The position numbers were made by a program, and so were the translations under genes. A DNA stretch of 64,000 bases from Rhizorhabdus dicambivorans (GTDB taxonomy: Bacteria > Pseudomonadota > Alphaproteobacteria > Sphingomonadales > Sphingomonadaceae): NCBI RefSeq assembly GCF_002355275.1, contig NZ_CP023449.1, forward strand, positions 3,450,001 to 3,514,000. Direction: 5' to 3'. Positions 1 to 64,000 of the stretch are shown here, piece after piece. The notes below the pieces were generated by a model, which saw nothing but the letters and a program-made list of their open reading frames with translations, had not been told where the DNA came from and did no database searches. Position 1 is the stretch's first letter. The number at the start of each line of letters is the position of its first letter.

Positions 1-106
1 TCCCAAATACGGTGAAGCCGGCGCTTGCCAGTGCCTCCGCAGTGGCGTGGCCGATACCGGTGGAGGCGCCCGTGACGATCGCCGTCTTTTTCAAATGTCG
101 ATTCAT
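1..106 (-). CDS. Short-chain dehydrogenase/reductase, N-terminal part (runs off left edge)
   Basis: The reverse strand from an ATG at 106 reads MNRHLKKTAIVTGASTGIG, the Rossmann TGxxxGIG cofactor motif of the classical SDR family. Only about 35 residues are in the window, so the substrate cannot be inferred. A GGAG ribosome-binding site lies five bases before the ATG. The gene is divergent from the TetR-type regulator at 208, with a 14-bp perfect palindrome between them, so it is probably a target of that regulator. Confidence 0.85.
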   Translation of the reverse strand, partial: MNRHLKKTAIVTGASTGIGHATAEALASAGFTVFG

Positions 107-169
107 GAGCGCTCCAAATCCACGCCGACTCTTGTGCTGGTCGCCGTTGCATTATGCTCGCTTAATGAT

Positions 170-183
170 AGTATGATCATACT
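170..183. promoter_or_regulatory. Perfect 14-bp palindrome, probable TetR-type operator
   Basis: AGTATGATCATACT equals its own reverse complement. It lies in the 101-bp gap between the divergent SDR gene and the TetR-family gene, the usual place for the autoregulatory operator of such a pair. Binding by the adjacent regulator is inferred from position and symmetry only. Confidence 0.5.
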
Positions 184-207
184 GCAATATGGGATTTGCG
201 ACAAATC

Positions 208-834
208 ATGCGTTACGAAAAGGGCCGGAAGGACGCCTCGCGCCGACGGATCATGGAAGTGGCAACCGACCGATTCCGGAATGACGGCATCGCCGCGTCC
301 GGCCTTGCCGCCATCATGAGCGATGCGGGGCTGACCAACGGGGCATTCTATCCGCACTTCCCTTCCAAGGCAGACTTGGTCCAGGCGTGCGTGGTGACCG
401 CTTTGGACGAACAGTGGACGCAGTTGCGCGAGATCATCGCCGCGGGTGGTCCGGCGGCGGCGATCGCGATCTATCTCTCGCCGGAGCATCGCGATAATCC
501 CGGCAAGGGATGCGCGCTCGCGGCGCTGTTGCCGGAACTGGCACGTCAGCCAGCCGAAGCGCACAACCTCTATGCCGAACGCTTGCTGGCGCTGGTGCGA
601 GAGATGGCGGCGACATTATCGCCGGAGATCAAGGATCGCGAGGGCGTCGCGCTAAGTATTCAGGCGATCCTGATCGGTGCGCTTCAGCTTTCCCGCGCGG
701 TGAGCGGAACGCCTTTATCGGATCGCATCCTCACAATCGGCACCGATGCGGTGCGGACGCTCATCACACACTCCGTTCATATGACGCCGGCAGAAGCCGG
801 CCCGCCGGACAACCACAAAAAGGATTCCGTATGA
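208..834 (+). CDS. TetR/AcrR-family transcriptional regulator
   Basis: A 208-residue protein with an N-terminal TetR helix-turn-helix in about the first 55 residues (RRRIMEVATDRFRNDG followed by GLTNGAFYPHFPSKADL, the recognition-helix signature) and a helical ligand-binding C-terminal half. I take the ATG at 208; an in-frame TTG at 196 would add four residues. It is divergent from an SDR gene across a perfect palindrome, and its stop overlaps the start of the next oxidoreductase by ATGA. This suggests a repressor that controls both flanking reductases, probably in response to a small lipophilic or electrophilic compound. The ligand is unknown. Confidence 0.9.
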   Translation: MRYEKGRKDASRRRIMEVATDRFRNDGIAASGLAAIMSDAGLTNGAFYPHFPSKADLVQACVVTALDEQWTQLREIIAAGGPAAAIAIYLSPEHRDNPGKGCALAALLPELARQPAEAHNLYAERLLALVREMAATLSPEIKDREGVALSIQAILIGALQLSRAVSGTPLSDRILTIGTDAVRTLITHSVHMTPAEAGPPDNHKKDSV

Positions 835-1832
835 AGGCCTTCGTTATCGATCGTTACAAGAGCAAGGGAGCCTTGCGGTTCACCGAGATGCCCGAACCTG
901 ATTTGCGGGATGACGATGTCCTGGTCGAGATCCATGCGGCCGGACTCAATCCGCTCGATGCAAAAATACGGGACGGGGATTTCAAGCTGATCCTGCCCTA
1001 TCGTCTCCCACTGATCATGGGCAACGAGTTGGCCGGAACCGTGGTGCGGGTTGGTCCTCGGGTGCGGCGCTTCAAGCCTGGCAACGTCGTCTATGCAAGA
1101 CCGCACCAGGATCGCATCGGCACCTTTGCGGAATTCATCGCGATTCGCGAGAGTGATCTGGCTTTGAAGCCCGCCAACCTGTCCATGGAGGAAGCGGCCG
1201 CTGTTCCTCTGGTCAGCCTGACCGCATGGCAGGCGCTGGTCCAGCGCGCCAAGCTCAAAAAGGGGCAGAAAATCTTCATCCAAGCCGGCGCCGGCGGTGT
1301 CGGCACAGTCGCGATTCAGTTGGCCAAGCATCTCGGAGCCACCGTCGCGACGACGACGAGCACAGTGAACGTCGATCTGGTCAAGAACTTGGGAGCGGAT
1401 ATCGTCATCGATTACCAGAAGGACGATTTCGCCGATGTCCTGAGCGACTATGATGTCGTGCTCAACAGCTTGGGTAAGGAAGAACTCGAAAAATCGCTTC
1501 GTGTGCTCAAGCCAGGCGGCGCGCTGATCTCGATCTCGGGACCGCCCGATCTTAATTTCGCGCGGGACAATGGCTCCGGCTGGATGCTACGGCAGGTCAT
1601 GCGCCTTCTGAGCTTCGGCATTCGCAAGAAAGCGAAGCGCCAACGCGTCCGCTATTCATTTCTGTTCATGACGGCGAATGGCAAGCAATTGGGAGAAATC
1701 ACGACGCTCATCGAAGCCGGTATCATTCGCCCGGTGATAGACCGGACCTTTCCATTCGAAGCAATGAACGATGCCTTGACCTACATCGAGGCAGGTCGCT
1801 CAAAAGGAAAAGTTGTTTTGAAGATTAAGTAG
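831..1832 (+). CDS. Zinc-independent MDR oxidoreductase (quinone oxidoreductase-like)
   Basis: A 333-residue medium-chain dehydrogenase/reductase. The N-terminal GroES-like domain (AAGLNPLDAKIRDG, residues 37-50) is followed by the NADP-binding domain with AGAGGVG at 152-158. The structural and catalytic zinc ligands of alcohol dehydrogenases are absent, so this is the quinone-oxidoreductase/enoyl-reductase branch, which reduces quinones or alpha,beta-unsaturated carbonyls with NADPH. The ATG overlaps the TetR stop (ATGA), so the two genes are translationally coupled. The physiological substrate cannot be read from sequence. Confidence 0.9.
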   Translation: MKAFVIDRYKSKGALRFTEMPEPDLRDDDVLVEIHAAGLNPLDAKIRDGDFKLILPYRLPLIMGNELAGTVVRVGPRVRRFKPGNVVYARPHQDRIGTFAEFIAIRESDLALKPANLSMEEAAAVPLVSLTAWQALVQRAKLKKGQKIFIQAGAGGVGTVAIQLAKHLGATVATTTSTVNVDLVKNLGADIVIDYQKDDFADVLSDYDVVLNSLGKEELEKSLRVLKPGGALISISGPPDLNFARDNGSGWMLRQVMRLLSFGIRKKAKRQRVRYSFLFMTANGKQLGEITTLIEAGIIRPVIDRTFPFEAMNDALTYIEAGRSKGKVVLKIK

Positions 1833-1982
1833 GATTTTACTCCCGTCTTTCATCAGGACCAAAGTTAGCCAGCCCTTGCTTGTTTGATTTGTCCATCCAT
1901 TGCAGGTCCGCCTCCATCATTTTTGAACCGTACCCGTCAACTGTACGGATGGACGTTGGCGCTCTCGTGACCCGATTGATCT

Positions 1983-3465
1983 TCATTTTTGGGCGGCCCG
2001 CTGGTCGCCCATCGAGAGCAACTTTGCCTCGTCGGCCAAGAATGCTTGGATTTTGTGCAAATCCTGCTCGAAAAGTTCCGGCCCAAAACTGGGCATGCCA
2101 TTTCCCAGCAGAGCGCCGCCCTTCACAACGGTGCGCAGGGCGTTGAAGTTCTCCGCGATGGGCGAGCGACCAAGGTCAGGCATGACGCGGCCGCTTACGG
2201 CGCCGAAGCCATGGCAGCTAGCGCAATAGATGGCGTAACCCTTCGCGTCGGCCGCAACAGTCCGAGCGTCGGGCGTCGGAAATGCGGCAAATGCGGGTTT
2301 TTGGTCGGGGAAACGCTTTGGCTCAGCCATTTTCGCGTTCCCGCCGAGTTTGAAGACGAGAACCATGCCCTGCATCGTTGCCGGCCGCTGAGGCGTGGTT
2401 ACACCACCGGCGAGCCAGCTGGCTCCGCCGTTGCCGACGGCGATCGCCACATATTGCACGCCGGCAATCGAATAGGTGATCGGTCCGCCTTGCGTCGTCG
2501 CATAGGCATTGAAGCTCCAGAGCTTCCTGCCATCCGTTGCATCATAGGCGGCGAATATGCCTTGGCCGTCGCTTTGGAACACCAGATTGCCCGCGGTGGC
2601 GAGAGTCCCGCCGTTACCCCCAGTATCGTGGGCCACCGACCAAACCGCGCGCTGGTTTTTGACGTCCCAGGCCAGTAGCCTGGCGTTCAGGGCCTTGGCG
2701 AAACCGCCACGGATTTTGAGGTTCTTGGGCAACTGCCCGCCCGCAACCAAGCCGCTCGCCCGTGTGTTCGGGAGCGGAGATAGCTGGGATCAGTCTGGAA
2801 AGTCGATGTCCAATCCTAGATGGGAATGTAGGCAAGACCGGTCGCCGGGTTGAATGACATCGGCTGCCAGCTATGGGCGCCCATCCCGTCGGACGAACGC
2901 GGACCATCTTGCCGCCGAGATATCGCGCTTCAGGATTTTCCAGCGGACGTCCGGTCTTGAGGTCGATGCCGTAGGCCCACTGATCGCTTGCCCCGGCGGC
3001 GCGTCGGCCGTCTTCGCCATCGGTACGATTCTTGACCGACAGGAGGCGCCCGTTGGCCCGATCAATGACATAATAGAAGCCATTTTTCGGTGCCTGCATC
3101 AGCACCTTGTGCGGCTTGCCGCCTATTTCCAAATCGGTCAGGACGATGTTCTGGGTTGCGGTCGCATCCCAGGTATCGCCGGGCGAAGCCTGATAATGCC
3201 AGGCATATTGTCCGGTCTTGCGGTCAAGCGCGACAATCGATGCGAGAAACCAATTGTCGCCCTTCCCTTGCGAACGAATTTGATGATTCCACGTCGAGCC
3301 ATCGCCGACGCCGATATAGACATGGTCAAATTCCGGATCATAAGTGATGAAATCCCAGACCGTTCCGCCACCACCTTGGCGCCACCATTTGCCGAACTAT
3401 GTCTTTGCGGCTTTCGACATAATGGGATCAGAGGCTTCGCTGAAATTCTGGGGCTGGCCGAGCGC
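1983..3465 (-). pseudogene. Decayed PQQ-dependent quinohemoprotein alcohol dehydrogenase
   Basis: The reverse strand encodes most of a type II quinohemoprotein alcohol dehydrogenase in pieces. The middle of the propeller (3420 down to about 2900) contains GKWWRQGGGGTVWDFITYD, GVGDGSTWNHQIRS and VLMQAPKNGFYYVIDR. The C-terminal part (2750-1983) ends in a cytochrome c domain with the haem site CASCH. It cannot be functional: an in-frame TAG at 3397-3399 replaces the usual Trp codon, there are frame changes near 2890 and 2750, and another TAG lies at 2816-2818. Homology fades at about 3465, so the signal peptide and N-terminal propeller blades are missing. The truncation lies next to the integrase region, consistent with erosion at an island edge. 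Confidence 0.85.
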
Positions 3466-3915
3466 AGGCTGGCCGCGCGCGAAGCGGCGCTCTCGGCTGA
3501 CGGTCTCGAGCAGCGTTTCGAGAAAACCAAGCTGTTCGGCGACAATGATGATCACGCCTATCGCCAGCCGTATGGCTATTATTAAGCGGTTGTCAGACGG
3601 CGCATTTTACGCCCGTCCGGGCATGTCCAGCCTTGTCCAGACGATGTGTTGGTGCTATCGATGGTGCGGGTGATTTTCCGCTGATGATTTATATGGAAAA
3701 TCAGTTTCTTGGGTGCCCGATGGGAGTGTTCTCCTGGGCACCAAGTGGTTTCCGACAACGTTCGGGAACGACCGCTAAGTAGCTGGTTTCAGGTCGGAAA
3801 TTCCAAGATTCTCGTCAGCCGCAATCCGGGCTGAACCGCCTTAAACCGCCTCCAGCCGCCTCGATTTGGTGGTCCAAATGGTGGTCCGCGATCAGCCCTT
3901 TTTTGGAGCTGATTC
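3466..3915. other. Intergenic region upstream of integrase 1
   Basis: No convincing gene. It holds the broken end of the alcohol dehydrogenase remnant on the left and the integrase arm-type repeats (3867-3887) on the right. A short plus-strand frame ending at 3585 overlaps the remnant and has no recognisable family. Confidence 0.4.
3867..3887. repeat. Tandem 9-bp repeat, probable integrase arm-type sites
   Basis: TGGTGGTCC occurs at 3867-3875 and again at 3879-3887, a 12-bp period, about 30 bp before the integrase 1 start. A pair with the same 12-bp period lies before integrase 2 (5911 and 5923). Tandem short repeats next to P4-type integrases are typical arm sites bound by the integrase N-terminal domain; the binding itself is inferred. 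Confidence 0.45.
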
Positions 3916-5169
3916 ATGCCACTTACGTACATCCAGATCGCCCAGGCCAAGGCCCCGAATGGTGCTCTCAAGCTCTCTGACGGGCGAGGACTCACACTTG
4001 TCGTGCAGCCTTCGGGTACGAAAGTCTGGCGTCTCAAATATCGGTACGAAGGGAAGCAGAAGACGCTTCATCTCGGACATTGGCCGAAGCTCGGGATCAG
4101 CGAGGCCCGACAACGCTCCGAGGAAGCCCGCAAGCTGATCACTGAGGGCAGCGACCCTGCCCTCGTCAAACGCTTCGGTCCCGTCGCGGCCAAGGTGAAG
4201 ATCGTCGCCGGCAACAGCTTTCGCGATGTCGCCGAGGAGTGGCTCGAGAAATGCGAGCGTGACGAGCTCTCGATCGTGACGATCAACAAGATCCGGTGGT
4301 TGCTCGACAAGGCCTATCCAAAGCTGGGTGCCCTGCCCATCGAGGTTATCCGGCCACTCGATGTTCTCGCCGTACTCAAAACGCTGGAAGCGGCCGGCAC
4401 ATTGGAGTCGGCGCGGCGACTGCGCAGCGTGATCAGCCGCATTTTCCGCTTCGGAGTCGCGACCGGCCGGATCGAGCGCGATGTCGCCTGTGATCTGCGC
4501 GGTGCGATCGCTACGCCAAAATCCAAGAACCTCGCCGCGATCACGACCGCACGCGAAGCAGGCGTCCTCCTGCGAGCGATCGAGAACTACACCGGCCATG
4601 AGATCACCGCGATCGCGCTGGAATGTTCAGCGCACCTTTTCGTTCGTCCTGGCGAGCTTCGTCAGGCTGAATGGCCGGAATTCGATGCCGATCAGTCGGT
4701 CTGGGCGATACCGCCGGAAAAGACGAAGATGCGGCGGCCCCACTGGGTGCCGTTGTCCCGTCAGATGATGGCGAAGCTTCACCGCCTCCACGATCTGACC
4801 GGAAGCGGTCAGCATCTTTTCCCCTGCCTCGGCAAGGATGGAATGCCGATGTCGGAAAACACGGTGAACCTGGCCCTGCGTCGGCTTGGTTTCAAAGCAG
4901 ACCAGATGACGGCTCATGGCTTTCGAGCGATGGCGGCAACGCTGCTCAACGAGTCCGGCCAGTGGCACCCGGACGCCATTGAACGCCAGCTTGCTCATAT
5001 CGAGACCAATGAGGTGCGGCGCGCCTACACTCGGGGCGAATATTGGCCGGAACGCGTGCGGATGATGCAGTGGTGGTCCGATCATATCGAGGAGTTGCGC
5101 AAGGCCCCACTCGTTCAGCGCAGCTCATTCGGGTCTGTCCCTACTCCTGCTGTCCGATTAGCTTCTTGA
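3916..5169 (+). CDS. P4-type tyrosine integrase 1
   Basis: A 417-residue site-specific recombinase. The N-terminal DUF4102 arm-binding domain (LKLSDGRGLTLVVQPSGTK, then LGHWPKLGISEARQ) is followed by a core-binding SAM-like domain and the catalytic domain. The tyrosine recombinase residues are visible: R244 in VRPGELR, the Lys region near 269-271, H334-xx-R337 in HGFRA, H361 in LAH and Y371 in RRAYTRG. GGAG precedes the ATG. The 3' end overlaps the convergent excisionase-like gene by 29 bp. It probably moved the outer island, whose second flank may be the HTH genes at 22.3-22.8 kb. All catalytic residues are present, so it may be active. Confidence 0.95.
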   Translation: MPLTYIQIAQAKAPNGALKLSDGRGLTLVVQPSGTKVWRLKYRYEGKQKTLHLGHWPKLGISEARQRSEEARKLITEGSDPALVKRFGPVAAKVKIVAGNSFRDVAEEWLEKCERDELSIVTINKIRWLLDKAYPKLGALPIEVIRPLDVLAVLKTLEAAGTLESARRLRSVISRIFRFGVATGRIERDVACDLRGAIATPKSKNLAAITTAREAGVLLRAIENYTGHEITAIALECSAHLFVRPGELRQAEWPEFDADQSVWAIPPEKTKMRRPHWVPLSRQMMAKLHRLHDLTGSGQHLFPCLGKDGMPMSENTVNLALRRLGFKADQMTAHGFRAMAATLLNESGQWHPDAIERQLAHIETNEVRRAYTRGEYWPERVRMMQWWSDHIEELRKAPLVQRSSFGSVPTPAVRLAS

Positions 5170-5356
5170 GGTTCCTGTAGGGGATGAGCGTAGCTCGGCC
5201 GAGCTTCACGATCTCAATATCGCCGGACTCGATCAATTCGTAGATAGCCGTCTTGCCGAGTCCGAGAAGCTCGGCCGCCACCGTGACCCGGACCGCCAAC
5301 GGTTCCAAAGTTCCGTTGGCCAACCGCGGGAGCTTGTCGAAGCCGTTATCGGTCAT
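5141..5356 (-). CDS. Small excisionase/AlpA-like HTH protein A
   Basis: A 71-residue winged-helix/MerR-like DNA-binding protein of the HTH_17 excisionase type: VTVAAELLGLGKTAIYELI is the helix-turn-helix and IEIVKLGRATLIPYRNLKKL the wing. It follows gene B (5353-5658) with an ATGA overlap, so the two are co-translated, and it converges on integrase 1. Likely role: recombination directionality or regulation of the integrase. It is a paralogue of the protein at 22272-22541. Confidence 0.8.
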   Translation of the reverse strand: MTDNGFDKLPRLANGTLEPLAVRVTVAAELLGLGKTAIYELIESGDIEIVKLGRATLIPYRNLKKLIGQQE

Positions 5357-5658
5357 TTCTCGTGACCTTTCGGCACCAGGTGGACCAACTGTACGACGTT
5401 ACTATTTACATCGCCCGTCTGAAGCCTCGCGGTCATCAGCTTAACAGCTTTGGCGATAAAATCTTTGAGGCTGGAATAGACGATAAGTTCGGCTCGACCA
5501 ACCCTGACCCGTTCTATCGCCCCGGACGCGGCGAGCTGTTTGATCCGAACTTCATCGAGACCGGTCAACTGAGCAGCCACCGATATTTTTACGGTCAGAG
5601 GTTCCAAGTCGGGGACTGTTGTCACGATGATGGTTGAGCCAATACTGCGGTTAGCCAT
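5353..5658 (-). CDS. Small excisionase-like HTH protein B
   Basis: A 101-residue protein with the same fold as its downstream partner: LEPLTVKISVAAQLTGLDEV, then RVGRAELIVYSSLKDFI. The recognition helix is divergent (EVRIKQLAASGAI) compared with the usual SRxxLYxLI pattern, and it has about 35 extra C-terminal residues with no recognised domain. It heads the two-gene minus-strand operon with gene A. Two paralogous excisionase-like genes in tandem suggest a pair binding different half-sites, but this is inference. Confidence 0.7.
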   Translation of the reverse strand: MANRSIGSTIIVTTVPDLEPLTVKISVAAQLTGLDEVRIKQLAASGAIERVRVGRAELIVYSSLKDFIAKAVKLMTARLQTGDVNSNVVQLVHLVPKGHEK

Positions 5659-5775
5659 GAAATCTCCTGCGAGCGCGAGTGCGGGCAGAAATTGTCCCGC
5701 GACGCGGAGTTCTGAGAAAGAGACCTTCCGGGGTCTCGAGGTACCTTTTGGCGGCCATTTGCGGCCACCATTCGG

Positions 5776-5791
5776 ATGGTAGCGGAGGAGG
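5776..5791. repeat. Putative left attachment core (attL) of the 16-kb element
   Basis: ATGGTAGCGGAGGAGG is repeated exactly at 22190-22205. On the reverse strand this is the 3' terminus of a tRNA-like sequence ending in CCA, the usual core for P4-type integrases. Integrase 2 starts 190 bp inside. The repeat is short, so chance similarity is not formally excluded, but the matching arm-site copies at 5911 and 22115 support it. Confidence 0.5.
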
Positions 5792-5910
5792 CGCTATAAC
5801 TTTCGTCTCAGGCAATTTCAGAGCGTCTCCAACTACCCTGTAAAATCAGCGGTTTATCTTGTAACGTGTTCGCGGTCGGTCGCCCTGAATCGCCTGAATT
5901 CCCGCTAAAA

Positions 5911-5930
5911 TGTGGGAACGATTGTGGGAC
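5911..5930. repeat. Integrase 2 arm-type sites (left copy)
   Basis: TGTGGGA is repeated at 5911-5917 and 5923-5929 (12-bp period) upstream of integrase 2. The 17-bp unit 5911-5927 recurs with one mismatch at 22115-22131 near the right end of the element. Their presence at both ends fits the attP arms of an integrated element. Confidence 0.5.
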
Positions 5931-5966
5931 CAAATACCCCCGTTTTTGGCGGTATGAATCCCTGAC

Positions 5967-5979
5967 AGGGACTCGAACC
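5967..5979. repeat. tRNA T-arm-like 13-mer shared with the right element end
   Basis: AGGGACTCGAACC occurs here and at 22203-22215; on the reverse strand it reads as a TPsiC arm (GGTTCGAGTCCCT). No tRNA body is present around either copy, so these are displaced fragments or att remnants rather than tRNA genes. Confidence 0.4.
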
Positions 5980-5981
5980 TG

Positions 5982-7178
5982 ATGGCGCTGACAGTATTGA
6001 AAGTGAAGAACGCGAAGCCCGGTCGCCATGTCGATGGCAGGGGCTTGTGCCTCGTCGTGAAGCCCAGTGGCGCGCGCACCTGGGTGCTGCGCATGCAGTT
6101 GAAAGGCCACCGCCGCGACTATGGGCTGGGATCGGCGCATGATGTTTCGCTGACCGATGCCAGAACAGCGGCAGCGGAATTGCGCCGCCGCGTTCGTGAC
6201 GGTTTCGATCCTGTCGCCGAGCGACGCAAGGCGCGGAAGGTCATACCGACCTTCGAAGCCGCAACCCGTTCGTGCCATGAAACCTTGGGTGACGGATGGA
6301 AAGACGGGCATCATTCCCGCTGGCTATCCGGTTTCGAGCGCCACCTCTTTCCGCGCATCGGCAAGAAGCCGGTCGACAAGGTGGACAGCGCCTGCGTGGT
6401 CGAGGCGCTGTCTCCAATATGGCTGGAGATACCGGAAACGGCGCGGCGCTTGCTCCAGCGCATCGGCGTGGTGCTCGATTTCGCGCATGTGAAAGGCTGG
6501 GTGCCGGAAGAGGTTTCCTTGCGTTCGGTGCGCAAGGGCTTGCCCCGACAGAACGACAAACGCGGCCATATGGAGGCCATGCCCTATGCCGATGTCCCGT
6601 CACTGATGAAAAAGCTTGCCACTGCAGCCCAGACGACCGGACGCGACGCCATGCGCTTCACGATCTACAACGCCGTGCGGTCCAACGAGACGCGCCTTGC
6701 GGTATGGACCGAGTTCGATCTCGAAAAGGCGGTATGGACCATTCCCGCTGAACGGATGAAGGCAGGCGAAACCCATGTGGTGCCGCTTTCGGCACCGGTT
6801 TTGGCATTGCTTCGCAAACGCTGGGCCGAGCGGACCAGCGATGCGGGCTTGGTTTTTTCCAACGACGGGAAGAAGCCGATCAGCGACATGACCATGACCA
6901 AGCTTCTGCGCGACGATGGATTCGCGAGCATCACCGTGCACGGCTTCCGATCCACCTTCACGGACTGGGCCGCCGAATGCACCGACTTCCCCAAGGAGGT
7001 CGCTGACAAGGCGCTCGCCCACAAGCTACCCAACAAGGTCGAAGCCGCCTACCGCCGAACCGATTTCTTCGAGAAGCGTCGGAGCCTGATGAAGCAATGG
7101 GCTGACTATCTGGGCAATAGCGCCTCGGCAGCGAATACGGCGACAGCCGAGCCTATTCAGGCTCGCGCTGCCGCATGA
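5982..7178 (+). CDS. P4-type tyrosine integrase 2
   Basis: A 398-residue tyrosine recombinase of the DUF4102 family, clearly distinct in sequence from integrase 1. N-terminal arm-binding domain: HVDGRGLCLVVKPSGARTWV at 16-35. Catalytic residues: R233 in NAVRSNETRL, H320-xx-R323 in HGFRSTF, H347 in LAH, nucleophile Y357 in AAYRR. The start lies directly against a tRNA T-arm-like sequence, as usual for P4-type integrases. It is the presumed recombinase of the 5776-22205 element. The C-terminal 20 residues are low-complexity and overlap the convergent HTH gene by 26 bp. Confidence 0.95.
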   Translation: MALTVLKVKNAKPGRHVDGRGLCLVVKPSGARTWVLRMQLKGHRRDYGLGSAHDVSLTDARTAAAELRRRVRDGFDPVAERRKARKVIPTFEAATRSCHETLGDGWKDGHHSRWLSGFERHLFPRIGKKPVDKVDSACVVEALSPIWLEIPETARRLLQRIGVVLDFAHVKGWVPEEVSLRSVRKGLPRQNDKRGHMEAMPYADVPSLMKKLATAAQTTGRDAMRFTIYNAVRSNETRLAVWTEFDLEKAVWTIPAERMKAGETHVVPLSAPVLALLRKRWAERTSDAGLVFSNDGKKPISDMTMTKLLRDDGFASITVHGFRSTFTDWAAECTDFPKEVADKALAHKLPNKVEAAYRRTDFFEKRRSLMKQWADYLGNSASAANTATAEPIQARAAA

Positions 7179-7347
7179 CCAGCTCGTGCAGACTGGCAGT
7201 CGTGATACGGGTCGACTTACCGAGCTTGATGGCCTCGATCTGGCCCGACGCAATCAGCTCGTAGAGTTTGGTGCGACCGACGCCGATCATGCGCGCAGCG
7301 TCATTGACCTTCACGCAGATCGGCTCGACCGAAGGCGGCGCTGTCAC
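7153..7347 (-). CDS. Small excisionase/AlpA-like HTH protein C
   Basis: A 64-residue HTH_17 protein: VKVNDAARMIGVGRTKLYELI (helix-turn-helix, quoted in part) and IEAIKLGKSTRITTASL (wing). It converges on integrase 2 and follows the AlpA-like gene with an ATGA overlap. Probable directionality factor or regulator of integrase 2; similar in layout to gene A next to integrase 1. Confidence 0.75.
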   Translation of the reverse strand: MTAPPSVEPICVKVNDAARMIGVGRTKLYELIASGQIEAIKLGKSTRITTASLHELVMRQREPE

Positions 7348-7550
7348 AGCGCCGCGCTCTCATTCCGGTACGAGACCGGATCATCGATCCAGCGGTTCAC
7401 AGCGGATTCCCGCCAGCCCGCGCCGTGAACGCTGATCTTCACCTGAGACGGGAAAGTCCCCTCTGCGATTTTGCGATACATGGTGGAGCGGGACAGGCCG
7501 GTGCGGGCGAGAACGGTCTTGAGGCGGATGATTTTGTCAGTGTTGGACAT
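7344..7550 (-). CDS. AlpA-family phage-type regulator
   Basis: A 68-residue protein starting MSNTDKIIRLKTVLART. The pattern RTGLSRSTMYRKIAEGTFP, then WRESAVNRWID is the AlpA/Prophage CP4-57 regulatory fold, which in P4-like elements activates integrase or excision genes. I choose the ATG at 7550 because family members begin about ten residues before the RLK motif; upstream codons look non-coding. It is the first gene of a two-gene operon with protein C. Confidence 0.8.
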   Translation of the reverse strand: MSNTDKIIRLKTVLARTGLSRSTMYRKIAEGTFPSQVKISVHGAGWRESAVNRWIDDPVSYRNESAAL

Positions 7551-7921
7551 GGGACTTGCTTCCATTCGTTGGCAGTTACTGGTTGCCCCTGACGCAAGAA
7601 TTGATTGTCCAAGTGCTTGGCGCAAGGCAGTTTCCGAGCAGACAGGTCCACATCGCAATCCCGGATAGAATGAAAAAGAGAAGGATAGGCACGGCTACGG
7701 ACGGATAGAGAAGGTCACGGACGCCAACACCGTGCGGCCTGAGGCGGCGAGTTTTTTGCCATTCCCCGGCGGAGAAGCTGATTCACCTACCACGACTGCT
7801 CCAGTGACGGAGATTTGCGCAAGCATCGACGGCGTTTGCGCGCGAATCGCGCAGATATTGGTTCAGCTTGGTGCGCAATCGAGTTCTGGCCTTTCGGGCT
7901 GCCGATTGGCATGTTTCCCAG
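7551..7921. other. Intergenic region between AlpA-like and phosphoribosyltransferase genes
   Basis: 371 bp containing the divergent promoters. A 76-codon plus-strand frame at 7732-7962 overlaps the next gene in another frame and has no recognised features, so it is not called. No tRNA or repeat was found. Confidence 0.4.
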
Positions 7922-8689
7922 ATGACCAATACTTTGCCGATCCGACTTCCCTGGCCACCTGACTTCCCCGATGTTGTCATTCATACCGATGTCCGCACCC
8001 GTGACAGGCATCCCGGCTACGCTGCCGCCAAGGCGGGGGATGCTGAGGCGGCTCTCCTGCTGGCATCCGATCTACTGTCGCCAGATGGAATAGTGAGTCT
8101 TCAGGAGATTATCGGCAATCGGCCTACTCTGCTCCTGCCGGTCGTGGCAGACGAGCTAGCGGGCTTCAACGCGATCCCCGATGCGATGGCGCAGGTGTTG
8201 GGCAACGAACTTGGCACCCCCGTCATCGCCGGTGAAATCGTTCAGACAAACAAAGTCGGCCATACCCGCGCCCCGGCGTTTCAGCGGCTGGTCACCCCGG
8301 CAACGTTCGAAGGGCAGGTGCAACCGGGTGCAAACTATGTGCTTGTTGACGATCACGTCGGCCTTGGCGGCACTCTCGCCAACCTGCGCGGTTACGTCGA
8401 GGCACGGGGCGGAGAGGTCATCGCGATCACGACCCTGACCGAGAGCCGGGACGCACGCATAATTTCATTGCAGCCCGCAACCCGAATTGTGCTATGGGAG
8501 CGGCATGGCCAAGCACTTGACGACCTCTGGCAAAGCCAATTCGGCTATGGGATCGACTGCCTCACGGAAGTCGAAGCCCTCAACCTATGTCGTCAGCACT
8601 CCGTTGCCGCCATCGAGGATTTCTTGGCTCAGGCAGCAGTCGAAGCACGTGGCCGAGGTCTCCAGACAGCGGTTGAGCCAGGCCACTGA
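7922..8689 (+). CDS. Phosphoribosyltransferase-domain protein
   Basis: A 255-residue cytoplasmic protein. The centre carries the PRPP-binding loop of type I phosphoribosyltransferases, YVLVDDHVGLGGTLANL (near residue 140), with hydrophobic strands before and after it and an ITTLTESRDA strand. The N-terminus has a separate conserved-looking segment (RTRDRHPGYAAAKAGDAEAA), which may be a small helical domain. Known enzymes of this fold join a base to PRPP or carry out regulatory chemistry; the base here is unknown. I choose the ATG at 7922 rather than an upstream codon because the preceding residues look random. It leads a plus-strand group with two small nuclease-like genes, inside mobile-element cargo, so a role in DNA conflict is more likely than housekeeping salvage. 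Confidence 0.75.
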   Translation: MTNTLPIRLPWPPDFPDVVIHTDVRTRDRHPGYAAAKAGDAEAALLLASDLLSPDGIVSLQEIIGNRPTLLLPVVADELAGFNAIPDAMAQVLGNELGTPVIAGEIVQTNKVGHTRAPAFQRLVTPATFEGQVQPGANYVLVDDHVGLGGTLANLRGYVEARGGEVIAITTLTESRDARIISLQPATRIVLWERHGQALDDLWQSQFGYGIDCLTEVEALNLCRQHSVAAIEDFLAQAAVEARGRGLQTAVEPGH

Positions 8690-8706
8690 CTGAAGAAATC
8701 GAAAAT

Positions 8707-9498
8707 TTGCATAGTCGCGGTCGATGCGGCGATGATGGCAAAGAATCTCCGTTGAGTTTGGCAGGGTTTCTTCCCGGTGTTCCAGTCGAACATGTCTTGA
8801 ATCGATTTGCCGCTGCTGGCGGAAACGAAATTGGGTCCGGGAAATTTCAGAGTCCCGAAAGTTCCGCCGCACTCGCGGTTAACTGCTTCGGTTGGTTCAT
8901 CTTGCACCCATCGCGCTTCCCCTTCCTTCCGGGGATCGATACCCACCATCCTGTCGAAATGGTGGATGTCGAGTTCACCGCACGCTTCCCGTGGGCGGGC
9001 GGACGCCATCCGTGGCTGGATGCGGTTGTTCAGACGCCAAGGATGCTGATCGGGATCGAAAGCAAGCGGTTCGAACCCTTTCGCGACAACAAATCCGTTT
9101 CGCTGTCCTCAGCCTATGACCGCCCGGTTTGGGGAAACAACATGCGCCGTTACGAGGACATGCGCGACAAGCTGCGATCTGGAGAGGCATCATTCCGCCA
9201 CCTCGACGCGGCCCAGTTGGTCAAGCACGCCTTTGGGCTTGTGACGGAAGCTGGACGACGAAACCGGAGCGCCGCACTTTACTACATCTTCGCGGAGCCA
9301 GCCTCTCGGGAAGGCAAAGCCATACCGGATAGCGATCACGCGAGACATCGGCAGGAAGTAGCGGATTTTGCCTCTGCCGTGGACGGCGACGATGTGCGCT
9401 TCCAGGCCGGAAGTTATCGGGAATGGATCTCGACCTGGCCTCACGATGACGAAATCCAAGCACATGGCCGAGCCATCCTTGCGAATTTCGCACCATGA
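8707..9498 (+). CDS. Putative PD-(D/E)xK nuclease
   Basis: Up to 263 residues. The segment MVDVEFTARFPW, then HPWLDAVVQTPRMLIGIESKRFEPF has the Asp...Glu-x-Lys arrangement of restriction-endonuclease-like nucleases (D in LDAVV, E and K in IESKRFE), and resembles PGN_0703-type putative endonucleases. A C-terminal motif FRHLDAAQLVKHAFGL follows. No ATG precedes the conserved region; I use the TTG at 8707, but TTG codons at about 8752 and 8758 are equally possible. It overlaps the next gene by ATGA, so the two nucleases are co-translated. Target specificity cannot be predicted. Confidence 0.65.
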   Translation: MHSRGRCGDDGKESPLSLAGFLPGVPVEHVLNRFAAAGGNEIGSGKFQSPESSAALAVNCFGWFILHPSRFPFLPGIDTHHPVEMVDVEFTARFPWAGGRHPWLDAVVQTPRMLIGIESKRFEPFRDNKSVSLSSAYDRPVWGNNMRRYEDMRDKLRSGEASFRHLDAAQLVKHAFGLVTEAGRRNRSAALYYIFAEPASREGKAIPDSDHARHRQEVADFASAVDGDDVRFQAGSYREWISTWPHDDEIQAHGRAILANFAP

Positions 9499-10178
9499 GC
9501 GCTGCAAGTTTGCCGCGCACGGTGACGGCGGCAGAGATAGCACGGACTGCGGGCATCGATCCGAAAACCTTCCGTGCAGCACTGAGGCGAGCAAACCTCA
9601 AATGGCACGCGCACTACGAAAGGTGGGAAGTCCCGTTTGGCAGCGCCGAGCATCACGACATGAGCGACGTGCTGGCATCGCTCACGCTGTCCGGAAAGCC
9701 CGCGCCGACATCACTTCCGCGCACCCGCTCCCTTCAATCAGCGCCACGCGGAAGCAGCGATGAAACATGGATTATCGGGCTATGCGATGAGGTGCTCGGG
9801 GAACAAGCCATCCGCCAGCATCGGTTCCCATTCCTGACTGGCGATCCGGGCGCGACTGGACGAAGATCACCGCTACCGGTCGATGCGTTTTATCCGGCGC
9901 GAAAACTTGTCATCGAATTCCACGAAATCCAGCATTCGCAGCCAGTTGCGCATTTCGACAAGCGTCAAACGGTGTCAGGGGTGTCACGCGGTGAACAACG
10001 GCGCCACTACGATGAGCTTCGACGCAAGGTGCTTCCCCAGCATGGAATAGACATTGTCGTTTTCGACTATTCCGAGTTCGAACACACCACCGCAGGCCGC
10101 TTGCGACGCACCAGCCGAGATCGCCAAATCATCGCAGAGCGGCTGCATTGCTATGCCAAGCCTAGAAACGGTGATTGA
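9495..10178 (+). CDS. Putative Vsr/restriction-like endonuclease with N-terminal HTH
   Basis: A 227-residue protein. An N-terminal helix-turn-helix-like segment (TAAEIARTAGIDPKTFRAAL, residues 11-30) is followed by a nuclease-like core: HRFPFLTGDPG, then LPVDAFYPARKLVIEFHEIQH, then a basic helix RRHYDELRRKVLPQHGIDIVV. The D...V-I-E-F-x-x-x-Q-H pattern resembles the VSR-like group of the PD-(D/E)xK superfamily. It is translationally coupled to the preceding nuclease and converges on the DUF262 gene with a 17-bp overlap. Function as a nuclease is inferred from motif spacing only. Confidence 0.6.
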   Translation: MSAASLPRTVTAAEIARTAGIDPKTFRAALRRANLKWHAHYERWEVPFGSAEHHDMSDVLASLTLSGKPAPTSLPRTRSLQSAPRGSSDETWIIGLCDEVLGEQAIRQHRFPFLTGDPGATGRRSPLPVDAFYPARKLVIEFHEIQHSQPVAHFDKRQTVSGVSRGEQRRHYDELRRKVLPQHGIDIVVFDYSEFEHTTAGRLRRTSRDRQIIAERLHCYAKPRNGD

Positions 10179-12402
10179 TGTAATCGGTAATCGCCGCGCC
10201 GCTTAACTCGGTGGTGGCGTTCCCGCCGCGAACGAAGAGCCGTTGCTCCTTGCCGTCCTTGAGAAAGGCGGCTTTCGGACCAGGCTCGCACCTGACGATG
10301 AGAACCCGCTCCCCTTGCTGGTCATCGAAGTGCGGATGGACATAGGGCAGAAAAACCTCGCCGATCCGATCCTTGATGAGATTGACGAGGTGCAGTCCCA
10401 TCTTGTCCTCGTTTGGAAAACCGTCGGCGCTGATCCCGAGAACTTCACCATCATCAGCAACTCCGATGAGCAATGTGCCGCCCTTGGCGTTCAGGAACCC
10501 GGCAATCGTCTTGAGCGCCGACAGATGCATCTTTTCGTCGGGCTGGCCCGTGTGCAGATTGATGCGGAGCGTTGACTTGAACTCGACGGCACCAGTTTCG
10601 CCGCCCGCAATCAGCTCAGCGACTGAGGGCGGTGAGACGGCCTCGATGGCTGCGTCACCGCGCAGCCGCTCCCATGCGCGCCGGACGACCTGCGCCATGC
10701 GAAGGCGGCGCTCGACCAGGAATTGATCGTAGGGCAGTTCCCACCAGAGGTGCGGCAGGGCGTGCAGACCGTAAACACGCTCCCGTTCCGCAGCCGTCAT
10801 CTGGACATCGAGCGCCGGGACATATTCCGCCGGGGGCTGCTTCCCGATCTTGATGTTGTCCGGCCATTCAACCGGCGCGAAATTGGCAATTTGATTGATC
10901 AGCTTCAGATCGGTGACGCCCTGAGCTTCGAGATAGGCACGCGGGAACAGATGGTGCTGTTCCAGCGATGCTTTCGATCCCTTGATCGCCGGATCAACCA
11001 TGGCCGCAAGTTTGAGCGGGCTGAAAAGCGCGGGCGCATCGAGCATGATGAGCGAGGCCTGATAGGCGAAGAGCGTCGGGCTGCGCGCCGCCGATGTCGC
11101 GAGCTGACTGGGCAGCGTGATTTCCCAGTAATCATTGGTCAGCGTCGTATCGCAAATCTCGCGGAGTTTCGCGACGAACACTTCACCACTTGCCAGATCG
11201 CGGACCTGGCCAAGATCGGCTTCGAACCGGGTTTCGGGGGAACTTGTATATCGCCCCGTCATCGATGCCATGTAATAGAATTCGGCGATGGCCTGCCGCA
11301 TCCGGGTGCGGTCGATACCGTAGTCCCGAATGCCGATGAGGTAGAGCACATAGCTGAAGATGATGGCCGCTTCCGAGCTGACCATCTTCTGCCCACGGTA
11401 TCCCGCCAACTTGAGCGCATCGAGAAAATGGTGCCAGTTGGCGAGGTTCAGGACTGCTGTCTGTGCCTCGCGCATCAGGGTGAACTGCCCCTCGCGCTTG
11501 TCTGGATTGTCAACGCCGGTCGCGGCGTCCTTGCCACGCAACGCGCTGTAGACATTGGCAAGCCTCGCCCGCTTTAGGGCCAGCCCCACGGTGGCGCGTA
11601 GCATCTGGTCCGGCGAAGGCTTGATGAAATGGTTGTAAGGCGACGCCTGCCCTTCGCTCGGCACGGTAGCCTGAAGCGAGAAGTTCTCCAGCTCGACCCG
11701 GCCATCTTCCCAGAAAACCGACATCAGCGTCATAATGAAGTCGGCCTGGTTGAGCGCCTTGCCCTTGCCGTTGATGCGCACGAACACTTCGGCGATGGTT
11801 TCCTCATCGACCGACGACGCCAGTGTCAGCGCGACGAAATTGTAATTCGGCAGATTGCGAAGATGGTCGATGGCATCTTCGATGGCTGTTTCCTCTTCCT
11901 CGGAAATCTCGCGGATTTCTTTGAGTTGAGAGAGGAACGCCTTGCGGAACGCGCCAGCCTTGAAGTCCGGCCTCCACAGCACCGAGATGTCCGGGATGAA
12001 GGCCCGGTCCTTCTTGATGGCCGCATCGGCCACGTCGAAGCGGCCAGACAGCGGGTTGAACGCTATCTGGATACGCTCCTTCTTGAAGTTGGAACGGAGG
12101 ACTTCCATCCCCTTCACAACCGCATAGAGCGAAGTCAGGCGCTGCTGGCCATCGACAATCGCCAGTTCCGGCACCGACTGTTTCGGGCCGGTGCCAATGC
12201 TCTTCAGAGCTCCATCTGCGCCGGTCTTCCAGAACAGCAGAAAACCGGCGGGATAACCGCGATACAGGGAATCGAAGAGATCACGGACGTTGACGTTCGG
12301 CCAGACGAAAGGCCGCTGCAATTCCGGCAATCCGATCTTTCCCATATCGATGTCTTCGATCAGGGACGAAATCGGAACATTACTTGTCGTGAAGATTGCC
12401 AT
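10162..12402 (-). CDS. DUF262-HNH-AlbA_2 (Schlafen-type) fusion protein
   Basis: A 746-residue multidomain protein. Residues 10-230: DUF262 (GmrS/ParB-like NTPase fold), with LPELQRPFVW at 25-34 and the catalytic DGQQRLTS at 84-91. Around 479-490 SLEQHHLFPRAY is the His-rich beta-beta-alpha (HNH, DUF1524-like) nuclease motif found in GmrSD proteins. The C-terminus from about 595 is an AlbA_2/Schlafen AAA_4 domain: GETGAVEFKST at 601-611, GGTLLIGV at 641-648, RLFVRGGNAT at 721-730. GmrSD proteins are NTP-dependent type IV enzymes against modified phage DNA; the added AlbA_2 module is found in several defence and tRNA-nuclease proteins. It is the last gene of a minus-strand group with the type IIG enzyme and the exported protein. 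Confidence 0.85.
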   Translation of the reverse strand: MAIFTTSNVPISSLIEDIDMGKIGLPELQRPFVWPNVNVRDLFDSLYRGYPAGFLLFWKTGADGALKSIGTGPKQSVPELAIVDGQQRLTSLYAVVKGMEVLRSNFKKERIQIAFNPLSGRFDVADAAIKKDRAFIPDISVLWRPDFKAGAFRKAFLSQLKEIREISEEEETAIEDAIDHLRNLPNYNFVALTLASSVDEETIAEVFVRINGKGKALNQADFIMTLMSVFWEDGRVELENFSLQATVPSEGQASPYNHFIKPSPDQMLRATVGLALKRARLANVYSALRGKDAATGVDNPDKREGQFTLMREAQTAVLNLANWHHFLDALKLAGYRGQKMVSSEAAIIFSYVLYLIGIRDYGIDRTRMRQAIAEFYYMASMTGRYTSSPETRFEADLGQVRDLASGEVFVAKLREICDTTLTNDYWEITLPSQLATSAARSPTLFAYQASLIMLDAPALFSPLKLAAMVDPAIKGSKASLEQHHLFPRAYLEAQGVTDLKLINQIANFAPVEWPDNIKIGKQPPAEYVPALDVQMTAAERERVYGLHALPHLWWELPYDQFLVERRLRMAQVVRRAWERLRGDAAIEAVSPPSVAELIAGGETGAVEFKSTLRINLHTGQPDEKMHLSALKTIAGFLNAKGGTLLIGVADDGEVLGISADGFPNEDKMGLHLVNLIKDRIGEVFLPYVHPHFDDQQGERVLIVRCEPGPKAAFLKDGKEQRLFVRGGNATTELSGAAITDYINHRF

Positions 12403-12459
12403 TGATTACCCGCCATTCGAAAAATCAGGTCAAGACATCGGTTCTGTCCAACACAATGT

Positions 12460-13509
12460 CTAGAACATATCGTCGTCGATTGCCGGCTTCTTCGGATCGC
12501 CCGAGTTATTGGCTTTGTCCGCCTCCATCTTGGCCGCAACCTGCTCCAACTGATCGCCTGCAACGTTGTTGAAGAACCGCAAGGAGTCGGACTTGCCGGG
12601 GCAATGTTCCCCACGAATCGACATGCGACCTGCGTCCCACCACCGATAGGTGCAGCCCTTCTCGCTCGACCGTTCGGAACGGCCATACTCGGCATCGAGC
12701 AGCCCAATGAAGCGTTCATAATCGGCTGTCGATTCAAGGATGTAATCCGCCCGCAGCAAATGCCGGACGAAACCTTCGATGACGACTTCCCTGACGCCGC
12801 CAAGACCGACGGGCGGGGACAGCGTCCATTTGGGGAAGGATTCGCCGGTATCGTTGCTCGCAAGCACAGCGGAGCCGCGCCCCTCGAAGGCAGCCACGAT
12901 GCCATACACATCGGTCGAGATCGGGCTGACGCCCGCGAGCTTCACGCCGGTCGATGGATAGTCGACCACGGTAATGCCATAAAGACCGTTCCACAGGCCC
13001 TTGACCCTGTCGTCCTCCCCGAAACTCTTGGTGTCACTGACGATGGCCGCCATTCCCTTGTCCAGGATCGAGGTGAGCGTCAGGCGCGGGCCGGTGAAGC
13101 CGAAGCTGATCCTGTCACGGTAGGCCACGTTGCCCGCCGAAAACTTCTCTCCGTCGCGAAGATCGCGCAAGCCGCACCGTCGCAGCACGTTGAGATCGGT
13201 CATCCCGAGCGAGAGCACCAGCAGGTGAATGCCCTGCCCTGGCTCCCGGATGAAATGGATGTGAACTGTCTCGAACTTGTCAGGCGTCGCGGGATCGTCT
13301 TCGCACACCCATTTGGCGCGGTGGGCGCTGTCGGTAGACTGGCGCGCGCAGCCGGTGAGCGCGGCGACCGTTGGCGCGAGCTTTTCGAAATCGCTTTCGA
13401 ACCGGGGCGTGATTTGCGGCAGGCTGCACCAGTTCATGGCCTGCGCAGGCACCGCCGATACCGCCGCTGCCAGACCAACCAACGACAAAAACGCGCCCCT
13501 CATCCCCAT
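12460..13509 (-). CDS. Exported protein of unknown function embedded in the restriction operon
   Basis: A 349-residue protein beginning MGMRGAFLSLVGLAAAVSAV, then PAQA/M: a clear Sec signal peptide with an AxA cleavage site near residue 24. The mature part has several cysteines (WCSLP, TGCARQ, WVCEDD, RRCGL, KGCTYRW, EHCPGK), possibly paired in the periplasm, and no family I recognise. An acidic tail (KPAIDDDMF) ends it. AGGAG precedes the start; an alternative ATG at 13503 has better spacing. It sits 13 bp after the type IIG gene and 57 bp before the DUF262 gene, all on one strand, so a periplasmic protein shares an operon with cytoplasmic DNA-targeting enzymes, which is unusual. Confidence 0.75.
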   Translation of the reverse strand: MGMRGAFLSLVGLAAAVSAVPAQAMNWCSLPQITPRFESDFEKLAPTVAALTGCARQSTDSAHRAKWVCEDDPATPDKFETVHIHFIREPGQGIHLLVLSLGMTDLNVLRRCGLRDLRDGEKFSAGNVAYRDRISFGFTGPRLTLTSILDKGMAAIVSDTKSFGEDDRVKGLWNGLYGITVVDYPSTGVKLAGVSPISTDVYGIVAAFEGRGSAVLASNDTGESFPKWTLSPPVGLGGVREVVIEGFVRHLLRADYILESTADYERFIGLLDAEYGRSERSSEKGCTYRWWDAGRMSIRGEHCPGKSDSLRFFNNVAGDQLEQVAAKMEADKANNSGDPKKPAIDDDMF

Positions 13510-13522
13510 TCACTCCTGCAAC

Positions 13523-16500
13523 TCAATCCCGGATATCCGCATCGGGTTGCCCGGCCATCAGCGCGTTGATCCACAGCAGCGCCAGTTCGGGGCTGCGGTA
13601 TCGGCCTGAATAACGGGCGCGCTCTTCACGCTCGACAGTCGGGAAGGTCGAATAGATGTAGCGAATATCTTCGCGCGATTTGACCGGGTTCGCGGCATCC
13701 CAGACGCCGTAGAGAATGAAGTAGAGCGCATCGAGCTTCGCCCGGAGCATGCAGCGGCGTTCCTCGTCCCACGCAAACGGTGGCTTCACCTGCCCAGCGC
13801 CATCCACGTGCCCGAGATCACGGGCGAAGGGTGCCAGATCATGGGCCGTGTATGACAATTCGAGCACCGCCTGACGCACGATGTCCGATGCGGATTTATC
13901 GCCAATCTGGCGCACATATGCGTCGGGCGGAATAACCGGTATCTGGGCTACAATGTACTTACTCAGGTGGCGGCTCTGGATCTTCTGCCTTGCGAGATAA
14001 TCGGCAAAAATCGACGCCAAGTTACCTTGCAGAAGCGCCAATAAGTTAACGTCTGCGCTCTTCCCAGAAAGCAAAGGTAGTGTGTTGCCGTAAGCACCGC
14101 GAGGTACAATTGCACTTATCAGGCTACGATAATTATTTGTATTGCAGACATCATTGAATCCAATTGCGTAGTCAAATTCTGGATCGGCATCTTCTTCAAG
14201 AATCCAGTATCTTGGAACCGGAAGAAAATCCGGGTCTTGGAGTTGCTCGTCGCTACTGTGGACGGGGACACCCTGACCGCTAATGGATGTGGTCTGCCCC
14301 CGAACCCCTGCATAGCGGTGATTGTAGATTGAGACCATTTTGCCTTCGCAAAGTCGCAACCAACGGCCCTTTGCAGATTGATACTCCCCGGCATCGATTG
14401 GCCAAGCACCCTCTTCCTCGACCAGCATGTTCGCTGTCCGAAAGCCCCTGCTTCGGCTCGTCATGTTGACCATCTGTTGATACTTGAATGGGTAGACTGA
14501 TCGCTCGGTTCGGCCCTGACCTTCGATGAGAATAGGAAATTGATCGTAGGCCTTTGTCAGCAGTCGAAGTCCATCTGTGGTCCGAAGGATTGGCATAGTT
14601 CCGGTGTTCGGGTTCAGCCGCTTCAACGTCGCCTTTGAGAACTGCACTGGCTGCGGCGCATTTTCATCCGTCGGAAGTTGGTGCAGCTTCACCGCATACT
14701 CGAATTTCGTGAACGACCTCGCGTCTCCACCGACAACGAAGACAGTTGGCTGGTCCTCAGCGTGGACATCTTCAAACAGCCAATGGCGACGATTTTCGAA
14801 CGCAATGAAAGCGCGCAAATGGTCTGCGTCAGTAACCCGTTGAATGAATTCTGATACATTGTGATCGGTGCCGATGCCGATAGGAGTAAGGACTCCCACC
14901 ATACCTTTACTTCCGATCATCTGGAGAGAACGCTCAACGAAAACCTTGTAAATGTTGAGTTTCCCAGAGTTCAACTCGGAATATATCTTGCCCGTCCGAA
15001 CGACTCGGGATGCCTGCTGCCGCCGCTCCTGCGCCTCATTGTATTGACGCAGAAGATCAGGCCGTAGCTCCTTCAGCGCAGCGATCATGTCTTCTCGCTT
15101 GGCCTTTAGCGGCTCGCGAGCAATTTCAGGATCACGTGCCGCAAACCAAGGGACTTCCTCGAATTCGAATCTATCCCAGGGCGGATTGCCGACGATGGCA
15201 TCAAAGCCGCCCTTGCGTTCCCCGCTGGCCCAGTCCTGCCACACGCCCGGAAAGGCAATCTGCCAGTTGAGAAACCGCTCTTCCTCGATCAGTTGGCGGG
15301 CGTTGCGCCATATTTCGGTGAAGGCTTCGACTTCTGCCGGGCGTGCCTTGCCGCCTTCCGGTTCCTTGCGACCGCGCGCAATGGGGATGGCATCGCCGAA
15401 GCGGCCATCGAGCCACAAGCGCACTAGCGCCTTCCCGTCCTTGTCGAGATTGAGCCAGTCCAGCGCGTGCATGAAGCTGACGAAGCCATCCAGCTCGCCC
15501 GTCATCAGCTCGACATCCTGCCACATGGCAGCGGAGCGGTGAGCCTCGGCAATCTCGGCGTCGGTCAGCGCTTCGATGGTCTTCATCGCCTCGGCACTGC
15601 GCTGGGCATTGCGCAGCGCCTCGTTCCAGAGCAGCTCGCCACCCAGCTTTGCCGCCTTGTCGATGGCATCGCGGACCCACAGGCCGAACAGGCTGTCACC
15701 GCACCGCAGGTGATGGTCAATGAAGGATAGGGGCGCGCCGACGGTGAAGGTGTGCAGCCACAGCGCGACCTTGGCCAGTTCCACCGCCATCGGGTTCTTG
15801 TCCACGCCATAGACGCAGCGCTTCAGCACCATGCGGCGCACGATGTGGCGATCATCGAGCTGGGATTCGTCAATCGCCCAGCCCTCTTCACGGGCGTTCT
15901 TCAGGATGGTGCGGCGGATTTCGCCGATCCTGTCAGCCAGTGGGCTGGCGTAATCAATACCTGCCTGTTCCGCCGCAGCCGAGGCTTCGGCCATGGCTTC
16001 CAGCACCTTGTCGGCCATGAGATCGACAAGACTGACCAGAAAGTGCCCGGACCCCATCGCAGGGTCGCAGACACGCAGCCGCAGGATGGCTTGTGCCGGA
16101 TCGGCATCGCCCAGTTCGGCCCGGACATAATCTTCCGCATCGCCCTTCCTGATCCGGCCAATCGCCGCCACGAAACCGGCGTTCGCATCGGCGAACAACG
16201 GCTCAAGCGTCTTTTCCAGGATCAGGGTGACCAGTTCGTCGGGTGTGTAGTAGCTGCCGCTGTTCTTTCGCGCGAAGGCATTAGGCCGGACAGCGATTAC
16301 GTCGTCCTCGCGAACCACCTCATGCTCCAGCAGTCGCTCGTAAATCGATCCGAGCTGCTGGACGGTAAGGTCGCGATAATTGATGTAGCGCCGATCACTG
16401 CCTTGCCGTTCGAACGAAAGCTTGTCGATGACCGGGGCAAGGACGCTGTCCGGCAATCGAACCTGGTCAAGCAGCGGGGTATTGGCGGGCGCGAACAGGC

Positions 16501-17590
16501 CGCCGTTGTAAGGCGGAATGCCGATGGAAGCATCACCCCGATCAACGATCCGGGACAGGTCGGCAATCCGGCTCCAAATCTGCGATGCAGTTAGGGAGAA
16601 CGCATCGCCGCGCCCCATGCGGTCGCCGACTTCGAGCCGCTTTGGCCGAAGCGCATAATCATCATAGCCGTCGGAGTTGACCGGCAGCAGATCACGATCT
16701 TCGGCATAAAGGAGAAACAGCAAGCGATAGAGCAGGACCAGGGAAGCGTCGCGCACTTCCTCCAGCGGCGTCTGGGGCGATGCCCCCGCAACCGCCGTGG
16801 TCAGCGCAGGGAAGATTTCATCGAAAACGAGCTTGGACAGCGACTTGGCGACGCGCTCTTCATAGAACGCAGCCTCGGCCCGAGCGCGTTCGTGAAAGGA
16901 GCGGCCATCGGCACCGGTCTTGGCGAACGCGGTGCGCGAAAACACTGCCGCGAAGACTCGCAGGGCATGGTCGCGCGCATCATCATCGCTGGCGGTTTCG
17001 TCGCGGACATCGAGCGCAAGTGCACCAGCGAGATCGACCTCCAGAAACTCTTCACTGACTGACCGCGCGCCCGCCCAGTAGAGCCGCCAGCGTGAGCCAT
17101 TGGTGAGGATGCCCCAACGTAAACCATGCTCGCTGTTGTCACCGATGCGGCGGAGATAGCGCAGCATCTGGGTGGAAGGCGCGACCGCATCTTCGCGTCC
17201 CACCGCACGATCCAGCGGCCTTGCCCAGCGCTTGCTCTCGACAACGGCAGCGCCATGTTCGTAGCGACGCCATTCCTCCGGCTGGGCATTGGCGCGATCC
17301 TTGGCGTCATCGTCAATGAACAACAGGCCATCGGGAACGTCGAGTCTGCCACCAGCGGAGAGATTCTGTTGCCTCAGGCTCTCCGACCAACCCAATTCGG
17401 CAAGAATTGGCCAGATGAAATCATCTTCCGTCTGGCTTTCGTTGGGCGATGATTCTCGCGGGAATCGGTCCGCGATAGCGATCAGGGCAGATCGAAGCGC
17501 ATCAACATCAACCGCCCGGTATTCGGTCGATTGCCGGATGGCTTCTTCAAGATAATCAGTCGTTAGGAACGATCCGGCGAACAAATGCAT
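13523..17590 (-). CDS. Type IIG-like restriction-modification enzyme (Eco57I-type methylase fused to nuclease)
   Basis: A 1355-residue single-chain enzyme. The N-terminus carries a type I/II R-like nuclease motif: D84 in GGRLDVPDGLLFID and E118-x-K120 in AAVVESKRW. Helical linkers follow, then an N6-adenine methyltransferase domain with the SAM-binding loop DPAMGSGHF at 509-517 and the catalytic GNPPW at 801-805. The last 400 residues are expected to hold the target-recognition domain and specificity (for example RHLSKYIVAQIPVIPPDAY). One polypeptide thus could both methylate and cut DNA. It is the first gene of the minus-strand group that also has the exported and DUF262-AlbA proteins. No separate specificity or R subunit is present. 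PglX of BREX is similar in methylase architecture, but no other BREX gene is nearby. Confidence 0.9.
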   Translation of the reverse strand: MHLFAGSFLTTDYLEEAIRQSTEYRAVDVDALRSALIAIADRFPRESSPNESQTEDDFIWPILAELGWSESLRQQNLSAGGRLDVPDGLLFIDDDAKDRANAQPEEWRRYEHGAAVVESKRWARPLDRAVGREDAVAPSTQMLRYLRRIGDNSEHGLRWGILTNGSRWRLYWAGARSVSEEFLEVDLAGALALDVRDETASDDDARDHALRVFAAVFSRTAFAKTGADGRSFHERARAEAAFYEERVAKSLSKLVFDEIFPALTTAVAGASPQTPLEEVRDASLVLLYRLLFLLYAEDRDLLPVNSDGYDDYALRPKRLEVGDRMGRGDAFSLTASQIWSRIADLSRIVDRGDASIGIPPYNGGLFAPANTPLLDQVRLPDSVLAPVIDKLSFERQGSDRRYINYRDLTVQQLGSIYERLLEHEVVREDDVIAVRPNAFARKNSGSYYTPDELVTLILEKTLEPLFADANAGFVAAIGRIRKGDAEDYVRAELGDADPAQAILRLRVCDPAMGSGHFLVSLVDLMADKVLEAMAEASAAAEQAGIDYASPLADRIGEIRRTILKNAREEGWAIDESQLDDRHIVRRMVLKRCVYGVDKNPMAVELAKVALWLHTFTVGAPLSFIDHHLRCGDSLFGLWVRDAIDKAAKLGGELLWNEALRNAQRSAEAMKTIEALTDAEIAEAHRSAAMWQDVELMTGELDGFVSFMHALDWLNLDKDGKALVRLWLDGRFGDAIPIARGRKEPEGGKARPAEVEAFTEIWRNARQLIEEERFLNWQIAFPGVWQDWASGERKGGFDAIVGNPPWDRFEFEEVPWFAARDPEIAREPLKAKREDMIAALKELRPDLLRQYNEAQERRQQASRVVRTGKIYSELNSGKLNIYKVFVERSLQMIGSKGMVGVLTPIGIGTDHNVSEFIQRVTDADHLRAFIAFENRRHWLFEDVHAEDQPTVFVVGGDARSFTKFEYAVKLHQLPTDENAPQPVQFSKATLKRLNPNTGTMPILRTTDGLRLLTKAYDQFPILIEGQGRTERSVYPFKYQQMVNMTSRSRGFRTANMLVEEEGAWPIDAGEYQSAKGRWLRLCEGKMVSIYNHRYAGVRGQTTSISGQGVPVHSSDEQLQDPDFLPVPRYWILEEDADPEFDYAIGFNDVCNTNNYRSLISAIVPRGAYGNTLPLLSGKSADVNLLALLQGNLASIFADYLARQKIQSRHLSKYIVAQIPVIPPDAYVRQIGDKSASDIVRQAVLELSYTAHDLAPFARDLGHVDGAGQVKPPFAWDEERRCMLRAKLDALYFILYGVWDAANPVKSREDIRYIYSTFPTVEREERARYSGRYRSPELALLWINALMAGQPDADIRD

Positions 17591-17648
17591 CAGGACGGAC
17601 TAGCAGCCAATTCCGTGTCGTTCCACGAAAGGTTTTCCACCAGTGCGC

Positions 17649-17960
17649 CTATGAGCTGCTTTCTGCTTCGAACGCTCGCTTGCCCTTCCGCTTCCACAGC
17701 AGCAGCGCCTGATCCCGTTCTTCGCCCCGGAGCTTGGCTGCGACCGTGAGAAACGCGCCGTAGAGCGTGGCACGATCATCGTCCGCGAGTTCGACCAGTC
17801 CCGCCTTCACGACCAGGCCGCCCAGTTCGATCAGTTGCCGCGTCCGTTCTCGCCGCTTGACCTGCCATTCGCGCATGTCGGTTCGTGCCTTCGCTGCCTC
17901 AAGCCGATGCCGCGCCGCCGTCAAGCGGGAGAGTGCCATCCGGCTGGCCTTGAGGTCCAT
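17649..17960 (-). CDS. traD: Conjugal transfer protein, TraD family
   Basis: A 103-residue basic helical protein with the segment RRERTRQLIELGGLVVKAGL characteristic of the small Ti-plasmid-type TraD. It overlaps the preceding TraC-like gene by 62 bp in another frame. I choose the ATG at 17960 because upstream codons in this frame are Arg/Pro-rich shadow sequence. In Ti-type systems TraC and TraD are oriT-binding accessory proteins of the relaxosome, transcribed divergently from traA, which is the layout here. No coupling protein TraG follows. Confidence 0.8.
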   Translation of the reverse strand: MDLKASRMALSRLTAARHRLEAAKARTDMREWQVKRRERTRQLIELGGLVVKAGLVELADDDRATLYGAFLTVAAKLRGEERDQALLLWKRKGKRAFEAESSS

Positions 17961-18204
17961 CGCCACGCTTGCGCGCCTTGCTCTGAAAGAAGGCCGCGCC
18001 CCGCTTGCGCCACGCCTCCTTCCGTTGGGCTTCGCTGGTTTCCGCGACGACCAGCAGCGCTCCGGCCAGCGTTTCCGCATCGGTCGCATCGGCCCCGGTA
18101 GCGATCACCAGTTCGCCGAGCTGCTGCACGCGGCGTTCCTTCAGTTGCTTCGCCTTGTCGGCGAGCGCCTTCAGTTCCGAATCAAAGTCTCGTGGTTTGC
18201 GCAT
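17899..18204 (-). CDS. traC: Conjugal transfer relaxosome accessory protein, TraC/TraD family
   Basis: A 101-residue protein beginning MRKPRDFDSELKALADKAKQ: charged coiled-coil N-terminus, then VQQLGELVIATGADATDAE, related to the TraD/TraC family of small relaxosome proteins. GGAGAA precedes the ATG at 18204. Its promoter must lie in the 172-bp gap to the divergent traA, which also contains the predicted oriT. Assignment to TraC rather than a second TraD rests on gene order. Confidence 0.75.
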   Translation of the reverse strand: MRKPRDFDSELKALADKAKQLKERRVQQLGELVIATGADATDAETLAGALLVVAETSEAQRKEAWRKRGAAFFQSKARKRGDGPQGQPDGTLPLDGGAASA

Positions 18205-18316
18205 CGAAGTTCTCCATTGAGAGGCGATGCGCTGATGATAATATCGATGCTCTCCCAATGCTGTAGAGTCGTCGAGACGGCCTGACACTGGATAGTCCCG
18301 AGCAGGATTTTATCAT

Positions 18317-18347
18317 GGGAGGGCGCGCTTATACGTCGTGCCGACGT
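18317..18347 (-). other. oriT: Predicted origin of transfer (oriT), RSF1010/Ti nic family
   Basis: On the minus strand 18333-18320 reads TATAAGCGCGCCCT, differing at one key position from the TAAGTGCGCCCT nic core of IncQ and Ti-type MOBQ origins. Directly adjacent is the inverted repeat ACGTCG-TGC-CGACGT (18333-18347), the hairpin position seen in those origins. It lies between traC and traA, as in Ti plasmids. Nicking has not been shown; sequence and position fit well. Confidence 0.7.
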
Positions 18348-18376
18348 CGCGCTCATGGCGTAGATGGATTGCCGTC

Positions 18377-21262
18377 ATGGCGATCTTCCACCTCTCCGTC
18401 AAAGTCATCAGCCGGTCGAGCGGGCGCAGCGCCGTGGCGGCAGCGGCCTATCGCGGGGCCGAGCGGCTGCACGACGAACGGCTCAACCGTGACCATGACT
18501 TCACCAACAAGGACGGCGTCGTCCATTCCGAAGTGCTGCTGCCGGAAGGCGCGCCAGAGGAATTTGCCGACCGCGAAAAGCTCTGGAATGCCGTCGAGGC
18601 TGCGGAGAAACGCAATGACGCGCAGCTTGCCCGCGAGGTCGAATTCGCCATTCCGCGCGAGCTCACCAAGGAACAGGGAATCGAGTTGGCGCGCGAGTTT
18701 GCCGAGGCCGAGTTCGTCGAAAAGGGCATGATCGCCGACCTCAATGTCCATTGGGATATTGGCGCGGACGGCCAGCCCAAGCCCCACGCCCATGTCATGC
18801 TCACCATGCGCGAAGTCGGCAAAGACGGGTTCGGCGCGAAGGTGCGCGACTGGAACAAGGCCGAACTGGTCGAGCAGTGGCGCGAACGCTGGGCCGAGCA
18901 TGTCAACCAGCGCCTGGCAGAACTCGATATCGACGCGCGGATCGATCACCGCAGCCTGGAGGCGCAGGGCATAGCGCTGGAGCCGCAGGACAAGATCGGC
19001 CCCGCCGCATCGCGCATGGGCGTGCGCGGGCTTGAGGCAGAGCGGATCGAGGAACACCGCGCCGTCGCGCAGCGTAATGGCGAGCGGATTATCGCCAATC
19101 CCAACGTCGCGCTCGACGCGATCACGCACAGCCAGGCCACCTTCACGGGCCGCGATCTGGCGATGTTTGTGCATCGACACAGCGACGGGAAAGAGCAGTT
19201 CGATTTGGCGATGAGCGCGGTTCGCGGATCATCCGACCTGATCGCACTGGGCAAGGACGGACGCGGCGAGGAGCGGTTCACATCGCGCCAGATGATCGAA
19301 ACCGAGCAGCGGCTCGGTCGCGCATCGGAATTGCTGGCAGAACGCGAGCGGCATCAGGTCGAAGATCGTGGCCGGGAAGGAGCGCTGGCGCGGGCAGCGG
19401 AACGCGGCTTGATGCTGTCCGGCGAGCAGCGTGCGGCGTTCGAGCATGTGACCGACGGGCGCGGCCTCAGCGTTGTCGTCGGCTATGCCGGGACCGGCAA
19501 GAGCGGGATGCTGGGCGTGGCGCGCGAGGCGTGGGAAGGCGCAGGGTATACCGTTCGCGGTGCAGCGCTGTCTGGCATCGCCGCCGAGGGGCTGGAGCAC
19601 GGTTCGGGCATTGCCTCGCGCACCATTGCCAGCCTTGAGCACCAGTGGGGCCAAGGCCGCGAATTACTCACGTCCCGTGACGTGCTGGTGATCGATGAGG
19701 CAGGCATGGTCGGCACACGCCAGATGGAGCGCGTCCTCTCCCATGCCGCCGATGCGGGTGCGAAAGTTGTCCTGGTTGGCGACCCGCAGCAGCTCCAGGC
19801 CATCGAAGCAGGCGCTGCGTTCCGGTCGATCCACGAACGGCACGGCGGCGTCGAAATCAGCGAGGTTCGCCGCCAGCATGACGGCTGGCAGCAGGACGCC
19901 ACGCGGCACCTTGCTACCGGGCGCACCGGTTTTGCCATTCAGGCCTACGACGAACGCGGCATGGTGCACGCCGCCGAAACGCGGGAGGCCGCACGCGGCG
20001 AACTGATCGAGCGCTGGGATCGTGACCGGCAGGCCAGCCCCGGCGATACGCGAATCATCCTCACCCATACCAACGACGAAGTGCGGGAGCTCAATGACGC
20101 GGCACGAGAAAAGTTGCGAGCCAGTGGCGAGCTGGGCAACGACGTGTCGATCAGCGCGACACGCGGAGAGCGTCAGTTCGCCAGCGGCGACCGCATCATG
20201 TTCCTGCGCAATGAGCGGGGCCTGGGCGTCAAAAACGGCACACTCGGCACTGTAGAACAGGTGACGCCGCAGCGCATGGCCGTGCGCACCGACGATGGCC
20301 GCAACGTGGCTTTCGACACCAAGGATTATGCGCATATCGATCATGGCTACGCCGCCACGATCCACAAGGCGCAGGGCATGACCGTGGACCAGGTGCATGT
20401 GCTGGCGACACCGGGCATGGACAGCCACGGTGCCTATGTCGCGATGTCCCGCCACCGTGACGGCCTCGCCCTACATTATGGGCGCAACGATTTTGCCGAT
20501 CAGTCGAAACTTGTCCGTACGCTGAGCCGCGAGCGTGGCAAGGACATGGCCTGCGACTACAAGCCCGAGCAGCAGTTTGCCGAACGGCGCGGGATCACCT
20601 TCCGCAAGCGTATCGTGGAGATTGCGAGGCAGTTGCCGGAGCGCGCGAAGTCGATCTTTGCTGGCTTCCGCCCTCAGGCCAACCGGCTCGAACCGCTGCC
20701 CACCGAACAGGCTGGCCTGTCCGATCAGCGGCGGGCGGTCGAACGCTATGCGCGTGCCGCCGCTGACATCGGGCAGATGCGCGAGCAAGGATTGCCGGTC
20801 CTGCCACATCAGAGCGACGCGCTGGAGAAGGCCGGAAAGGCGCTCGACGCGATCCGGCCCCATGGCACAGCCGACCTCGCCAGCGCCTTGCAGCGCCAGC
20901 CCTCGCTCGCCCGTGAGGCCGCCGATGGTCGCAGCCAGGGTGCAATCCGCGCCATGCAGCTCGAAGCCGAAATCCGCGTCGATCCCGCGCAGCGTGCAGA
21001 CCGCTTTGTCAGCGACTGGCAGCGGCTTGGGCAGGCGCGCCAGGTCATGCAGCGCGATGGCGACAGCAAGGGCGCGCAGAGGCTCACCAACCGCATGACG
21101 GATTTGGTGAAGGGGCTGGAGCGCGACGCGCAGGTCGAATCCCTGCTGCGCAGTCGCACCCGCGAGCTTGGCATCAAGACAGAACTCGGTCGCGATCTGG
21201 CCCGCGACCTTGCCGCCTCCATCTCGATGGAGCGGAGCCGGTCAATCGGCATGGGCCTGTAG
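18377..21262 (+). CDS. traA: Ti-type TraA relaxase-helicase (MOBQ)
   Basis: A 961-residue relaxase. Residues 1-220: MobA/MobL domain with catalytic Tyr25 in AAYRGAER and the metal-binding histidines H125, H137 and H139 (NVHWD, KPHAHVML). Residues 330-750: RecD-like superfamily 1 helicase with Walker A GYAGTGKS at 369-376, Walker B VIDEAG at 438-443, GDPQQLQA near 468 and the C-terminal motifs HKAQGMTVDQVHV and YVAMSRHRD. It nicks oriT and unwinds the strand for transfer. I start at the ATG at 18377 (MAIFHLSVKVISRSSGRSAV), the family N-terminus. No type IV secretion genes are present, so the element is probably mobilisable with help rather than self-transmissible. Confidence 0.95.
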   Translation: MAIFHLSVKVISRSSGRSAVAAAAYRGAERLHDERLNRDHDFTNKDGVVHSEVLLPEGAPEEFADREKLWNAVEAAEKRNDAQLAREVEFAIPRELTKEQGIELAREFAEAEFVEKGMIADLNVHWDIGADGQPKPHAHVMLTMREVGKDGFGAKVRDWNKAELVEQWRERWAEHVNQRLAELDIDARIDHRSLEAQGIALEPQDKIGPAASRMGVRGLEAERIEEHRAVAQRNGERIIANPNVALDAITHSQATFTGRDLAMFVHRHSDGKEQFDLAMSAVRGSSDLIALGKDGRGEERFTSRQMIETEQRLGRASELLAERERHQVEDRGREGALARAAERGLMLSGEQRAAFEHVTDGRGLSVVVGYAGTGKSGMLGVAREAWEGAGYTVRGAALSGIAAEGLEHGSGIASRTIASLEHQWGQGRELLTSRDVLVIDEAGMVGTRQMERVLSHAADAGAKVVLVGDPQQLQAIEAGAAFRSIHERHGGVEISEVRRQHDGWQQDATRHLATGRTGFAIQAYDERGMVHAAETREAARGELIERWDRDRQASPGDTRIILTHTNDEVRELNDAAREKLRASGELGNDVSISATRGERQFASGDRIMFLRNERGLGVKNGTLGTVEQVTPQRMAVRTDDGRNVAFDTKDYAHIDHGYAATIHKAQGMTVDQVHVLATPGMDSHGAYVAMSRHRDGLALHYGRNDFADQSKLVRTLSRERGKDMACDYKPEQQFAERRGITFRKRIVEIARQLPERAKSIFAGFRPQANRLEPLPTEQAGLSDQRRAVERYARAAADIGQMREQGLPVLPHQSDALEKAGKALDAIRPHGTADLASALQRQPSLAREAADGRSQGAIRAMQLEAEIRVDPAQRADRFVSDWQRLGQARQVMQRDGDSKGAQRLTNRMTDLVKGLERDAQVESLLRSRTRELGIKTELGRDLARDLAASISMERSRSIGMGL

Positions 21263-21272
21263 GAGAAACGCG

Positions 21273-22091
21273 ATGGATACCGATACCGATGACGTAGAGC
21301 TGCCGCTCGACCTTGAGCCGGAGCCGGAACCCGACCCGGCCACCCTGGATACCGCTGGCGATCCCGCCGCCGAGGCGTTTGCCCGCCTTGAGGGCGAGAT
21401 GGCCCTGATGCGCCGGGCGGTGCAGCACCTTGCCGCCGAGCGCGCAGACATTGTCATTCCCGACTACGGCGCGACCCTCACCGACCTGGCCAAGCGGATG
21501 GGCGCGATCAGCGAGAGCCTGAAGGGCATGGCCGGTCATCCGGCGATGCAGATGACCCCTGACAGCATTAGCCAGCGGATTGTCGCCGCAGCCGAGGCAG
21601 CGCGGCGCAGCGATCAGGACAGGATCACTCAGGCCCGGAGCGACTTGAGCCACGCCGCTCAGGAGATGCGCAGCGTCACGGCCCATGCGCGCACCGCCGC
21701 CGAGCAGCGTCAGCAGCTTAACCAGGTGGCAGGCGGGGCTTTGCTGGCTGGGATACTGCTTTGGTCCTTCCTTCCCGGCACCATTGCACGTGCCATGCCC
21801 GAAAGCTGGCACTGGCCGGAGCGCATGGCGGCGCGGATGGTCGGCGCATCCTCCCGCTGGAACGCGGGTGCACGGCTGATGCAAAGCGATAGCCCTGAGG
21901 CATGGAATGCACTGGTGCAGACCGCTGACATCCAGCGCGACAACCGCGATGCCATTGACACTTGCCGGAAGACCGCTGCTACATCGCAGCAGCCAGTGCG
22001 ATGCAGCGTCAAGATTCGTCCAAGCAGTCAAGAAGGGGAAACAGCCGCAACGCCAGCGGGGACCGCGAAACGGTCCCAGAGAGGGGCATAA
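21273..22091 (+). CDS. DUF6118-type protein, single-pass membrane
   Basis: A 272-residue protein with an acidic Pro-Glu-rich N-terminus (PLDLEPEPEPDP), a helical middle rich in coiled-coil heptads (residues 30-155), one membrane segment GGALLAGILLWSFLPGTI near 160-177 and an amphipathic C-terminus with a low-complexity tail. Proteins of this type commonly follow traA in sphingomonad elements. It starts 10 bp after traA behind AGGAGA, so it is in the same operon. A role in anchoring the relaxosome or in entry exclusion is conceivable but unproven. Confidence 0.7.
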   Translation: MDTDTDDVELPLDLEPEPEPDPATLDTAGDPAAEAFARLEGEMALMRRAVQHLAAERADIVIPDYGATLTDLAKRMGAISESLKGMAGHPAMQMTPDSISQRIVAAAEAARRSDQDRITQARSDLSHAAQEMRSVTAHARTAAEQRQQLNQVAGGALLAGILLWSFLPGTIARAMPESWHWPERMAARMVGASSRWNAGARLMQSDSPEAWNALVQTADIQRDNRDAIDTCRKTAATSQQPVRCSVKIRPSSQEGETAATPAGTAKRSQRGA

Positions 22092-22114
22092 CAGCCCATC
22101 CGGCTCGCACAAAT

Positions 22115-22131
22115 TGTGGGAACGAATGTGG
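22115..22131. repeat. Integrase 2 arm-type sites (right copy)
   Basis: TGTGGGAACGAATGTGG matches 5911-5927 with one mismatch. It lies 60 bp inside the right attachment core and marks the right arm of the element. Confidence 0.5.
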
Positions 22132-22189
22132 TTTCGATTTTCCGGAAAAGTCATTTTATCCTTTGAAAACAAAGCGATAAATGACTTGA

Positions 22190-22222
22190 ATGGTAGCGGA
22201 GGAGGGACTCGAACCCTCGGCC
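22190..22222. repeat. Putative right attachment site: tRNA 3'-end fragment
   Basis: The reverse strand reads a T-arm (GAGGGTTCGAGTCCCTC) followed by an acceptor 3' half and CCA, but the expected anticodon and D arms and a pairing 5' acceptor strand are absent from the next 100 bp. It is therefore a tRNA 3' fragment, not a tRNA gene. Its first 16 bp repeat the sequence at 5776-5791. Confidence 0.5.
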
Positions 22223-22271
22223 CTGGGACCGCCTTTTCACGTCGCCGCGATGAGCTCTCGGACGACCGAAT

Positions 22272-22541
22272 ATGGCTCGAGGCGCAGACCTTCCAAAAGC
22301 CTACAGCGCCGCCCCTCGCAGACCGCCACGGGGAAGAATTACGAGTGAGAACTCAATCGCGGGAGCTCGAGGCTCGACTATTGAGCCGCTCACCGTCCGC
22401 ATACCCATGGCCATACAGCTCACCGGATTGAGCCGGTCGCGCCTCTATCGGCTGATCCAGTCTGGCGAGATCAAGGTCATCAAGATCGGGCGATCGACGC
22501 TCATTTCGTTCGAAAGTCTCAAGAAGCTGGTCGAGAGGTGA
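22272..22541 (+). CDS. Small excisionase-like HTH protein D
   Basis: An HTH_17-type protein of up to 89 residues. The conserved part IEPLTVRIPMAIQLTGLSRS, LYRLIQSGEIKVIKIGRSTL closely parallels genes A and B next to integrase 1. The start is uncertain: the ATG at 22272 lies in poor-quality sequence, and an internal ATG at 22407 would cut into the helix-turn-helix. It probably belongs to the outer element, now separated from integrase 1 by the inserted 16-kb element; this is inference from similarity and position. Confidence 0.6.
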   Translation: MARGADLPKAYSAAPRRPPRGRITSENSIAGARGSTIEPLTVRIPMAIQLTGLSRSRLYRLIQSGEIKVIKIGRSTLISFESLKKLVER

Positions 22542-22548
22542 AAGCAGC

Positions 22549-22752
22549 ATGAGAGATATTGCGCCAACCGCAGCGGCATCATCGCCTTTCCTGTCGAACG
22601 ACGAAGCGGCCTCCTTTCTGAGATTGTCACCTCGGACACTCGAGAAATTTCGAGTAACAGGTGGAGGTCCGAAGTTCCGAAAATTCCGACGCCGCGTTCT
22701 CTATGCCCTTACCGATCTCCGTGACTGGGCGGACCGACGAATCTCCGACTAG
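22549..22752 (+). CDS. Small helix-turn-helix protein E
   Basis: A 67-residue protein, FLSNDEAASFLRLSPRTLEKF (helix-turn-helix, quoted in part) then KFRKFRRRVLYALTDLRDWA, the MerR/HTH_17 pattern of island-encoded DNA-binding proteins. It starts 7 bp after protein D and is co-oriented, so the two likely form an operon. Role in integrase regulation is inferred from context. Confidence 0.7.
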   Translation: MRDIAPTAAASSPFLSNDEAASFLRLSPRTLEKFRVTGGGPKFRKFRRRVLYALTDLRDWADRRISD

Positions 22753-23273
22753 CCGGATTTCATCAAACACATCGGCTACGAATCTGAGGGTCGGACGTTC
22801 GAAATTCGTACCCTGTGTTTGCCGAGGGGGCTGAGGCGTAGCTGGGCGTATTGACCTTCAGATATCCAGTCTGAGTGTCAAAGCCGTGATCAGGCGGCCC
22901 GATTTGGGCATGTCAAGTTACGCTCCGAACCATGCCGGAAAACCGCCGCAGTGCTTTTAGCGGAGGATCATCGTTCTCATGGCGTCAGCGCCCCTGCCCT
23001 GCTCCATGTCTCAGGGTTTCTAATGACTTGGTCGGGTTTACCAGTGCGGGGTAAGAACCCGCATGAGCTAAAGACGCGGGAACTAGACTTACTCTGAGTT
23101 AAAGACTGATGCGTTGCCGCGCGATCCAACAACTGCAGATCGAGACCCGATAATATCGACCATTCGAAACCCGGTCGGCAATCTTGACCGGCGAAAATCA
23201 TCAGTTCGCGAACAGCTCAGCGACCGACCCCGCATACTGATAGTCTTGACGATGGGGCGATTTCCTTACACGG
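22753..23273. other. Non-coding stretch at right flank of the mobile region
   Basis: About 520 bp without a supportable gene. A small hairpin (GCGGG-GTAAGAA-CCCGC, 23046-23062) is the only structure noticed. It separates the mobile block from the peptide-utilisation block. Confidence 0.4.
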
Positions 23274-24449
23274 TCAGGTTCGACCTCTGCGCGGCGTAAT
23301 CCCGACGGCCGATAATGGTAGCCCCGGGATCGAACTGGCGCTCATCGCGCCGTTCAGACCTGGCCAATCCAGACAGTTCTGGAAATACTCGCTCCATTGA
23401 TCTTCCGCCGGATCGCCGGCGGCGACGGGCTGTACGGCCCCATCGGGCTGCAGCCGGCAGGGCACCACGCTCACCGCATCGATGCCATCAGAGCCGACCG
23501 TCGCAAACGCGACCATCGTCAGCCTCATATCCTCATGCATCGGCAAATAAGGCCATCCATCGCGCGGCCCTACGACATAGGGCGCATCCCACAGGTCGCC
23601 GCGCGAAAGCTGCATTTTGAAAGCTTCGAGCTGATCGGGGGTGAGATTCAGGCGGAAGTCGAAAACGAAATGACCGAGGCCGTAGAGGATCGGCTTGCCG
23701 CAATACCATTCGATACCACGCATCGCATGATGGTGATGCCCGATCACCATGTCGGCGCCATGATCGATGCAGAAGCGCGCCGTCCGGGTCTCATGATCGG
23801 TCAGATGGAACGGTCGCGACTGGTCGCCCCAATGGAAGCTGGTGATGACGATGTCCGCGTCCTTGCGGGCACGGGCGATATCCTCGACGAGATTGGCGAG
23901 ATCGCGTTCGTCGGGCACCGTCGACGCGATCGGCCTCGCCCCGGGCATGTGGAGATTGAAGAAAGCCGGCCGCCAATGGTCATAGGCTCGTATCGGCACG
24001 AGGCCCGGAATAGTCGCATAGGCCTCGTAACCGAACGGGAAAACGCTCGCATAGCCGAGATAAGCGAAGCGGATGCCGCCGCGATCGACGAGAGCCGGAG
24101 CCCTCGCATCTTCGAGGTCTGAACCGGCCCCGCAGGTTGCGACACCCATTGCCGCCAGGCGGGCGCGATTCTCCAGCATGGCCTCCGTGCCGACGTCGAG
24201 GATGTGATTGTTGGCCAATGACAACACGTGAAAGCCGGCGCGGCCTAGCGCCGCAAGGTTCGCTGCCTTTCCGCTGATCATGTCGAGCTGGCCGGGCGCC
24301 ACATGCGGCGTATCGGTGTAGGCGCCCTCCATATTGCCGAACAGAATGTCGGCCTGGCCGAGCAACTCGCGCACGGGTACGAAGGGTGCGTCAGGGTCAC
24401 TCCTGTTCACCAGTAGGTCGCCGACGAACCCCAGCAGAATATCCGCCAT
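23274..24449 (-). CDS. CapA-family (PGA_cap) metallophosphatase-like protein
   Basis: A 391-residue protein of the CapA/PgsA fold, a relative of calcineurin-like phosphatases. Visible metal-site motifs: GFVGDLLV at the N-terminus, GNMEG near 38, SLANNHILDVG near 77, ITSFHWGD near 203 and IGHHHHAM near 238. Family members work in poly-gamma-glutamate capsule export or hydrolysis, but many homologues lack the capsule genes and the membrane anchor, as here: there is no signal peptide or transmembrane segment. As the last gene of the TBDR-MFS-M14-S15-M19 operon it may act on a gamma-linked or modified peptide. Its start is 13 bp after the M19 stop. Confidence 0.85.
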   Translation of the reverse strand: MADILLGFVGDLLVNRSDPDAPFVPVRELLGQADILFGNMEGAYTDTPHVAPGQLDMISGKAANLAALGRAGFHVLSLANNHILDVGTEAMLENRARLAAMGVATCGAGSDLEDARAPALVDRGGIRFAYLGYASVFPFGYEAYATIPGLVPIRAYDHWRPAFFNLHMPGARPIASTVPDERDLANLVEDIARARKDADIVITSFHWGDQSRPFHLTDHETRTARFCIDHGADMVIGHHHHAMRGIEWYCGKPILYGLGHFVFDFRLNLTPDQLEAFKMQLSRGDLWDAPYVVGPRDGWPYLPMHEDMRLTMVAFATVGSDGIDAVSVVPCRLQPDGAVQPVAAGDPAEDQWSEYFQNCLDWPGLNGAMSASSIPGLPLSAVGITPRRGRT

Positions 24450-24462
24450 GAATACTTCCTTG

Positions 24463-25455
24463 TCAGCGCCAGCAGGCGCGGGCGATGCGCAACCAGTTGC
24501 CGCCCAGGATGCCGCTGATCTCGGCGTCGCTCAGTCCGTCGCGGATCAGACCTTCGGCAATCTGTGGGATGGCCTCCGGCGGGACCATTGCTATTGTGCC
24601 GTCCAGGTCCGTCGGAAACAGCGACGGATTGGCCCGGACGAAATCGTCGAGCTCCGTCCGGTCGAACACGAAATCGAGACCAAGTCCGACATACTCGGGG
24701 CCGACGAGATCTACGACATAGCGGATGTGACGGAGCAGCGCCGCCACGGGATCGGACGACACCCCCAGAAACGGACCGATGCCGCTCAGCCCGATCACCC
24801 CGCCCTTGGCGGCACAGGCGCGCATCACCGCATCATCGACATTCCGCGGGTGTGCCGTCGCTCCCGCCGGGTTCGAATGCGAGAAGATCGGCGGATTGCG
24901 CGCATGTTCGATGGCATCGAGCACGGTTCGGGCGCTCGAATGGCTGAGGCACAGCACCATGCCCACTCTTTCCATCTCATCGATGATCGCGCGACCGAGC
25001 GGGGTCAGCCCGCCGTCCTCGCCCATACATCCGCCGCCGGCCTGATTATCCTGATTATAGGCAATCAGCATCCAGCGGACGCCAAGTTCGTACAGTTCCG
25101 CCACGCGCTCGAGACTATGCTCGATCGGCAGCATGCCCTCCACATCGAACGAGATGCCGAGCCGCCCGGTGGCTTTTGCGAGAGCGACGTCCTCCGCCGT
25201 CGCAATCATATGATAGCGCTCCGGACGGGCCAGCACATATTGCCGGAAATGGCGGGCCATGCCGACATGGTCGGCCCAGCTCATCAACCCGTAACCGATG
25301 TTGATCGACGCGACCGTCGCCCCGGCGGCGCTATAGCGATCGAGCTGCGGTAGAAGCTCTTCGTCCGCGCGCATCGGCATACAACCGTGATTGTCCCACA
25401 CGATCGATGCGGAGAGGATATCTCGCGCGCGCGGCGATACCGGGGTGATAATCAT
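24463..25455 (-). CDS. Peptidase M19 (membrane-dipeptidase family), copy 1
   Basis: A 330-residue zinc dipeptidase of the renal dipeptidase family, which cleaves L-Xaa-D-Xaa and related dipeptides. Metal ligands can be placed: D21 and H23 (WDNHGC), E106 (FDVEG), H172 (LSHSS) and H193 (FSHSN), with a conserved LGLDF Asp further on. There is no signal peptide, so it is cytoplasmic, unlike the GPI-anchored mammalian enzyme. The ATGA overlap with the S15 gene shows co-translation. A broken homologue lies at 44.2-45.0 kb. Tolerance of D-residues by this family fits the presence of a D-amino-acid dehydrogenase nearby. Confidence 0.9.
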   Translation of the reverse strand: MIITPVSPRARDILSASIVWDNHGCMPMRADEELLPQLDRYSAAGATVASINIGYGLMSWADHVGMARHFRQYVLARPERYHMIATAEDVALAKATGRLGISFDVEGMLPIEHSLERVAELYELGVRWMLIAYNQDNQAGGGCMGEDGGLTPLGRAIIDEMERVGMVLCLSHSSARTVLDAIEHARNPPIFSHSNPAGATAHPRNVDDAVMRACAAKGGVIGLSGIGPFLGVSSDPVAALLRHIRYVVDLVGPEYVGLGLDFVFDRTELDDFVRANPSLFPTDLDGTIAMVPPEAIPQIAEGLIRDGLSDAEISGILGGNWLRIARACWR

Positions 25456-27326
25456 TGCCGGTCTAGCAGGGAGGCCAGCGCCTGTCCGGCTGGGATCGGC
25501 AGCAGGACATGCGAGGGATGATCGGGATCGCAGTATATGCTTTGCCGGGCGATGATCGGCTCACCCAGCTTCCCACCTAGATTGGCGTTGCGTTCGAAGC
25601 GGGGGAAGTCCGCCGAAGCGATATCGATCCGGATCCTATGCCCGACCTTGAACCGGTTCGCGGTGGCCCACATGTCGATCTCCAGCGGATATATCTCGCC
25701 CGGCTCGATCAGGGATGGAATATCGCCGCGGTGCCGCGCGCGCAGCATGCCGGACTGGAGCTGTATCGCCCTGCCGTCGGGAAAGACGTCGGTCAGACGC
25801 ACGGTGAAATCGGTATCCGTGGCCGAGGAGGACGCAAAGAGGCGCATCGTCACCGGCCCGACCACGTCGAGATCTGCAGCCAGCGGCGGCGAGGTGAAGC
25901 ACACGACATCGTCGCGTGCCTGTGCCGCCTGCACGTCCACGCTCCCCGGGCTGATGACGCTGGACAATATACTTCCACCCATGGTGGGCGTGGGATCGCG
26001 CGGATCATAAGCATAGCTTACCGCCCCGCCTTCCCTCGGCGCTTCGGCAGTCAGCGTTCCATCGGCGCCCAGATACAAGGGGGTGGGCGCATATCCGGGG
26101 GCGGGCCAATCGGCGGCGGTGCGCCATTCATTGGCACCCATCAGGTAATAGCTGACCCGCGCCAATCCGCCGGTGGCACCGGCGCGCACGGCCTCATACC
26201 ATTCGAGCAGAAGCCCCGGGATCATCTCGGACCGGTAGGGTCGGCGCAACTCGGGATGATCACTCATGCCCTCGCGATAGCCGATGCTGCCGTGCGAGCC
26301 GGGGCCGATGACGAGACGGCTGCCTTCCGCCACTTCGGGCTGCGCCTCGCTCCGCAACAGGGCCCATGTCGCAAGCGCGTCGGGCAAGCCCCAATCATAC
26401 CAGCCCGTCACCATCAGCGCCGGCGCCATGATCGCGCGCGCCATGGCGGCTCGGTTGGCATAGGGGATGGTGTGCGCGTCATGCGCGATCGACTGGCCGA
26501 ATATGGCGGGAAGCGCCTCGATCTCGGCGATCGACACCCCTTCGACATCGAACAGCTCTCGAATGAAACGCGCCCGATCGATCGAAGGCATATCTGCATA
26601 AAGCTGCCATAACCGGATGCGTGCGGCCGAGGGCGCGAATTGGGCAAGTTCGGGGAAACGCGCGATCACCGTGTCGGGCAGAGCCGGATCGAGCGGCGCG
26701 TTGAACAGGCCGGTCGCCAACGTCTCGGCGAACATCCGACGTTCCAGCTCGCCATGTGAAACCGCTTGCTTGGTCGCGCCCTTGCCGACCGACCGCGCAT
26801 AGCTGTTGATGAACAGATGAAGCGCGACGGTGTTCTGGGCGACGCCGAGGCCGCTGACTTCCGGGGCGATCGCCCCCATCTTCTTATGGGTCGCCATGCA
26901 CCATTGGGTCTGGCCGTCATAGGAGCCGCCGAAGCTGGCGACGAACCCATCGCACCAGTCCTGCCCAGCAATCCAGTCGACGAGATCCGGGCTATCCTCG
27001 GATTCGAAGACATAATAATCCCAGCTTGCGGGCTCGCTTTCGCCGGTGCCCCGGCAATCCTGCAGCACGACAGCATAGCCGCGGCGAGCGAACGCCATGG
27101 CCAGGTTGACACGCTTGTCCGCCATCCGCCCATAGGGCGTTCGGGTCACGATAACCGGTGCCGGCAGGATCGGGGGAAGATAGACGTCGGTGGCAAGCCG
27201 CGTACCATCGCGCATCGCCACCCACTGCGTGCGGACCCCGATCTGCGCAGGGGCGTGGCGCGCCGGCGGCATGTCGCCGCTCAGACGAGCAGGCAGACCG
27301 GGTTGACGGAGCCCCTCAACCGCCAT
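25452..27326 (-). CDS. Peptidase S15 / CocE-NonD family hydrolase, copy 1
   Basis: A 624-residue alpha/beta hydrolase with the X-Pro dipeptidyl-peptidase C-terminal jelly-roll domain. The nucleophile is S135 in GGSYDGQ; the acid is the Asp of TGWYDWG and the base the His of GPGSHGS. The N-terminal region MRDGTRLATDVYLPP is the family hallmark. Relatives hydrolyse X-Pro peptides, cocaine, beta-lactam amino esters or glutaryl-cephalosporins, so ester or amide specificity is open. I use the ATG at 27326, which overlaps the M14 gene by 11 bp; further upstream residues are antisense-like. No signal peptide, hence cytoplasmic. Confidence 0.9.
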   Translation of the reverse strand: MAVEGLRQPGLPARLSGDMPPARHAPAQIGVRTQWVAMRDGTRLATDVYLPPILPAPVIVTRTPYGRMADKRVNLAMAFARRGYAVVLQDCRGTGESEPASWDYYVFESEDSPDLVDWIAGQDWCDGFVASFGGSYDGQTQWCMATHKKMGAIAPEVSGLGVAQNTVALHLFINSYARSVGKGATKQAVSHGELERRMFAETLATGLFNAPLDPALPDTVIARFPELAQFAPSAARIRLWQLYADMPSIDRARFIRELFDVEGVSIAEIEALPAIFGQSIAHDAHTIPYANRAAMARAIMAPALMVTGWYDWGLPDALATWALLRSEAQPEVAEGSRLVIGPGSHGSIGYREGMSDHPELRRPYRSEMIPGLLLEWYEAVRAGATGGLARVSYYLMGANEWRTAADWPAPGYAPTPLYLGADGTLTAEAPREGGAVSYAYDPRDPTPTMGGSILSSVISPGSVDVQAAQARDDVVCFTSPPLAADLDVVGPVTMRLFASSSATDTDFTVRLTDVFPDGRAIQLQSGMLRARHRGDIPSLIEPGEIYPLEIDMWATANRFKVGHRIRIDIASADFPRFERNANLGGKLGEPIIARQSIYCDPDHPSHVLLPIPAGQALASLLDRQ

Positions 27327-28722
27327 CGGAGCTTCTCTCCTCGAGAATCGCATTGAGCGCGACCAGTCCGCTGCCAAGCTGGACTCTGGCGAGCCTGTCA
27401 TAGGGGATCGCCTCGAAGGCGTCGAAGTCGACATGGGCGGCAATCCCCGCCAGCGCTTCATCGAACGCGGCTTCAAGTCGAGGGATAGCCTGCACGATCG
27501 CCGGTGTCTGCTCGGACGCTTTGAGCAGGCGGACGAGTTGATAGCTGTGGCACAGGAACCAGAAGCCGCCTTCAACCATGCACGCCTGGAACCGGTCCGC
27601 TTCCTTCATTGGCCGGTCATAGAGGCTGTTGAACAGCAAATCCTCGGTCGGGTGCATCGCCATCGGCCGGCCGCCGAGGTTGAGATTTTCGCGGGTCGGG
27701 ATGACGCCTCCGCCGATCACCGCGGCGTAGATCGGGTTATTCTGATCGACATCGTCCTTCACTCGCTCCCACACCTCGATCAGCAGCGAGGCGAGATATT
27801 TGCTGTCTGCATCGATGCGCAGCTTGAAGCGCCGGAGATTCTCGCCCGTATCGCGCTCGGAACCGTCGAGCGGATGGAGCACATAGCCGAGTTCGGTCGC
27901 CATACTGACCGCTTCGGGCTTGATCTGCTCCAGATAGTCCCAGCTCTGATTGCCGAAGGGGAAGACCCGCTCGGGCGCGTCCATCCGGGGCTCGAGATAG
28001 TCATAATGCTTTCGGACGGACCAGGTCTCCATGATCCCCTCGCCATATTGCTCGCAAATCCCCTGCCACATCGGCCGACGCTGCAGGGGAAAGGCTTCGT
28101 CGTCCAGCAGCGCATAGAGGCTGTCTCGGCAATCGGGGCCCATATCGCGATTAAAATAGTAGAAGGCGCCGCCGACCCAGGCATTGTGCAGGGAGTAGTA
28201 AAAGTCAGGACGTAGCCGATCGAGCAAGTCCTTTAGTATCTGTGCCTCGGGCGATGGCTGGTCCCAACGAAGCCTCTTGTGGTCGATCGGAAAGGAGCCG
28301 TCGACCTGGCTGGTGAGGGGCTGGACATAGAAGCTGCGCATGTAGCGCTCCATGTCGACCGGCTCCAACGACCAGCCCTCGTTGAGCAAGGCACCGTCGG
28401 GGTCGATGCAGGGAATGATATGCCATTCGACGCCGGTTGCGACGAGATCGATCGCGTCATGTTCGAGAAGATGGAGCAGCCCGGCGATGGTGAGGCTGCA
28501 GATCGGCTCCTTGCAATGGGGGAAACCAACCACAAGTGCCGTCACGGTGCCTGTTCCACAGGCAATATCGTAGATCGGCACGCCATTGGGGCTCGCACCG
28601 ATCACCTCAACCGAGAAGCGCGGATCGGCGCGCAGCCGTTCGGAAAGTGCGTTCAGTTCCGCGACCGAACGGAAGCGATCGAAATGCGGAAGGGCGGCCA
28701 GTACGGCCCTGACGTCGATCAT
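27316..28722 (-). CDS. M14-family zinc carboxypeptidase-like protein, copy 1
   Basis: A 468-residue protein with the M14 carboxypeptidase zinc signature HxxE in VGFPHCKEPICS, the PCIDPDGALLNEG segment typical of the family and a third metal-ligand His candidate in YYSLHNAW. These enzymes remove C-terminal residues or cleave amide-linked modifications. No signal peptide or propeptide is seen, so it acts inside the cell. It is translationally coupled to the MFS gene upstream (ATGA at 28719-28722) and to S15 downstream. Sequence differs widely from the second M14 at 47.0 kb, so the two probably have different specificities. Confidence 0.85.
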   Translation of the reverse strand: MIDVRAVLAALPHFDRFRSVAELNALSERLRADPRFSVEVIGASPNGVPIYDIACGTGTVTALVVGFPHCKEPICSLTIAGLLHLLEHDAIDLVATGVEWHIIPCIDPDGALLNEGWSLEPVDMERYMRSFYVQPLTSQVDGSFPIDHKRLRWDQPSPEAQILKDLLDRLRPDFYYSLHNAWVGGAFYYFNRDMGPDCRDSLYALLDDEAFPLQRRPMWQGICEQYGEGIMETWSVRKHYDYLEPRMDAPERVFPFGNQSWDYLEQIKPEAVSMATELGYVLHPLDGSERDTGENLRRFKLRIDADSKYLASLLIEVWERVKDDVDQNNPIYAAVIGGGVIPTRENLNLGGRPMAMHPTEDLLFNSLYDRPMKEADRFQACMVEGGFWFLCHSYQLVRLLKASEQTPAIVQAIPRLEAAFDEALAGIAAHVDFDAFEAIPYDRLARVQLGSGLVALNAILEERSSDGG

Positions 28723-29996
28723 GCGGGCAGTCCCTCATTTTCAAGAGCGACATCGGATGCTACCGTGCGGCTGGCCCGCCACAAATGCCACGATGCCCAG
28801 AGATAGCCCGGGCAAAGCGCGAGCAACGCATAGCGCAAGGCCTCATCGCCATAACCGGGCGTCAACATATCGCTCAGGAAGCCGACCGCCAGCGGGCCCA
28901 GGCCCACCCCGATCAGATTAGTGAAGAGATAGGTGGTCGCCACCGCGACCGAGCGCGACCCCGCGGGCACGACGCTCTGGATCGTCGCGAACAGCGGGCC
29001 GGCGGTGCCATAATTGGCCATCGCGATCAGCAGCACGAAGCCGAAGGCGACATAGGGCGAGGTGACCAGGTAGATCGCCGCGCCGAAGATGCCGGACAGC
29101 AGGAAGACCGACGTTATCGCCTTGATCTGCAGCGCTTCGTTATGCGCGGCCCGGCGCGATGCCCATTCGCCTGCGGCGAGCGATCCGACGACACCGCCGA
29201 CACCCCAGATCAGCGCAAACCATATCCCGAGCTCTGCGGTGCTGAAACCATAGCTGCGGATGAAGAAGGTCGGCAGCCACTGGATCACGCCGATCCCGAA
29301 AAAGGTCAGCAGCGAATAGCCGATGACGAGATGACGATAGGTGCGGTTGGACCATAGCAGCCGAGCCGTGCTCGCGCGCGGATGTTGCGGCGCCGCGGGC
29401 TTCGCCATCGGTCCGGCCGGCGCAGCGGCCGTTATCCGATCGCGCACCGTCAGGAAGAGGATGGCGGCAAGCAACAGACCCGGCGCCCCGAGCAGCACGA
29501 AGGTCGTCCGCCAACCGACCAGGTCATTCAGCCACCCGCCCAGAAAATAGCCGGCAATCGCACTGAGCGGATAGCCGAGCATGAACATCGAGGTAGCGCG
29601 TGGCCGACTCTTGCGGTCGAAGCGATCGGCGATGAGAGCGTTGGCCGGTGCGACGCAACCCGCCTCGCCGACCGCCACACCGATCCGGATGACGAGCAGC
29701 TGTGCGAAGTTCGACGCGAGCCCGGACAGGGCTAGGGCACCGCATTGCAGCGCGGTGGTGAACGAGATGATCCCCACGCGATTGCCGCGATCCGCGGCTC
29801 GCCCGATCGGCACGCCCAGCGTTGCATAGAACAGGGTGAAGGCGATGCCGGTGAGAAGGCCGAGCTGGGTGTCACTGAGCTTCAGGTCCGTCTTGATGTC
29901 CTGCATCATGACGCCGAGCGCCGCATGCTCCACCTTGTTGAAGACCAGCGTGAGCAGAAGGATAGCGATCAGATAGGATTTGCTGTTCTTCAACAT
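28719..29996 (-). CDS. MFS transporter, spinster-type, copy 1
   Basis: A 425-residue protein with about 12 transmembrane helices. The N-terminal pattern FNKVEHAALGVMMQDIKTDL, LSDTQLGLLTGIAFTLFYA is that of the spinster-like MFS group common in sphingomonads. I start at MLKNSKSYL (29996). It is the second gene of the operon headed by the TonB-dependent receptor at 30094-32433 and is followed by three overlapping peptidase genes, so it is the likely inner-membrane importer for the same substrate. The conserved Asp of the first helix motif (VDR in the other two copies) is VEH here. Confidence 0.9.
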   Translation of the reverse strand: MLKNSKSYLIAILLLTLVFNKVEHAALGVMMQDIKTDLKLSDTQLGLLTGIAFTLFYATLGVPIGRAADRGNRVGIISFTTALQCGALALSGLASNFAQLLVIRIGVAVGEAGCVAPANALIADRFDRKSRPRATSMFMLGYPLSAIAGYFLGGWLNDLVGWRTTFVLLGAPGLLLAAILFLTVRDRITAAAPAGPMAKPAAPQHPRASTARLLWSNRTYRHLVIGYSLLTFFGIGVIQWLPTFFIRSYGFSTAELGIWFALIWGVGGVVGSLAAGEWASRRAAHNEALQIKAITSVFLLSGIFGAAIYLVTSPYVAFGFVLLIAMANYGTAGPLFATIQSVVPAGSRSVAVATTYLFTNLIGVGLGPLAVGFLSDMLTPGYGDEALRYALLALCPGYLWASWHLWRASRTVASDVALENEGLPA

Positions 29997-30037
29997 GGAT
30001 GACCTTTGCGTCGTGTCGGTCACTTGAGCAGAAGCAA

Positions 30038-30070
30038 TGCGGCCCGGTCGATCCATATAACCGGGCCGCA
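30038..30070. terminator. 11-bp hairpin between TBDR and MFS genes
   Basis: Perfect inverted repeat TGCGGCCCGGT (30038-30048) and ACCGGGCCGCA (30060-30070) with an 11-nt loop, in the 97-bp gap between the receptor stop and the MFS start. No T-tract follows on the minus strand, so partial attenuation or protection of the receptor mRNA end is more likely than full termination. Confidence 0.5.
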
Positions 30071-30093
30071 TCCGCTTTGTGCTATCGGGTCAG

Positions 30094-32433
30094 CTAGCCG
30101 CCAAATTTGTAATCGAGACGGATTCCCAAGGTCCGGGGCCGCAGGCGATAGCCGTAGAAGGCAGGCACGTTGACCGAGGTACCACGCGAGGCAAACGTAT
30201 CCTCGTCGAACAGGTTACGCACGAAGAGATTGACACCAAGCCCCTTCAGCGTCGTCCCCGCCGACAGGTCAATCTTCACATAGTCGCTGGTCTTGATGCT
30301 GGGCCGGTTGACGATGTCGCCGTAGGTCGAGCCGACATAGATCGTGTCGACACGGAGGTAGCTGGAATTGCCGCCGATCGGGAAATCATACTGCAGACCC
30401 AGATTGGCATTGACCTTCGCCGAGCCGGGCAACTGGTTGCCCGCCATGGCGCCCAGCGAGGGGACATCGTCGACGATCCGCGCATTGGTGTAGGAAACCC
30501 CCGCGAGCGCGCGGAAGCCACCACCGAACTTCACCGCGCCGGAAAACTCGACACCGTCGGATTTCGCGTTGCCGGCATTGGCCTGATAGGACAGCAGGCA
30601 ACCGGTCGGTGGCGGCGGTGCCAGGACGCGCACGGGAACACCCGCCCATTCCATGTGGAACACCGCGACGTCGGCCGACACTGCGCCGCCCAGGAAGCTG
30701 CCCTTCACGCCCGCCTCATAGCTCTTGATCTTGTCCGAGCTCAGCCGACCCGTCTCCGCGAGCGTGACGTTCGTGCCGTCGACGAGACCATCATTGTTGA
30801 CGTCACAGCGCGATGCCGGGAGCTGCGCCTGTGGCGTACCGAGGCGGAAACCCTGTGAATAGCTTGCATAGACCAGCACGTCCTTGCTGGGCTTCGCGCT
30901 GACGCTGAAGCGCGGATTGACGCCATCCGACTTGACCGTGCCCCGGAAATTCGACGTGCCCGTGAAAGGTCCTACCCGAATATCGGAAAAGCGGCGCGTA
31001 TAGTCATAGTAGCGGGCACCGGCGCTGAGCGTCAGCCAGTCGAACGGCTTCGCGAAGGCTTCGCCATAGACCGCTTTCTGGGTGAGCCGGCGGACGATGT
31101 CGGCATTGCCGATCTTGTCGAGGCTGCCGGGCGTGAAGCTGTTGGTTGCGGCCGATCCCAGCCAGTAGAAAGAGATATTGGCATCGTCGGTCAGCCGCTC
31201 GGCAAAGGCGCCCACGACCAGATTGATCGGCCCGTCGAGCTTCGTGGTCACGCGAAGTTCGCCGACATGCTCCTTGTGATGGCTCGGCTGGCCCTGCGAA
31301 ATGGGCAGCGCCGAACCGAACACGCCGAAGGCCTGAGCATTGGCGGACCCGCTCTTCATGAACGAGTAGCTGGCGACCAGATCGGCCCAGCCGAGATCAT
31401 ATTCCGCGGTCGGATTGACGATCCCGACATATTGGTCGGAGAAGCCGTAGCGCTGCCCGCGGCGCACCTGGCGATCGTCGACGCGGTACAGATTCTGATC
31501 GAACTTGCCACTATTGGCCAGCGCGACGCCGTTCTGATGATTCTCTTGATAGAGGGCGTTCAGATTCAGCGTCAGTTGGTCGCTAGGTTCGAAGCGGAGC
31601 GCGGCCCGGCCTCCCCAGGTGCGGACCGCCCCGATATTGCCCTTGTCCCCGGTGCTGCGCTGGGCCTGGAATTGCGTCACCGGCCCGGCCTGGAAAGCGG
31701 CGTCGGAGCCCGACCGGTTCCGATAGTGGCCGCTCTCATAGCTGCCATAAGCGACCAGGCGGACTGCCGCCATGTCGCCCAGCGGCAGGTTGATCACGCT
31801 CTGCAGGTCGTAATTGCTCGAGCCTGGGCCACCGGTGTGACTGAAGGCGCCCGCCACCCGCCCTTCGGTCCGGCCGAGCTTCGGCGCATTGGGAATGATG
31901 CGGACCGCGCCGCCCAGTGAGGCGTCGCCGAAGGAGGTGCCCTGCGGCCCGCGCAGCACCTCGACCCGGTTGATGTCGACCGATTTGATGTCGATGCTGG
32001 TGCCGCCGGTAACGCCCGCGCTGTTGGTCGTCGGCGTCTCGCCAAAATAGCTCGCATAGGTCGGGCCGATGCCGAAATTCTGGGCGGAAGGCACCGTCTC
32101 GATCCCGCGGATGACGATCGATTGGCCGCTGTTGTAGCTCGTCGCCGACTGATTCACGCCGGGGATGCCGCGCAGATAGTCCTCGCTGTTGACCGCGCCG
32201 CGGTTGGTGAGATCACTGCCGCTTAGCGCCGAGATGCTGAGCGGCACGTCCAGCAATCGCTCTTCGCGCCGCCGGGCGGTGACGATGATCTCGCCGTCGC
32301 CGGCCACATCCTCCGCAGCGGCGGGCGCGCCCCTGGCCGCCGCCGCATTGCCCGACTGCGCCGCCAGGGGCGACGCAAAGGCTCCGACACAGGCTGTCGT
32401 CACCAGCAACACAAATCTTCCCGACCGCTTCAT
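30094..32433 (-). CDS. TonB-dependent outer-membrane receptor, copy 1
   Basis: A 779-residue receptor. Signal peptide: FVLLVTTACVGAFASPLAAQ; the TonB-box region follows (GEIIVTARRREERLLDVPLS). Plug domain: SGQSIVIRGIE, then RVEVLRGPQGTSFGDASLGG; the C-terminal 22-stranded barrel ends in LRPRTLGIRLDYKFGG. It imports scarce or large ligands with energy from TonB-ExbBD. It belongs to the group without FecI/FecR partners. AAAGGG precedes the ATG at 32433. An inverted repeat shared with the GntR promoter lies 44-61 bp upstream, so the receptor and its downstream operon are probably controlled by that regulator. Confidence 0.95.
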   Translation of the reverse strand: MKRSGRFVLLVTTACVGAFASPLAAQSGNAAAARGAPAAAEDVAGDGEIIVTARRREERLLDVPLSISALSGSDLTNRGAVNSEDYLRGIPGVNQSATSYNSGQSIVIRGIETVPSAQNFGIGPTYASYFGETPTTNSAGVTGGTSIDIKSVDINRVEVLRGPQGTSFGDASLGGAVRIIPNAPKLGRTEGRVAGAFSHTGGPGSSNYDLQSVINLPLGDMAAVRLVAYGSYESGHYRNRSGSDAAFQAGPVTQFQAQRSTGDKGNIGAVRTWGGRAALRFEPSDQLTLNLNALYQENHQNGVALANSGKFDQNLYRVDDRQVRRGQRYGFSDQYVGIVNPTAEYDLGWADLVASYSFMKSGSANAQAFGVFGSALPISQGQPSHHKEHVGELRVTTKLDGPINLVVGAFAERLTDDANISFYWLGSAATNSFTPGSLDKIGNADIVRRLTQKAVYGEAFAKPFDWLTLSAGARYYDYTRRFSDIRVGPFTGTSNFRGTVKSDGVNPRFSVSAKPSKDVLVYASYSQGFRLGTPQAQLPASRCDVNNDGLVDGTNVTLAETGRLSSDKIKSYEAGVKGSFLGGAVSADVAVFHMEWAGVPVRVLAPPPPTGCLLSYQANAGNAKSDGVEFSGAVKFGGGFRALAGVSYTNARIVDDVPSLGAMAGNQLPGSAKVNANLGLQYDFPIGGNSSYLRVDTIYVGSTYGDIVNRPSIKTSDYVKIDLSAGTTLKGLGVNLFVRNLFDEDTFASRGTSVNVPAFYGYRLRPRTLGIRLDYKFGG

Positions 32434-32476
32434 TTTTTTCCCTTTGTTGATCTCAGGATTATGACCGAAGTGACTA

Positions 32477-32494
32477 ATGGATATTTTATCCAAT
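32477..32494. promoter_or_regulatory. Predicted GntR operator upstream of TBDR operon
   Basis: ATTGGATAAAATATCCAT on the minus strand contains the palindrome TGGATA-AAA-TATCCA (32478-32492). It matches the site at 34240-34258 near the GntR gene at almost every position. It overlaps the end of the upstream cyclodeaminase-like gene and lies in the TBDR promoter region. Confidence 0.6.
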
Positions 32495-33436
32495 CTCAAT
32501 GGGCAAAATTTTGGACCTGATCTCGGTCGCCGCCGCAAGCAGCAATTGCGCGACCGCAAGATCGGCCATGCCAACCCCAACCGACTTGAACGCTATGATA
32601 TCGCGGAGCTTTTCCTCGGCTGGCGTGCCGCCCCTCACCAGTTCGCCAAGGTCCTTGACCGGCCCCAGCAGCCCCGCCTGATACGGGCCGATCAGGTCCC
32701 CGCTCTCGCGCAACGCGTCAGGCGTATCGACGACGAGTCGTGCGCGCTCCATGAGTGCGTCATCGGTTTCCCGCATGTCGGGCGCGAAGCTTCCGATCAG
32801 CGAGACATAGCTGCCCGGCGTGACCCAGGCTCCGCGAACCAGCGGCTGGCTGCTGTTGGTGGCGCTGCAGACGATATGGGAGGACGACACGCCACGCTCC
32901 AGGTCCGCGATTACCTCGACGCGTGGCACCACGCCGCCGAGCCTGGTCGCGACCGCTTCCGCCTTCCTGCCGTCGCGGCCCCATATGAAGACCCGCTCCA
33001 ACGGTCGGACCGCCGCATGCGAGCGCACAAGCGGCTCGGCCAGCGCCCCGGTCCCGATCATCAGCATGGTTCGCGCATCCGGCGGCGCGAGCAGCGACGC
33101 CGCGAGTGCCCCCACTGCCGCAGTACGGACGACGGTCAACGCGGCCGCGTCCAGCAGGGCGACCGTATCGCCCGTTTCCGCGTCAAGCAGGACATAGAGT
33201 CCATTTACCGAAGGGTGGCCCGTCCGGCCCCGTCCCGGCGCCACGGTGATCAGCTTCACGCCAACCTGCCGCTGGTCGACGCTCGGCATGACGAGCAGAA
33301 CATTGCCTGGTTGAGGTAAGTCGTAATGTGCGCGGGACAGTTGCAGTGCCACGCTACCGAAAGCCTTCTTCAGCGCCGCCAGAAGCGCGGCCTGATCCGA
33401 CAATCGCCCGATCGCATTCGCATCGAGATAGATCAT
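32486..33436 (-). CDS. Ornithine cyclodeaminase/mu-crystallin family protein, copy 1
   Basis: A 316-residue NAD(P)-binding protein with the family order: substrate domain (VGVKLITVAPGRGRTGHPS), the turn VALLDAAALTVVRTAAVGAL, and the dinucleotide loop MLMIGTGALAEPLVRSHAAV, then SSSHIVCSATNSSQP. Relatives convert ornithine to proline or reduce ketimines and imino acids. Together with DadA nearby it could process amino acids freed from the imported peptide. It lies between the GntR gene and the TBDR, all on one strand; its end overlaps the predicted operator for the TBDR. Confidence 0.9.
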   Translation of the reverse strand: MIYLDANAIGRLSDQAALLAALKKAFGSVALQLSRAHYDLPQPGNVLLVMPSVDQRQVGVKLITVAPGRGRTGHPSVNGLYVLLDAETGDTVALLDAAALTVVRTAAVGALAASLLAPPDARTMLMIGTGALAEPLVRSHAAVRPLERVFIWGRDGRKAEAVATRLGGVVPRVEVIADLERGVSSSHIVCSATNSSQPLVRGAWVTPGSYVSLIGSFAPDMRETDDALMERARLVVDTPDALRESGDLIGPYQAGLLGPVKDLGELVRGGTPAEEKLRDIIAFKSVGVGMADLAVAQLLLAAATEIRSKILPIEIG

Positions 33437-33460
33437 AGAATTCCTATGTTAAGCCTAGAC

Positions 33461-34216
33461 TTATGCCGTCTTCATCGCGGGAAGGCCGTCACCGTCCTGC
33501 TGGCTGTCGAGGAGCTCGAGAAGATCCAGCCGCGCCCTCTGGATATGGTCGCGCGTCAACGCCACCGCCTGGTTGACCGAGCGCTTGCGGCAAAGGTCGA
33601 GCAGCCCGCCATGATCGTCCTTGGCCTGCTCGACACCGGTGCCGAGAGTCAGGACGAGACGGGTGTAGCGGTCCGTATTGACCAGCAACCCCCTGATGAT
33701 CTCGAGCGTCCGCTTGCGTCCGGACGGCGCGTATAGCGCCATGTGGTAGCGCAGGTTGAACTCGCCCCACATGCCGATATCGGCGGCATCGATCTCGCGG
33801 TTATACTCATCGAGCACGGCCTCCGCGGTCCGCAGATCGCCTTCGGTCATGGCGGGGATTGCGACCCGCAACAGCTCGGGCTCGAGTTGGGCGCGCAGGT
33901 CGAAAAGCTCTTCGATTTCCGCGCGGGACAAGGCCGTGACCACATATCCGCGATGCGGATAGCTCGCCGCCAGTCCTTCGCGCTCGAGGCGCGACAGCGC
34001 CTCGCGGACCGGAATGCGGCTGACGCCCAGCCGCTCGGCCAGCGCATCCTGTCGCAGAGGCACCCCGTCCGACAACTCGCCCGAGATGATCAGCTGCCGT
34101 AACTCATCGGTAACCGTGTCGGCTATGGTGGCCCTCGCCGGCGTATCGCCCCGCTTCATCACTCGGCCAGTCTCGCGGTTACTCACCTTGCGTCCCCTTG
34201 CTGCTGCTGCCGACAT
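33461..34216 (-). CDS. GntR-family (FadR/FCD) transcriptional regulator
   Basis: A protein of about 250 residues. N-terminal winged helix: TIADTVTDELRQLIISGEL, then ALAERLGVSRIPVREALSRL; C-terminal FCD all-helical ligand domain with metal-site-like residues (MWGEFNLRYHMALY, then DDHGGLLDL). Such regulators sense amino acids or carboxylates. Start is ambiguous: ATG 34216 (chosen), GTG 34186 with a good AGGGGA site, or ATG 34159. The inverted repeat at 34240-34258 just upstream recurs before the TBDR operon, which suggests autoregulation and control of peptide uptake. DadA is divergent on the other side. Confidence 0.9.
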   Translation of the reverse strand: MSAAAARGRKVSNRETGRVMKRGDTPARATIADTVTDELRQLIISGELSDGVPLRQDALAERLGVSRIPVREALSRLEREGLAASYPHRGYVVTALSRAEIEELFDLRAQLEPELLRVAIPAMTEGDLRTAEAVLDEYNREIDAADIGMWGEFNLRYHMALYAPSGRKRTLEIIRGLLVNTDRYTRLVLTLGTGVEQAKDDHGGLLDLCRKRSVNQAVALTRDHIQRARLDLLELLDSQQDGDGLPAMKTA

Positions 34217-34239
34217 AGCGGGCCAACACCCACCTTGCA

Positions 34240-34258
34240 ATTGGATAAAATGTCCAAT
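34240..34258. promoter_or_regulatory. Predicted GntR operator in the gntR-dadA intergenic region
   Basis: ATTGGA-TAAAATG-TCCAAT is a perfect 6-bp inverted repeat, located between the GntR gene (minus) and the DadA-like gene (plus). The same motif lies at 32477-32494. FadR-type regulators bind short palindromes of this length. Confidence 0.65.
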
Positions 34259-34330
34259 AGCTCCGCACTGCTAATCGGTCTTGATAGGCCGTGGAAACCG
34301 GGAATGGCTCCCCGAAAGGCATGCTGACTC

Positions 34331-35572
34331 ATGAAGGTGATCATATTGGGCGCTGGCGTAATTGGCGTCACCAGCGCTTATTTCCTCGCCGAACAGGGCT
34401 GCGACGTCACGGTGCTCGACAGCCAGCCCGGACCGGGCCTCGGAACGAGCTTCGCCAATGCGGGGGAGATCACGCCCGCCGCGGCCGCGCCCTGGGCGTC
34501 ACCGGGCATCGTCGGCCAACTTGCCCGCTGGTTGATGAGCGAGCGTTCGCCGGTCGCGATCAGGCCGTCGCTGGATCCTGGCCTCCTGCGCTGGGTCGGC
34601 GCGTTCCTCGGACAATGCAATGCGGCAAGCTTCCAGCGGAATCGCGCGACGATGGTGGCGCTGTCGCGCTACAGCCGCGAGCAGCTCGGCGAACTCCGCG
34701 AGCGCACGGGAATCGCCTACGACCATGGGACGGGAGGCTCGCTCCACCTGTTCCGAACGGCGGAGGAACTGGATCGCGGCACGTCCGACCTCGAATCGCT
34801 GCGCCAACTGGGTCTTGCAGCCGAAATACTCGACCCCGCCCAATGTCTCCTCGTCGAGCCCGGACTGGCCAAAGGGTCCGCGGCCATGGCCGGCGGGGTT
34901 CGCTTCGCCGAAGACGAGACGGGTGACTGCTATCTGTTCACATGCGCGCTGGCGGAGCTGGCCGCGACCAAGGGCGCGCAGTTCCTATATGGTAAGAAAG
35001 TCGAACGTCTGTGCCGCGATGGCGCCTCGATTTCGGCGGTCGTGGCGAATGGGGAGCATCATACCGCAGATGCCTATGTCGTCTGCCTGGGCAGCCATAG
35101 CCCGGCCCTGCTCGGCACCATCGGGCGATCGCCGCTGATCTATCCCGTAAAGGGCTATTCGCTGTCTATCGACGCACGCCGCGCCGCGGCCGCACCACGG
35201 TCGACGATCATGGACGGACGCTTCAAGGTGGCCGTCACCCGGCTCGGCGACCGGATACGCATCGGCGGGATCGCCGCACTGTGCGGGTTCGACATGAGCC
35301 TGCCCGAGCGGTTCAGGAAAAGCCTCATCGCAACCTATCAGGAACTGTTCGGGCCAGCCGACTTCGCGGATGCCCGGCTATGGAGCGGACTGCGGCCCAG
35401 CACACCCTCGGGATGCCCGGAGATAGGGCGGTTCGCGGCAGACAACCTCTATATCAACGCAGGCCATGGAACACTTGGCTGGACGATGGCCTGCGGTGCG
35501 GGTCGCCTGCTGACCAGCATCATGACCGGCGCGGCATATCCGAAATCGCTGGATGCGGTGGTGAGGCGATGA
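34331..35572 (+). CDS. D-amino-acid dehydrogenase (DadA-like FAD oxidoreductase)
   Basis: A 413-residue FAD-dependent oxidase of the DAO/DadA family. The FAD fold opens the protein (IILGAGVIGVTSAYFLAEQG) and the C-terminus has the DadA signature INAGHGTLGWTMACGAGRL; SFANAGEITP near 40-49 is also typical. DadA oxidises D-amino acids to 2-oxo acids plus ammonia and passes electrons to the quinone pool at the inner membrane face. It is divergent from GntR with the predicted operator between them, so it is likely co-regulated with peptide uptake and suggests that the substrate supplies D-residues. A proline or other imino-acid substrate is also possible. Confidence 0.9.
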   Translation: MKVIILGAGVIGVTSAYFLAEQGCDVTVLDSQPGPGLGTSFANAGEITPAAAAPWASPGIVGQLARWLMSERSPVAIRPSLDPGLLRWVGAFLGQCNAASFQRNRATMVALSRYSREQLGELRERTGIAYDHGTGGSLHLFRTAEELDRGTSDLESLRQLGLAAEILDPAQCLLVEPGLAKGSAAMAGGVRFAEDETGDCYLFTCALAELAATKGAQFLYGKKVERLCRDGASISAVVANGEHHTADAYVVCLGSHSPALLGTIGRSPLIYPVKGYSLSIDARRAAAAPRSTIMDGRFKVAVTRLGDRIRIGGIAALCGFDMSLPERFRKSLIATYQELFGPADFADARLWSGLRPSTPSGCPEIGRFAADNLYINAGHGTLGWTMACGAGRLLTSIMTGAAYPKSLDAVVRR

Positions 35573-35637
35573 GTCCTTTGCAGACCCCGACCGCATAATC
35601 ATGGCGAATGAAAAGCCTGGCATGATAGGCATTGCGC

Positions 35638-36621
35638 ATGAGCAGCGACGATCTGGAAGAGCCGCATAAATTGGGCCTGTTCCTTACCCGGGGACATGCA
35701 TTGATGTCCTATGCGTCGGTGCTGGAGCCTTTTCGCGTGGCGAACGACTTCGCCCGCAAGCCGCTCTATCAATGGCGCCATATCTCGGTGGACGGCCAGC
35801 CCGTGCTCGGCTCGCACGGGACATCCACGGTGGTGGACTCATCGATCCAGGACGCCTTCGAATATGATACCGTCTTCGTCTTTGCCGGCGGCGATCCGTT
35901 CCTGTTCGACGACCGTGCTGCATTCGGCTGGCTTCGTCGCCAGGCCCGCTCGCGGGTCAGGATGGCGGGCGTATCAGGAGGGTCGGTTCTTCTCGCCAAG
36001 GCTGGTCTGCTTGATGGATATCGAGCGACCGTCCACTGGGAGCACGAAGCCATGTTTCAGGAATTTTTTCCGAGCGTAATGCTGGAGCCAGGCCTTTTCG
36101 CAATGGATCGCCGCCGTATGACCTGCGCCGGTGGCATCGCCGGGCTGGATTTTGCAATCGATCTGGTCGAGCGTGACTATGGGGTGACGCTCGCAAAAAC
36201 GATCAGCGACTGGTTCATCCGTACCGATCCTCGCCATGCCGATCACCCGCAGCGGATGAGCTTGGGCGACCGCTACGGCGTACTCAACGACAAAGTCGTC
36301 CGGGTGCTGGCGGAGATGGAGGCCAATGTCGAAGAGCCCCGCAGCCGGGAAAGGCTGGCACGGATCGCCGGGGTATCGCTGCGGCAACTGGAGCGCTTGT
36401 TCGCGAAAAACCTCGGACGATCGATTGAGCAGACCTATCTCGCCATCCGGCTGGAGCAGGCCTTCCATCTGGTCCGTAGCACCGGCATGTCGGTGACCGA
36501 GATTTCGGTGGCTTGCGGATTCGGCAATGCCAGTCACTTCACGCGGAGCTTTCGGGGGCAGTTTGGGCTTTCCCCCTCGGCCGTCCGGAAGACGAGGATC
36601 GCGGTCGACACCCGACGCTGA
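35638..36621 (+). CDS. GlxA-family AraC-type transcriptional regulator
   Basis: A 327-residue protein: N-terminal DJ-1/PfpI-like domain (residues 10-190) and C-terminal AraC HTH_18 domain (SRERLARIAGVSLRQLERLF, then SVTEISVACGFGNASHFTRS). The usual nucleophile elbow Cys of DJ-1 proteins is replaced: the sequence is GVSGGSVLLAKAGLLDG, so the domain probably senses rather than catalyses. Relatives regulate amino-acid, carnitine and betaine catabolism. I start at the ATG at 35638. It lies 65 bp after DadA and 108 bp before a TBDR gene, and may activate either. Confidence 0.9.
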   Translation: MSSDDLEEPHKLGLFLTRGHALMSYASVLEPFRVANDFARKPLYQWRHISVDGQPVLGSHGTSTVVDSSIQDAFEYDTVFVFAGGDPFLFDDRAAFGWLRRQARSRVRMAGVSGGSVLLAKAGLLDGYRATVHWEHEAMFQEFFPSVMLEPGLFAMDRRRMTCAGGIAGLDFAIDLVERDYGVTLAKTISDWFIRTDPRHADHPQRMSLGDRYGVLNDKVVRVLAEMEANVEEPRSRERLARIAGVSLRQLERLFAKNLGRSIEQTYLAIRLEQAFHLVRSTGMSVTEISVACGFGNASHFTRSFRGQFGLSPSAVRKTRIAVDTRR

Positions 36622-36741
36622 CGTGAAGGGGAACCAGACGCGATGTCGCTGTGAGTCTGATACCCGTCTTCCTCAGCACGGCACGCTGCCGAATCTTTAA
36701 TTAGGCAATCCCCCTTCCGATCAGTCAGGATGAAGGGGGAA

Positions 36742-39027
36742 ATGATGCGGTCGATATCTAAATGCCAGGACGGCTCGTCCGGTTCTGTGATCTTGCTGGC
36801 AACGGCTTCAGCACTAGCGATCATCGCCCTGGCGGCACCCGCTTCGGCGCAGAACCGTTCCGCCGCGGCGAACGCGAACGAGGGCGAGATCATCGTCACG
36901 GCGCAACGTCGAGAGCAGCGCCTAAGCGATGTACCTCTCAGCGTATCGGCGGTAACCGCCACCGACATAGCGCGGCGCGGCCTTGTCAGCCAGGGCGACT
37001 ATCTCCGCTCGCTCCCGGGAGTGAACCAGATCGAAGCCGGAGCGGCCAACAGCTCGATCATCATTCGCGGTGTCGCTGCCAGTCCCCAGAACACCGATCG
37101 CGGGGCGAAGGCGACCGTCGGCTATTATCTGAACGACATTCCGTTGACCGGCTACGTCCTGCGCGGGGGCGCCGACGTCAAGCTGGTCGATCTGGAACGG
37201 GTCGAGGTCATTCGCGGGCCGCAGGGTACGCTGTTCGGCAGCGGCTCGCTCGGCGGCACCGTGCGCAATATCGCCCGGGCTCCCAATCCGGAAAGGCTGG
37301 AGGGCCATCTGCGCGGCACCATCTCGCAAACCGGCCGCGCCGGTAGCGACAATGAAGCCGTGGAAGCGGTCGTCAACGTTCCGATCATCGAGAACAAGGT
37401 CGCCCTGCGTGCCGTCGGCTATCTGTTCGAGAATAGCGGCTTCGTGGACAATGTGGCGGCGAGCACGCCCGCGGCCGTCGCCCGCGCCAATCTTTACGGT
37501 ATCCCCGAACTTGCCCGCAACGACAAGGGCGTCGGCCGGGACCGCTATATCGGCGGCCGTATCGCCCTACTGGCGAAACCCACCGAGGATCTGAAGGGCA
37601 CGATCACCTATCTGCGCCAGGATATCACTCAACATGGCCTGCCGGACGCCGAGCCTGCTATCGGCAAATTCCGCCAAGCCCGCCTCGGGCTGAGCGACAA
37701 TGTGGGCGGGGGGAGCGAGCGCCTTGAGGATGTTCTCAAGATCCTCAACGCAACGCTGGATTACAGCTTCGACTGGGGCGCGCTCACATCCTCATCATCG
37801 CTCGTGAAAGAAACCTATCTCGAGAAGCGTGAGATCGGCACCTTCTTTGCCAACCAGCCGCCGGTCGCTCAGCGCAACGTGGCCGATACCGAGGCGTTCA
37901 TCCAGGAATTGCGGTTTGCGTCAAAGTTCGCGGGCCCCTTTCAGCTCCTGACCGGCCTTTATTACGAGAATATCGACCGCGATTTCCTCAATCAAAATCT
38001 CTTCGGCGGGCGCACTAACCTCGCGCTGTCGGGCTTTCCGAGCGCGACGATCACGAACAATTTCGAAAAGAACAGCGTCACCCAGAAGGCGGTCTTTGGA
38101 GAGGCATCGCTCGAGCTCAGCCAGTTCAAGCTGACTGTCGGCGCCCGCCATTTCGATTATGACGACCGCACGATCACGACCAATCGGGTGTCGGGCGCGG
38201 TGACCCGGCTATCGGGCAGCAACAGCGGGACAACCTATAAGGCGAATATGTCGTGGCAGCCGAAACAGGATCTGCTGCTTTACGGGCAGTTTTCCCAAGG
38301 CTTCCGGCTTGGCAGTCCGGTGGCGCCGGCAATCGCGACGTGCGATCGGGATGGAAACGGAGTCATCGACGGCACCACGATTTCGGCCGGCCCTCGAACA
38401 CTGGATCCCGACAAGCTGGAATCCTTTGAAGCGGGCGCCAAATTCACTACCGCCGGTGGCGCCCTCACTGTCAATGCCGCCGCTTATCACAACAAGTGGA
38501 AGGGCGTGCCGATCAATGTGATCGTGCCGTGTGGCGCAAACGTCGCGGACAATGCCGGCGAAGCCCGCACGCAAGGCATTGAGTTTTCGGCGGAGGCGAG
38601 GCCGGCCCGCGGGCTGCAGCTGAGCTTTTCGGCTGCCTATACTGATGCCGAACTCTCCAAGGACGCCCCGCGCATCAACGGCCTGAAGGGCGACCGTCTT
38701 CCCGGGTCGCCGCGCTATACGGCATTTCTCGGTGTCGGATATGAATTCGAGCTGGGGGGCCGGAAGAGTTTCGTCCGGGCCGACTACAGTTGGATCGGGG
38801 GCTTCTTCAACAATCTCAAGCAGACGGGCATCGAAGCGGGCGACTACAGCATCATCGGAGCGCGCATCGGCACGCGGTTCGGGCCGCTCGGGGTCGAAGC
38901 GTTCGTGAGCAATCTCACCAACTCGGCAAAGCCGACCTGGGTCGACTCCACCTTCACCGGACCGATCCAGCGCCTCTACCGGCTTCGCCCCCGCACCATC
39001 GGCCTGACCGGGCAGTTCAGCTTCTGA
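36742..39027 (+). CDS. TonB-dependent outer-membrane receptor, copy 2
   Basis: About 761 residues. Signal peptide VILLATASALAIIALAAPAS, then AQ; TonB-box-like GEIIVTAQRREQRLSDVPLS; plug domain with NSSIIIRGVAASPQN and RVEVIRGPQGTLFGSGSLGG; barrel ending LRPRTIGLTGQFSF. A longer frame starts at 36730, but the purine-rich AAGGGGGAA (36733-36741) lies inside its first codons and fits a ribosome-binding site for the paired ATGs at 36742 and 36745. The amidohydrolase gene follows after one base, so receptor, amidohydrolase, MFS, S9 peptidase and cyclodeaminase-like genes form one plus-strand operon. Confidence 0.95.
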   Translation: MMRSISKCQDGSSGSVILLATASALAIIALAAPASAQNRSAAANANEGEIIVTAQRREQRLSDVPLSVSAVTATDIARRGLVSQGDYLRSLPGVNQIEAGAANSSIIIRGVAASPQNTDRGAKATVGYYLNDIPLTGYVLRGGADVKLVDLERVEVIRGPQGTLFGSGSLGGTVRNIARAPNPERLEGHLRGTISQTGRAGSDNEAVEAVVNVPIIENKVALRAVGYLFENSGFVDNVAASTPAAVARANLYGIPELARNDKGVGRDRYIGGRIALLAKPTEDLKGTITYLRQDITQHGLPDAEPAIGKFRQARLGLSDNVGGGSERLEDVLKILNATLDYSFDWGALTSSSSLVKETYLEKREIGTFFANQPPVAQRNVADTEAFIQELRFASKFAGPFQLLTGLYYENIDRDFLNQNLFGGRTNLALSGFPSATITNNFEKNSVTQKAVFGEASLELSQFKLTVGARHFDYDDRTITTNRVSGAVTRLSGSNSGTTYKANMSWQPKQDLLLYGQFSQGFRLGSPVAPAIATCDRDGNGVIDGTTISAGPRTLDPDKLESFEAGAKFTTAGGALTVNAAAYHNKWKGVPINVIVPCGANVADNAGEARTQGIEFSAEARPARGLQLSFSAAYTDAELSKDAPRINGLKGDRLPGSPRYTAFLGVGYEFELGGRKSFVRADYSWIGGFFNNLKQTGIEAGDYSIIGARIGTRFGPLGVEAFVSNLTNSAKPTWVDSTFTGPIQRLYRLRPRTIGLTGQFSF

Positions 39028-39028
39028 A

Positions 39029-40447
39029 ATGGCCATCCTGATAGAGAATGCGACGGTCATAGACGGCGTCGCCGACACCGCCCGGGAGAATTGCTCGATC
39101 CTGATCGAAGGCGAGCGCATCGTGCAGGTCGGCGACGTCGATTGCGAGAAGCTTCCCGCCGGCCTCGAACGTATCGACGCGCGCGGCCGGTTCATCATCC
39201 CCGGCTTGATGAACGCCAATGTCCATCTGTTCATGGCGGTCAATCTCGAAAGCCTGTCGCGCTACTGGGACCGCTATGAGGATATCATCCTCGAAGCGTC
39301 CCAGGTGGCGCTCAAGCACGGCCTGACCACCGTGTTCGATACCTGGGGCCCACGGCGTTTCCTGATCGCAGCCAGAGATCGTATTGCCAGCGGCGAGACG
39401 GTCGGCGCGCGCTTCTTCTGTGCGGGAAACATCGTCGGTCTAGACGGCCTCTTCTCGCCCGACTTCTTCAGCCGGGCACAGGAGGTGGCCAGCGCGGTCA
39501 TGACCCGGCGGATCAACGCGATCTGGGCCGAGGATATGGGCCGCCATCTGATGTGGAAAACGCCCGGGCAGGTGAGCGCGGCGATCGACGCCTATCTTGG
39601 CCGAGGCATCGATTTCATCAAATATGCTTCCAACGAACATTATCCGGGCGCCTTCTTGGCCTTCTCGCCCGATCAGCAGCGTGCGATCGTCGATGCAGCG
39701 CATGCCCGCGGCAAAACCGCCCAGGCGCACAGCATGTCGGTCGAGGGGCTTCGCATCGCCGTGGAGGCCGGATGCGACCTCATCCAGCATTGCAACAAGA
39801 CCGGCCCCGTGCCGATACCCGGCGATACGCTCGACTTGATGGCGCGACGGAATACGGGAGCTGTCGTCTTTCCCCAGACCGACGCCGGACTCGCCTGGCT
39901 GCTCGAAAATCTTCCCGAAGAACAGCAGGAAAGCTGGCGGGTATCGCACCGCAATGCCTGCAATCTCGTCTCGGCGGGGGTCAAACTCCTGCTCGCCAAT
40001 GACGGTGCAATCATGCCACCCGAATGGCCGACCGATCCGCAATGGGGCAAGAGCTGGGTCACCGCACCCGAGGCCTTCAACCTCGCCAAACTCACCACCG
40101 GCCATTTCGTGTGGTTCGAAGCCATGGCGGAGAAGGGCTGTCCGCCGATGGCGATGCTCCACGCGGCGACTCGCAATATCGCCGAAGCCTATGGCATGGC
40201 CGACGATCTTGGTACGATCGCCGCGGGAAAATATGCCGATCTGCTGATCTTGGAAAAGAACCCACTGCTCGATGCAAAAAATTATCGCACCATCCTCAGC
40301 GTTATGAAATCGGGCAAGATTATCGACCGCGAGGCGCTACCCGAACACCGGCTGATGAGCCGCGACATCGAAGCGCCGTGCGAAGAGGAAGGGCGCCACA
40401 TACCCTTCCTCGGCAGCGGCGGTCGTTTCCCGTTCAGCTGCTGCTGA
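39029..40447 (+). CDS. Amidohydrolase-superfamily protein with altered HxH motif
   Basis: A 472-residue TIM-barrel hydrolase with flanking beta-sandwich: MAILIENATVIDGVADTA at the start and GTIAAGKYADLLILEKNPL near the end. Expected metal ligands are the Lys of DFIKYAS, the His residues of AQAHSMSVEG and IQHCNKTG, and the Asp of LLANDGA. The first metal motif, normally HxH, is N64-V65-H66 (MNANVHLF), so one ligand is replaced by Asn. Relatives include imidazolonepropionase-like and Xaa-Pro/Xaa-Arg dipeptidases. A mononuclear site or altered chemistry is possible. It lies directly after TBDR 2 with no signal peptide, so it acts in the cytoplasm. Confidence 0.9.
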   Translation: MAILIENATVIDGVADTARENCSILIEGERIVQVGDVDCEKLPAGLERIDARGRFIIPGLMNANVHLFMAVNLESLSRYWDRYEDIILEASQVALKHGLTTVFDTWGPRRFLIAARDRIASGETVGARFFCAGNIVGLDGLFSPDFFSRAQEVASAVMTRRINAIWAEDMGRHLMWKTPGQVSAAIDAYLGRGIDFIKYASNEHYPGAFLAFSPDQQRAIVDAAHARGKTAQAHSMSVEGLRIAVEAGCDLIQHCNKTGPVPIPGDTLDLMARRNTGAVVFPQTDAGLAWLLENLPEEQQESWRVSHRNACNLVSAGVKLLLANDGAIMPPEWPTDPQWGKSWVTAPEAFNLAKLTTGHFVWFEAMAEKGCPPMAMLHAATRNIAEAYGMADDLGTIAAGKYADLLILEKNPLLDAKNYRTILSVMKSGKIIDREALPEHRLMSRDIEAPCEEEGRHIPFLGSGGRFPFSCC

Positions 40448-40451
40448 TGCC

Positions 40452-41747
40452 ATGAGCCGCAGCTCGCCAAACCACACCTTGCTGCTGCTGCTCATGCTCG
40501 GCCTGGCCTTCAACCAAGTCGACCGGCTCGCGCTTGGGTTGCTGCTGCAGGACATCAAGCACGAACTGTTGCTGTCGGACACCCAGCTGGGCCTTCTCAG
40601 CGGGATCGCCTTCGCCCTGTTCTATTCGATCATGGGGATCCCGATCGCCCGCTGGGCCGACCGGGGCGACCGGGTGACGATCATCTCGCTGACCGCCGCG
40701 ATCTGGAGTCTCGCGGTCGCCCTATGCGGTATCGCCACGAGTTTCGCCCAGCTGTTGCTGATCCGTATCGGCGTCGCGATCGGCGAAGCTGGCTATATGC
40801 CACCCGCCAACTCGCTGATCGCCGACAGCTTTGGCCGGGACCAACGCCCCCGCGCCACCGCGATCTTCCTGCTCGGCGCCCCGGTCGGGGCGATCCTCGG
40901 CTATTTCGTCGCGGGCTGGCTCAACGAACTTGTCGGTTGGCGGATGACCTTCGTGCTATTGGGAGCACCCGGGCTGGCCTTCGCGATACTGTTCCGGTCG
41001 GTCCTTCGCGATCCGAGAAGCTCGGCGCGGTCGGCATCCCTACCAGCGGGTTTGTCCGAGCCCAGTCACAAGCCATCCATCCTCGCGGCATTCACAGTCC
41101 TGTCCCGCAATCGCACCTTCCTTCATTTGCTGATCGGCTATTCGATCATGTGCTTTTTCAGCCATGGCATCGGGTTGTGGAAATCGGCGTTTTTCATCCG
41201 CAGCCATGGGCTTTCAACCGGCGAACTCGGCACATGGTTCGCGCTCATCTACGGCGTGGGCGGCATCGCCGGGACAGCGCTCGGCGGCGAACTCGCGTCG
41301 CGCAGAGCCGCCGGCGATGAAGCGCTTCAGCTGCGGACGATGGCGCTGGTCACCCTCGCCTTCGGCGCGCTCTCCGCCCTCGTCTACCTGGCGCCGGACC
41401 GTTACATCGCCTTCGGCCTGCTGTTCGTCGGCGTCGTCGGCGTCAACACGGCCATCGCGCCGCTGTTCGCCACGATCCAGACGCTGGTGCCCCCGCACAT
41501 GCGCGCCATGGCGATCGCAATCGTCTATCTGTTCGCCAATCTGATCGGGATGGGCCTGGGCCCGCTCGCCGCCGGGATGCTGAGCGACCTACTGACGGCG
41601 AGCCTGGGAAGCGAGGCGCTGCGCTACGCGCTGCTCTGCCTGTGCCCGGGCTATGCCTGGTGCGCCGCGCATCTCTGGCGCGCCAGCCACACCGTGCTCG
41701 CCGATATCACGCGCCAACAGCACGGCACCCATGGCGACGCGATATGA
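40452..41747 (+). CDS. MFS transporter, spinster-type, copy 2
   Basis: A 431-residue, 12-helix transporter opening with LLLLLMLGLAFNQVDRLALG, QDIKHELLLSDTQLGLLSG. It is closer to the frameshifted copy at 50.3-51.6 kb (same VDRLALGLLLQDIK stretch and WASRRAA-type central loop) than to copy 1. It starts 4 bp after the amidohydrolase stop and overlaps the S9 peptidase start by ATGA. Its position after TBDR 2 suggests that it moves the ligand of that receptor across the inner membrane. Confidence 0.9.
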   Translation: MSRSSPNHTLLLLLMLGLAFNQVDRLALGLLLQDIKHELLLSDTQLGLLSGIAFALFYSIMGIPIARWADRGDRVTIISLTAAIWSLAVALCGIATSFAQLLLIRIGVAIGEAGYMPPANSLIADSFGRDQRPRATAIFLLGAPVGAILGYFVAGWLNELVGWRMTFVLLGAPGLAFAILFRSVLRDPRSSARSASLPAGLSEPSHKPSILAAFTVLSRNRTFLHLLIGYSIMCFFSHGIGLWKSAFFIRSHGLSTGELGTWFALIYGVGGIAGTALGGELASRRAAGDEALQLRTMALVTLAFGALSALVYLAPDRYIAFGLLFVGVVGVNTAIAPLFATIQTLVPPHMRAMAIAIVYLFANLIGMGLGPLAAGMLSDLLTASLGSEALRYALLCLCPGYAWCAAHLWRASHTVLADITRQQHGTHGDAI

Positions 41748-43786
41748 CCGGTGCGATGCTGGCGCCCGCTGCATCCGGGGATCCGGCTGAGGATATCTTC
41801 GGTTCGCTGCGACACGAGGGCGAGCGGCTATATATCGCCGCCGCCTGGCCGGGAACCGGACGTTTCCACGATGCGGCCGAACTGGACGTTGCACCCGGCG
41901 GCGACTTCGTCCTGTTCACGGCCACCTTCTTGGATGATCGGGAGAGTCCAAAACGCACCGACCTCTGCGAGCTTCGCATCGACGACGGGGAACTCTCCCG
42001 CCTCTCCCCTTGCGAAACGGGATCGCGAAAGTCGGGAGCCTATGGCCCGTGCGGAACGATCATAGCCTGTCTCCGCGACTGGCAAGGCGACGGACATTGG
42101 CAGCTCGAACTGCTCGACCGGACCCACGGCCAATCGGTGCGTCCGCCCGCACTGCCGGGCTCCGTCGAATATCTCCGATGGTCGCCCTGCGGACGGAAGC
42201 TGCTGGTCGGCACGGTCGGTCCGGGCGGGGACCGGTCGAGTGTGGAAGGCGCCGTCCGCCGAACCGCCGAAGCGGCTTGTGCCCAGCCGTGGGAACCACG
42301 GATCGACCGCGGTTACGATGACGCGGCGTGGCGGCGCCTCCTGATATACTCGCTGGACACGGAAAGCTGGGAGCCGGCCATTAACGGCCCCGTCACGGTG
42401 TGGGAGGCTGATTGGTGCGGTGATCACGCAATCGCCGCGATCGTCTCGGACGACCAGGGCGAAGGTGCGTGGTTCGATGCGCGGCTTGAGCTATTTGCCC
42501 TCGGTGCGTCGGGCGGTCTTCGGCCGTCCGGCACCCTCGATCAGCTAGGCTGGGTTCGCGGCTCGGCCGACGGAAAATGGATCGCGATCGTCGACGCCGT
42601 GTGCAGCGACCGCTGGGTGGTTGCGGGCGACCTGATCCTGATCGAAGCAGGGAGCAATTCGGTACATCGCATCGATTGCGGCTTCGACGTCACCCATGTC
42701 GAATGGCGCGGCGCTGACCATCTGCTCGTCGCTGGCGTGGATGGCCTGGAGAGCGTCGCAGCCATGGTCACCCCGTCCTCGCGACAAACGTCCGAACTGT
42801 GGCGGAGCCAGGCGACTTCGGTTGCCGGACATAGCGTCAAGATCGCCGGGCGGGGTGACAGTGGTGATTTCGTTCTGGCCGGTGAAGGCTTTGCCCAAGC
42901 TCCCGAGATCGCACTGGTCAGCCAGGGTCTCTATCGCTGCCTCTTCTGCCTGTACGCGGACCAGCCGGGCGTCCTTCCGGCATTCGATGTCCGCGCCATG
43001 GAGTGGCGAGCCGGCGATGGATTGAACATCGAGGGCTGGCTGCTCACGCCAGCTGCTCCGCCACCCTGGCCGCTCGTCGTCCAGGTGCATGGCGGACCGG
43101 TCGCGCATTGGCGCCCTGCCTGGCTGGGGAGGCGCATCCCGTCCGCGCTTCTGTTGTCCCGTGGCTTTGCGGTGCTGCTCGCCAATCCGCGCGGCAGTTC
43201 CGGAAGGGGCCGCGCATTCGCCGGGGCCGTGCGCGGCGATATGGGAGGCGCGGATGCGGAGGATCTGGTCTCAGGTGTCGAAGAACTGATTGCAGCGGGA
43301 TTGGTGGATCCCGCCCGCATCGGCATCACCGGCGTCAGCTATGGCGGGTTCATGACGGCCTGGCTTCTCACGCAAAGCCGACGCTTCGCCGCCGGCGTTT
43401 CAGTGGCGCCCATCATCAACCACCAGACTCACCGCTTGCTTTCCAACATTTCCCGCTTTTCGGAGCTGTTCGTGGGAGCACCGGAGCAATTCCCCGACGG
43501 GCCGTGGCGCGAACGCAGCCCGCTGTTCTTCGCCCGGCAGGTGCAGGTGCCGACCCTCACGATCTGCGGCGCGCTCGATCGATGCACCCCGCCCATCGAG
43601 GCTGAGCAATTTCACGCCGCGTTGCGCTGCGCAGGCGCCGTGTCCGAACTCGTCACTTATCCGCTCGAGGGCCACGGCATTCGCGGATTTCCTGCCGTAA
43701 TCGACTATGCGGCCAGGCTCGTCGCCTGGTTCGTCGCGCACATGCCCGCCCAATCGTTCGCATATTCCGGGCACAGCCGGCGATGA
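41744..43786 (+). CDS. Prolyl-oligopeptidase-family (S9) peptidase, copy 1
   Basis: A 680-residue S9 enzyme: N-terminal seven-bladed beta-propeller (to about residue 420) and C-terminal alpha/beta hydrolase. Catalytic triad placed as S532 (GVSYGGF), D612 (GALDRC) and H644 (EGHGIRGF). The oxyanion-side HGGPVAHW is typical of acylaminoacyl-peptidases. The propeller limits access to small or flexible peptides. No signal peptide, so cytoplasmic. It is co-translated with the MFS gene and overlaps the truncated cyclodeaminase gene by ATGA. In sphingomonads some S9 enzymes next to TBDRs open lasso peptides, which is one candidate role; a general oligopeptidase is the alternative. Confidence 0.9.
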   Translation: MTGAMLAPAASGDPAEDIFGSLRHEGERLYIAAAWPGTGRFHDAAELDVAPGGDFVLFTATFLDDRESPKRTDLCELRIDDGELSRLSPCETGSRKSGAYGPCGTIIACLRDWQGDGHWQLELLDRTHGQSVRPPALPGSVEYLRWSPCGRKLLVGTVGPGGDRSSVEGAVRRTAEAACAQPWEPRIDRGYDDAAWRRLLIYSLDTESWEPAINGPVTVWEADWCGDHAIAAIVSDDQGEGAWFDARLELFALGASGGLRPSGTLDQLGWVRGSADGKWIAIVDAVCSDRWVVAGDLILIEAGSNSVHRIDCGFDVTHVEWRGADHLLVAGVDGLESVAAMVTPSSRQTSELWRSQATSVAGHSVKIAGRGDSGDFVLAGEGFAQAPEIALVSQGLYRCLFCLYADQPGVLPAFDVRAMEWRAGDGLNIEGWLLTPAAPPPWPLVVQVHGGPVAHWRPAWLGRRIPSALLLSRGFAVLLANPRGSSGRGRAFAGAVRGDMGGADAEDLVSGVEELIAAGLVDPARIGITGVSYGGFMTAWLLTQSRRFAAGVSVAPIINHQTHRLLSNISRFSELFVGAPEQFPDGPWRERSPLFFARQVQVPTLTICGALDRCTPPIEAEQFHAALRCAGAVSELVTYPLEGHGIRGFPAVIDYAARLVAWFVAHMPAQSFAYSGHSRR

Positions 43787-44301
43787 TCGTAGTGGATGCA
43801 GACCGGATCGAGGGCCTGTTGCCCATGGAGCAGCTGGTGGAGGCCTTGCACCGGGCCTTCGCGACCGAGGTTCGAGCCTATGAGCGAACGCAGGTGCCGG
43901 TGCCCGGCGGAGTGGATGAGCGCCTCTTGCGGACCATGCCGGCTTTCGGCCCGGACGGCCGTGTTATGGTGAAGTTGGCCACGGTGTTCCCGGGCAATCG
44001 CGACGCGGGCCTGCCAACGATCCAGGGCGCGCTTCTGATCTTCGATGCGCATGGGCGGCCGACCGCCCTGCTCGATGCCGCAGCGGTGACGCGGCGCCGC
44101 ACCGCCGCAGCCTCGGCGCTCGCCTCCCGCTTTCTGTCGCGCCGCGACAGCCGTCGGCTACTGATCATCGGGACGGGTTGCCTGGCGCCCTATCTGGCAT
44201 TGGCCCATGCGACGGTTCGGCCGATCGAAGACGTAATCGAGACCCAGCCCGACATGGGCGGGACCGACCAGATCAATGGCACAGCGAAGCTGCATCACTA
44301 A
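43783..44301 (+). pseudogene. Ornithine cyclodeaminase/mu-crystallin homologue, C-terminally truncated
   Basis: The open frame encodes 172 residues against about 315 in the intact family member at 32486. Homology runs from MIVVDADRIEGLLPMEQLVE through LLDAAAVTRRRTAAASALAS and the dinucleotide loop LLIIGTGCLAPYLALAHATV, then ends near 44238. The remaining codons (ETQPDMGGTDQINGTAKLHH) are antisense to a broken M19 gene. The NAD(P) domain is therefore lost and the product is unlikely to work. The start overlaps the S9 stop by ATGA, so it is the last gene of the plus-strand operon. Confidence 0.85.
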
Positions 44302-45001
44302 ATTACCCACCGGATCCCCGTCACCTAGGAAAGGCCCGAAGCCGCTCAGCCCGATCACACCTCCCTTGTCGGCACAAGCGCGCAGCAATTGATCGGGCAC
44401 GTTGCGCGGACGATCGAGCGCGCCCGCCGGGCTCGAATGCCAAAAGATCGGCGGATTGCGAGCATAATCGATCGCTTCGCTCACCGTCGTGTGCCCGCAT
44501 GGGTCAGGCACAGCACCATACCGTCCCGCTCCATCTCGTCGATGATGGCGCGCCCCGCCGGGGTGAGGCCGGGATCGAGATCGAGACAGCCACCGCCGGC
44601 CGCATTGTTGCGATTATAGGCGATCAGCATCCAGCGGACACCTAGCGTATGGAAGCTCCGGACAAGGTCCGGCCGGTCGACGACGGGGTCCATGCCTTCG
44701 ATATCGAAGCTGATTGCCAGCAGCCTCGCGGCGCGCGCTTCGACGATGTCATCGACACTTGCCACGAGCCGATAGCGATGCGGTCGCTCGCCGATCCATG
44801 CCCGCATGGCGAAAACGACGCGGATCTGCTCGGCCCAGCCAATCGGCCCGAAGCCGATGTTGAGTGAGACAATGTCGAACCCGCAGCATAGCGGTCGAGT
44901 TGGGGAAGACATTCGGTGTCGATGCGCAGCGGCATGCAGCCGTGATTGTCCCAGATCAGGGATGACCGGATCAGGCGGGACGCACGCGTCTGGACGGTCA
45001 T
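44230..45001 (-). pseudogene. Peptidase M19 homologue, frameshifted and truncated
   Basis: The reverse strand reads an M19 dipeptidase in three frames: SSLIWDNHGCMPLRIDTECL from the ATG at 45001, then FDIVSLNIGFGPIGWAEQIR through MERDGMVLCLTHAG, then HTTVSEAIDYARNPPIFWHS to VGLGLDYVFDR. Each frame change is explained by loss of one base in a CCC run of the plus strand (44880-44882 and 44494-44496). The C-terminal third is missing: homology ends at about 44230, inside the truncated cyclodeaminase gene. Metal ligands up to the second His motif were present. It was the last gene of the third operon, overlapping the S9 stop by ATGA. Confidence 0.85.
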
Positions 45002-47034
45002 AGCATTGCCCCGTGCCCCCGCTGATCGGGGCGCGATACCGGCATGTGATCGTCGAACCAGCACGAGAGACGGGCGGTGAAGTCGATTATTGCCGGAAAG
45101 CCGTGCACGCCATGGCCTTCCTCGGGATAGATGACGAGGGTCGACGGCCTGCCGCAGCGCACCAGCGCATCGTGGAATTGGCGGGCCTCTTCGGGTGGCG
45201 TGCACCGGTCGAGCGCGCCACAGATGCTCAGCATGGGCGTCCGCACGGCGGCGGCACGCGTCACCGGGCTTCGGTTGGTGCAGAGCCGGGGATCGGCCAA
45301 GGCGTTGGCAAGGAATAGTTCGACGAACTCGGGAATATTGGAGAGCGCCTGCTGGGTGTGGAGGTTGGCGATTGGTGAGACTGCTACAGCCGCTGAAAAA
45401 CGATCGTCGACCGTCACCAGATGATAGCTCTGCATTCCGCCATAGCTGGTCCCGGTAACCCCGAGACGATCGGGATCGGCGATGCCGCTCTCGATCAGCA
45501 GGTCGAGCCCCGACCGGCAATCCTCGGCGTCAGCCCCACAGAGATCACCCAGCACCCGTTCGGCGAATCCCTGCCCCTTACCGTTGCTCCCACGCGGATT
45601 TGGAAAGAAGAGCGCATAGCCCGCGCGAGACAGCGCCAGAAGATACGGACTCCTTCCCAGCCAACGTGGCCGCGATTGCCAGATCGGGCCACCATGGACG
45701 ACCATGATCAGCGGATGCGGCCCGTCGCCCGGCGGGCGGATCAGCCAGCCGTCGATCGCAAGGCCATCGCTCGCGGTCCATTCGACCAGTATCGCCTCCG
45801 GCAATGGCGGAACAGCGCTGCCACCGAGGTCGAGCGAGACGATGACGCGATAGCGGCCATCCTCGATGATCGCGATCTCGGGCGGGGTGAAGAAGCCTTC
45901 ACCCACCAGCACGCAGTCGCCGCTTTCGCCAAAGGGCGCGATGGCCGGATAATAGCCGCCGGTCGAGAGCCGGTCGCTCGACCATCGCTCATCCCAGACA
46001 CCACTATCTGGATCGAGCCTGGCGACGACAGTCTCGGCGCCGCGCTGCCCGGCGACGATCATCGCTCCGTCCGGCCGCCAGGCGATCTGCCCGACGTCGA
46101 CCCCATGGGTGCCGACGGAGCGTATCGCGCCCGTCAGGTCGTCGCGAATATGGAGATCACCCGCGATGATCTTGCGGTCGCTGCACAGCGCCTCGACAAA
46201 GGCGAGCGAGCGCCCTTCGAGTGAGCCGGCAAGGCAGCCGATCTGGCGCACAGGCCGATGGAGTTCCCGGGTCGGGGCGCCATCGAGCGGGACGAGGGTC
46301 AGACCGGCGGAATACCACAGCCCCTCCCCCGCCCCCGGCGAAGCGACGACGGCCAACGCCTCCCCGCCGAGCCAGTCCAACTCCCAGATATTGAGGTCAT
46401 CCGGGCCAACAGGATTGGATCGCCTCCCATCGCATTCATGAATCCAGGCGCGGCGCCAGCGCCAAGGCTCGATTTCGGTCTCGATGCGGGGCGCCCAGCT
46501 GGCAGGCGGCGCCTCAGCGCGAAGGGTCGCTATGGCGCCGTCGGCACCGGCCCGGTCCGCGCCATGCCCCGCCACGACCATCGCGATCCGCGTCCCATCG
46601 GGCGACCAGCGGAAATCCTCGACCCAGCCGGGCACGACCGGCGTCGCGGCCACGACACCCGAGGCCGCATCGCCGACGACGAGTTGATAGTTCCCGGAGC
46701 CCGCCGCATCGGCGAGATAGGCAAAGCGCTTCCCGTCCGGCGAATAGCGCGGAAGGCGCTCCGCGGCGGGACGGTCGCCGACCGGCTTGCTGACGCCCGA
46801 TTGCAGGTCGATTTCATATATCCGCGCGACGAGATGCCCATCGTACAGAGCCATGACCCCGGCAAACAACGCCCTGCGCCCCCCGGGATGGACGCTGAAC
46901 TCCCGGGCATCGCTGATCCGCGCCGCTCCAGGCCCACGAAGGTCGCGATAGAGATCCATGGTCGCCGCATAGGCACGCTCCAGGCGGTCACCGCGAAAGA
47001 GCCCGTCAGCTGCACCGGGTCGACGATCATCCAC
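44998..47034 (-). CDS. Prolyl-oligopeptidase-family (S9) peptidase, copy 2
   Basis: A 678-residue S9 enzyme with the same plan as copy 1: beta-propeller with YSPDGKRFAYLAD and RWSPDGTRIAMV blade motifs, then the hydrolase domain with nucleophile S530 (GTSYGGM), Asp in GALDRCTPP and His in EEGHGVHGF. The shared GALDRCTPPxEAxQFHxAL stretch shows close relation to copy 1. I use the GTG at 47034, eight bases after the M14 stop, since it aligns with the N-terminus of copy 1; the nearest ATG would remove 25 residues. No signal peptide. Confidence 0.9.
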   Translation of the reverse strand: MDDRRPGAADGLFRGDRLERAYAATMDLYRDLRGPGAARISDAREFSVHPGGRRALFAGVMALYDGHLVARIYEIDLQSGVSKPVGDRPAAERLPRYSPDGKRFAYLADAAGSGNYQLVVGDAASGVVAATPVVPGWVEDFRWSPDGTRIAMVVAGHGADRAGADGAIATLRAEAPPASWAPRIETEIEPWRWRRAWIHECDGRRSNPVGPDDLNIWELDWLGGEALAVVASPGAGEGLWYSAGLTLVPLDGAPTRELHRPVRQIGCLAGSLEGRSLAFVEALCSDRKIIAGDLHIRDDLTGAIRSVGTHGVDVGQIAWRPDGAMIVAGQRGAETVVARLDPDSGVWDERWSSDRLSTGGYYPAIAPFGESGDCVLVGEGFFTPPEIAIIEDGRYRVIVSLDLGGSAVPPLPEAILVEWTASDGLAIDGWLIRPPGDGPHPLIMVVHGGPIWQSRPRWLGRSPYLLALSRAGYALFFPNPRGSNGKGQGFAERVLGDLCGADAEDCRSGLDLLIESGIADPDRLGVTGTSYGGMQSYHLVTVDDRFSAAVAVSPIANLHTQQALSNIPEFVELFLANALADPRLCTNRSPVTRAAAVRTPMLSICGALDRCTPPEEARQFHDALVRCGRPSTLVIYPEEGHGVHGFPAIIDFTARLSCWFDDHMPVSRPDQRGHGAML

Positions 47035-47042
47035 AGCTCATC

Positions 47043-48377
47043 TCAGCCTTCGTTCAGCATGTCGGCTGCGGCGAAGATTGCCTCCATCTGGATCGCGGTC
47101 ATCGTCTCGACCGGCACCGGCTGCATATCGCCGAGCCTTTCGAGCTCCTCGAAAATGGCCTCGGCACGCGTTGCGCCATCGGTCTTTGCCGCAAGCGCCA
47201 ACCCTTCCCGATCGCGGCCCGCCTCGACGATCATATCGGCAAGCCGCGCCACCATCGAATAGCCTCGCGCCGGCACGAGCCGGTGGAAGATGCCGTTGGG
47301 GAAATAGTCGCGCATCGACAACGACCGATCCGCATCGGCCGCGGCCTCACGCTCTTGGAAATAGGACGGATAATGCCCGCCCCACAGCACCATGTCGCCG
47401 ACTGCCGCCAGAAGTTCCTTCTCATCGGGCGAAGCGACCAGTCGCCCGAGCGCATCGAGGTGGCGATCGAAGAAGGCCCCGAGCGCGATGAACTGCCGTC
47501 GAGCCTCGGCCGCCTGCTCACGGGCGGTATAGCCCGAGGGGCTCTCGTCGCGAAGGCGTGCATCGTCCCACAGCGGCACCTCGGTGACGATAGTCAGGGT
47601 TCCGAAACGATCCTCGCCATAGCCCGAACTCATCTCACCATAAGGCCAGACCTCGGCCGCGGCCTGACCCTTTTCCATGCCGGCGGCGATGATCTGTCGT
47701 GCCGAAGGATACAGCATCACGCTGGGGCTCACCCAGTCGATCGGCCAGCCCGCAATGTCGAAATCGCTGAAGCTGGTGAGACCATGATCCGCGATAATCC
47801 GGTCGAGAACCGGCGTCAGCCTGGGCTCCGCGCGGCTGAGCGCGTGCCAGGCTCCGCCGAAATCGCAATGATGAAGCGAGGCGTGGAGGATGGGACGGGT
47901 AAGCGCGAAAGCCTTTTGCCATGCGACGTTCTCGGGCGTCGATGCTTCGAAAACATGGCCGGGGCAATCGATCGGAAAGGTCGCATCGGGTTGCCGGTCG
48001 AGCGCGGGGCGAAAGACGTTGGCGTTGTAGTTCCGAAGCGTTCGGGGCTGCCTGAGCCAGGCGTCGTTGAGCCGCAGACCTTCGACATCGATCGCCTTGA
48101 TGAAGTGCCACGCGAAACCGCGCCGTTCCCTTTCGCCATGGGGACCCAGCAGACGGGCGATCATCCGCTCGACGGTGACCGCGCCGGCCGGCTCGTTGGG
48201 GTGCGGCACCCCCACCACCAGCACGTTGCGATCGCCCTCGCCGATGCTGATCATCTCGATCGGGCGACCATTCCAGCTCTCGCCAAGCCGGGTGATGCGA
48301 ACCTGGCCGCCGGCCTCGCGCTCCAGCCGGCGCGTGTTCGCGTCGAGTTCGTCAATGCCGAGAAGGGTATCGAACAT
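47043..48377 (-). CDS. M14-family zinc carboxypeptidase-like protein, copy 2
   Basis: A 444-residue protein with the zinc motif HxxE in VGVPHPNEPAGAV, the following FIKAIDVEGLRLNDAWL region and a further His cluster in LHASLHHCDFGG as candidate third ligand. The N-terminal RITRLGESWNGRPIEMISIG strand is typical of M14 proteins. It is distinct from copy 1 (27.3 kb). It is placed between S15 and S9 genes, with 3 and 8 bp spacing, and is cytoplasmic by lack of a signal peptide. Specificity (C-terminal residue or side-chain amide) is not predictable. Confidence 0.85.
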   Translation of the reverse strand: MFDTLLGIDELDANTRRLEREAGGQVRITRLGESWNGRPIEMISIGEGDRNVLVVGVPHPNEPAGAVTVERMIARLLGPHGERERRGFAWHFIKAIDVEGLRLNDAWLRQPRTLRNYNANVFRPALDRQPDATFPIDCPGHVFEASTPENVAWQKAFALTRPILHASLHHCDFGGAWHALSRAEPRLTPVLDRIIADHGLTSFSDFDIAGWPIDWVSPSVMLYPSARQIIAAGMEKGQAAAEVWPYGEMSSGYGEDRFGTLTIVTEVPLWDDARLRDESPSGYTAREQAAEARRQFIALGAFFDRHLDALGRLVASPDEKELLAAVGDMVLWGGHYPSYFQEREAAADADRSLSMRDYFPNGIFHRLVPARGYSMVARLADMIVEAGRDREGLALAAKTDGATRAEAIFEELERLGDMQPVPVETMTAIQMEAIFAAADMLNEG

Positions 48378-48380
48378 CGG

Positions 48381-50306
48381 TCACTTCACTCCATTGGCTG
48401 TCGAACCGGACGCGCCATCACCGCCGCCTTGTCCAAGGGCGTCGCGCAAGCTGCCCGCCGTTACCGACAGCATGATATGCGAGGGGCGCGCGATATCGCG
48501 GAACACCCGCTGCTCCGCATCCAGCGGCGGGCCCGGATCGGCCCGGTTGGCATGACGGTCGAAACGCGGGAAATCGGCCGAAGCAATGTCGACACGCAAC
48601 CGATGGCCCGCGGCGAAGCGCATCGCCGTCGCCCACATGTCGATCTCGAAGCGATAGGCGCGGCCGGGCTTCAGCGGTTCCGGCCGGTCCGGCCCGTCGC
48701 GATAGCGGGCGCGCAACACGCCATTCTGGATCTGGATCACGCGGCCATCGGGGTGCACGTCGCTCAGGCGCACGGCGAAATCGGTGTCGATCGCGCTCGA
48801 ACTTGCATGGATCACCGCGCGGAGCGGACCGACAACGTCAAGATCTCGCGACAGCACGGCGCTTGTATAAACCAGCACGTCGCCGCGATCATGGAGTTCG
48901 GCGATGTCGATACTCCCGGGCGGACTAACATAGGAGACGATACTTCCGCCCAAGGTCGGCGTCGGCGCCTCCGGTTGATAGACATAATCGTCGGCTGCCA
49001 GCGTCTCGCCCGGAGGATCGAGCCCGAGCACGCCCTCCTCACGCAGGTAGAGCGGTTCGGCATGGCCGCGTCCGGGGGGCCAGGCCTCGGCGTGCCGCCA
49101 TTCATCGGCCCCCATCAGATAATAGATCACCCGTGGCCACTGCGACAGCGCGTCGGCCGATGCGGCGCGGCACCAGGCATCGATCAGCGGCACGATCTCG
49201 GATGTCCGAAACGTGCGCCGCAGGGCCGGTTGCTGATCAGCGCCTTCATGATAGCCGGGCATATTGTGTGCGCTCGGTGTTATGATCAGACGGCTGTCAC
49301 GCATGGGTGCGAGATGCTGATACCGCTGGACCGCGCCGAAGGTGGCGAGCGCATCGACGAGCCCCCAGTCATACCATCCGGTCACCATCAGCGCGGGGGC
49401 GTGGATCGCCTCCATTAGCGCCTTCTCGCCGGCCGCCGGCAAGCTGTGCGCATCATGTGCCACATTCTGGCCGAAGATCGCGGGCAACGCCTCCATCTCG
49501 ACGATCGTGATCGCCTCGCTTCCGGTCGCGACCTTGATCAGCGCGGCCCGGTCGGCACAGGATGCGTCCGCATAGATCGACCATAGCTCCCGGCGCGCGG
49601 CGGCGTTGTCCAGCGATCGAAGCTCGGGATAGCGGGACAATAGCGCAGCAGGGAGCGGCGGGTCGAACGGTTCGCAGAACAGCCCTGTCGCCAGTGTCTC
49701 GTCGCGCATCTGCCGTTCGAGTTCGTCATAGCCGATGTCCAGCTTCTCCGCCCCCTTGCCCACTGATCGAGCATAGGCATCGAGAAACATGTGCAACCGC
49801 GTGGTCGGACAGGCAAAGCCGAGCCCGCTGACCTCGGGAATGATCGCGCCCATGCCGGGGTGCGTCGCCATGCACCATTGGACCTGCGCCGAGTAGGACG
49901 AGCCGCAGGCGCCGACGAAACCATCGCACCAAGGCTGTGCCAGGATCCAGGATATCGTGTCGAACCCGTCTTCCGGTTCCCTGACATAATAGTCCCAATG
50001 ATCGGGCTCGCTGTCGCCGGTGCCACGGCAATCCTGCGCGATCGCGACATAGCCGCGCGCGGCCAGTTCGCCGCAGGTCCGCCGTACGCGCTCGCTGGTC
50101 CGGTCATAGGGTGTGCGGTGGACGACGACGGGCGCCACGGCCTGCACAGGCCGGTAGATGTCGGTCGCGAGGTGGATGCCATCGCGCATCGTCACCCTGA
50201 CTGTTTCGGGCAGCGGAGATTCGCGGGTGACGGCATTTTCGGTCCGCGAAATGTCGTCGAGCAATTGGCGCAGCGCTGCGATATCGATGGTGGATGCTGT
50301 GGTCAT
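48381..50306 (-). CDS. Peptidase S15 / CocE-NonD family hydrolase, copy 2
   Basis: A 641-residue homologue of the S15 protein at 25.5 kb. Hallmarks: VTMRDGIHLATDIYRP, nucleophile S137 in CGSSYSAQVQW, Asp in TGWYDWG, His in TPSAHNMPG, and the C-terminal jelly roll (DFAVRLSDVHPDGR, RLRVDIASADFPRFDRHAN). The nucleophile elbow GSSYSA differs from GGSYDG of copy 1, hinting at a different acyl pocket. The ATG at 50306 overlaps the MFS stop by ATGA. The Thr/Ser-rich start has no signal peptide. Confidence 0.9.
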   Translation of the reverse strand: MTTASTIDIAALRQLLDDISRTENAVTRESPLPETVRVTMRDGIHLATDIYRPVQAVAPVVVHRTPYDRTSERVRRTCGELAARGYVAIAQDCRGTGDSEPDHWDYYVREPEDGFDTISWILAQPWCDGFVGACGSSYSAQVQWCMATHPGMGAIIPEVSGLGFACPTTRLHMFLDAYARSVGKGAEKLDIGYDELERQMRDETLATGLFCEPFDPPLPAALLSRYPELRSLDNAAARRELWSIYADASCADRAALIKVATGSEAITIVEMEALPAIFGQNVAHDAHSLPAAGEKALMEAIHAPALMVTGWYDWGLVDALATFGAVQRYQHLAPMRDSRLIITPSAHNMPGYHEGADQQPALRRTFRTSEIVPLIDAWCRAASADALSQWPRVIYYLMGADEWRHAEAWPPGRGHAEPLYLREEGVLGLDPPGETLAADDYVYQPEAPTPTLGGSIVSYVSPPGSIDIAELHDRGDVLVYTSAVLSRDLDVVGPLRAVIHASSSAIDTDFAVRLSDVHPDGRVIQIQNGVLRARYRDGPDRPEPLKPGRAYRFEIDMWATAMRFAAGHRLRVDIASADFPRFDRHANRADPGPPLDAEQRVFRDIARPSHIMLSVTAGSLRDALGQGGGDGASGSTANGVK

Positions 50307-51594
50307 GCGGGTTGTCCACCGGGAATGGCGGCTTCGATCGCCTCGACCTCGGCGCGAACCGACCGGCTCGCCCGCCAGGCGTGCCAGGCACCCCAGAAAT
50401 AGCCGGGAGACAGGAACATCAGGGCATAGCGCAGCGACTCCTCCCCCAGCGCCGGCCGCAACCCATCGCTGATCGCGCCGGCGGCCAGCGGCCCGAGCCC
50501 CATGCCGATGAGATTGCCGAACAGATACAGGATCGCGATCGAGATCGCGCGCATCTCGGGCCGGACGAGCGTCTGGATCGTGGCGAACATCGGGCCTGCG
50601 ATCGTGTAGGATCCGAGCGTCGCGAGTGCCATCAGGGTCAGCGCGACATAGCGGTCGGTCGAAAGATAGAGGGCGATCGAGAACAGGCCGAACGCCGCGT
50701 ACATCGACGCGACGACGCGAAGCTGGAAGTCCTCCCTGCCCGCCGCCCGGCGCGACGCCCATTCCCCCCCGCCAATGTGCCGACCAGCCCGCCCCCACCC
50801 CAGACGAGCGCAAACCAGCCGCCCAGTTCGCCGCTCTGAAAACCGAAGCTGCGCATGAAAAAGGCGGGCTGCCACTGCAGCAGACCGTAACCGAAAAACG
50901 AAATGACCGAGAAACAGACGAGCAGATGGCGGAAGGCATGGCTCGACCACAGAACCCGTAACACCGCCACCATCGACGGCTCCGTTCCTGCACCGGTCTT
51001 GGACATCGCTCGCGCGACGGCTCCGCGCCGCGGCTCGCGCAAGGTCAGGAAGGCGAGGATGGCAAGTGCGAGCCCGGGTACGCCAAGCAGTATGAACGTC
51101 GTGCGCCACCCGTAAAGCTCGTTCAGCCAGCCGGCGCCCAGATTGCCGATCACCAGGGCCAGCGGCGCCCCCAGCATGTAGATCGCCACCGCGCGCGGCC
51201 GCGAAGCCCGATCGAAATGATCGGCGATGAGCGAATGGGCCGGCGGAATGCAGCCCGCCTCACCGATCGCGACGCCCACACGGATCAGGACGAGCTGAAC
51301 GAAACTGGTGGCCGTTCCGCACAGCGCCACCATGACGCTCCACAGGGCCGCCGTGATCGTGATGATGACGACCCGGTCGCCACGATCCGCCCAGCGGGCG
51401 ATGGGAATGCCCATCACTGCATAAAAGGCCGCGAAGGCGATGCCGCTGAGCAATCCGAGCTGGGTATCGCTCAAGGCGAGATCGGTCTTGATATCCTGCA
51501 GCAGCAAGCCGAGCGCAAGGCGATCGACATAGTTGAACGCGAGGATCACCAGCAGGAGACCCAGCAGATAATGGCGATAGGATAGCTGGGTCAT
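50303..51594 (-). pseudogene. MFS transporter, spinster-type, copy 3 (frameshifted)
   Basis: Two overlapping frames together encode one 12-helix transporter. The first (from 51594) runs MTQLSYRHYLLGLLLVILAF through GGWFALVWGGGGLVGTLAGG; the second resumes at EWASRRAAGREDFQLRVVAS and ends IEAAIPGGQPA. The change lies in a run of seven C on the plus strand (50764-50770); one more base would restore GTLAGGEWASRR. The rest is well conserved. It is either a true recent loss, a slippage-prone phase-variable tract, or a homopolymer sequencing error. It lies between TBDR 3 and the S15 gene, mirroring the first operon. Confidence 0.85.
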
Positions 51595-51635
51595 CTACGG
51601 GCCTGGGAAATGCGGCAGTCGGCGGAACGGTGCGA

Positions 51636-51710
51636 GACGGGCGATGTGATCGGCCCCGCACCGATCGCATCGCCCGTTCCCCGGACCCGCACGATTGTTC
51701 GGGCCGGGGA
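51636..51710. terminator. Two strong hairpins between TBDR 3 and MFS 3
   Basis: An 18-bp stem with only wobble mismatches, 51636-51653 against 51661-51678 with a 7-nt loop, lies next to a second stem, CCCCGG-a-CCCG (51679-51689) against CGGGCCGGGG (51700-51709). Both lie in the 186-bp gap after the TBDR stop. No T-tract is seen. A similar hairpin with unrelated sequence lies in the same gap of the first operon. Confidence 0.5.
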
Positions 51711-51780
51711 TTTCGTGATGAGAGCCATGCCGGTCATGATGGGCAAGAATGCCAGAATGGGCCGCTCGTGTAAGGCCGGA

Positions 51781-53958
51781 TCACAATTTCGTGCGAAGGC
51801 TCACGCCCATGGTCTGCGGCTGAGAGATCGACGGCATCGCGGTGCCGCGCCAGTTGAAGGCAGACAACTGCCCACGCGTGTCGAGCAGGTTGCGGACATA
51901 GAGCTGGACGTCCACCGCCGAGAAGGAGACGCCTGCCCGCAGATCGATCGAGACATAGTCCGGCAGCCGATATTGAAGATAGGTCGGTGCGGCGTCGAAG
52001 CTCGCCGTGCGCTCGTCGACGAAACGCAATGTCCCCCCGATGGTAGGCCGCAACGGACTATCCACCAACGTATAGTCGGCCAGCAACGACGCGGTAAACC
52101 GGGGCACGTTGGGCAATGCCTCCCCCTTGACGCCACCCAGGCTGGGTTCGTTGCGCTTGAGTTCGCCATCCTGCAAGGCGAAGGCGCCGGTGATCTCCAG
52201 CCCCCGGGTCGGACGTGCCCTCAGGTTGAGTTCGCCGCCCTTGATCTTCGATCCCCCGGCCGCGTTTCCGATCGCCGAGAAGCCGCCATTGGTGACCGAG
52301 ACATGCATGTCAGCCCAGTCGATATAATAGGCCGACAGCTCGATGCCGAAGGTCCGACCCGCGGTTTCGCCCTTGAACCCGATTTCATAGCTGGTGAGGC
52401 TATCGGACTCGAAGCTCAGCGGCGCGAACGGCTGGCCGGTTCCGGGGTTCACCGCCACGACATTGGGGCCGCCGGGGCGATAGCCGGTGGCAACCCGCGC
52501 ATAGGCCATCGCCCTGTCGGTGAAGCGGTAGCGGACATTGGCCATCCAGGTGACGACGCTCTCGCTGGATTTCGTCGTCGGAGCGGACAAGCCCAAAAAG
52601 CCGGATCCGTCCTGCTTGTATCGCTGGTTGTTGCGCGCATATCGCAGCCCGCCCGACAGGTCGAATTTATCGGTCAGATGCCAGGTGGCGTTGCCGAACG
52701 CGGCAACCTCTTCGAACACCGAATTGTTGGTCGAGGTCAGCACGACATTCGGCGTCGGGTTGCCCGCCGTATCGAGCAACAGCAGCGGTTGCGTGAAGAA
52801 CGACTTCTCATGCGTGTAGAAGCCACCGACCTGCCATTCGAGTTTCTGTTCGCCCTGCGAAGACAGCCTCACTTCCTGCGTGAATTTCTTGACCGACGCG
52901 GCGGTGTCGGCAGCAAAGCCGCCATAGACCAGCCCGAAGGACGCGAAGAGCGGCACGTAGAGCGGCGAAATATCCTGCACATAGCCGAGGCTGGTCTTCT
53001 GGTAGCTCGATATCGATGTCAGCTCGGCCCCGCCCAGATCATAGGTCGCCGTCCCACTGAGGAGTCGGAAGTTCTGCCGATAGGGCTCGTTGAAGATGCG
53101 GAACTGATCGAGCGGCCCGAACAGGGGGGCGCCCGAAAACTGATAGTCGACCGTGCCCTCACCATCGCGCCGGATATTCTGGGCGAAGCCCGTCAGTCGG
53201 AAACTGAACCGTTCGGTGGGTGACAGAAGCAGATCGAGGCGGCCCCCGTAGATATCCGCCGAGTTTACGTCGCTTTTGCCGAAGGCGACATTGTCGATAT
53301 AGCCGCCGTCACGCGAATAGAAGGCGCTGGCCCTGACCGCCGCCTTGTCGGCTGCGATCGGCAGGTTCAGAGCGGCGCTGCCATCATAGTTCGTGCCGCC
53401 ATGTCGCGTGTTCGACAGACCGACCCGGATATCCGCGGACAGGCTATCGGTATCGGGCCGCTTGCTCACATATTTGAGGACGCCACCCAGCGCGGCGGCA
53501 CCGTAAAGCGTGCCCTGAGGACCGCGCAGCACCTCGATCCGATCGACATCGAACAGCCCGACGTCCAGCGTATGCTGGGATGCGCCCCCGAACACCGAAC
53601 TCGAGCCATAGGGAACATCGTCGACATATATTCCGACGGTCTGGCCGACATCGACGCCCGAAGTCACGCCCCGGATCGATATCTGCGAATAGCCGGCACC
53701 GGCCGTGGAGAAGTTGAGCCCGGGCACCGCATTGGCGAAATCGCGAAACTGGGTGACGCCTTGGCTCGCCAGGCCATCCGCGGAAATCGCGGTTATCGAC
53801 TGCGGGACGTCGATCAATCGCTCCTCGCGCTTCTGCGCGGTCACGATGATCTCGCCGCCTTCGGCCATTTCTTCGTCCGATGCCAGCACCGGGTGAGCGG
53901 TGACCAGAACGGCCACCGTCACCAACAGTTTACCCCGAAGCCTCGTTCGCGTTCTCAT
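51781..53958 (-). CDS. TonB-dependent outer-membrane receptor, copy 3
   Basis: A 725-residue receptor. Signal peptide LRGKLLVTVAVLVTAHPVLA; TonB-box region GGEIIVTAQKREERLIDVPQ; plug domain with QISIRGVTSGVDVGQTVGIY, RIEVLRGPQGTLYGAAALGG and YVDDVPYG; barrel ending MSISQPQTMGVSLRTKL-like sequence. It matches the FyuA-like/IroN-like sphingomonad receptor class rather than copies 1 and 2. I start at the ATG at 53958 (MRTRTRLRG). It heads the minus-strand operon TBDR-MFS-S15-M14-S9-M19. The LysR gene upstream is co-oriented. Confidence 0.95.
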   Translation of the reverse strand: MRTRTRLRGKLLVTVAVLVTAHPVLASDEEMAEGGEIIVTAQKREERLIDVPQSITAISADGLASQGVTQFRDFANAVPGLNFSTAGAGYSQISIRGVTSGVDVGQTVGIYVDDVPYGSSSVFGGASQHTLDVGLFDVDRIEVLRGPQGTLYGAAALGGVLKYVSKRPDTDSLSADIRVGLSNTRHGGTNYDGSAALNLPIAADKAAVRASAFYSRDGGYIDNVAFGKSDVNSADIYGGRLDLLLSPTERFSFRLTGFAQNIRRDGEGTVDYQFSGAPLFGPLDQFRIFNEPYRQNFRLLSGTATYDLGGAELTSISSYQKTSLGYVQDISPLYVPLFASFGLVYGGFAADTAASVKKFTQEVRLSSQGEQKLEWQVGGFYTHEKSFFTQPLLLLDTAGNPTPNVVLTSTNNSVFEEVAAFGNATWHLTDKFDLSGGLRYARNNQRYKQDGSGFLGLSAPTTKSSESVVTWMANVRYRFTDRAMAYARVATGYRPGGPNVVAVNPGTGQPFAPLSFESDSLTSYEIGFKGETAGRTFGIELSAYYIDWADMHVSVTNGGFSAIGNAAGGSKIKGGELNLRARPTRGLEITGAFALQDGELKRNEPSLGGVKGEALPNVPRFTASLLADYTLVDSPLRPTIGGTLRFVDERTASFDAAPTYLQYRLPDYVSIDLRAGVSFSAVDVQLYVRNLLDTRGQLSAFNWRGTAMPSISQPQTMGVSLRTKL

Positions 53959-54096
53959 CTTGACCCCTGTTTTTGTCGCAGCCAGTGGGCACCCCACTTC
54001 TGATGTTGCGACATTATGACGCCCCAACTTCACGGGAAGGTGCGAAGAGATGAGAGATGGTGCTTTGAGATCACCATTTGTGCGGATTGGAGATAG

Positions 54097-55020
54097 TCAG
54101 AGCAGTTCGGCGACCTGTCGCCGAAGGAAAGTCCGCAGTGCGGCCAGAACCGGTGCGGACCAGCGGTCTTCCCTGGCAACCAGCACATATCCACCCAATA
54201 TCTGCGGCCGCATCCCAGGCAGCGGGACTTCCACCAGATTCCCCTGGGCGAGGTCCTCGCCGACGAGAAAGCGACTTGCCAGGGCTATACCCCTGCCCTG
54301 CCGCGCGGCAGCCAACGCGAGGTGGGCATGATAGCAAAGCGGGCCGGGCAAACGTTCGGGAGGCTCTACTCCATTGAGCCTGATCCACGCCCGCCATTCA
54401 AGGTCGTTCTCTTCATGCAGGAGGGGGAGGGAAAGAACATCGGGTGTTATGGCGGCCGACAAGGAAGAGACAAGCTGCGGACTGGCCACGGCCATTACCT
54501 CGGGACGTGCCAGATCAAAACCGCGCAGGCCTCTAACCTCGCCGCGCGCTCGATCGCCATCCCGATAATAGCGAATGTCCGCATCGGCCTCATGGACCAT
54601 CAGATTGGGCGAAACGTCGCTCGGTTTGAGCTCGATCCGCGAACCGGGATGGGTTCGCTCGAATATCGCGAGTTGACCCGACAGCCACTGGATCGCCAGC
54701 CCCGGTATGCACCAGAGGCGGAGCGGGGCATCATTGCGAAGGCCCGCCAGTTCCTCCGTCGCGATAGTGATTTCGGCGAAAGCCGCCGAAATTCTGGCAT
54801 GGTAGCGCGCACCCGGCTCGGTCAAGCAGAGGCGATGGCCGCTACGCTCGACAAGTGGCAGGCCGAACCATTCCTCGATCAGCTTGATGTGGCGACTGAC
54901 AACCGCGTGATTGACCCCCAGATGCACGGCCGCCTTGCGAATCCCGCCCAGCCTGAACACCGCTTCGAAGGCACGCAATGAAGCGAACGGCGGTGTCGCG
55001 ATTGAGCCGGATTCCGCCAT
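54097..55020 (-). CDS. LysR-family transcriptional regulator
   Basis: A 307-residue LysR regulator of the GcvA-like branch. N-terminal helix-turn-helix: LRAFEAVFRLGGIRKAAVHL, GVNHAVVSRHIKLIEEWFGL; C-terminal periplasmic-binding-protein-like effector domain ending LAALRTFLRRQVAELL. I choose the ATG at 55020; upstream codons appear non-coding. It is divergent from the aminotransferase at 55170 (149-bp gap) and sits upstream of the TBDR 3 operon, so it may control either or both. The effector is unknown. Confidence 0.9.
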   Translation of the reverse strand: MAESGSIATPPFASLRAFEAVFRLGGIRKAAVHLGVNHAVVSRHIKLIEEWFGLPLVERSGHRLCLTEPGARYHARISAAFAEITIATEELAGLRNDAPLRLWCIPGLAIQWLSGQLAIFERTHPGSRIELKPSDVSPNLMVHEADADIRYYRDGDRARGEVRGLRGFDLARPEVMAVASPQLVSSLSAAITPDVLSLPLLHEENDLEWRAWIRLNGVEPPERLPGPLCYHAHLALAAARQGRGIALASRFLVGEDLAQGNLVEVPLPGMRPQILGGYVLVAREDRWSAPVLAALRTFLRRQVAELL

Positions 55021-55169
55021 CAGCCGGCTTAGCCTCGGAAGCTCAGGGAAGGAAAAGGTGATAGCCAATCCATGATAGGACGGTGCCCCCACAGCACCAT
55101 GCTGTCAATCTAGGCGACTTCTTCGAACGCTGGCCTTGGGGAACAGAGTGAGCACCGGGTCGCAGCGAC

Positions 55170-56591
55170 TTGGAGAAACCGGGGGCACGGCAGCTTTTGA
55201 CCAAAATCGCGCATGAACTGTTGATCGCCAGGGATCGGCAGCACCTCATCCATTCCGCGGTGCCGTGGTCGATGCACGAAGAGCGTGGCGCCACCATATT
55301 GAAATCCGGTGCGGGAATTTTCCTGACCGACGCGGATGGGCACCGGGTGCTCGACGGATTCTCCGGGCTCTGGTGCGTCAATATCGGTTACGGGCAGCAA
55401 AGCGTCGTGGCCGCGGCCGCTGAACAGATGGCCCGGCTGCCCTACGCCACTGGCTATTTTCATTTCTCCAACGAGCCTGCCATCGAGTTGGCCGCTAAGC
55501 TGGCGGACCGCGCACCCGGCGACCTGAAGCACGTTTTCTTCAGCCAGGGCGGTTCGGATGCGATCGACAGCGCGATCCGGCTCATCCGATATTATTTCAA
55601 CATCACGGGCAGACCTTCCAAAAAGCACATGATCGCGGTCGATCGCGGTTATCACGGATCGAGCAGCATCGGAGCGGGAATCACCGGCCTCCCGGCGTTC
55701 CACGCGAACTTCGATGCTCCTGAGCCGACCCAGCACCACATTCCGGCCGCTTATCCCTATCGCTTCGACGGAGACGACGCGTCACTCATCTCGCGATCGG
55801 TCCGCGATCTGCAAACCATGGTCGAGACGCTCGGACCGGATAATGTCGCAGCCTTCTTCGCCGAACCGGTTATAGGGTCGGGAGGCGTCATCATTCCACC
55901 GGATGGCTGGTACCGCGCCATGGCCGCCACATGCCGCGACCTCGATATCCTCTTCGTTGCGGATGAGGTCATCACCGCCTTCGGTCGAACGGGGCCATTG
56001 TTCGGTTCGAACCATGACGATGTCGCACCTGATCTGATGACGCTGGCAAAGGGGCTCACCTCGGGTTACGCGCCGATGGGCGCGTTGCTGGTCTCGGACC
56101 GCATCTATCGCGCTATCGCCGATCGAACGCCGTCCGGAGCGATCATCGGGCATGGCCAGACTTATTCGGGCCACCCGGTGAGCGCCGCCGTGGGGCTCGA
56201 AGTCCTGCGGCTCTACGAGGAAGGCGGGATCATCGCGAACGGACGAAGCAGCGGCGAATATCTGGCCAGGGCGCTCGCCCCATTGCGTTCGCATCCGCTC
56301 GTCGGCAATCTTCGGCTTCGCGGCCTGCTGGCCGGTATCGAGATCGTCACCGACAAGCGCACCAAGACCCGGCCCGACCCGTCGCTGGGCCTGCCTGAAG
56401 CGCTGGCCAGGATCGGCTATGCCAATGGGCTCGTCTTTCGGGCATTTGGTGATGCGATGATCGGCATCGCTCCGCCGCTGATCATCACCACCGCGGAAAT
56501 CGATATTTTGGTGGAGCGCCTCTCGCGCACTCTCGATGCCGCGCTGGAGATTGCCGAGGTGCGCGCCGCGCTCGACAGCCGACCAAGGTAA
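55170..56591 (+). CDS. Class III (omega) aminotransferase, PLP-dependent
   Basis: A 473-residue aminotransferase. SQGGSDAIDSAIRLIRYY is the cofactor-phosphate region, D265 (FVADEVITAFGRTG) contacts the pyridine nitrogen, K294 (TLAKGLTSGY) is the PLP-binding lysine, and GHGQTYSGHPVSAAVGLEV completes the fold. Such enzymes use omega-amino acids or amines (beta-alanine, GABA, putrescine) with pyruvate or 2-oxoglutarate as acceptor. There is no good ATG: I use the TTG at 55170, with TTG 55197 as an alternative. It is divergent from LysR. It may use a beta- or omega-amino acid released from the imported compound. Confidence 0.9.
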   Translation: MEKPGARQLLTKIAHELLIARDRQHLIHSAVPWSMHEERGATILKSGAGIFLTDADGHRVLDGFSGLWCVNIGYGQQSVVAAAAEQMARLPYATGYFHFSNEPAIELAAKLADRAPGDLKHVFFSQGGSDAIDSAIRLIRYYFNITGRPSKKHMIAVDRGYHGSSSIGAGITGLPAFHANFDAPEPTQHHIPAAYPYRFDGDDASLISRSVRDLQTMVETLGPDNVAAFFAEPVIGSGGVIIPPDGWYRAMAATCRDLDILFVADEVITAFGRTGPLFGSNHDDVAPDLMTLAKGLTSGYAPMGALLVSDRIYRAIADRTPSGAIIGHGQTYSGHPVSAAVGLEVLRLYEEGGIIANGRSSGEYLARALAPLRSHPLVGNLRLRGLLAGIEIVTDKRTKTRPDPSLGLPEALARIGYANGLVFRAFGDAMIGIAPPLIITTAEIDILVERLSRTLDAALEIAEVRAALDSRPR

Positions 56592-57126
56592 ACGGTTGCC
56601 TCCGGTATCACTGTCCGAAAGGGTCGGACACTACCTCTTGCTCAGCTTCAGCCTGCGAGTTGCTCGGGCGCACCGGAGCCGTCCAGATACCCATTCTCCA
56701 TTCGTTTCGCCTAGCGGGTGGCTTTCGCGAGATCCCTGCGCGCGCGGAGCTTAGGCTTATCAGGGCCGTTTCGGCCGCAGCACAGTCCGCAGAAGACCGC
56801 CTCTTGCCAGCGAGTCAGGACCACCATATGGTGCTTTTTGACGGGTTTCGTCGGAATGAAGTCGAATGATATCAGGTGCTTGCGGGTGCTTGGCAGTCCT
56901 CTGCCTGAGCACCATTTGTTCTTCTCAGAACATTTCATCCCAATCGACAAAACAGCGAAAATCTGCCATAATAAGGCTATCGCTCATCCCGGGATGTTCC
57001 ATCGGATTTCATACCATCCGGTGCCACGAGCGGGGCCATAATGGCCCCACCGGAATTTTGATGGCACCACGGCTCTGCTGCACGTGATCTCGGAGCTGCT
57101 CCGGCGGAAGCCGAGGAGATTCGCAC
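56592..57126. other. Non-coding stretch with integrase arm-like palindromes
   Basis: No supportable gene in 535 bp. It holds a hairpin after the aminotransferase (56612-56630) and, near its right end, nested inverted repeats: GGGGCCAT-A-ATGGCCCC (57032-57048) inside GGTGCCA (57020-57026) and TGGCACC (57062-57068), just before an integrase remnant. Confidence 0.4.
56612..56630. terminator. Hairpin after aminotransferase gene
   Basis: TGTCCGA-AAGGG-TCGGACA, a perfect 7-bp stem 21 bp after the stop codon. No T-run follows, so it is a weak terminator candidate. Confidence 0.35.
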
Positions 57127-57275
57127 GTGCCCCTCAAGGAGGTACAGATCCGCAACCTCCGCCCGAAGGCGGCCATCTTCCAATACACAGATGAGAGAGG
57201 GTTGTATCTGGAGGTGCATCCCAATGCGCTAGGTCACTACCCGGAAATCAGCCTTGCTGAGGCGCGACATCGGGG
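57127..57275 (+). pseudogene. N-terminal remnant of a P4-type integrase
   Basis: PLKEVQIRNLRPKAAIFQYT, DERGLYLEVHPNA is the DUF4102 arm-binding start of a P4-type integrase; it then jumps to LGHYPEISLAEARHRGIE, omitting about 15 residues of the normal domain. After about 50 residues the homology stops and a TBDR fragment begins. The start is a GTG with GGAG-like sequence upstream. Catalytic domain absent, so non-functional. Confidence 0.75.
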
Positions 57276-57908
57276 AATTGAGCCTCGGCGTACAGCGGAC
57301 GGACTATCGCAAGACCATCGATTGCCCGACATCGCGCCCGATGCCGAGCGACGCGACCGGTCTTGGTTGTTCAATATTGCAGCCGCTGGCTATGTCTCCG
57401 ATCGGCTCGCCGTCTACGCTGGCTATACCCGAGGGCTGGAGGAAAGCGGGATAGCGCCGATCAACGCAGCCAACCGTAACGAGGCGCTGCCGGCGATCCG
57501 GTGGACAGCGTCAGCCTCATCGCAGGCTCGGTGCTGATGCGGCCGGCCGTCACTGGGCAGGGCGTCGAATTGGGGCGCGTCGGCGAGATCCCGCTCAATC
57601 AACCGGTACGCGTGCTGCGCGCCAATGGTGAGTGGCGCCCCAGCTTTCTGCCCGGCTTTTCAGTCGACGGCGCAATCGCCAACTTCGGCCGGCGCTCCGC
57701 CTCGCGTGAGAACACGATGTTCGTGCCGAGCTATACGCTGGTCGATCTGGGTGTCCGCTATCGCTTCAAGATCGGGGATGCTTTGGCAACCCTACGGTTC
57801 CAGGTCGCCAATGTGACGAACACGTTTTCGTGGAACATTGTCGATAGCAACAGCTACGGCCTTGCGGACAAGTGGCGGATGCTCCTTTTTCTGGCTGCCG
57901 ATTTCTAG
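57270..57908 (+). pseudogene. C-terminal remnants of a TonB-dependent siderophore-type receptor
   Basis: Three pieces of one receptor barrel in different frames: ELSLGVQRTDYRKTIDCP (about 57275-57320), then YVSDRLAVYAGYTRGLEESG and APINAANRNEALPAI (about 57390-57500), then SLIAGSVLMRPAVTGQGVEL through FRWQVANVTNT-like strands to GLADKWRMLLFLAADF at 57908. Segments between them are deleted. The final piece keeps the C-terminal aromatic residue of outer-membrane proteins, but plug and signal peptide are missing. It is fused directly to the integrase remnant, marking a past deletion at an integration site. Confidence 0.75.
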
Positions 57909-58037
57909 CCCCCTCTCAGACGATCAGGCGAAGCCCCGAAAAAATCGCTTTGCACTACGGGATTTATATGCGCGGCGATCATCCTTGGACTCGAAACCAT
58001 ATGCGGACAGGGTTAGCTGGAGTGGCTGAGGTGAATC

Positions 58038-58379
58038 ATGATCTCTCGGCAGTCCCCGTCGAATCCAACGGCCGCACCGCATTCCGGAACGCCCCGCGCT
58101 CCAATAGCGCACCGTCGGGCTATCGCAGCCTATCCACGCTGGTTGAAGGACATCGGCATACGCTGCGGCGGGCTGATGCTCCTGCTGGTTTCCGCTCTCG
58201 CATTCAGCTGGCTATACCGCCTCGTTCATGTCGTTCCGCGCAGCGAAGGGACGCTCGGTCAATACGGGATCGCCGCCGTCGCGTTCCTGAGCGCCAGTGT
58301 CGGGCTGGGTTTGGTTGCACTCGGATATAGCATTCACGATCCCGTCGAGATTTCCGATCGCTGGCGCTCCCGCCTTTAA
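58038..58379 (+). CDS. Small membrane protein of unknown function upstream of kup
   Basis: A 113-residue protein with a polar basic N-terminus (about 40 residues) and two predicted membrane helices, CGGLMLLLVSALAFSWLYRL and YGIAAVAFLSASVGLGLVAL, joined by a short loop. GAGGTGA lies seven bases before the ATG, supporting the start. It precedes kup by 114 bp on the same strand. I do not recognise a family; a role with the potassium transporter is possible only from proximity. Confidence 0.6.
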   Translation: MISRQSPSNPTAAPHSGTPRAPIAHRRAIAAYPRWLKDIGIRCGGLMLLLVSALAFSWLYRLVHVVPRSEGTLGQYGIAAVAFLSASVGLGLVALGYSIHDPVEISDRWRSRL

Positions 58380-58493
58380 AAACATACGCGAAACATATGC
58401 GTTAGGCGGACCTCCATCTCGAAAACAAACGCTCTTGTCGCGCAAGTGATTTGGTTTGCGTCCCGGGTCGGCGCGCAGTTGTGAGGCGCGGTA

Positions 58494-60392
58494 ATGGCGA
58501 GTGGGTCTGAATCAGGGCACGAGCACGGCGGGCATGCGCCCAGGGAGGGCTTCGCCGCGCTCGCGGTCGGCGCCATCGGCGTTGTCTTTGGCGATATCGG
58601 CACCTCTCCGCTTTATGCGCTCAAGGAAACCTTCGTCGGCCACCACCCGCTCGCCGTCGACCAAGCGCATATCCTTGGCGTCCTGAGTCTCGTCTTCTGG
58701 ACGATGATGCTCATCGTCACGATCAAATATGTGCTTGTCGTGCTGCGTGCCGACAATCGCGGCGAAGGTGGCAGCCTAGCCCTCCTCGCCCTGATTGCCA
58801 GCAAGACCGAAGGGAGCCGCTGGGCACCGGCGCTGGTTATGATGGGCGTGATCGCCTCGGCACTGTTTTACGGCGACGCGATCATAACGCCCGCCATTTC
58901 GGTACTGTCCGCGGTTGAAGGGCTGTCGGTGGTCAACCCCGGCTTCACCCAATGGGTGCTGCCAATCGCTGTTGGCATCCTGATCGGCCTGTTCGTTGTC
59001 CAATCCAAGGGTACCGCGAAGGTCGGTATCGTCTTCGGCCCGATCATGCTGCTTTATTTCGCGACCATCGCGGTGCTCGGCTTGCTTGAGGTTGCCGAGA
59101 ATCCCGCCATCGTCGCCGCGCTCAATCCCTGGTGGGCGTTCAACTTCTTCCTCCTCGACCCAAAACTGGCGTTTCTCGCGCTCGGCTCGGTCGTTCTGTC
59201 GGTGACGGGTGCCGAGGCGCTGTACGCCGACATGGGCCATTTCGGGCGCAAGCCGATCTCGGCGTCCTGGCTCTATCTCGTCTTCCCCTGTCTGATGCTG
59301 AACTATCTCGGGCAGGGATCGCTGTTGCTCTCCAATCCCGATGCCGCGCAAAATCCGTTCTTCATGCTGGTGGACGAAGCATGGCGGCTGCCGCTGGTGA
59401 TCCTCGCGACACTGGCGACGATCATTGCGAGCCAGGCGGTGATATCCGGCGCCTATTCGGTCACCCGGCAGGCGGTCCAGCTCGGCTTCCTGCCTCGGTT
59501 CCACATCGCCCACACCAGCGCCAAGGCCGCGGGGCAAATTTACATGCCATCGGTCAACTGGCTGCTGCTGATCCTTGTCCTGATCCTGGTTCTCATCTTC
59601 CGCAACTCGAGCAACCTTGCCGCCGCCTATGGCATCGCGGTCACCGGCACGATGCTCATCACCGCCTGCATGGTCGGCGTGCTGACCTTTACCGTGTGGC
59701 GATGGAACCGTTGGCTAGCCGGCGGCGTCACCGCGCTCTTCCTGCTCGTCGATGGCGCCTATTTCGCTTCGAACGTCACCAAGATCCCCGATGGCGGCTG
59801 GTTCCCGCTCGTGGTCGCGGCGGTGATCTTCACCTTCCTCACGACCTGGGCGACCGGGCGGCGGCTCGTGCGTGCGCGCTTGCAGGAGGGAGCGATGCCG
59901 GTCGGAATCTTCATCAAATCCACGGCCCATCTTCAGCGCGTCAGCGGCACTGCCGTCTATATGTCGGCCTCCCCCGAAGGCGTGCCACCCTCGCTGCTCC
60001 ACAATGTGAAGCACAACCGCGTCCTCCATGAGCGCAACGTGCTGCTCACGATCAGCATCGCGGACGTGCCTGTCGTCGAGGAAACCGATCGCACGGAAGT
60101 TCGGCCACTCGGGCCCGACTTCTATAGGATTACTCTGCACTACGGCTTCATGCAGGAGATCGACGTGCCGGCCGATCTGGCGGCAGTCGACATCTGCGGC
60201 ACGCCGTTCAAGACGGTGGACGTCAGCTATTTCCTAAGCCGTCAGACACTGATCGCGACCGAGCATCCGGGGATGGCGCTGTGGCGGGAGAAGCTGTTCT
60301 CGTGGATGATGCGTAACTCGGAAACGGCGATGGAATTCTTCAAGCTTCCGAGCAATCGCGTGGTCGAATTGGGGAGCCAGGTCGAAATCTAA
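58494..60392 (+). CDS. kup: Kup (Trk-independent) potassium uptake protein
   Basis: A 632-residue KUP/HAK/KT-family K+:H+ symporter. The hallmark [16 protein letters not shown] lies in the first membrane helix; about 12 helices follow ([50 protein letters not shown]) and a cytoplasmic C-terminal domain of about 160 residues with [20 protein letters not shown] and [11 protein letters not shown]. Length is normal. It supplies constitutive low-to-moderate-affinity K+ uptake, and the kdpDE two-component genes lie 760 bp downstream on the other strand, so the region is devoted to potassium homeostasis. The His-rich N-terminus (GHEHGGH) is common in sphingomonads. Confidence 0.97.
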
Positions 60393-60395
60393 GTC

Positions 60396-60586
60396 TCAGC
60401 GCAGGACTTCGGCGAGATATGCGGCGATGCCGATGATCGCACATATGCCGGCAATCAGATTGAGCGGCTTCGTGGCGCCCAGGAAATCGATGATCCTGTC
60501 GTACGACTCATGCGCGACGCGCTTCGTCGCACTGTGGGCTCGTCCATCTCCAGGATCAGCGCATCGTCTTCGTCGTCCTTTTGCAT
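60396..60586 (-). pseudogene. Possible small membrane protein with a one-base frameshift
   Basis: From the ATG at 60586 the reverse strand reads MQKDDEDDALILEMDEP, then the convincing sequence continues in another frame as AHSATKRVAHESYDRIIDFL, GATKPLNLIAGICAIIGIAA and ends YLAEVLR. The span of 191 bp is one short of a multiple of three, so a single missing base near 60530 explains the change. With it restored the protein would have 63 residues and one membrane helix. No family recognised. It could also be a sequencing error. Confidence 0.4.
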
Positions 60587-60782
60587 GATCGGACCATGCG
60601 CGCGTTCAGCGTTGCATTGCCAGATCGCGGACCGAGCTTTCGCATAATGTCCGCATATGATCGCATCATCCCTTATGCGAACGATATGGAAAGCGATCTG
60701 CCTCGATCTCGAATCCCTATCCCGCGATCCTTAAAATCGAGGCTGGCGGCGCAACCCTGCCGCAATACTCTCTGGAGCAACA
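60587..60782. other. Intergenic region upstream of the 60783 gene
   Basis: No feature supportable beyond the AT-richer stretch that probably holds the promoter of the gene at 60783. Confidence 0.3.
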
Positions 60783-61016
60783 ATGCCCACTCAATATGAT
60801 GTCGGTTCCGCCCCATGCCTTGTCGTCGGGAGGGATCGCGCGGGCCACTGGCTCGTGCGCGAGATCCACGGCCTGCTCGGCGGAATTTTCGTTTCGCGTG
60901 AAGCGGCACTGCATTTCGCGCGACAAGAAGGATCGGCGCTGCCCGGCGCGACGATCCGCCTCAGTCGTGGGCACGTTGCGGCCTTCGAAACCGGCATATT
61001 GGAGAAAGCGGCATGA
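60783..61016 (+). CDS. Small conserved-looking hypothetical protein
   Basis: A 77-residue soluble protein, MPTQYDVGSAPCLVVGRDRA then GHWLVREIHGLLGGIFVSRE, AALHFARQEG. The pattern of a beta-hairpin (CLVVGRDRAGHWLVRE) and helix (SREAALHFARQ) resembles DUF2188-like small proteins that describe how a query is processed, but the match is not certain. GGAG lies eight bases before the ATG. Its stop overlaps the next short gene by ATGA. Confidence 0.6.
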   Translation: MPTQYDVGSAPCLVVGRDRAGHWLVREIHGLLGGIFVSREAALHFARQEGSALPGATIRLSRGHVAAFETGILEKAA

Positions 61017-61183
61017 GGCGCCTCGTCAAACCAACCTCCAAACTGGCTGCGCCGCCGATTGACCCGGCCCCACGCTCACGGATTCCAGGGCGACTTTCGA
61101 TGCAGGCTTTCTGGCGTGCGATCGATCCCGATCACGAGCCTGCCGACCCGCAACCTCAGCCGTCGGCCCCCAACAATCGATAG
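61013..61183 (+). CDS. Short proline-rich ORF coupled to the preceding gene
   Basis: A 56-codon frame beginning MRRLVKPTSKLAAPPIDPAP and ending QPQPSAPNNR. It starts at the ATGA overlap with the preceding gene and ends 28 bp inside the 3' end of kdpE on the opposite strand. Coupling supports translation, but composition is simple and no family is recognised. Confidence 0.4.
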   Translation: MRRLVKPTSKLAAPPIDPAPRSRIPGRLSMQAFWRAIDPDHEPADPQPQPSAPNNR

Positions 61184-61848
61184 CCGACGCCCAACTCGTT
61201 GACGATGATGCGAGGCCGGCTCAGGTCGGCCTCGACCTTCTGGCGCAGGTTGCGGATCACAACGCGCAGATATTCGACATGCCGCTCATATTCATTGGGC
61301 CAGACGCTCTTGAGGATCTGGTCATGGGTGATCACCCGTCCGGGAAAACGGGCAAGCTCGGCCAGGACGCCGAATTCCTTGGGCGTCAGGTGCAGTTCCT
61401 CGCCATCGCGCCGGATTACCCGGTTGAGCAGGTCGATCTCCAGACTGCCGATCACCACCCTTAGTTGGGCACCGTCGGCGCTCTTGCGATTCCGGAAAGC
61501 GGCGCGCATCCGGGCAAGCAATTCCTCCGTATCGAACGGCTTCGTAACATAGTCGTCCGCGCCGAGATCGAGCGCGGCCACCTTCTGGTCGGTGGCTTCG
61601 CGCGCCGACACGACCAGCAAGGTCGCCTTCGACCGCTGGCGGATTATCGGCACCAGCTCCAAGCCATCGCGATCGGGAAGCCCCAGATCAAGCAGCACGA
61701 TATCGGGATGCGCGCTGCCGAGCCGCTCGAGCCCCTCGCGTGCGCTGCCGGCTTCCACCACCTCATAGTCGGTGCGTTCCAAGGTCGTGCGCAGCAGACG
61801 CCGGATATGGGGCTCATCATCGACGATGAGGACTTTCGCGCGGCTCAA
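61156..61848 (-). CDS. kdpE: KdpE, OmpR-family response regulator
   Basis: A 230-residue regulator. Receiver domain residues 1-120 with phosphorylation site D54 (VLLDLGLPD) and conserved K103 (YVTKPF); C-terminal winged-helix Trans_reg_C domain with LTPKEFGVLAELARFPGRVI and EYLRVVIRNLRQKVEAD. KdpE activates kdpFABC when K+ is scarce. Its ATG overlaps the kdpD stop (ATGA), giving the usual kdpD-kdpE order. Confidence 0.95.
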   Translation of the reverse strand: MSRAKVLIVDDEPHIRRLLRTTLERTDYEVVEAGSAREGLERLGSAHPDIVLLDLGLPDRDGLELVPIIRQRSKATLLVVSAREATDQKVAALDLGADDYVTKPFDTEELLARMRAAFRNRKSADGAQLRVVIGSLEIDLLNRVIRRDGEELHLTPKEFGVLAELARFPGRVITHDQILKSVWPNEYERHVEYLRVVIRNLRQKVEADLSRPRIIVNELGVGYRLLGADG

Positions 61849-64000
61849 GTAACATTCTCCTGATCGATCTCGCGGACAAGCGCTTGTTCGGGAAAGATGA
61901 TATCAAACCGGGCGCCGGACAATTCGGTGCGGTTGGACGCCCTGACCTGCAGGCCCATCGCCTCGGCGAACGCCTTGACGATGGCAAGGCCGAGCCCGCT
62001 GCCCCCCTTCGATCGATCCGACCCCTCGAAGCGCTGGAAGGTCTGGAAAACATCAGCTTCCCGTCCGACAGGGAGGCCAGGCCCCTGGTCCATCACAGAC
62101 AAGACGAGTTCGCCGGGCGTACGCTCAGCCACGACATGGATCGGGCTATCCGGATCGGCATAGCGCCCGGCATTGTCGAACAGGTTGATCAACACATGAT
62201 GGAAGAGCTGTGGATCGACACGGACCAGCGGCAGGCCCGGTGCCACGGCCAAGTCAATCTCGTGACCGACGAGCGCGGCGCGGGTATCGTGAACGGCGCT
62301 GGCAATCGCGTCGGTCAGGTCGGTCGATTCAAGATTGAGGCGCATCACCCCCGCCTCGACCCGGGCCATGTCGAGCAGATTAGCGACAAATCTGTTGAGC
62401 CGCTGCGCCTCTGCCTCGACGGTATCGACCAGGGGGGATGGCCGCTCGGCGCGCAGCATGTTCGCCGCCGCGAGGATAGCGGTCAACGGCGTCTTGAGAT
62501 CGTGACTTACCGAGGACAGAAGCGCGGCTCGCAGCCGGTCCGTTTCCTTCAGTTGGGCGACATCGCGCATCTCGTCCTCGAACTGCATACGCTCGATCAC
62601 CAGCGCCGACTGGTCGGTCAGGCTGAGGAGCAGCGAGGTCTTGTCGGCCGGGACCGGCATTGCGCCATCATCGCGCGTCAACCCAACGACGCCGACCACC
62701 CCGCGCGACGTCTTCAGCGGATAAAAAAGCCAATCCGAGCCGGTCAACGTATCGGAGCCCCGCCCGGTCGCGGTCCCCTTGTCCATCGCCCATTGCGCGG
62801 CGGCATGTTCCATCGTGTCGAGCTTGTCCTCGGGCGGCCAGGCGGCTCGCAGGGCGGGACCATCGGGGGAGGCGGTCAGCACGCAGACCCGCGCATCGAA
62901 CAATCGCGCTAGCTCGGCGCAGATCGCCTGCATGAGTTCCTCGTCATTGCCGATCGTCGTCAGTTGTCGGGAGAAGCCCGCAAGGGCGGCATTGAGCCGT
63001 GCGCTGGAGGTTGCAAGGTCGGCCTGGGACCTTATCCGCGCCGCGAATTGGCTGGTCACCAGCGCGACGCCAAGGAGGACGACGATGGTGACGACATTTT
63101 CAGGATTGCTGATCGTCAGCGTGCCCGTGGGCGGCAAGAAGAAGAAATTATAGGCGAGCGAGGACGCGAAACCGGCGAACACGCCGGCGCGGAGGCCATA
63201 GAGGCTGGCAGCCGCCATCACCGGCAAAAGATAGAGCAGCGCGATGTTCGTGATATTGAGCGTCGTTCCCAACCCCAATCCCGCCGCGGTGACTAGCGCG
63301 ACGACCAGGAGCGAGACGATATAGTCGCTCGGCTTGCCCCAATGTCCGGCCGGTCGTCGCCGATGGCGGACCGTCGCATCGTGCTGGTCGCCTGGCAGGA
63401 CATGCACCGCCACGTCGGTCAGCCCGCGGACGAGTTGATCGACCACCGACCCGTGGCGCATCTCGAACCACCAGGGCCGCGCCGATTTGCCGATGACGAT
63501 CTGGGTCGCACGTGCCTCGCGCGCATAGGAGATCAGACCATCGACCACACGCACCGCCGGGATGGTAGCGGTGGCGCCGCCCAGTTGTGCTGCAAGCGCC
63601 ATCGCCTGATTAAGCCGCTTGCGTTCCTCATCGCCAAGCTGTGCTGTGCGCGGACTTTCGATGTGCAAGGCGGTCCATGGAGCGCCCAGCGCATCGGCAA
63701 GTCGCTTGGCAGCCCGCACCAGTTCCTGCGCGCTCGGCTGCTCGCTCACCGCGACGATCACCCGCTCGCCCGCAGCGAAGCTGCCCGCCAGAGCATGGGC
63801 GCGGACATAGTCGAGCATCTGCGCATCCACGGCCTGCGCGGCGCGACGCAGCGCGAGTTCGCGCAGGGCCGACAGGTTCGACTTGGAGAAAAAATGGTTG
63901 AGCGCGCGGCTCGCTTCGTCGGGGATATAGACCTTCCCCTCCTTCAACCGCTCGATCAGTTCATCGGGCGGAATATCGACCACCTCGATGTCGGCGGTCT
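61845..64000 (-). CDS. kdpD: KdpD potassium sensor histidine kinase (N-terminus beyond right edge)
   Basis: About 718 residues are visible. The frame is open to the window edge and reads TADIEVVDIPPDELIERLKE, the end of the N-terminal KdpD domain, so the in-frame GTG near 63983 is not the true start. Domains in order: end of KdpD domain, USP-like domain (ERVIVAVSEQPSAQELVRAA, IVIGKS), four membrane helices (DYIVSLLVVALVTAAGLGLG on), a GAF domain, HisKA with SSVSHDLKTPLTAI, and HATPase_c with NLFDNAGRYA, DQGPGLP and GGSGLGLAIV. It autophosphorylates under K+ limitation and phosphorylates KdpE. The kdpFABC pump genes are expected just past the right edge. Confidence 0.95.
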   Translation of the reverse strand, partial: TADIEVVDIPPDELIERLKEGKVYIPDEASRALNHFFSKSNLSALRELALRRAAQAVDAQMLDYVRAHALAGSFAAGERVIVAVSEQPSAQELVRAAKRLADALGAPWTALHIESPRTAQLGDEERKRLNQAMALAAQLGGATATIPAVRVVDGLISYAREARATQIVIGKSARPWWFEMRHGSVVDQLVRGLTDVAVHVLPGDQHDATVRHRRRPAGHWGKPSDYIVSLLVVALVTAAGLGLGTTLNITNIALLYLLPVMAAASLYGLRAGVFAGFASSLAYNFFFLPPTGTLTISNPENVVTIVVLLGVALVTSQFAARIRSQADLATSSARLNAALAGFSRQLTTIGNDEELMQAICAELARLFDARVCVLTASPDGPALRAAWPPEDKLDTMEHAAAQWAMDKGTATGRGSDTLTGSDWLFYPLKTSRGVVGVVGLTRDDGAMPVPADKTSLLLSLTDQSALVIERMQFEDEMRDVAQLKETDRLRAALLSSVSHDLKTPLTAILAAANMLRAERPSPLVDTVEAEAQRLNRFVANLLDMARVEAGVMRLNLESTDLTDAIASAVHDTRAALVGHEIDLAVAPGLPLVRVDPQLFHHVLINLFDNAGRYADPDSPIHVVAERTPGELVLSVMDQGPGLPVGREADVFQTFQRFEGSDRSKGGSGLGLAIVKAFAEAMGLQVRASNRTELSGARFDIIFPEQALVREIDQENVT

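Follow-up and report, generated by a model that had tools for sequence, protein, structure and literature searches.

A mobile restriction cassette of Rhizorhabdus dicambivorans probably combining two complementary DNA-restricting layers with a lineage-specific exported protein

Three neighbouring genes in the genome of Rhizorhabdus dicambivorans, coding for a type IIG restriction enzyme, an exported protein and a DUF262-HNH-AlbA protein, raise the question of whether they make up a single defence machine or a cassette of separable parts. The window, i.e. the whole stretch of DNA analysed, comprises 64,000 nucleotides (assembly GCF_002355275.1, contig NZ_CP023449.1, positions 3,450,001-3,514,000 of the forward strand). 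The open reading frames of all three genes were found on the minus strand, spaced as the original prediction had it, with 13 bp between the type IIG and exported genes and 57 bp between the exported and DUF262 genes:

13523..17590, minus strand: type IIG restriction enzyme-methyltransferase, 1355 aa (Pfam Eco57I; PADLOC DrmMI and REase_MTase_IIG; motifs)
17231..17335, minus strand: PD-(D/E)xK nuclease motif of the type IIG enzyme, PD at residues 86-87 and ESK at residues 118-120 (33-row alignment)
14003..15174, minus strand: putative target-recognition region, residues ~806-1196, exchanged among relatives (gap in nucleotide homology; block identities)
12460..13509, minus strand: exported protein, 349 aa, with a probable signal peptide at residues 1-24 and six cysteines (open reading frame, alignment, hydropathy)
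10162..12402, minus strand: DUF262-HNH-AlbA protein, 746 aa, GmrSD/BrxU-like (Pfam GmrSD_N and SLFN_AlbA_2; phmmer and Foldseek match to BrxU 7p9k; motifs)

Judged by their spacing and direction, the three genes would form one transcript. The promoter scan remained near chance (5 found versus 2.7 expected, sd 1.8), terminator matches were rarer than chance, and no Rfam element reached the gathering threshold in positions 5000-23500. A conserved promoter of its own was considered for the DUF262 gene and rejected, the stretch preceding it being kept in neither of the relatives G342 and G116 and the promoter scan being near chance.

The cassette had also been taken for the cargo of a mobilisable element, and this is borne out by an integrase, a relaxase, a TraD-like gene and 16-bp terminal repeats:

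5776..22205, no strand: integrative mobilisable element carrying the cassette, 16.4 kb, with 16-bp direct repeats ATGGTAGCGGAGGAGG at 5776 and 22190 (repeat search; homology to G122)
5982..7178, plus strand: tyrosine integrase of the element (Pfam Arm-DNA-bind_3, Phage_int_M, Phage_integrase)
18338..21262, plus strand: TraA/MobQ-type relaxase-helicase (NCBIfam TraA_Ti, MobQ; Pfam MobA_MobL)
17649..18089, minus strand: TraD-like mobilisation gene (Pfam TraD)
7868..10178, plus strand: convergent three-gene run in the same cargo slot (phosphoribosyltransferase-like, weak; REase-ARP; HTH and nuclease-like, 227 aa)

Integrase, relaxase and terminal repeats together identify the element as integrative and mobilisable; no secretion gene was seen among its proteins scanned. 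In G122 the homologous element is flanked by this 16-bp repeat as well, the right copy lying at a tRNA-Met gene, and the nucleotide homology to G122 spans positions 5774-22219. The TraD-like gene shares the strand of the type IIG gene and ends 58 bp upstream of it, while the last two genes of the convergent run are kept in G342.

Concerning the two genes predicted from their motifs to target DNA, both assignments stand, the nuclease activities themselves being deduced from the families. The type IIG enzyme matches Pfam Eco57I with an E-value of 3.7e-19 and has the motifs PD..ExK, DPAMGSGHF and NPPW intact and in that order in an alignment of 33 rows, so that a nuclease motif, N6-adenine methylase motifs and a variable region follow each other in one chain. 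Per 100-aa block, it is 92-100% identical to its counterparts in G342 and G122 over residues 1-800 and 27-42% identical over residues 800-1200; the latter part coincides with a gap in nucleotide homology versus G342, nearly the same gap being seen versus G122 and G396. Relatives 93-98% identical over residues 1-800 have a different part here, this variable region behind the methylase being the putative target-recognition region. The search of viral contigs added no useful type IIG relatives. The DUF262 protein was assigned GmrSD_N (residues 11-225) and SLFN_AlbA_2 (residues 602-733) by Pfam; its HNH part, having no Pfam match, was read from the HH..N..N pattern of the DUF1524 kind, which is kept in the aligned relatives. 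The motifs QR, DGQQR, FxxxN and HH..N..N are all present, i.e. DUF262 motifs followed by a DUF1524-type HNH pattern, as in the GmrSD family. BrxU (7p9k) was the top match by both phmmer and Foldseek, the poor AlphaFold model (pLDDT 54) having been used just for this fold match. To our knowledge, the AlbA domain is absent from the characterised GmrSD enzymes, and it might give the protein a different target, e.g. RNA.

The middle protein, described earlier as carrying a signal peptide and belonging to no known family, indeed starts with a charged stretch and a hydrophobic core, together with an AQA motif resembling a cleavage site—read from hydropathy and motif rather than from a dedicated predictor—with no further membrane-like segment by hydropathy. 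It has no family match in Pfam, PADLOC or NCBIfam; against the PDB, the single-sequence search gave only E 0.88 or worse and the profile search nothing, and the matches in PHROGs were at E 0.014-0.03 only. A signal-type N-terminus and conserved cysteines are features of the whole family, the segment in the distant relative L099 being only moderately hydrophobic, and the six cysteines are invariant in relatives at ~30% identity. This invariance and a dN/dS of 0.05 between copies that have diverged strongly (dS 1.8, saturated) mean that the gene, judged from sequence, is real; a 321-aa open reading frame on the opposite strand was rejected as coding because its frame is interrupted by stops in G342 and its substitution pattern is reversed. 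Because the AlphaFold model (pLDDT 36) is useless, any role of the protein rests on the signal peptide, the cysteines and the context.

The exported gene is rare. A close copy occurs in two of the 397 family genomes, its own included; of the 11 that pass E 0.01 there, seven (E 0.0016-0.0056) were not counted as homologous. Only its own genome has it among 14 of the genus, a class sample of 385 genomes gave its own genome and one match at E 0.003, and searches of plasmids and of viral contigs yielded nothing useful. All these genome searches were even draws from larger groups. Such a protein could serve the mobile element rather than defence, e.g. in entry exclusion or mating contact, and merely be located in the cargo operon; it is exported and carried by a mobilisable element, and its distant relative L099 is closely flanked by one gene on each side, all three having exported-type starts. 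Against this, elements with a related 974-aa relaxase (G122, G396, G116) have no exported gene, and the other distant relative, L098, has housekeeping-type neighbours on its 7.6-kb contig; service to the element appears rather unlikely.

The surroundings of the type IIG gene offer a further possibility. Behind this enzyme its relatives carry PLD, PLD with TIR, SIR2-HerA, HEPN, DUF4357, an ATPase or nothing, as counted over 38 loci, with near-identical rows (L055, L056 and L058; L101 and L102; L006 and L007) counted apart, L059 and L105 left out since the gene is cut by the contig end, and L060 being a C-terminal fragment. Neighbourhoods were fetched for 20 of the family genomes with a type IIG match, which number 29 with its own, leaving aside six distant ones (G289, G064, G150, G221, G307 and G393), two of the 48% type, like L055 (G006 and G148), and the second matches of G321 and G190. 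All 10 others were fetched in a further search covering 11 genomes, and type IIG relatives occurred in 271 plasmid records, of which 8 were opened. Genes on unannotated loci were called here as longest open reading frames. The 3' end of the type IIG gene, with its swapped recognition regions, might be imagined as a docking slot where second-line effectors replace one another (PLD, PLD with TIR, SIR2-HerA, HEPN, DUF4357, DUF262-HNH-AlbA). In this lineage the slot would also hold the exported cysteine-rich protein as a barrier to entry in the periplasm, so that a single transcript would defend two compartments; in this full form the idea is speculative and we consider it unlikely.

The opposite extreme, one integrated three-component system in which self is marked by the type IIG enzyme, killing is left to the DUF262 protein, phage is sensed or blocked at the envelope by the exported protein and no part is dispensable, finds its arguments in the tight spacing, in the order—close exported homologues sit between the other two genes in 3/3 loci, i.e. 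the window, L002 (where the DUF262 gene is cut by the contig end) and L042—and in purifying selection on all three genes. Between the window and G342, dN/dS is 0.14 for the type IIG gene with its exchanged part included, 0.051 for the exported gene and 0.020 for the DUF262 gene. The three proteins are, respectively, 74, 85 and 95% identical; the unequal age that this might hint at was rejected, since the shared blocks have an even nucleotide identity of 77-78% and dS exceeds 1.2 for all three genes, so that selective constraint and the exchanged recognition region, not age, account for the uneven protein identities. The three trios, however, represent one element lineage, and elsewhere the components separate. 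Both distant exported homologues, L098 and L099, are without the other two genes in the fetched 7.6 and 19.9 kb. Of the 29 family genomes with a type IIG match, 27 lack a strong exported match, the two having it (G000 and G342) being also the only ones with DUF262 matches of at least 94%; in G194 a 29% DUF262 match is found on another contig. In G122 the type IIG enzyme (98% identical over residues 1-800) occurs with neither of the other genes, and G116 has a 94% identical DUF262 gene with neither the type IIG enzyme nor the exported gene, 34 bp behind a BcgI-like pair (N6_Mtase/HSDR_N and a weak Methylase_S) on another element. G342 has retained the exported and DUF262 genes despite a replaced recognition region, and these two genes are therefore seemingly not tied to the target sequence. 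The expected co-occurrence of the middle protein with its neighbours thus holds for close homologues and fails for distant ones; with the distant homologues and each neighbour gene occurring apart, the sequences do not support a single obligate three-gene system and support a mosaic cassette instead. The integrated version is, consequently, improbable.

Equally improbable is that the DUF262-HNH-AlbA protein reads the mark of the neighbouring methylase and attacks unmarked DNA, for which SspE, reading phosphorothioate, offers a model. In its favour, six of the 11 opened contexts have the gene for the full-length protein directly behind a restriction-modification or methylase operon (the window lineage, L110, L115 with a 270-bp gap, and L139, L141 and L143, the last three forming one related arrangement). 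Among the remaining five (L116, L127, L138, L140, L142), not directly behind a recognised restriction-modification operon, L127 has type I genes 2.8 kb downstream and L138 a type IIG-like fragment 1.9 kb upstream. Against it, the neighbouring enzymes vary in both chemistry and target, being of the adenine type IIG, BcgI-like adenine, type I-like and cytosine-5 kinds. In addition, a DUF262 protein with 95% identity pairs with a different recognition region, and L116 has no recognised methylase before the gene. As for plasmids, 26 records matched a DUF262 relative and 10 were opened. In seven of these (L118, L120, L121, L122, L125, L126, L127) a gene annotated for restriction or modification lies no more than 7 kb away; L119, L123 and L124 show none. 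In one of the ten, L120, the DUF262 gene lies between the methylase and specificity genes, and AlbA-less relatives (L111-L113) are situated inside type I operons in the order hsdM-hsdS-130 aa-DUF262-hsdR. Finally, that the exported gene is a chance insertion with no function at the locus would agree with its rarity but hardly with its low dN/dS and invariant cysteines, and is very improbable.

Based on the above, it appears, with a probability of about two in three, that the locus is a mobile restriction cassette of two complementary DNA-restricting layers with a lineage-specific exported protein; most likely, the layers are separable and not one obligate machine. The type IIG enzyme would act alone, its C-terminal recognition region defining the target; it would methylate adenine there and cut incoming DNA wherever this target is unmethylated. 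The DUF262-HNH-AlbA protein, a predicted type IV-like nuclease of the GmrSD family, would sense modified or otherwise non-self DNA through its DUF262 part, nucleotide hydrolysis licensing the HNH nuclease, and so catch phages protected from the type IIG enzyme by the modification of their DNA; the AlbA domain probably adds nucleic-acid binding. The exported protein may be soluble and disulfide-stabilised, in the periplasm or at the outer membrane, where our best guess is that it hinders the entry of phage or plasmid DNA. Should it do so, the action of a restriction operon would extend to both sides of the inner membrane, a case of which we found none among the open-licence papers searched. The DUF262-HNH-AlbA protein also provides a natural experiment, since copies 94-95% identical occur with three modification partners—the type IIG enzyme of the window, its G342 version with another recognition region, and the BcgI-like pair of G116—making it testable whether type IV-like riders depend on the accompanying restriction-modification system. 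The diverse partners encoded behind a single conserved type IIG enzyme are, moreover, a source of candidate defence genes.

With regard to known systems, the type IIG enzyme has the same one-chain order as Eco57I and MmeI, i.e. an N-terminal nuclease, a gamma-class methylase and a recognition part (PMC3874165), and differs from them in its 1355 aa, in having no companion methylase gene in the cassette and in the variable partner slot behind it. Its methylase half resembles DrmMI of DISARM class 1 (PADLOC), and in some relatives the gene behind the enzyme codes for a PLD protein that weakly matches DrmC; in the window, however, the nuclease motif is fused to the methylase, and membership was rejected, as the other five cargo proteins scanned had no PADLOC DISARM match and the other large open reading frames scanned are the integrase, relaxase and TraD genes. 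BREX was likewise rejected: the PglX models scored far below the cut-off (33.8 bits versus 500), and no other BREX gene was found among the ten proteins scanned. The pEFER island, where BREX and BrxU provide methylation-based defence with a GmrSD-type enzyme (PMC8565348), is nevertheless comparable, BrxU being the nearest solved structure; its chain has 587 aa versus 746 here, and the abstract describing the island mentions no exported protein. Homologues of GmrSD including RloF are described as enriched beside type I systems, between hsdS and hsdR (PMC4619093), a pattern seen also in L111-L113; that context is type I whereas here it is type IIG, and the L111-L113 homologues lack AlbA. TgvAB, a modification-dependent restriction system of the GmrSD family, is situated inside a type I restriction-modification locus of Vibrio cholerae VPI-2, and the two are thought to be complementary (PMC11411939); it comprises two proteins with a type I system, and here a single DUF262-HNH-AlbA protein accompanies a type IIG enzyme, with the exported protein in between. 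The layered anti-phage system proposed originally is thus plausible for the two nucleases, in line with the precedents of TgvAB (PMC11411939) and BrxU (PMC8565348), and not as one obligate trio, and the claim that no system of this composition has been described holds, to the extent of our searches, through the exported protein only: a DUF262 nuclease beside or inside a restriction system is a published pattern (TgvAB, BrxU, RloF), and the exported protein is the unusual part.

The three genes of the original prediction, lying on the minus strand with gaps of 13 and 57 bp, were reproduced in the window at the following coordinates:

13523-17590, minus strand: type IIG enzyme gene (Eco57I in the family scan)
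12460-13509, minus strand: exported-protein gene (open reading frame)
10162-12402, minus strand: DUF262-HNH-AlbA gene (GmrSD_N and SLFN_AlbA_2 in the family scan)

They are best understood, with a probability of about 0.66, as a two-layer restriction cassette accompanied by an envelope protein, the readings weighed here overlapping in part. The cassette belongs to the cargo—the genes between the integrase and the TraD-like gene—of a mobilisable element, the genes of which, found by family scan, are enclosed by a 16-bp direct repeat with copies at 5776 and 22190:

5982-7178: integrase
17649-18089: TraD-like gene
18338-21262: relaxase

The homologous element in G122, a genome of the same family, has the identical repeat at both ends, the right copy at a tRNA-Met gene. 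No tRNA gene was called in the window; its right element end at 22190-22260 resembles a tRNA-gene 3' terminus (GACTCGAACCC), the same place in G122 being an intact tRNA-Met. Related elements also carry non-defence cargo, such as the TonB receptor in G122, while an AbiE pair is found in that of G342, another genome of the family. The cargo slot shared with the cassette holds, in addition, a convergent three-gene run at 7868-10178 on the plus strand, comprising a weak phosphoribosyltransferase match, a REase-ARP gene (PF22558, E 1.6e-8) and a gene for an HTH protein with a nuclease-like C-terminus; the latter two are kept in G342 (72% and 66% identical), and the run may be another defence system. 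Immediately to the left of the element, a second tyrosine integrase (3916-5169, plus strand) and a small gene (5353-5658) may represent a neighbouring element in tandem.

Concerning the type IIG enzyme, the motifs PD..ExK, DPAMGSGHF and NPPW are all intact in the window protein, as judged from an alignment of 33 rows. Compared with its relatives from G122, G342 and G396, the window protein exhibits 98, 94 and 93% identity over residues 1-800, only 32, 33 and 36% over residues 830-1200, and again 90, 83 and 66% over the last 126 residues. Because the drop in identity coincides with an interruption of nucleotide homology, the divergent part is read as a putative target-recognition region exchanged among relatives, the label resting on position and general type IIG anatomy (cf. 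PMC3874165) rather than on a domain match. In five other relatives (L010, L053, L054, L055 and L109), this region is only 12-16% identical to that of the window and NPPY replaces NPPW, so that a different recognition half may have been joined to the same N-terminal half.

Relatives of the enzyme occur in 29 of 397 family genomes (E 1e-50 or better) and in 11 of the 385 genomes of the class sample (1e-100), own genome included in both, as well as in 271 plasmid records (1e-10). The slot directly behind the type IIG gene was considered occupied if the next gene was on the same strand, encoded at least 200 aa and started within 60 bp; such a gene is present in 16 of the 38 loci examined and absent from 22.

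Occupants of the slot behind the type IIG gene, by locus
Exported protein: window, L002, L042 (from G342)
PLD-like (Pfam matches below the curated cut-off): L005, L008, L044
ATPase (match just below the cut-off): L006
SIR2, with HerA behind: L009
NlpC/P60 (annotation of its record): L010
DUF4357: L048, L050 and, by similarity to these, L109
HEPN: L103
Without Pfam family: L003, L049, L052

The PLD-like proteins are 46-49% identical among themselves, a TIR-TPR protein following in L005. A tree built on the enzyme's constant part (30 rows) groups the window with L002, L041, L042 and L044 (support 100/100). Since three slot states—exported protein plus DUF262, nothing, and PLD—are found already within this clade, the slot partners change faster than the enzyme itself.

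The exported protein is real. The genes of its close homologues (L002, 98%; G342, 85%) both immediately follow the type IIG gene and precede the DUF262 gene, which is truncated at the end of the contig in L002; dN/dS is 0.113 against L002 and 0.051 against G342, with dS saturated. Cysteines 28, 54, 69, 112, 286 and 303 are invariant across five sequences, including the distant homologues in L098 (28%) and L099 (30-31%). By hydropathy, all four sequences examined possess an N-terminal hydrophobic segment (means 2.25, 2.52, 1.92 and, for L099, 1.28) and none an internal one. As originally predicted, the protein has no known family: Pfam, PADLOC and NCBIfam gave no match, and the best E-values were 0.88 against PDB sequences and 0.014 against PHROGs. 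The family is present in one of 14 genomes of the genus (own only) and in one of 385 in the class sample, plus one doubtful match. The alternative that it serves the mobile element is rather unlikely. The close form has so far been seen only with the type IIG and DUF262 pair, but its place beside them, known from three loci of one lineage, is compatible with both function and hitchhiking. The L099 relative is encoded by the middle gene of a tightly packed trio, all with exported-type starts (8340-11052); a weak SIR2_2 match and a methylase resembling M.Eco57I both lie no more than 5 kb away. The relative on the 7.6-kb contig L098 has an M13 peptidase gene and one with a SurA domain next to it.

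The DUF262 protein retains QR, DGQQR, FxxxN and HH..N..N, kept also by most of 14 aligned, hand-picked relatives (L127 being the most divergent), six of which have the AlbA part. The protein from a Euzebya plasmid (L118:6974-9106) has a RAMA domain where AlbA would sit, its gene lying near one annotated as a phosphorothioated-DNA-binding restriction endonuclease. Relatives at E 1e-20 occur in 16 of 397 family genomes, the closest in G342 (95%) and G116 (94%). BrxU is the best match in the sequence search and, from a low-confidence predicted model, also in fold; the best PADLOC model is HEC-05, a label for defence candidates embedded in other systems.

The gene contexts vary considerably. In G116, the DUF262 gene lies 34 bp behind a BcgI-like pair (a 667-aa protein with N6_Mtase/HSDR_N and one of 483 aa that weakly matches Methylase_S), with both the type IIG and exported genes absent beside it; on the viral contig L115 (67%), a cytosine methylase and Vsr precede it at a distance of 270 bp, and in L116 (47%) a resolvase gene precedes it. 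Six more distant full-length relatives (24-28% identical) were also opened. Three of them (L139, L141 and L143, from genomes with common flanks) are located about 90 bp behind an hsdR-like gene, the last of a type I-like operon whose first gene matches N6_Mtase. A 1805-aa gene stands ahead in L142, genes giving no identification in any scan in L140, and a resolvase-like gene in L138, where a type IIG-like fragment lies further upstream.

Gene rows ending in DUF262-HNH-AlbA
L110:5024-10735: BcgI-like pair, the 94%-identical gene, in a related element
L115:1837-10244: HATPase gene, two further genes, cytosine methylase, Vsr
L139:6787-15001, L141:2-7714, L143:6745-14001: methylase, ~420-aa gene, hsdR-like (1077 aa), 715-aa DUF262-HNH-AlbA

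Overall, an RM or methylase operon immediately precedes the gene in six of the 11 full-length contexts, and three of the six represent one arrangement; in L111-L113, relatives without AlbA follow a 130-aa gene, the two being flanked by hsdS and hsdR. An obligate three-part system is improbable: the contexts support two independent nucleases, whose joint travel would be explained by their covering different phages, over an obligate complex, since closely related elements retain either nuclease where the other is missing.

Searches of an open-licence library brought up no paper on the three-gene composition. The DUF262 contexts agree with what has been published on the gene neighbourhood of GmrSD homologues (PMC4619093) and with TgvAB (PMC11411939), GrwAB (PMC12137116) and BrxU (PMC8565348). 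The concept that defences can be embedded in other systems is credited to Payne and co-workers, as cited in PMC12255303.
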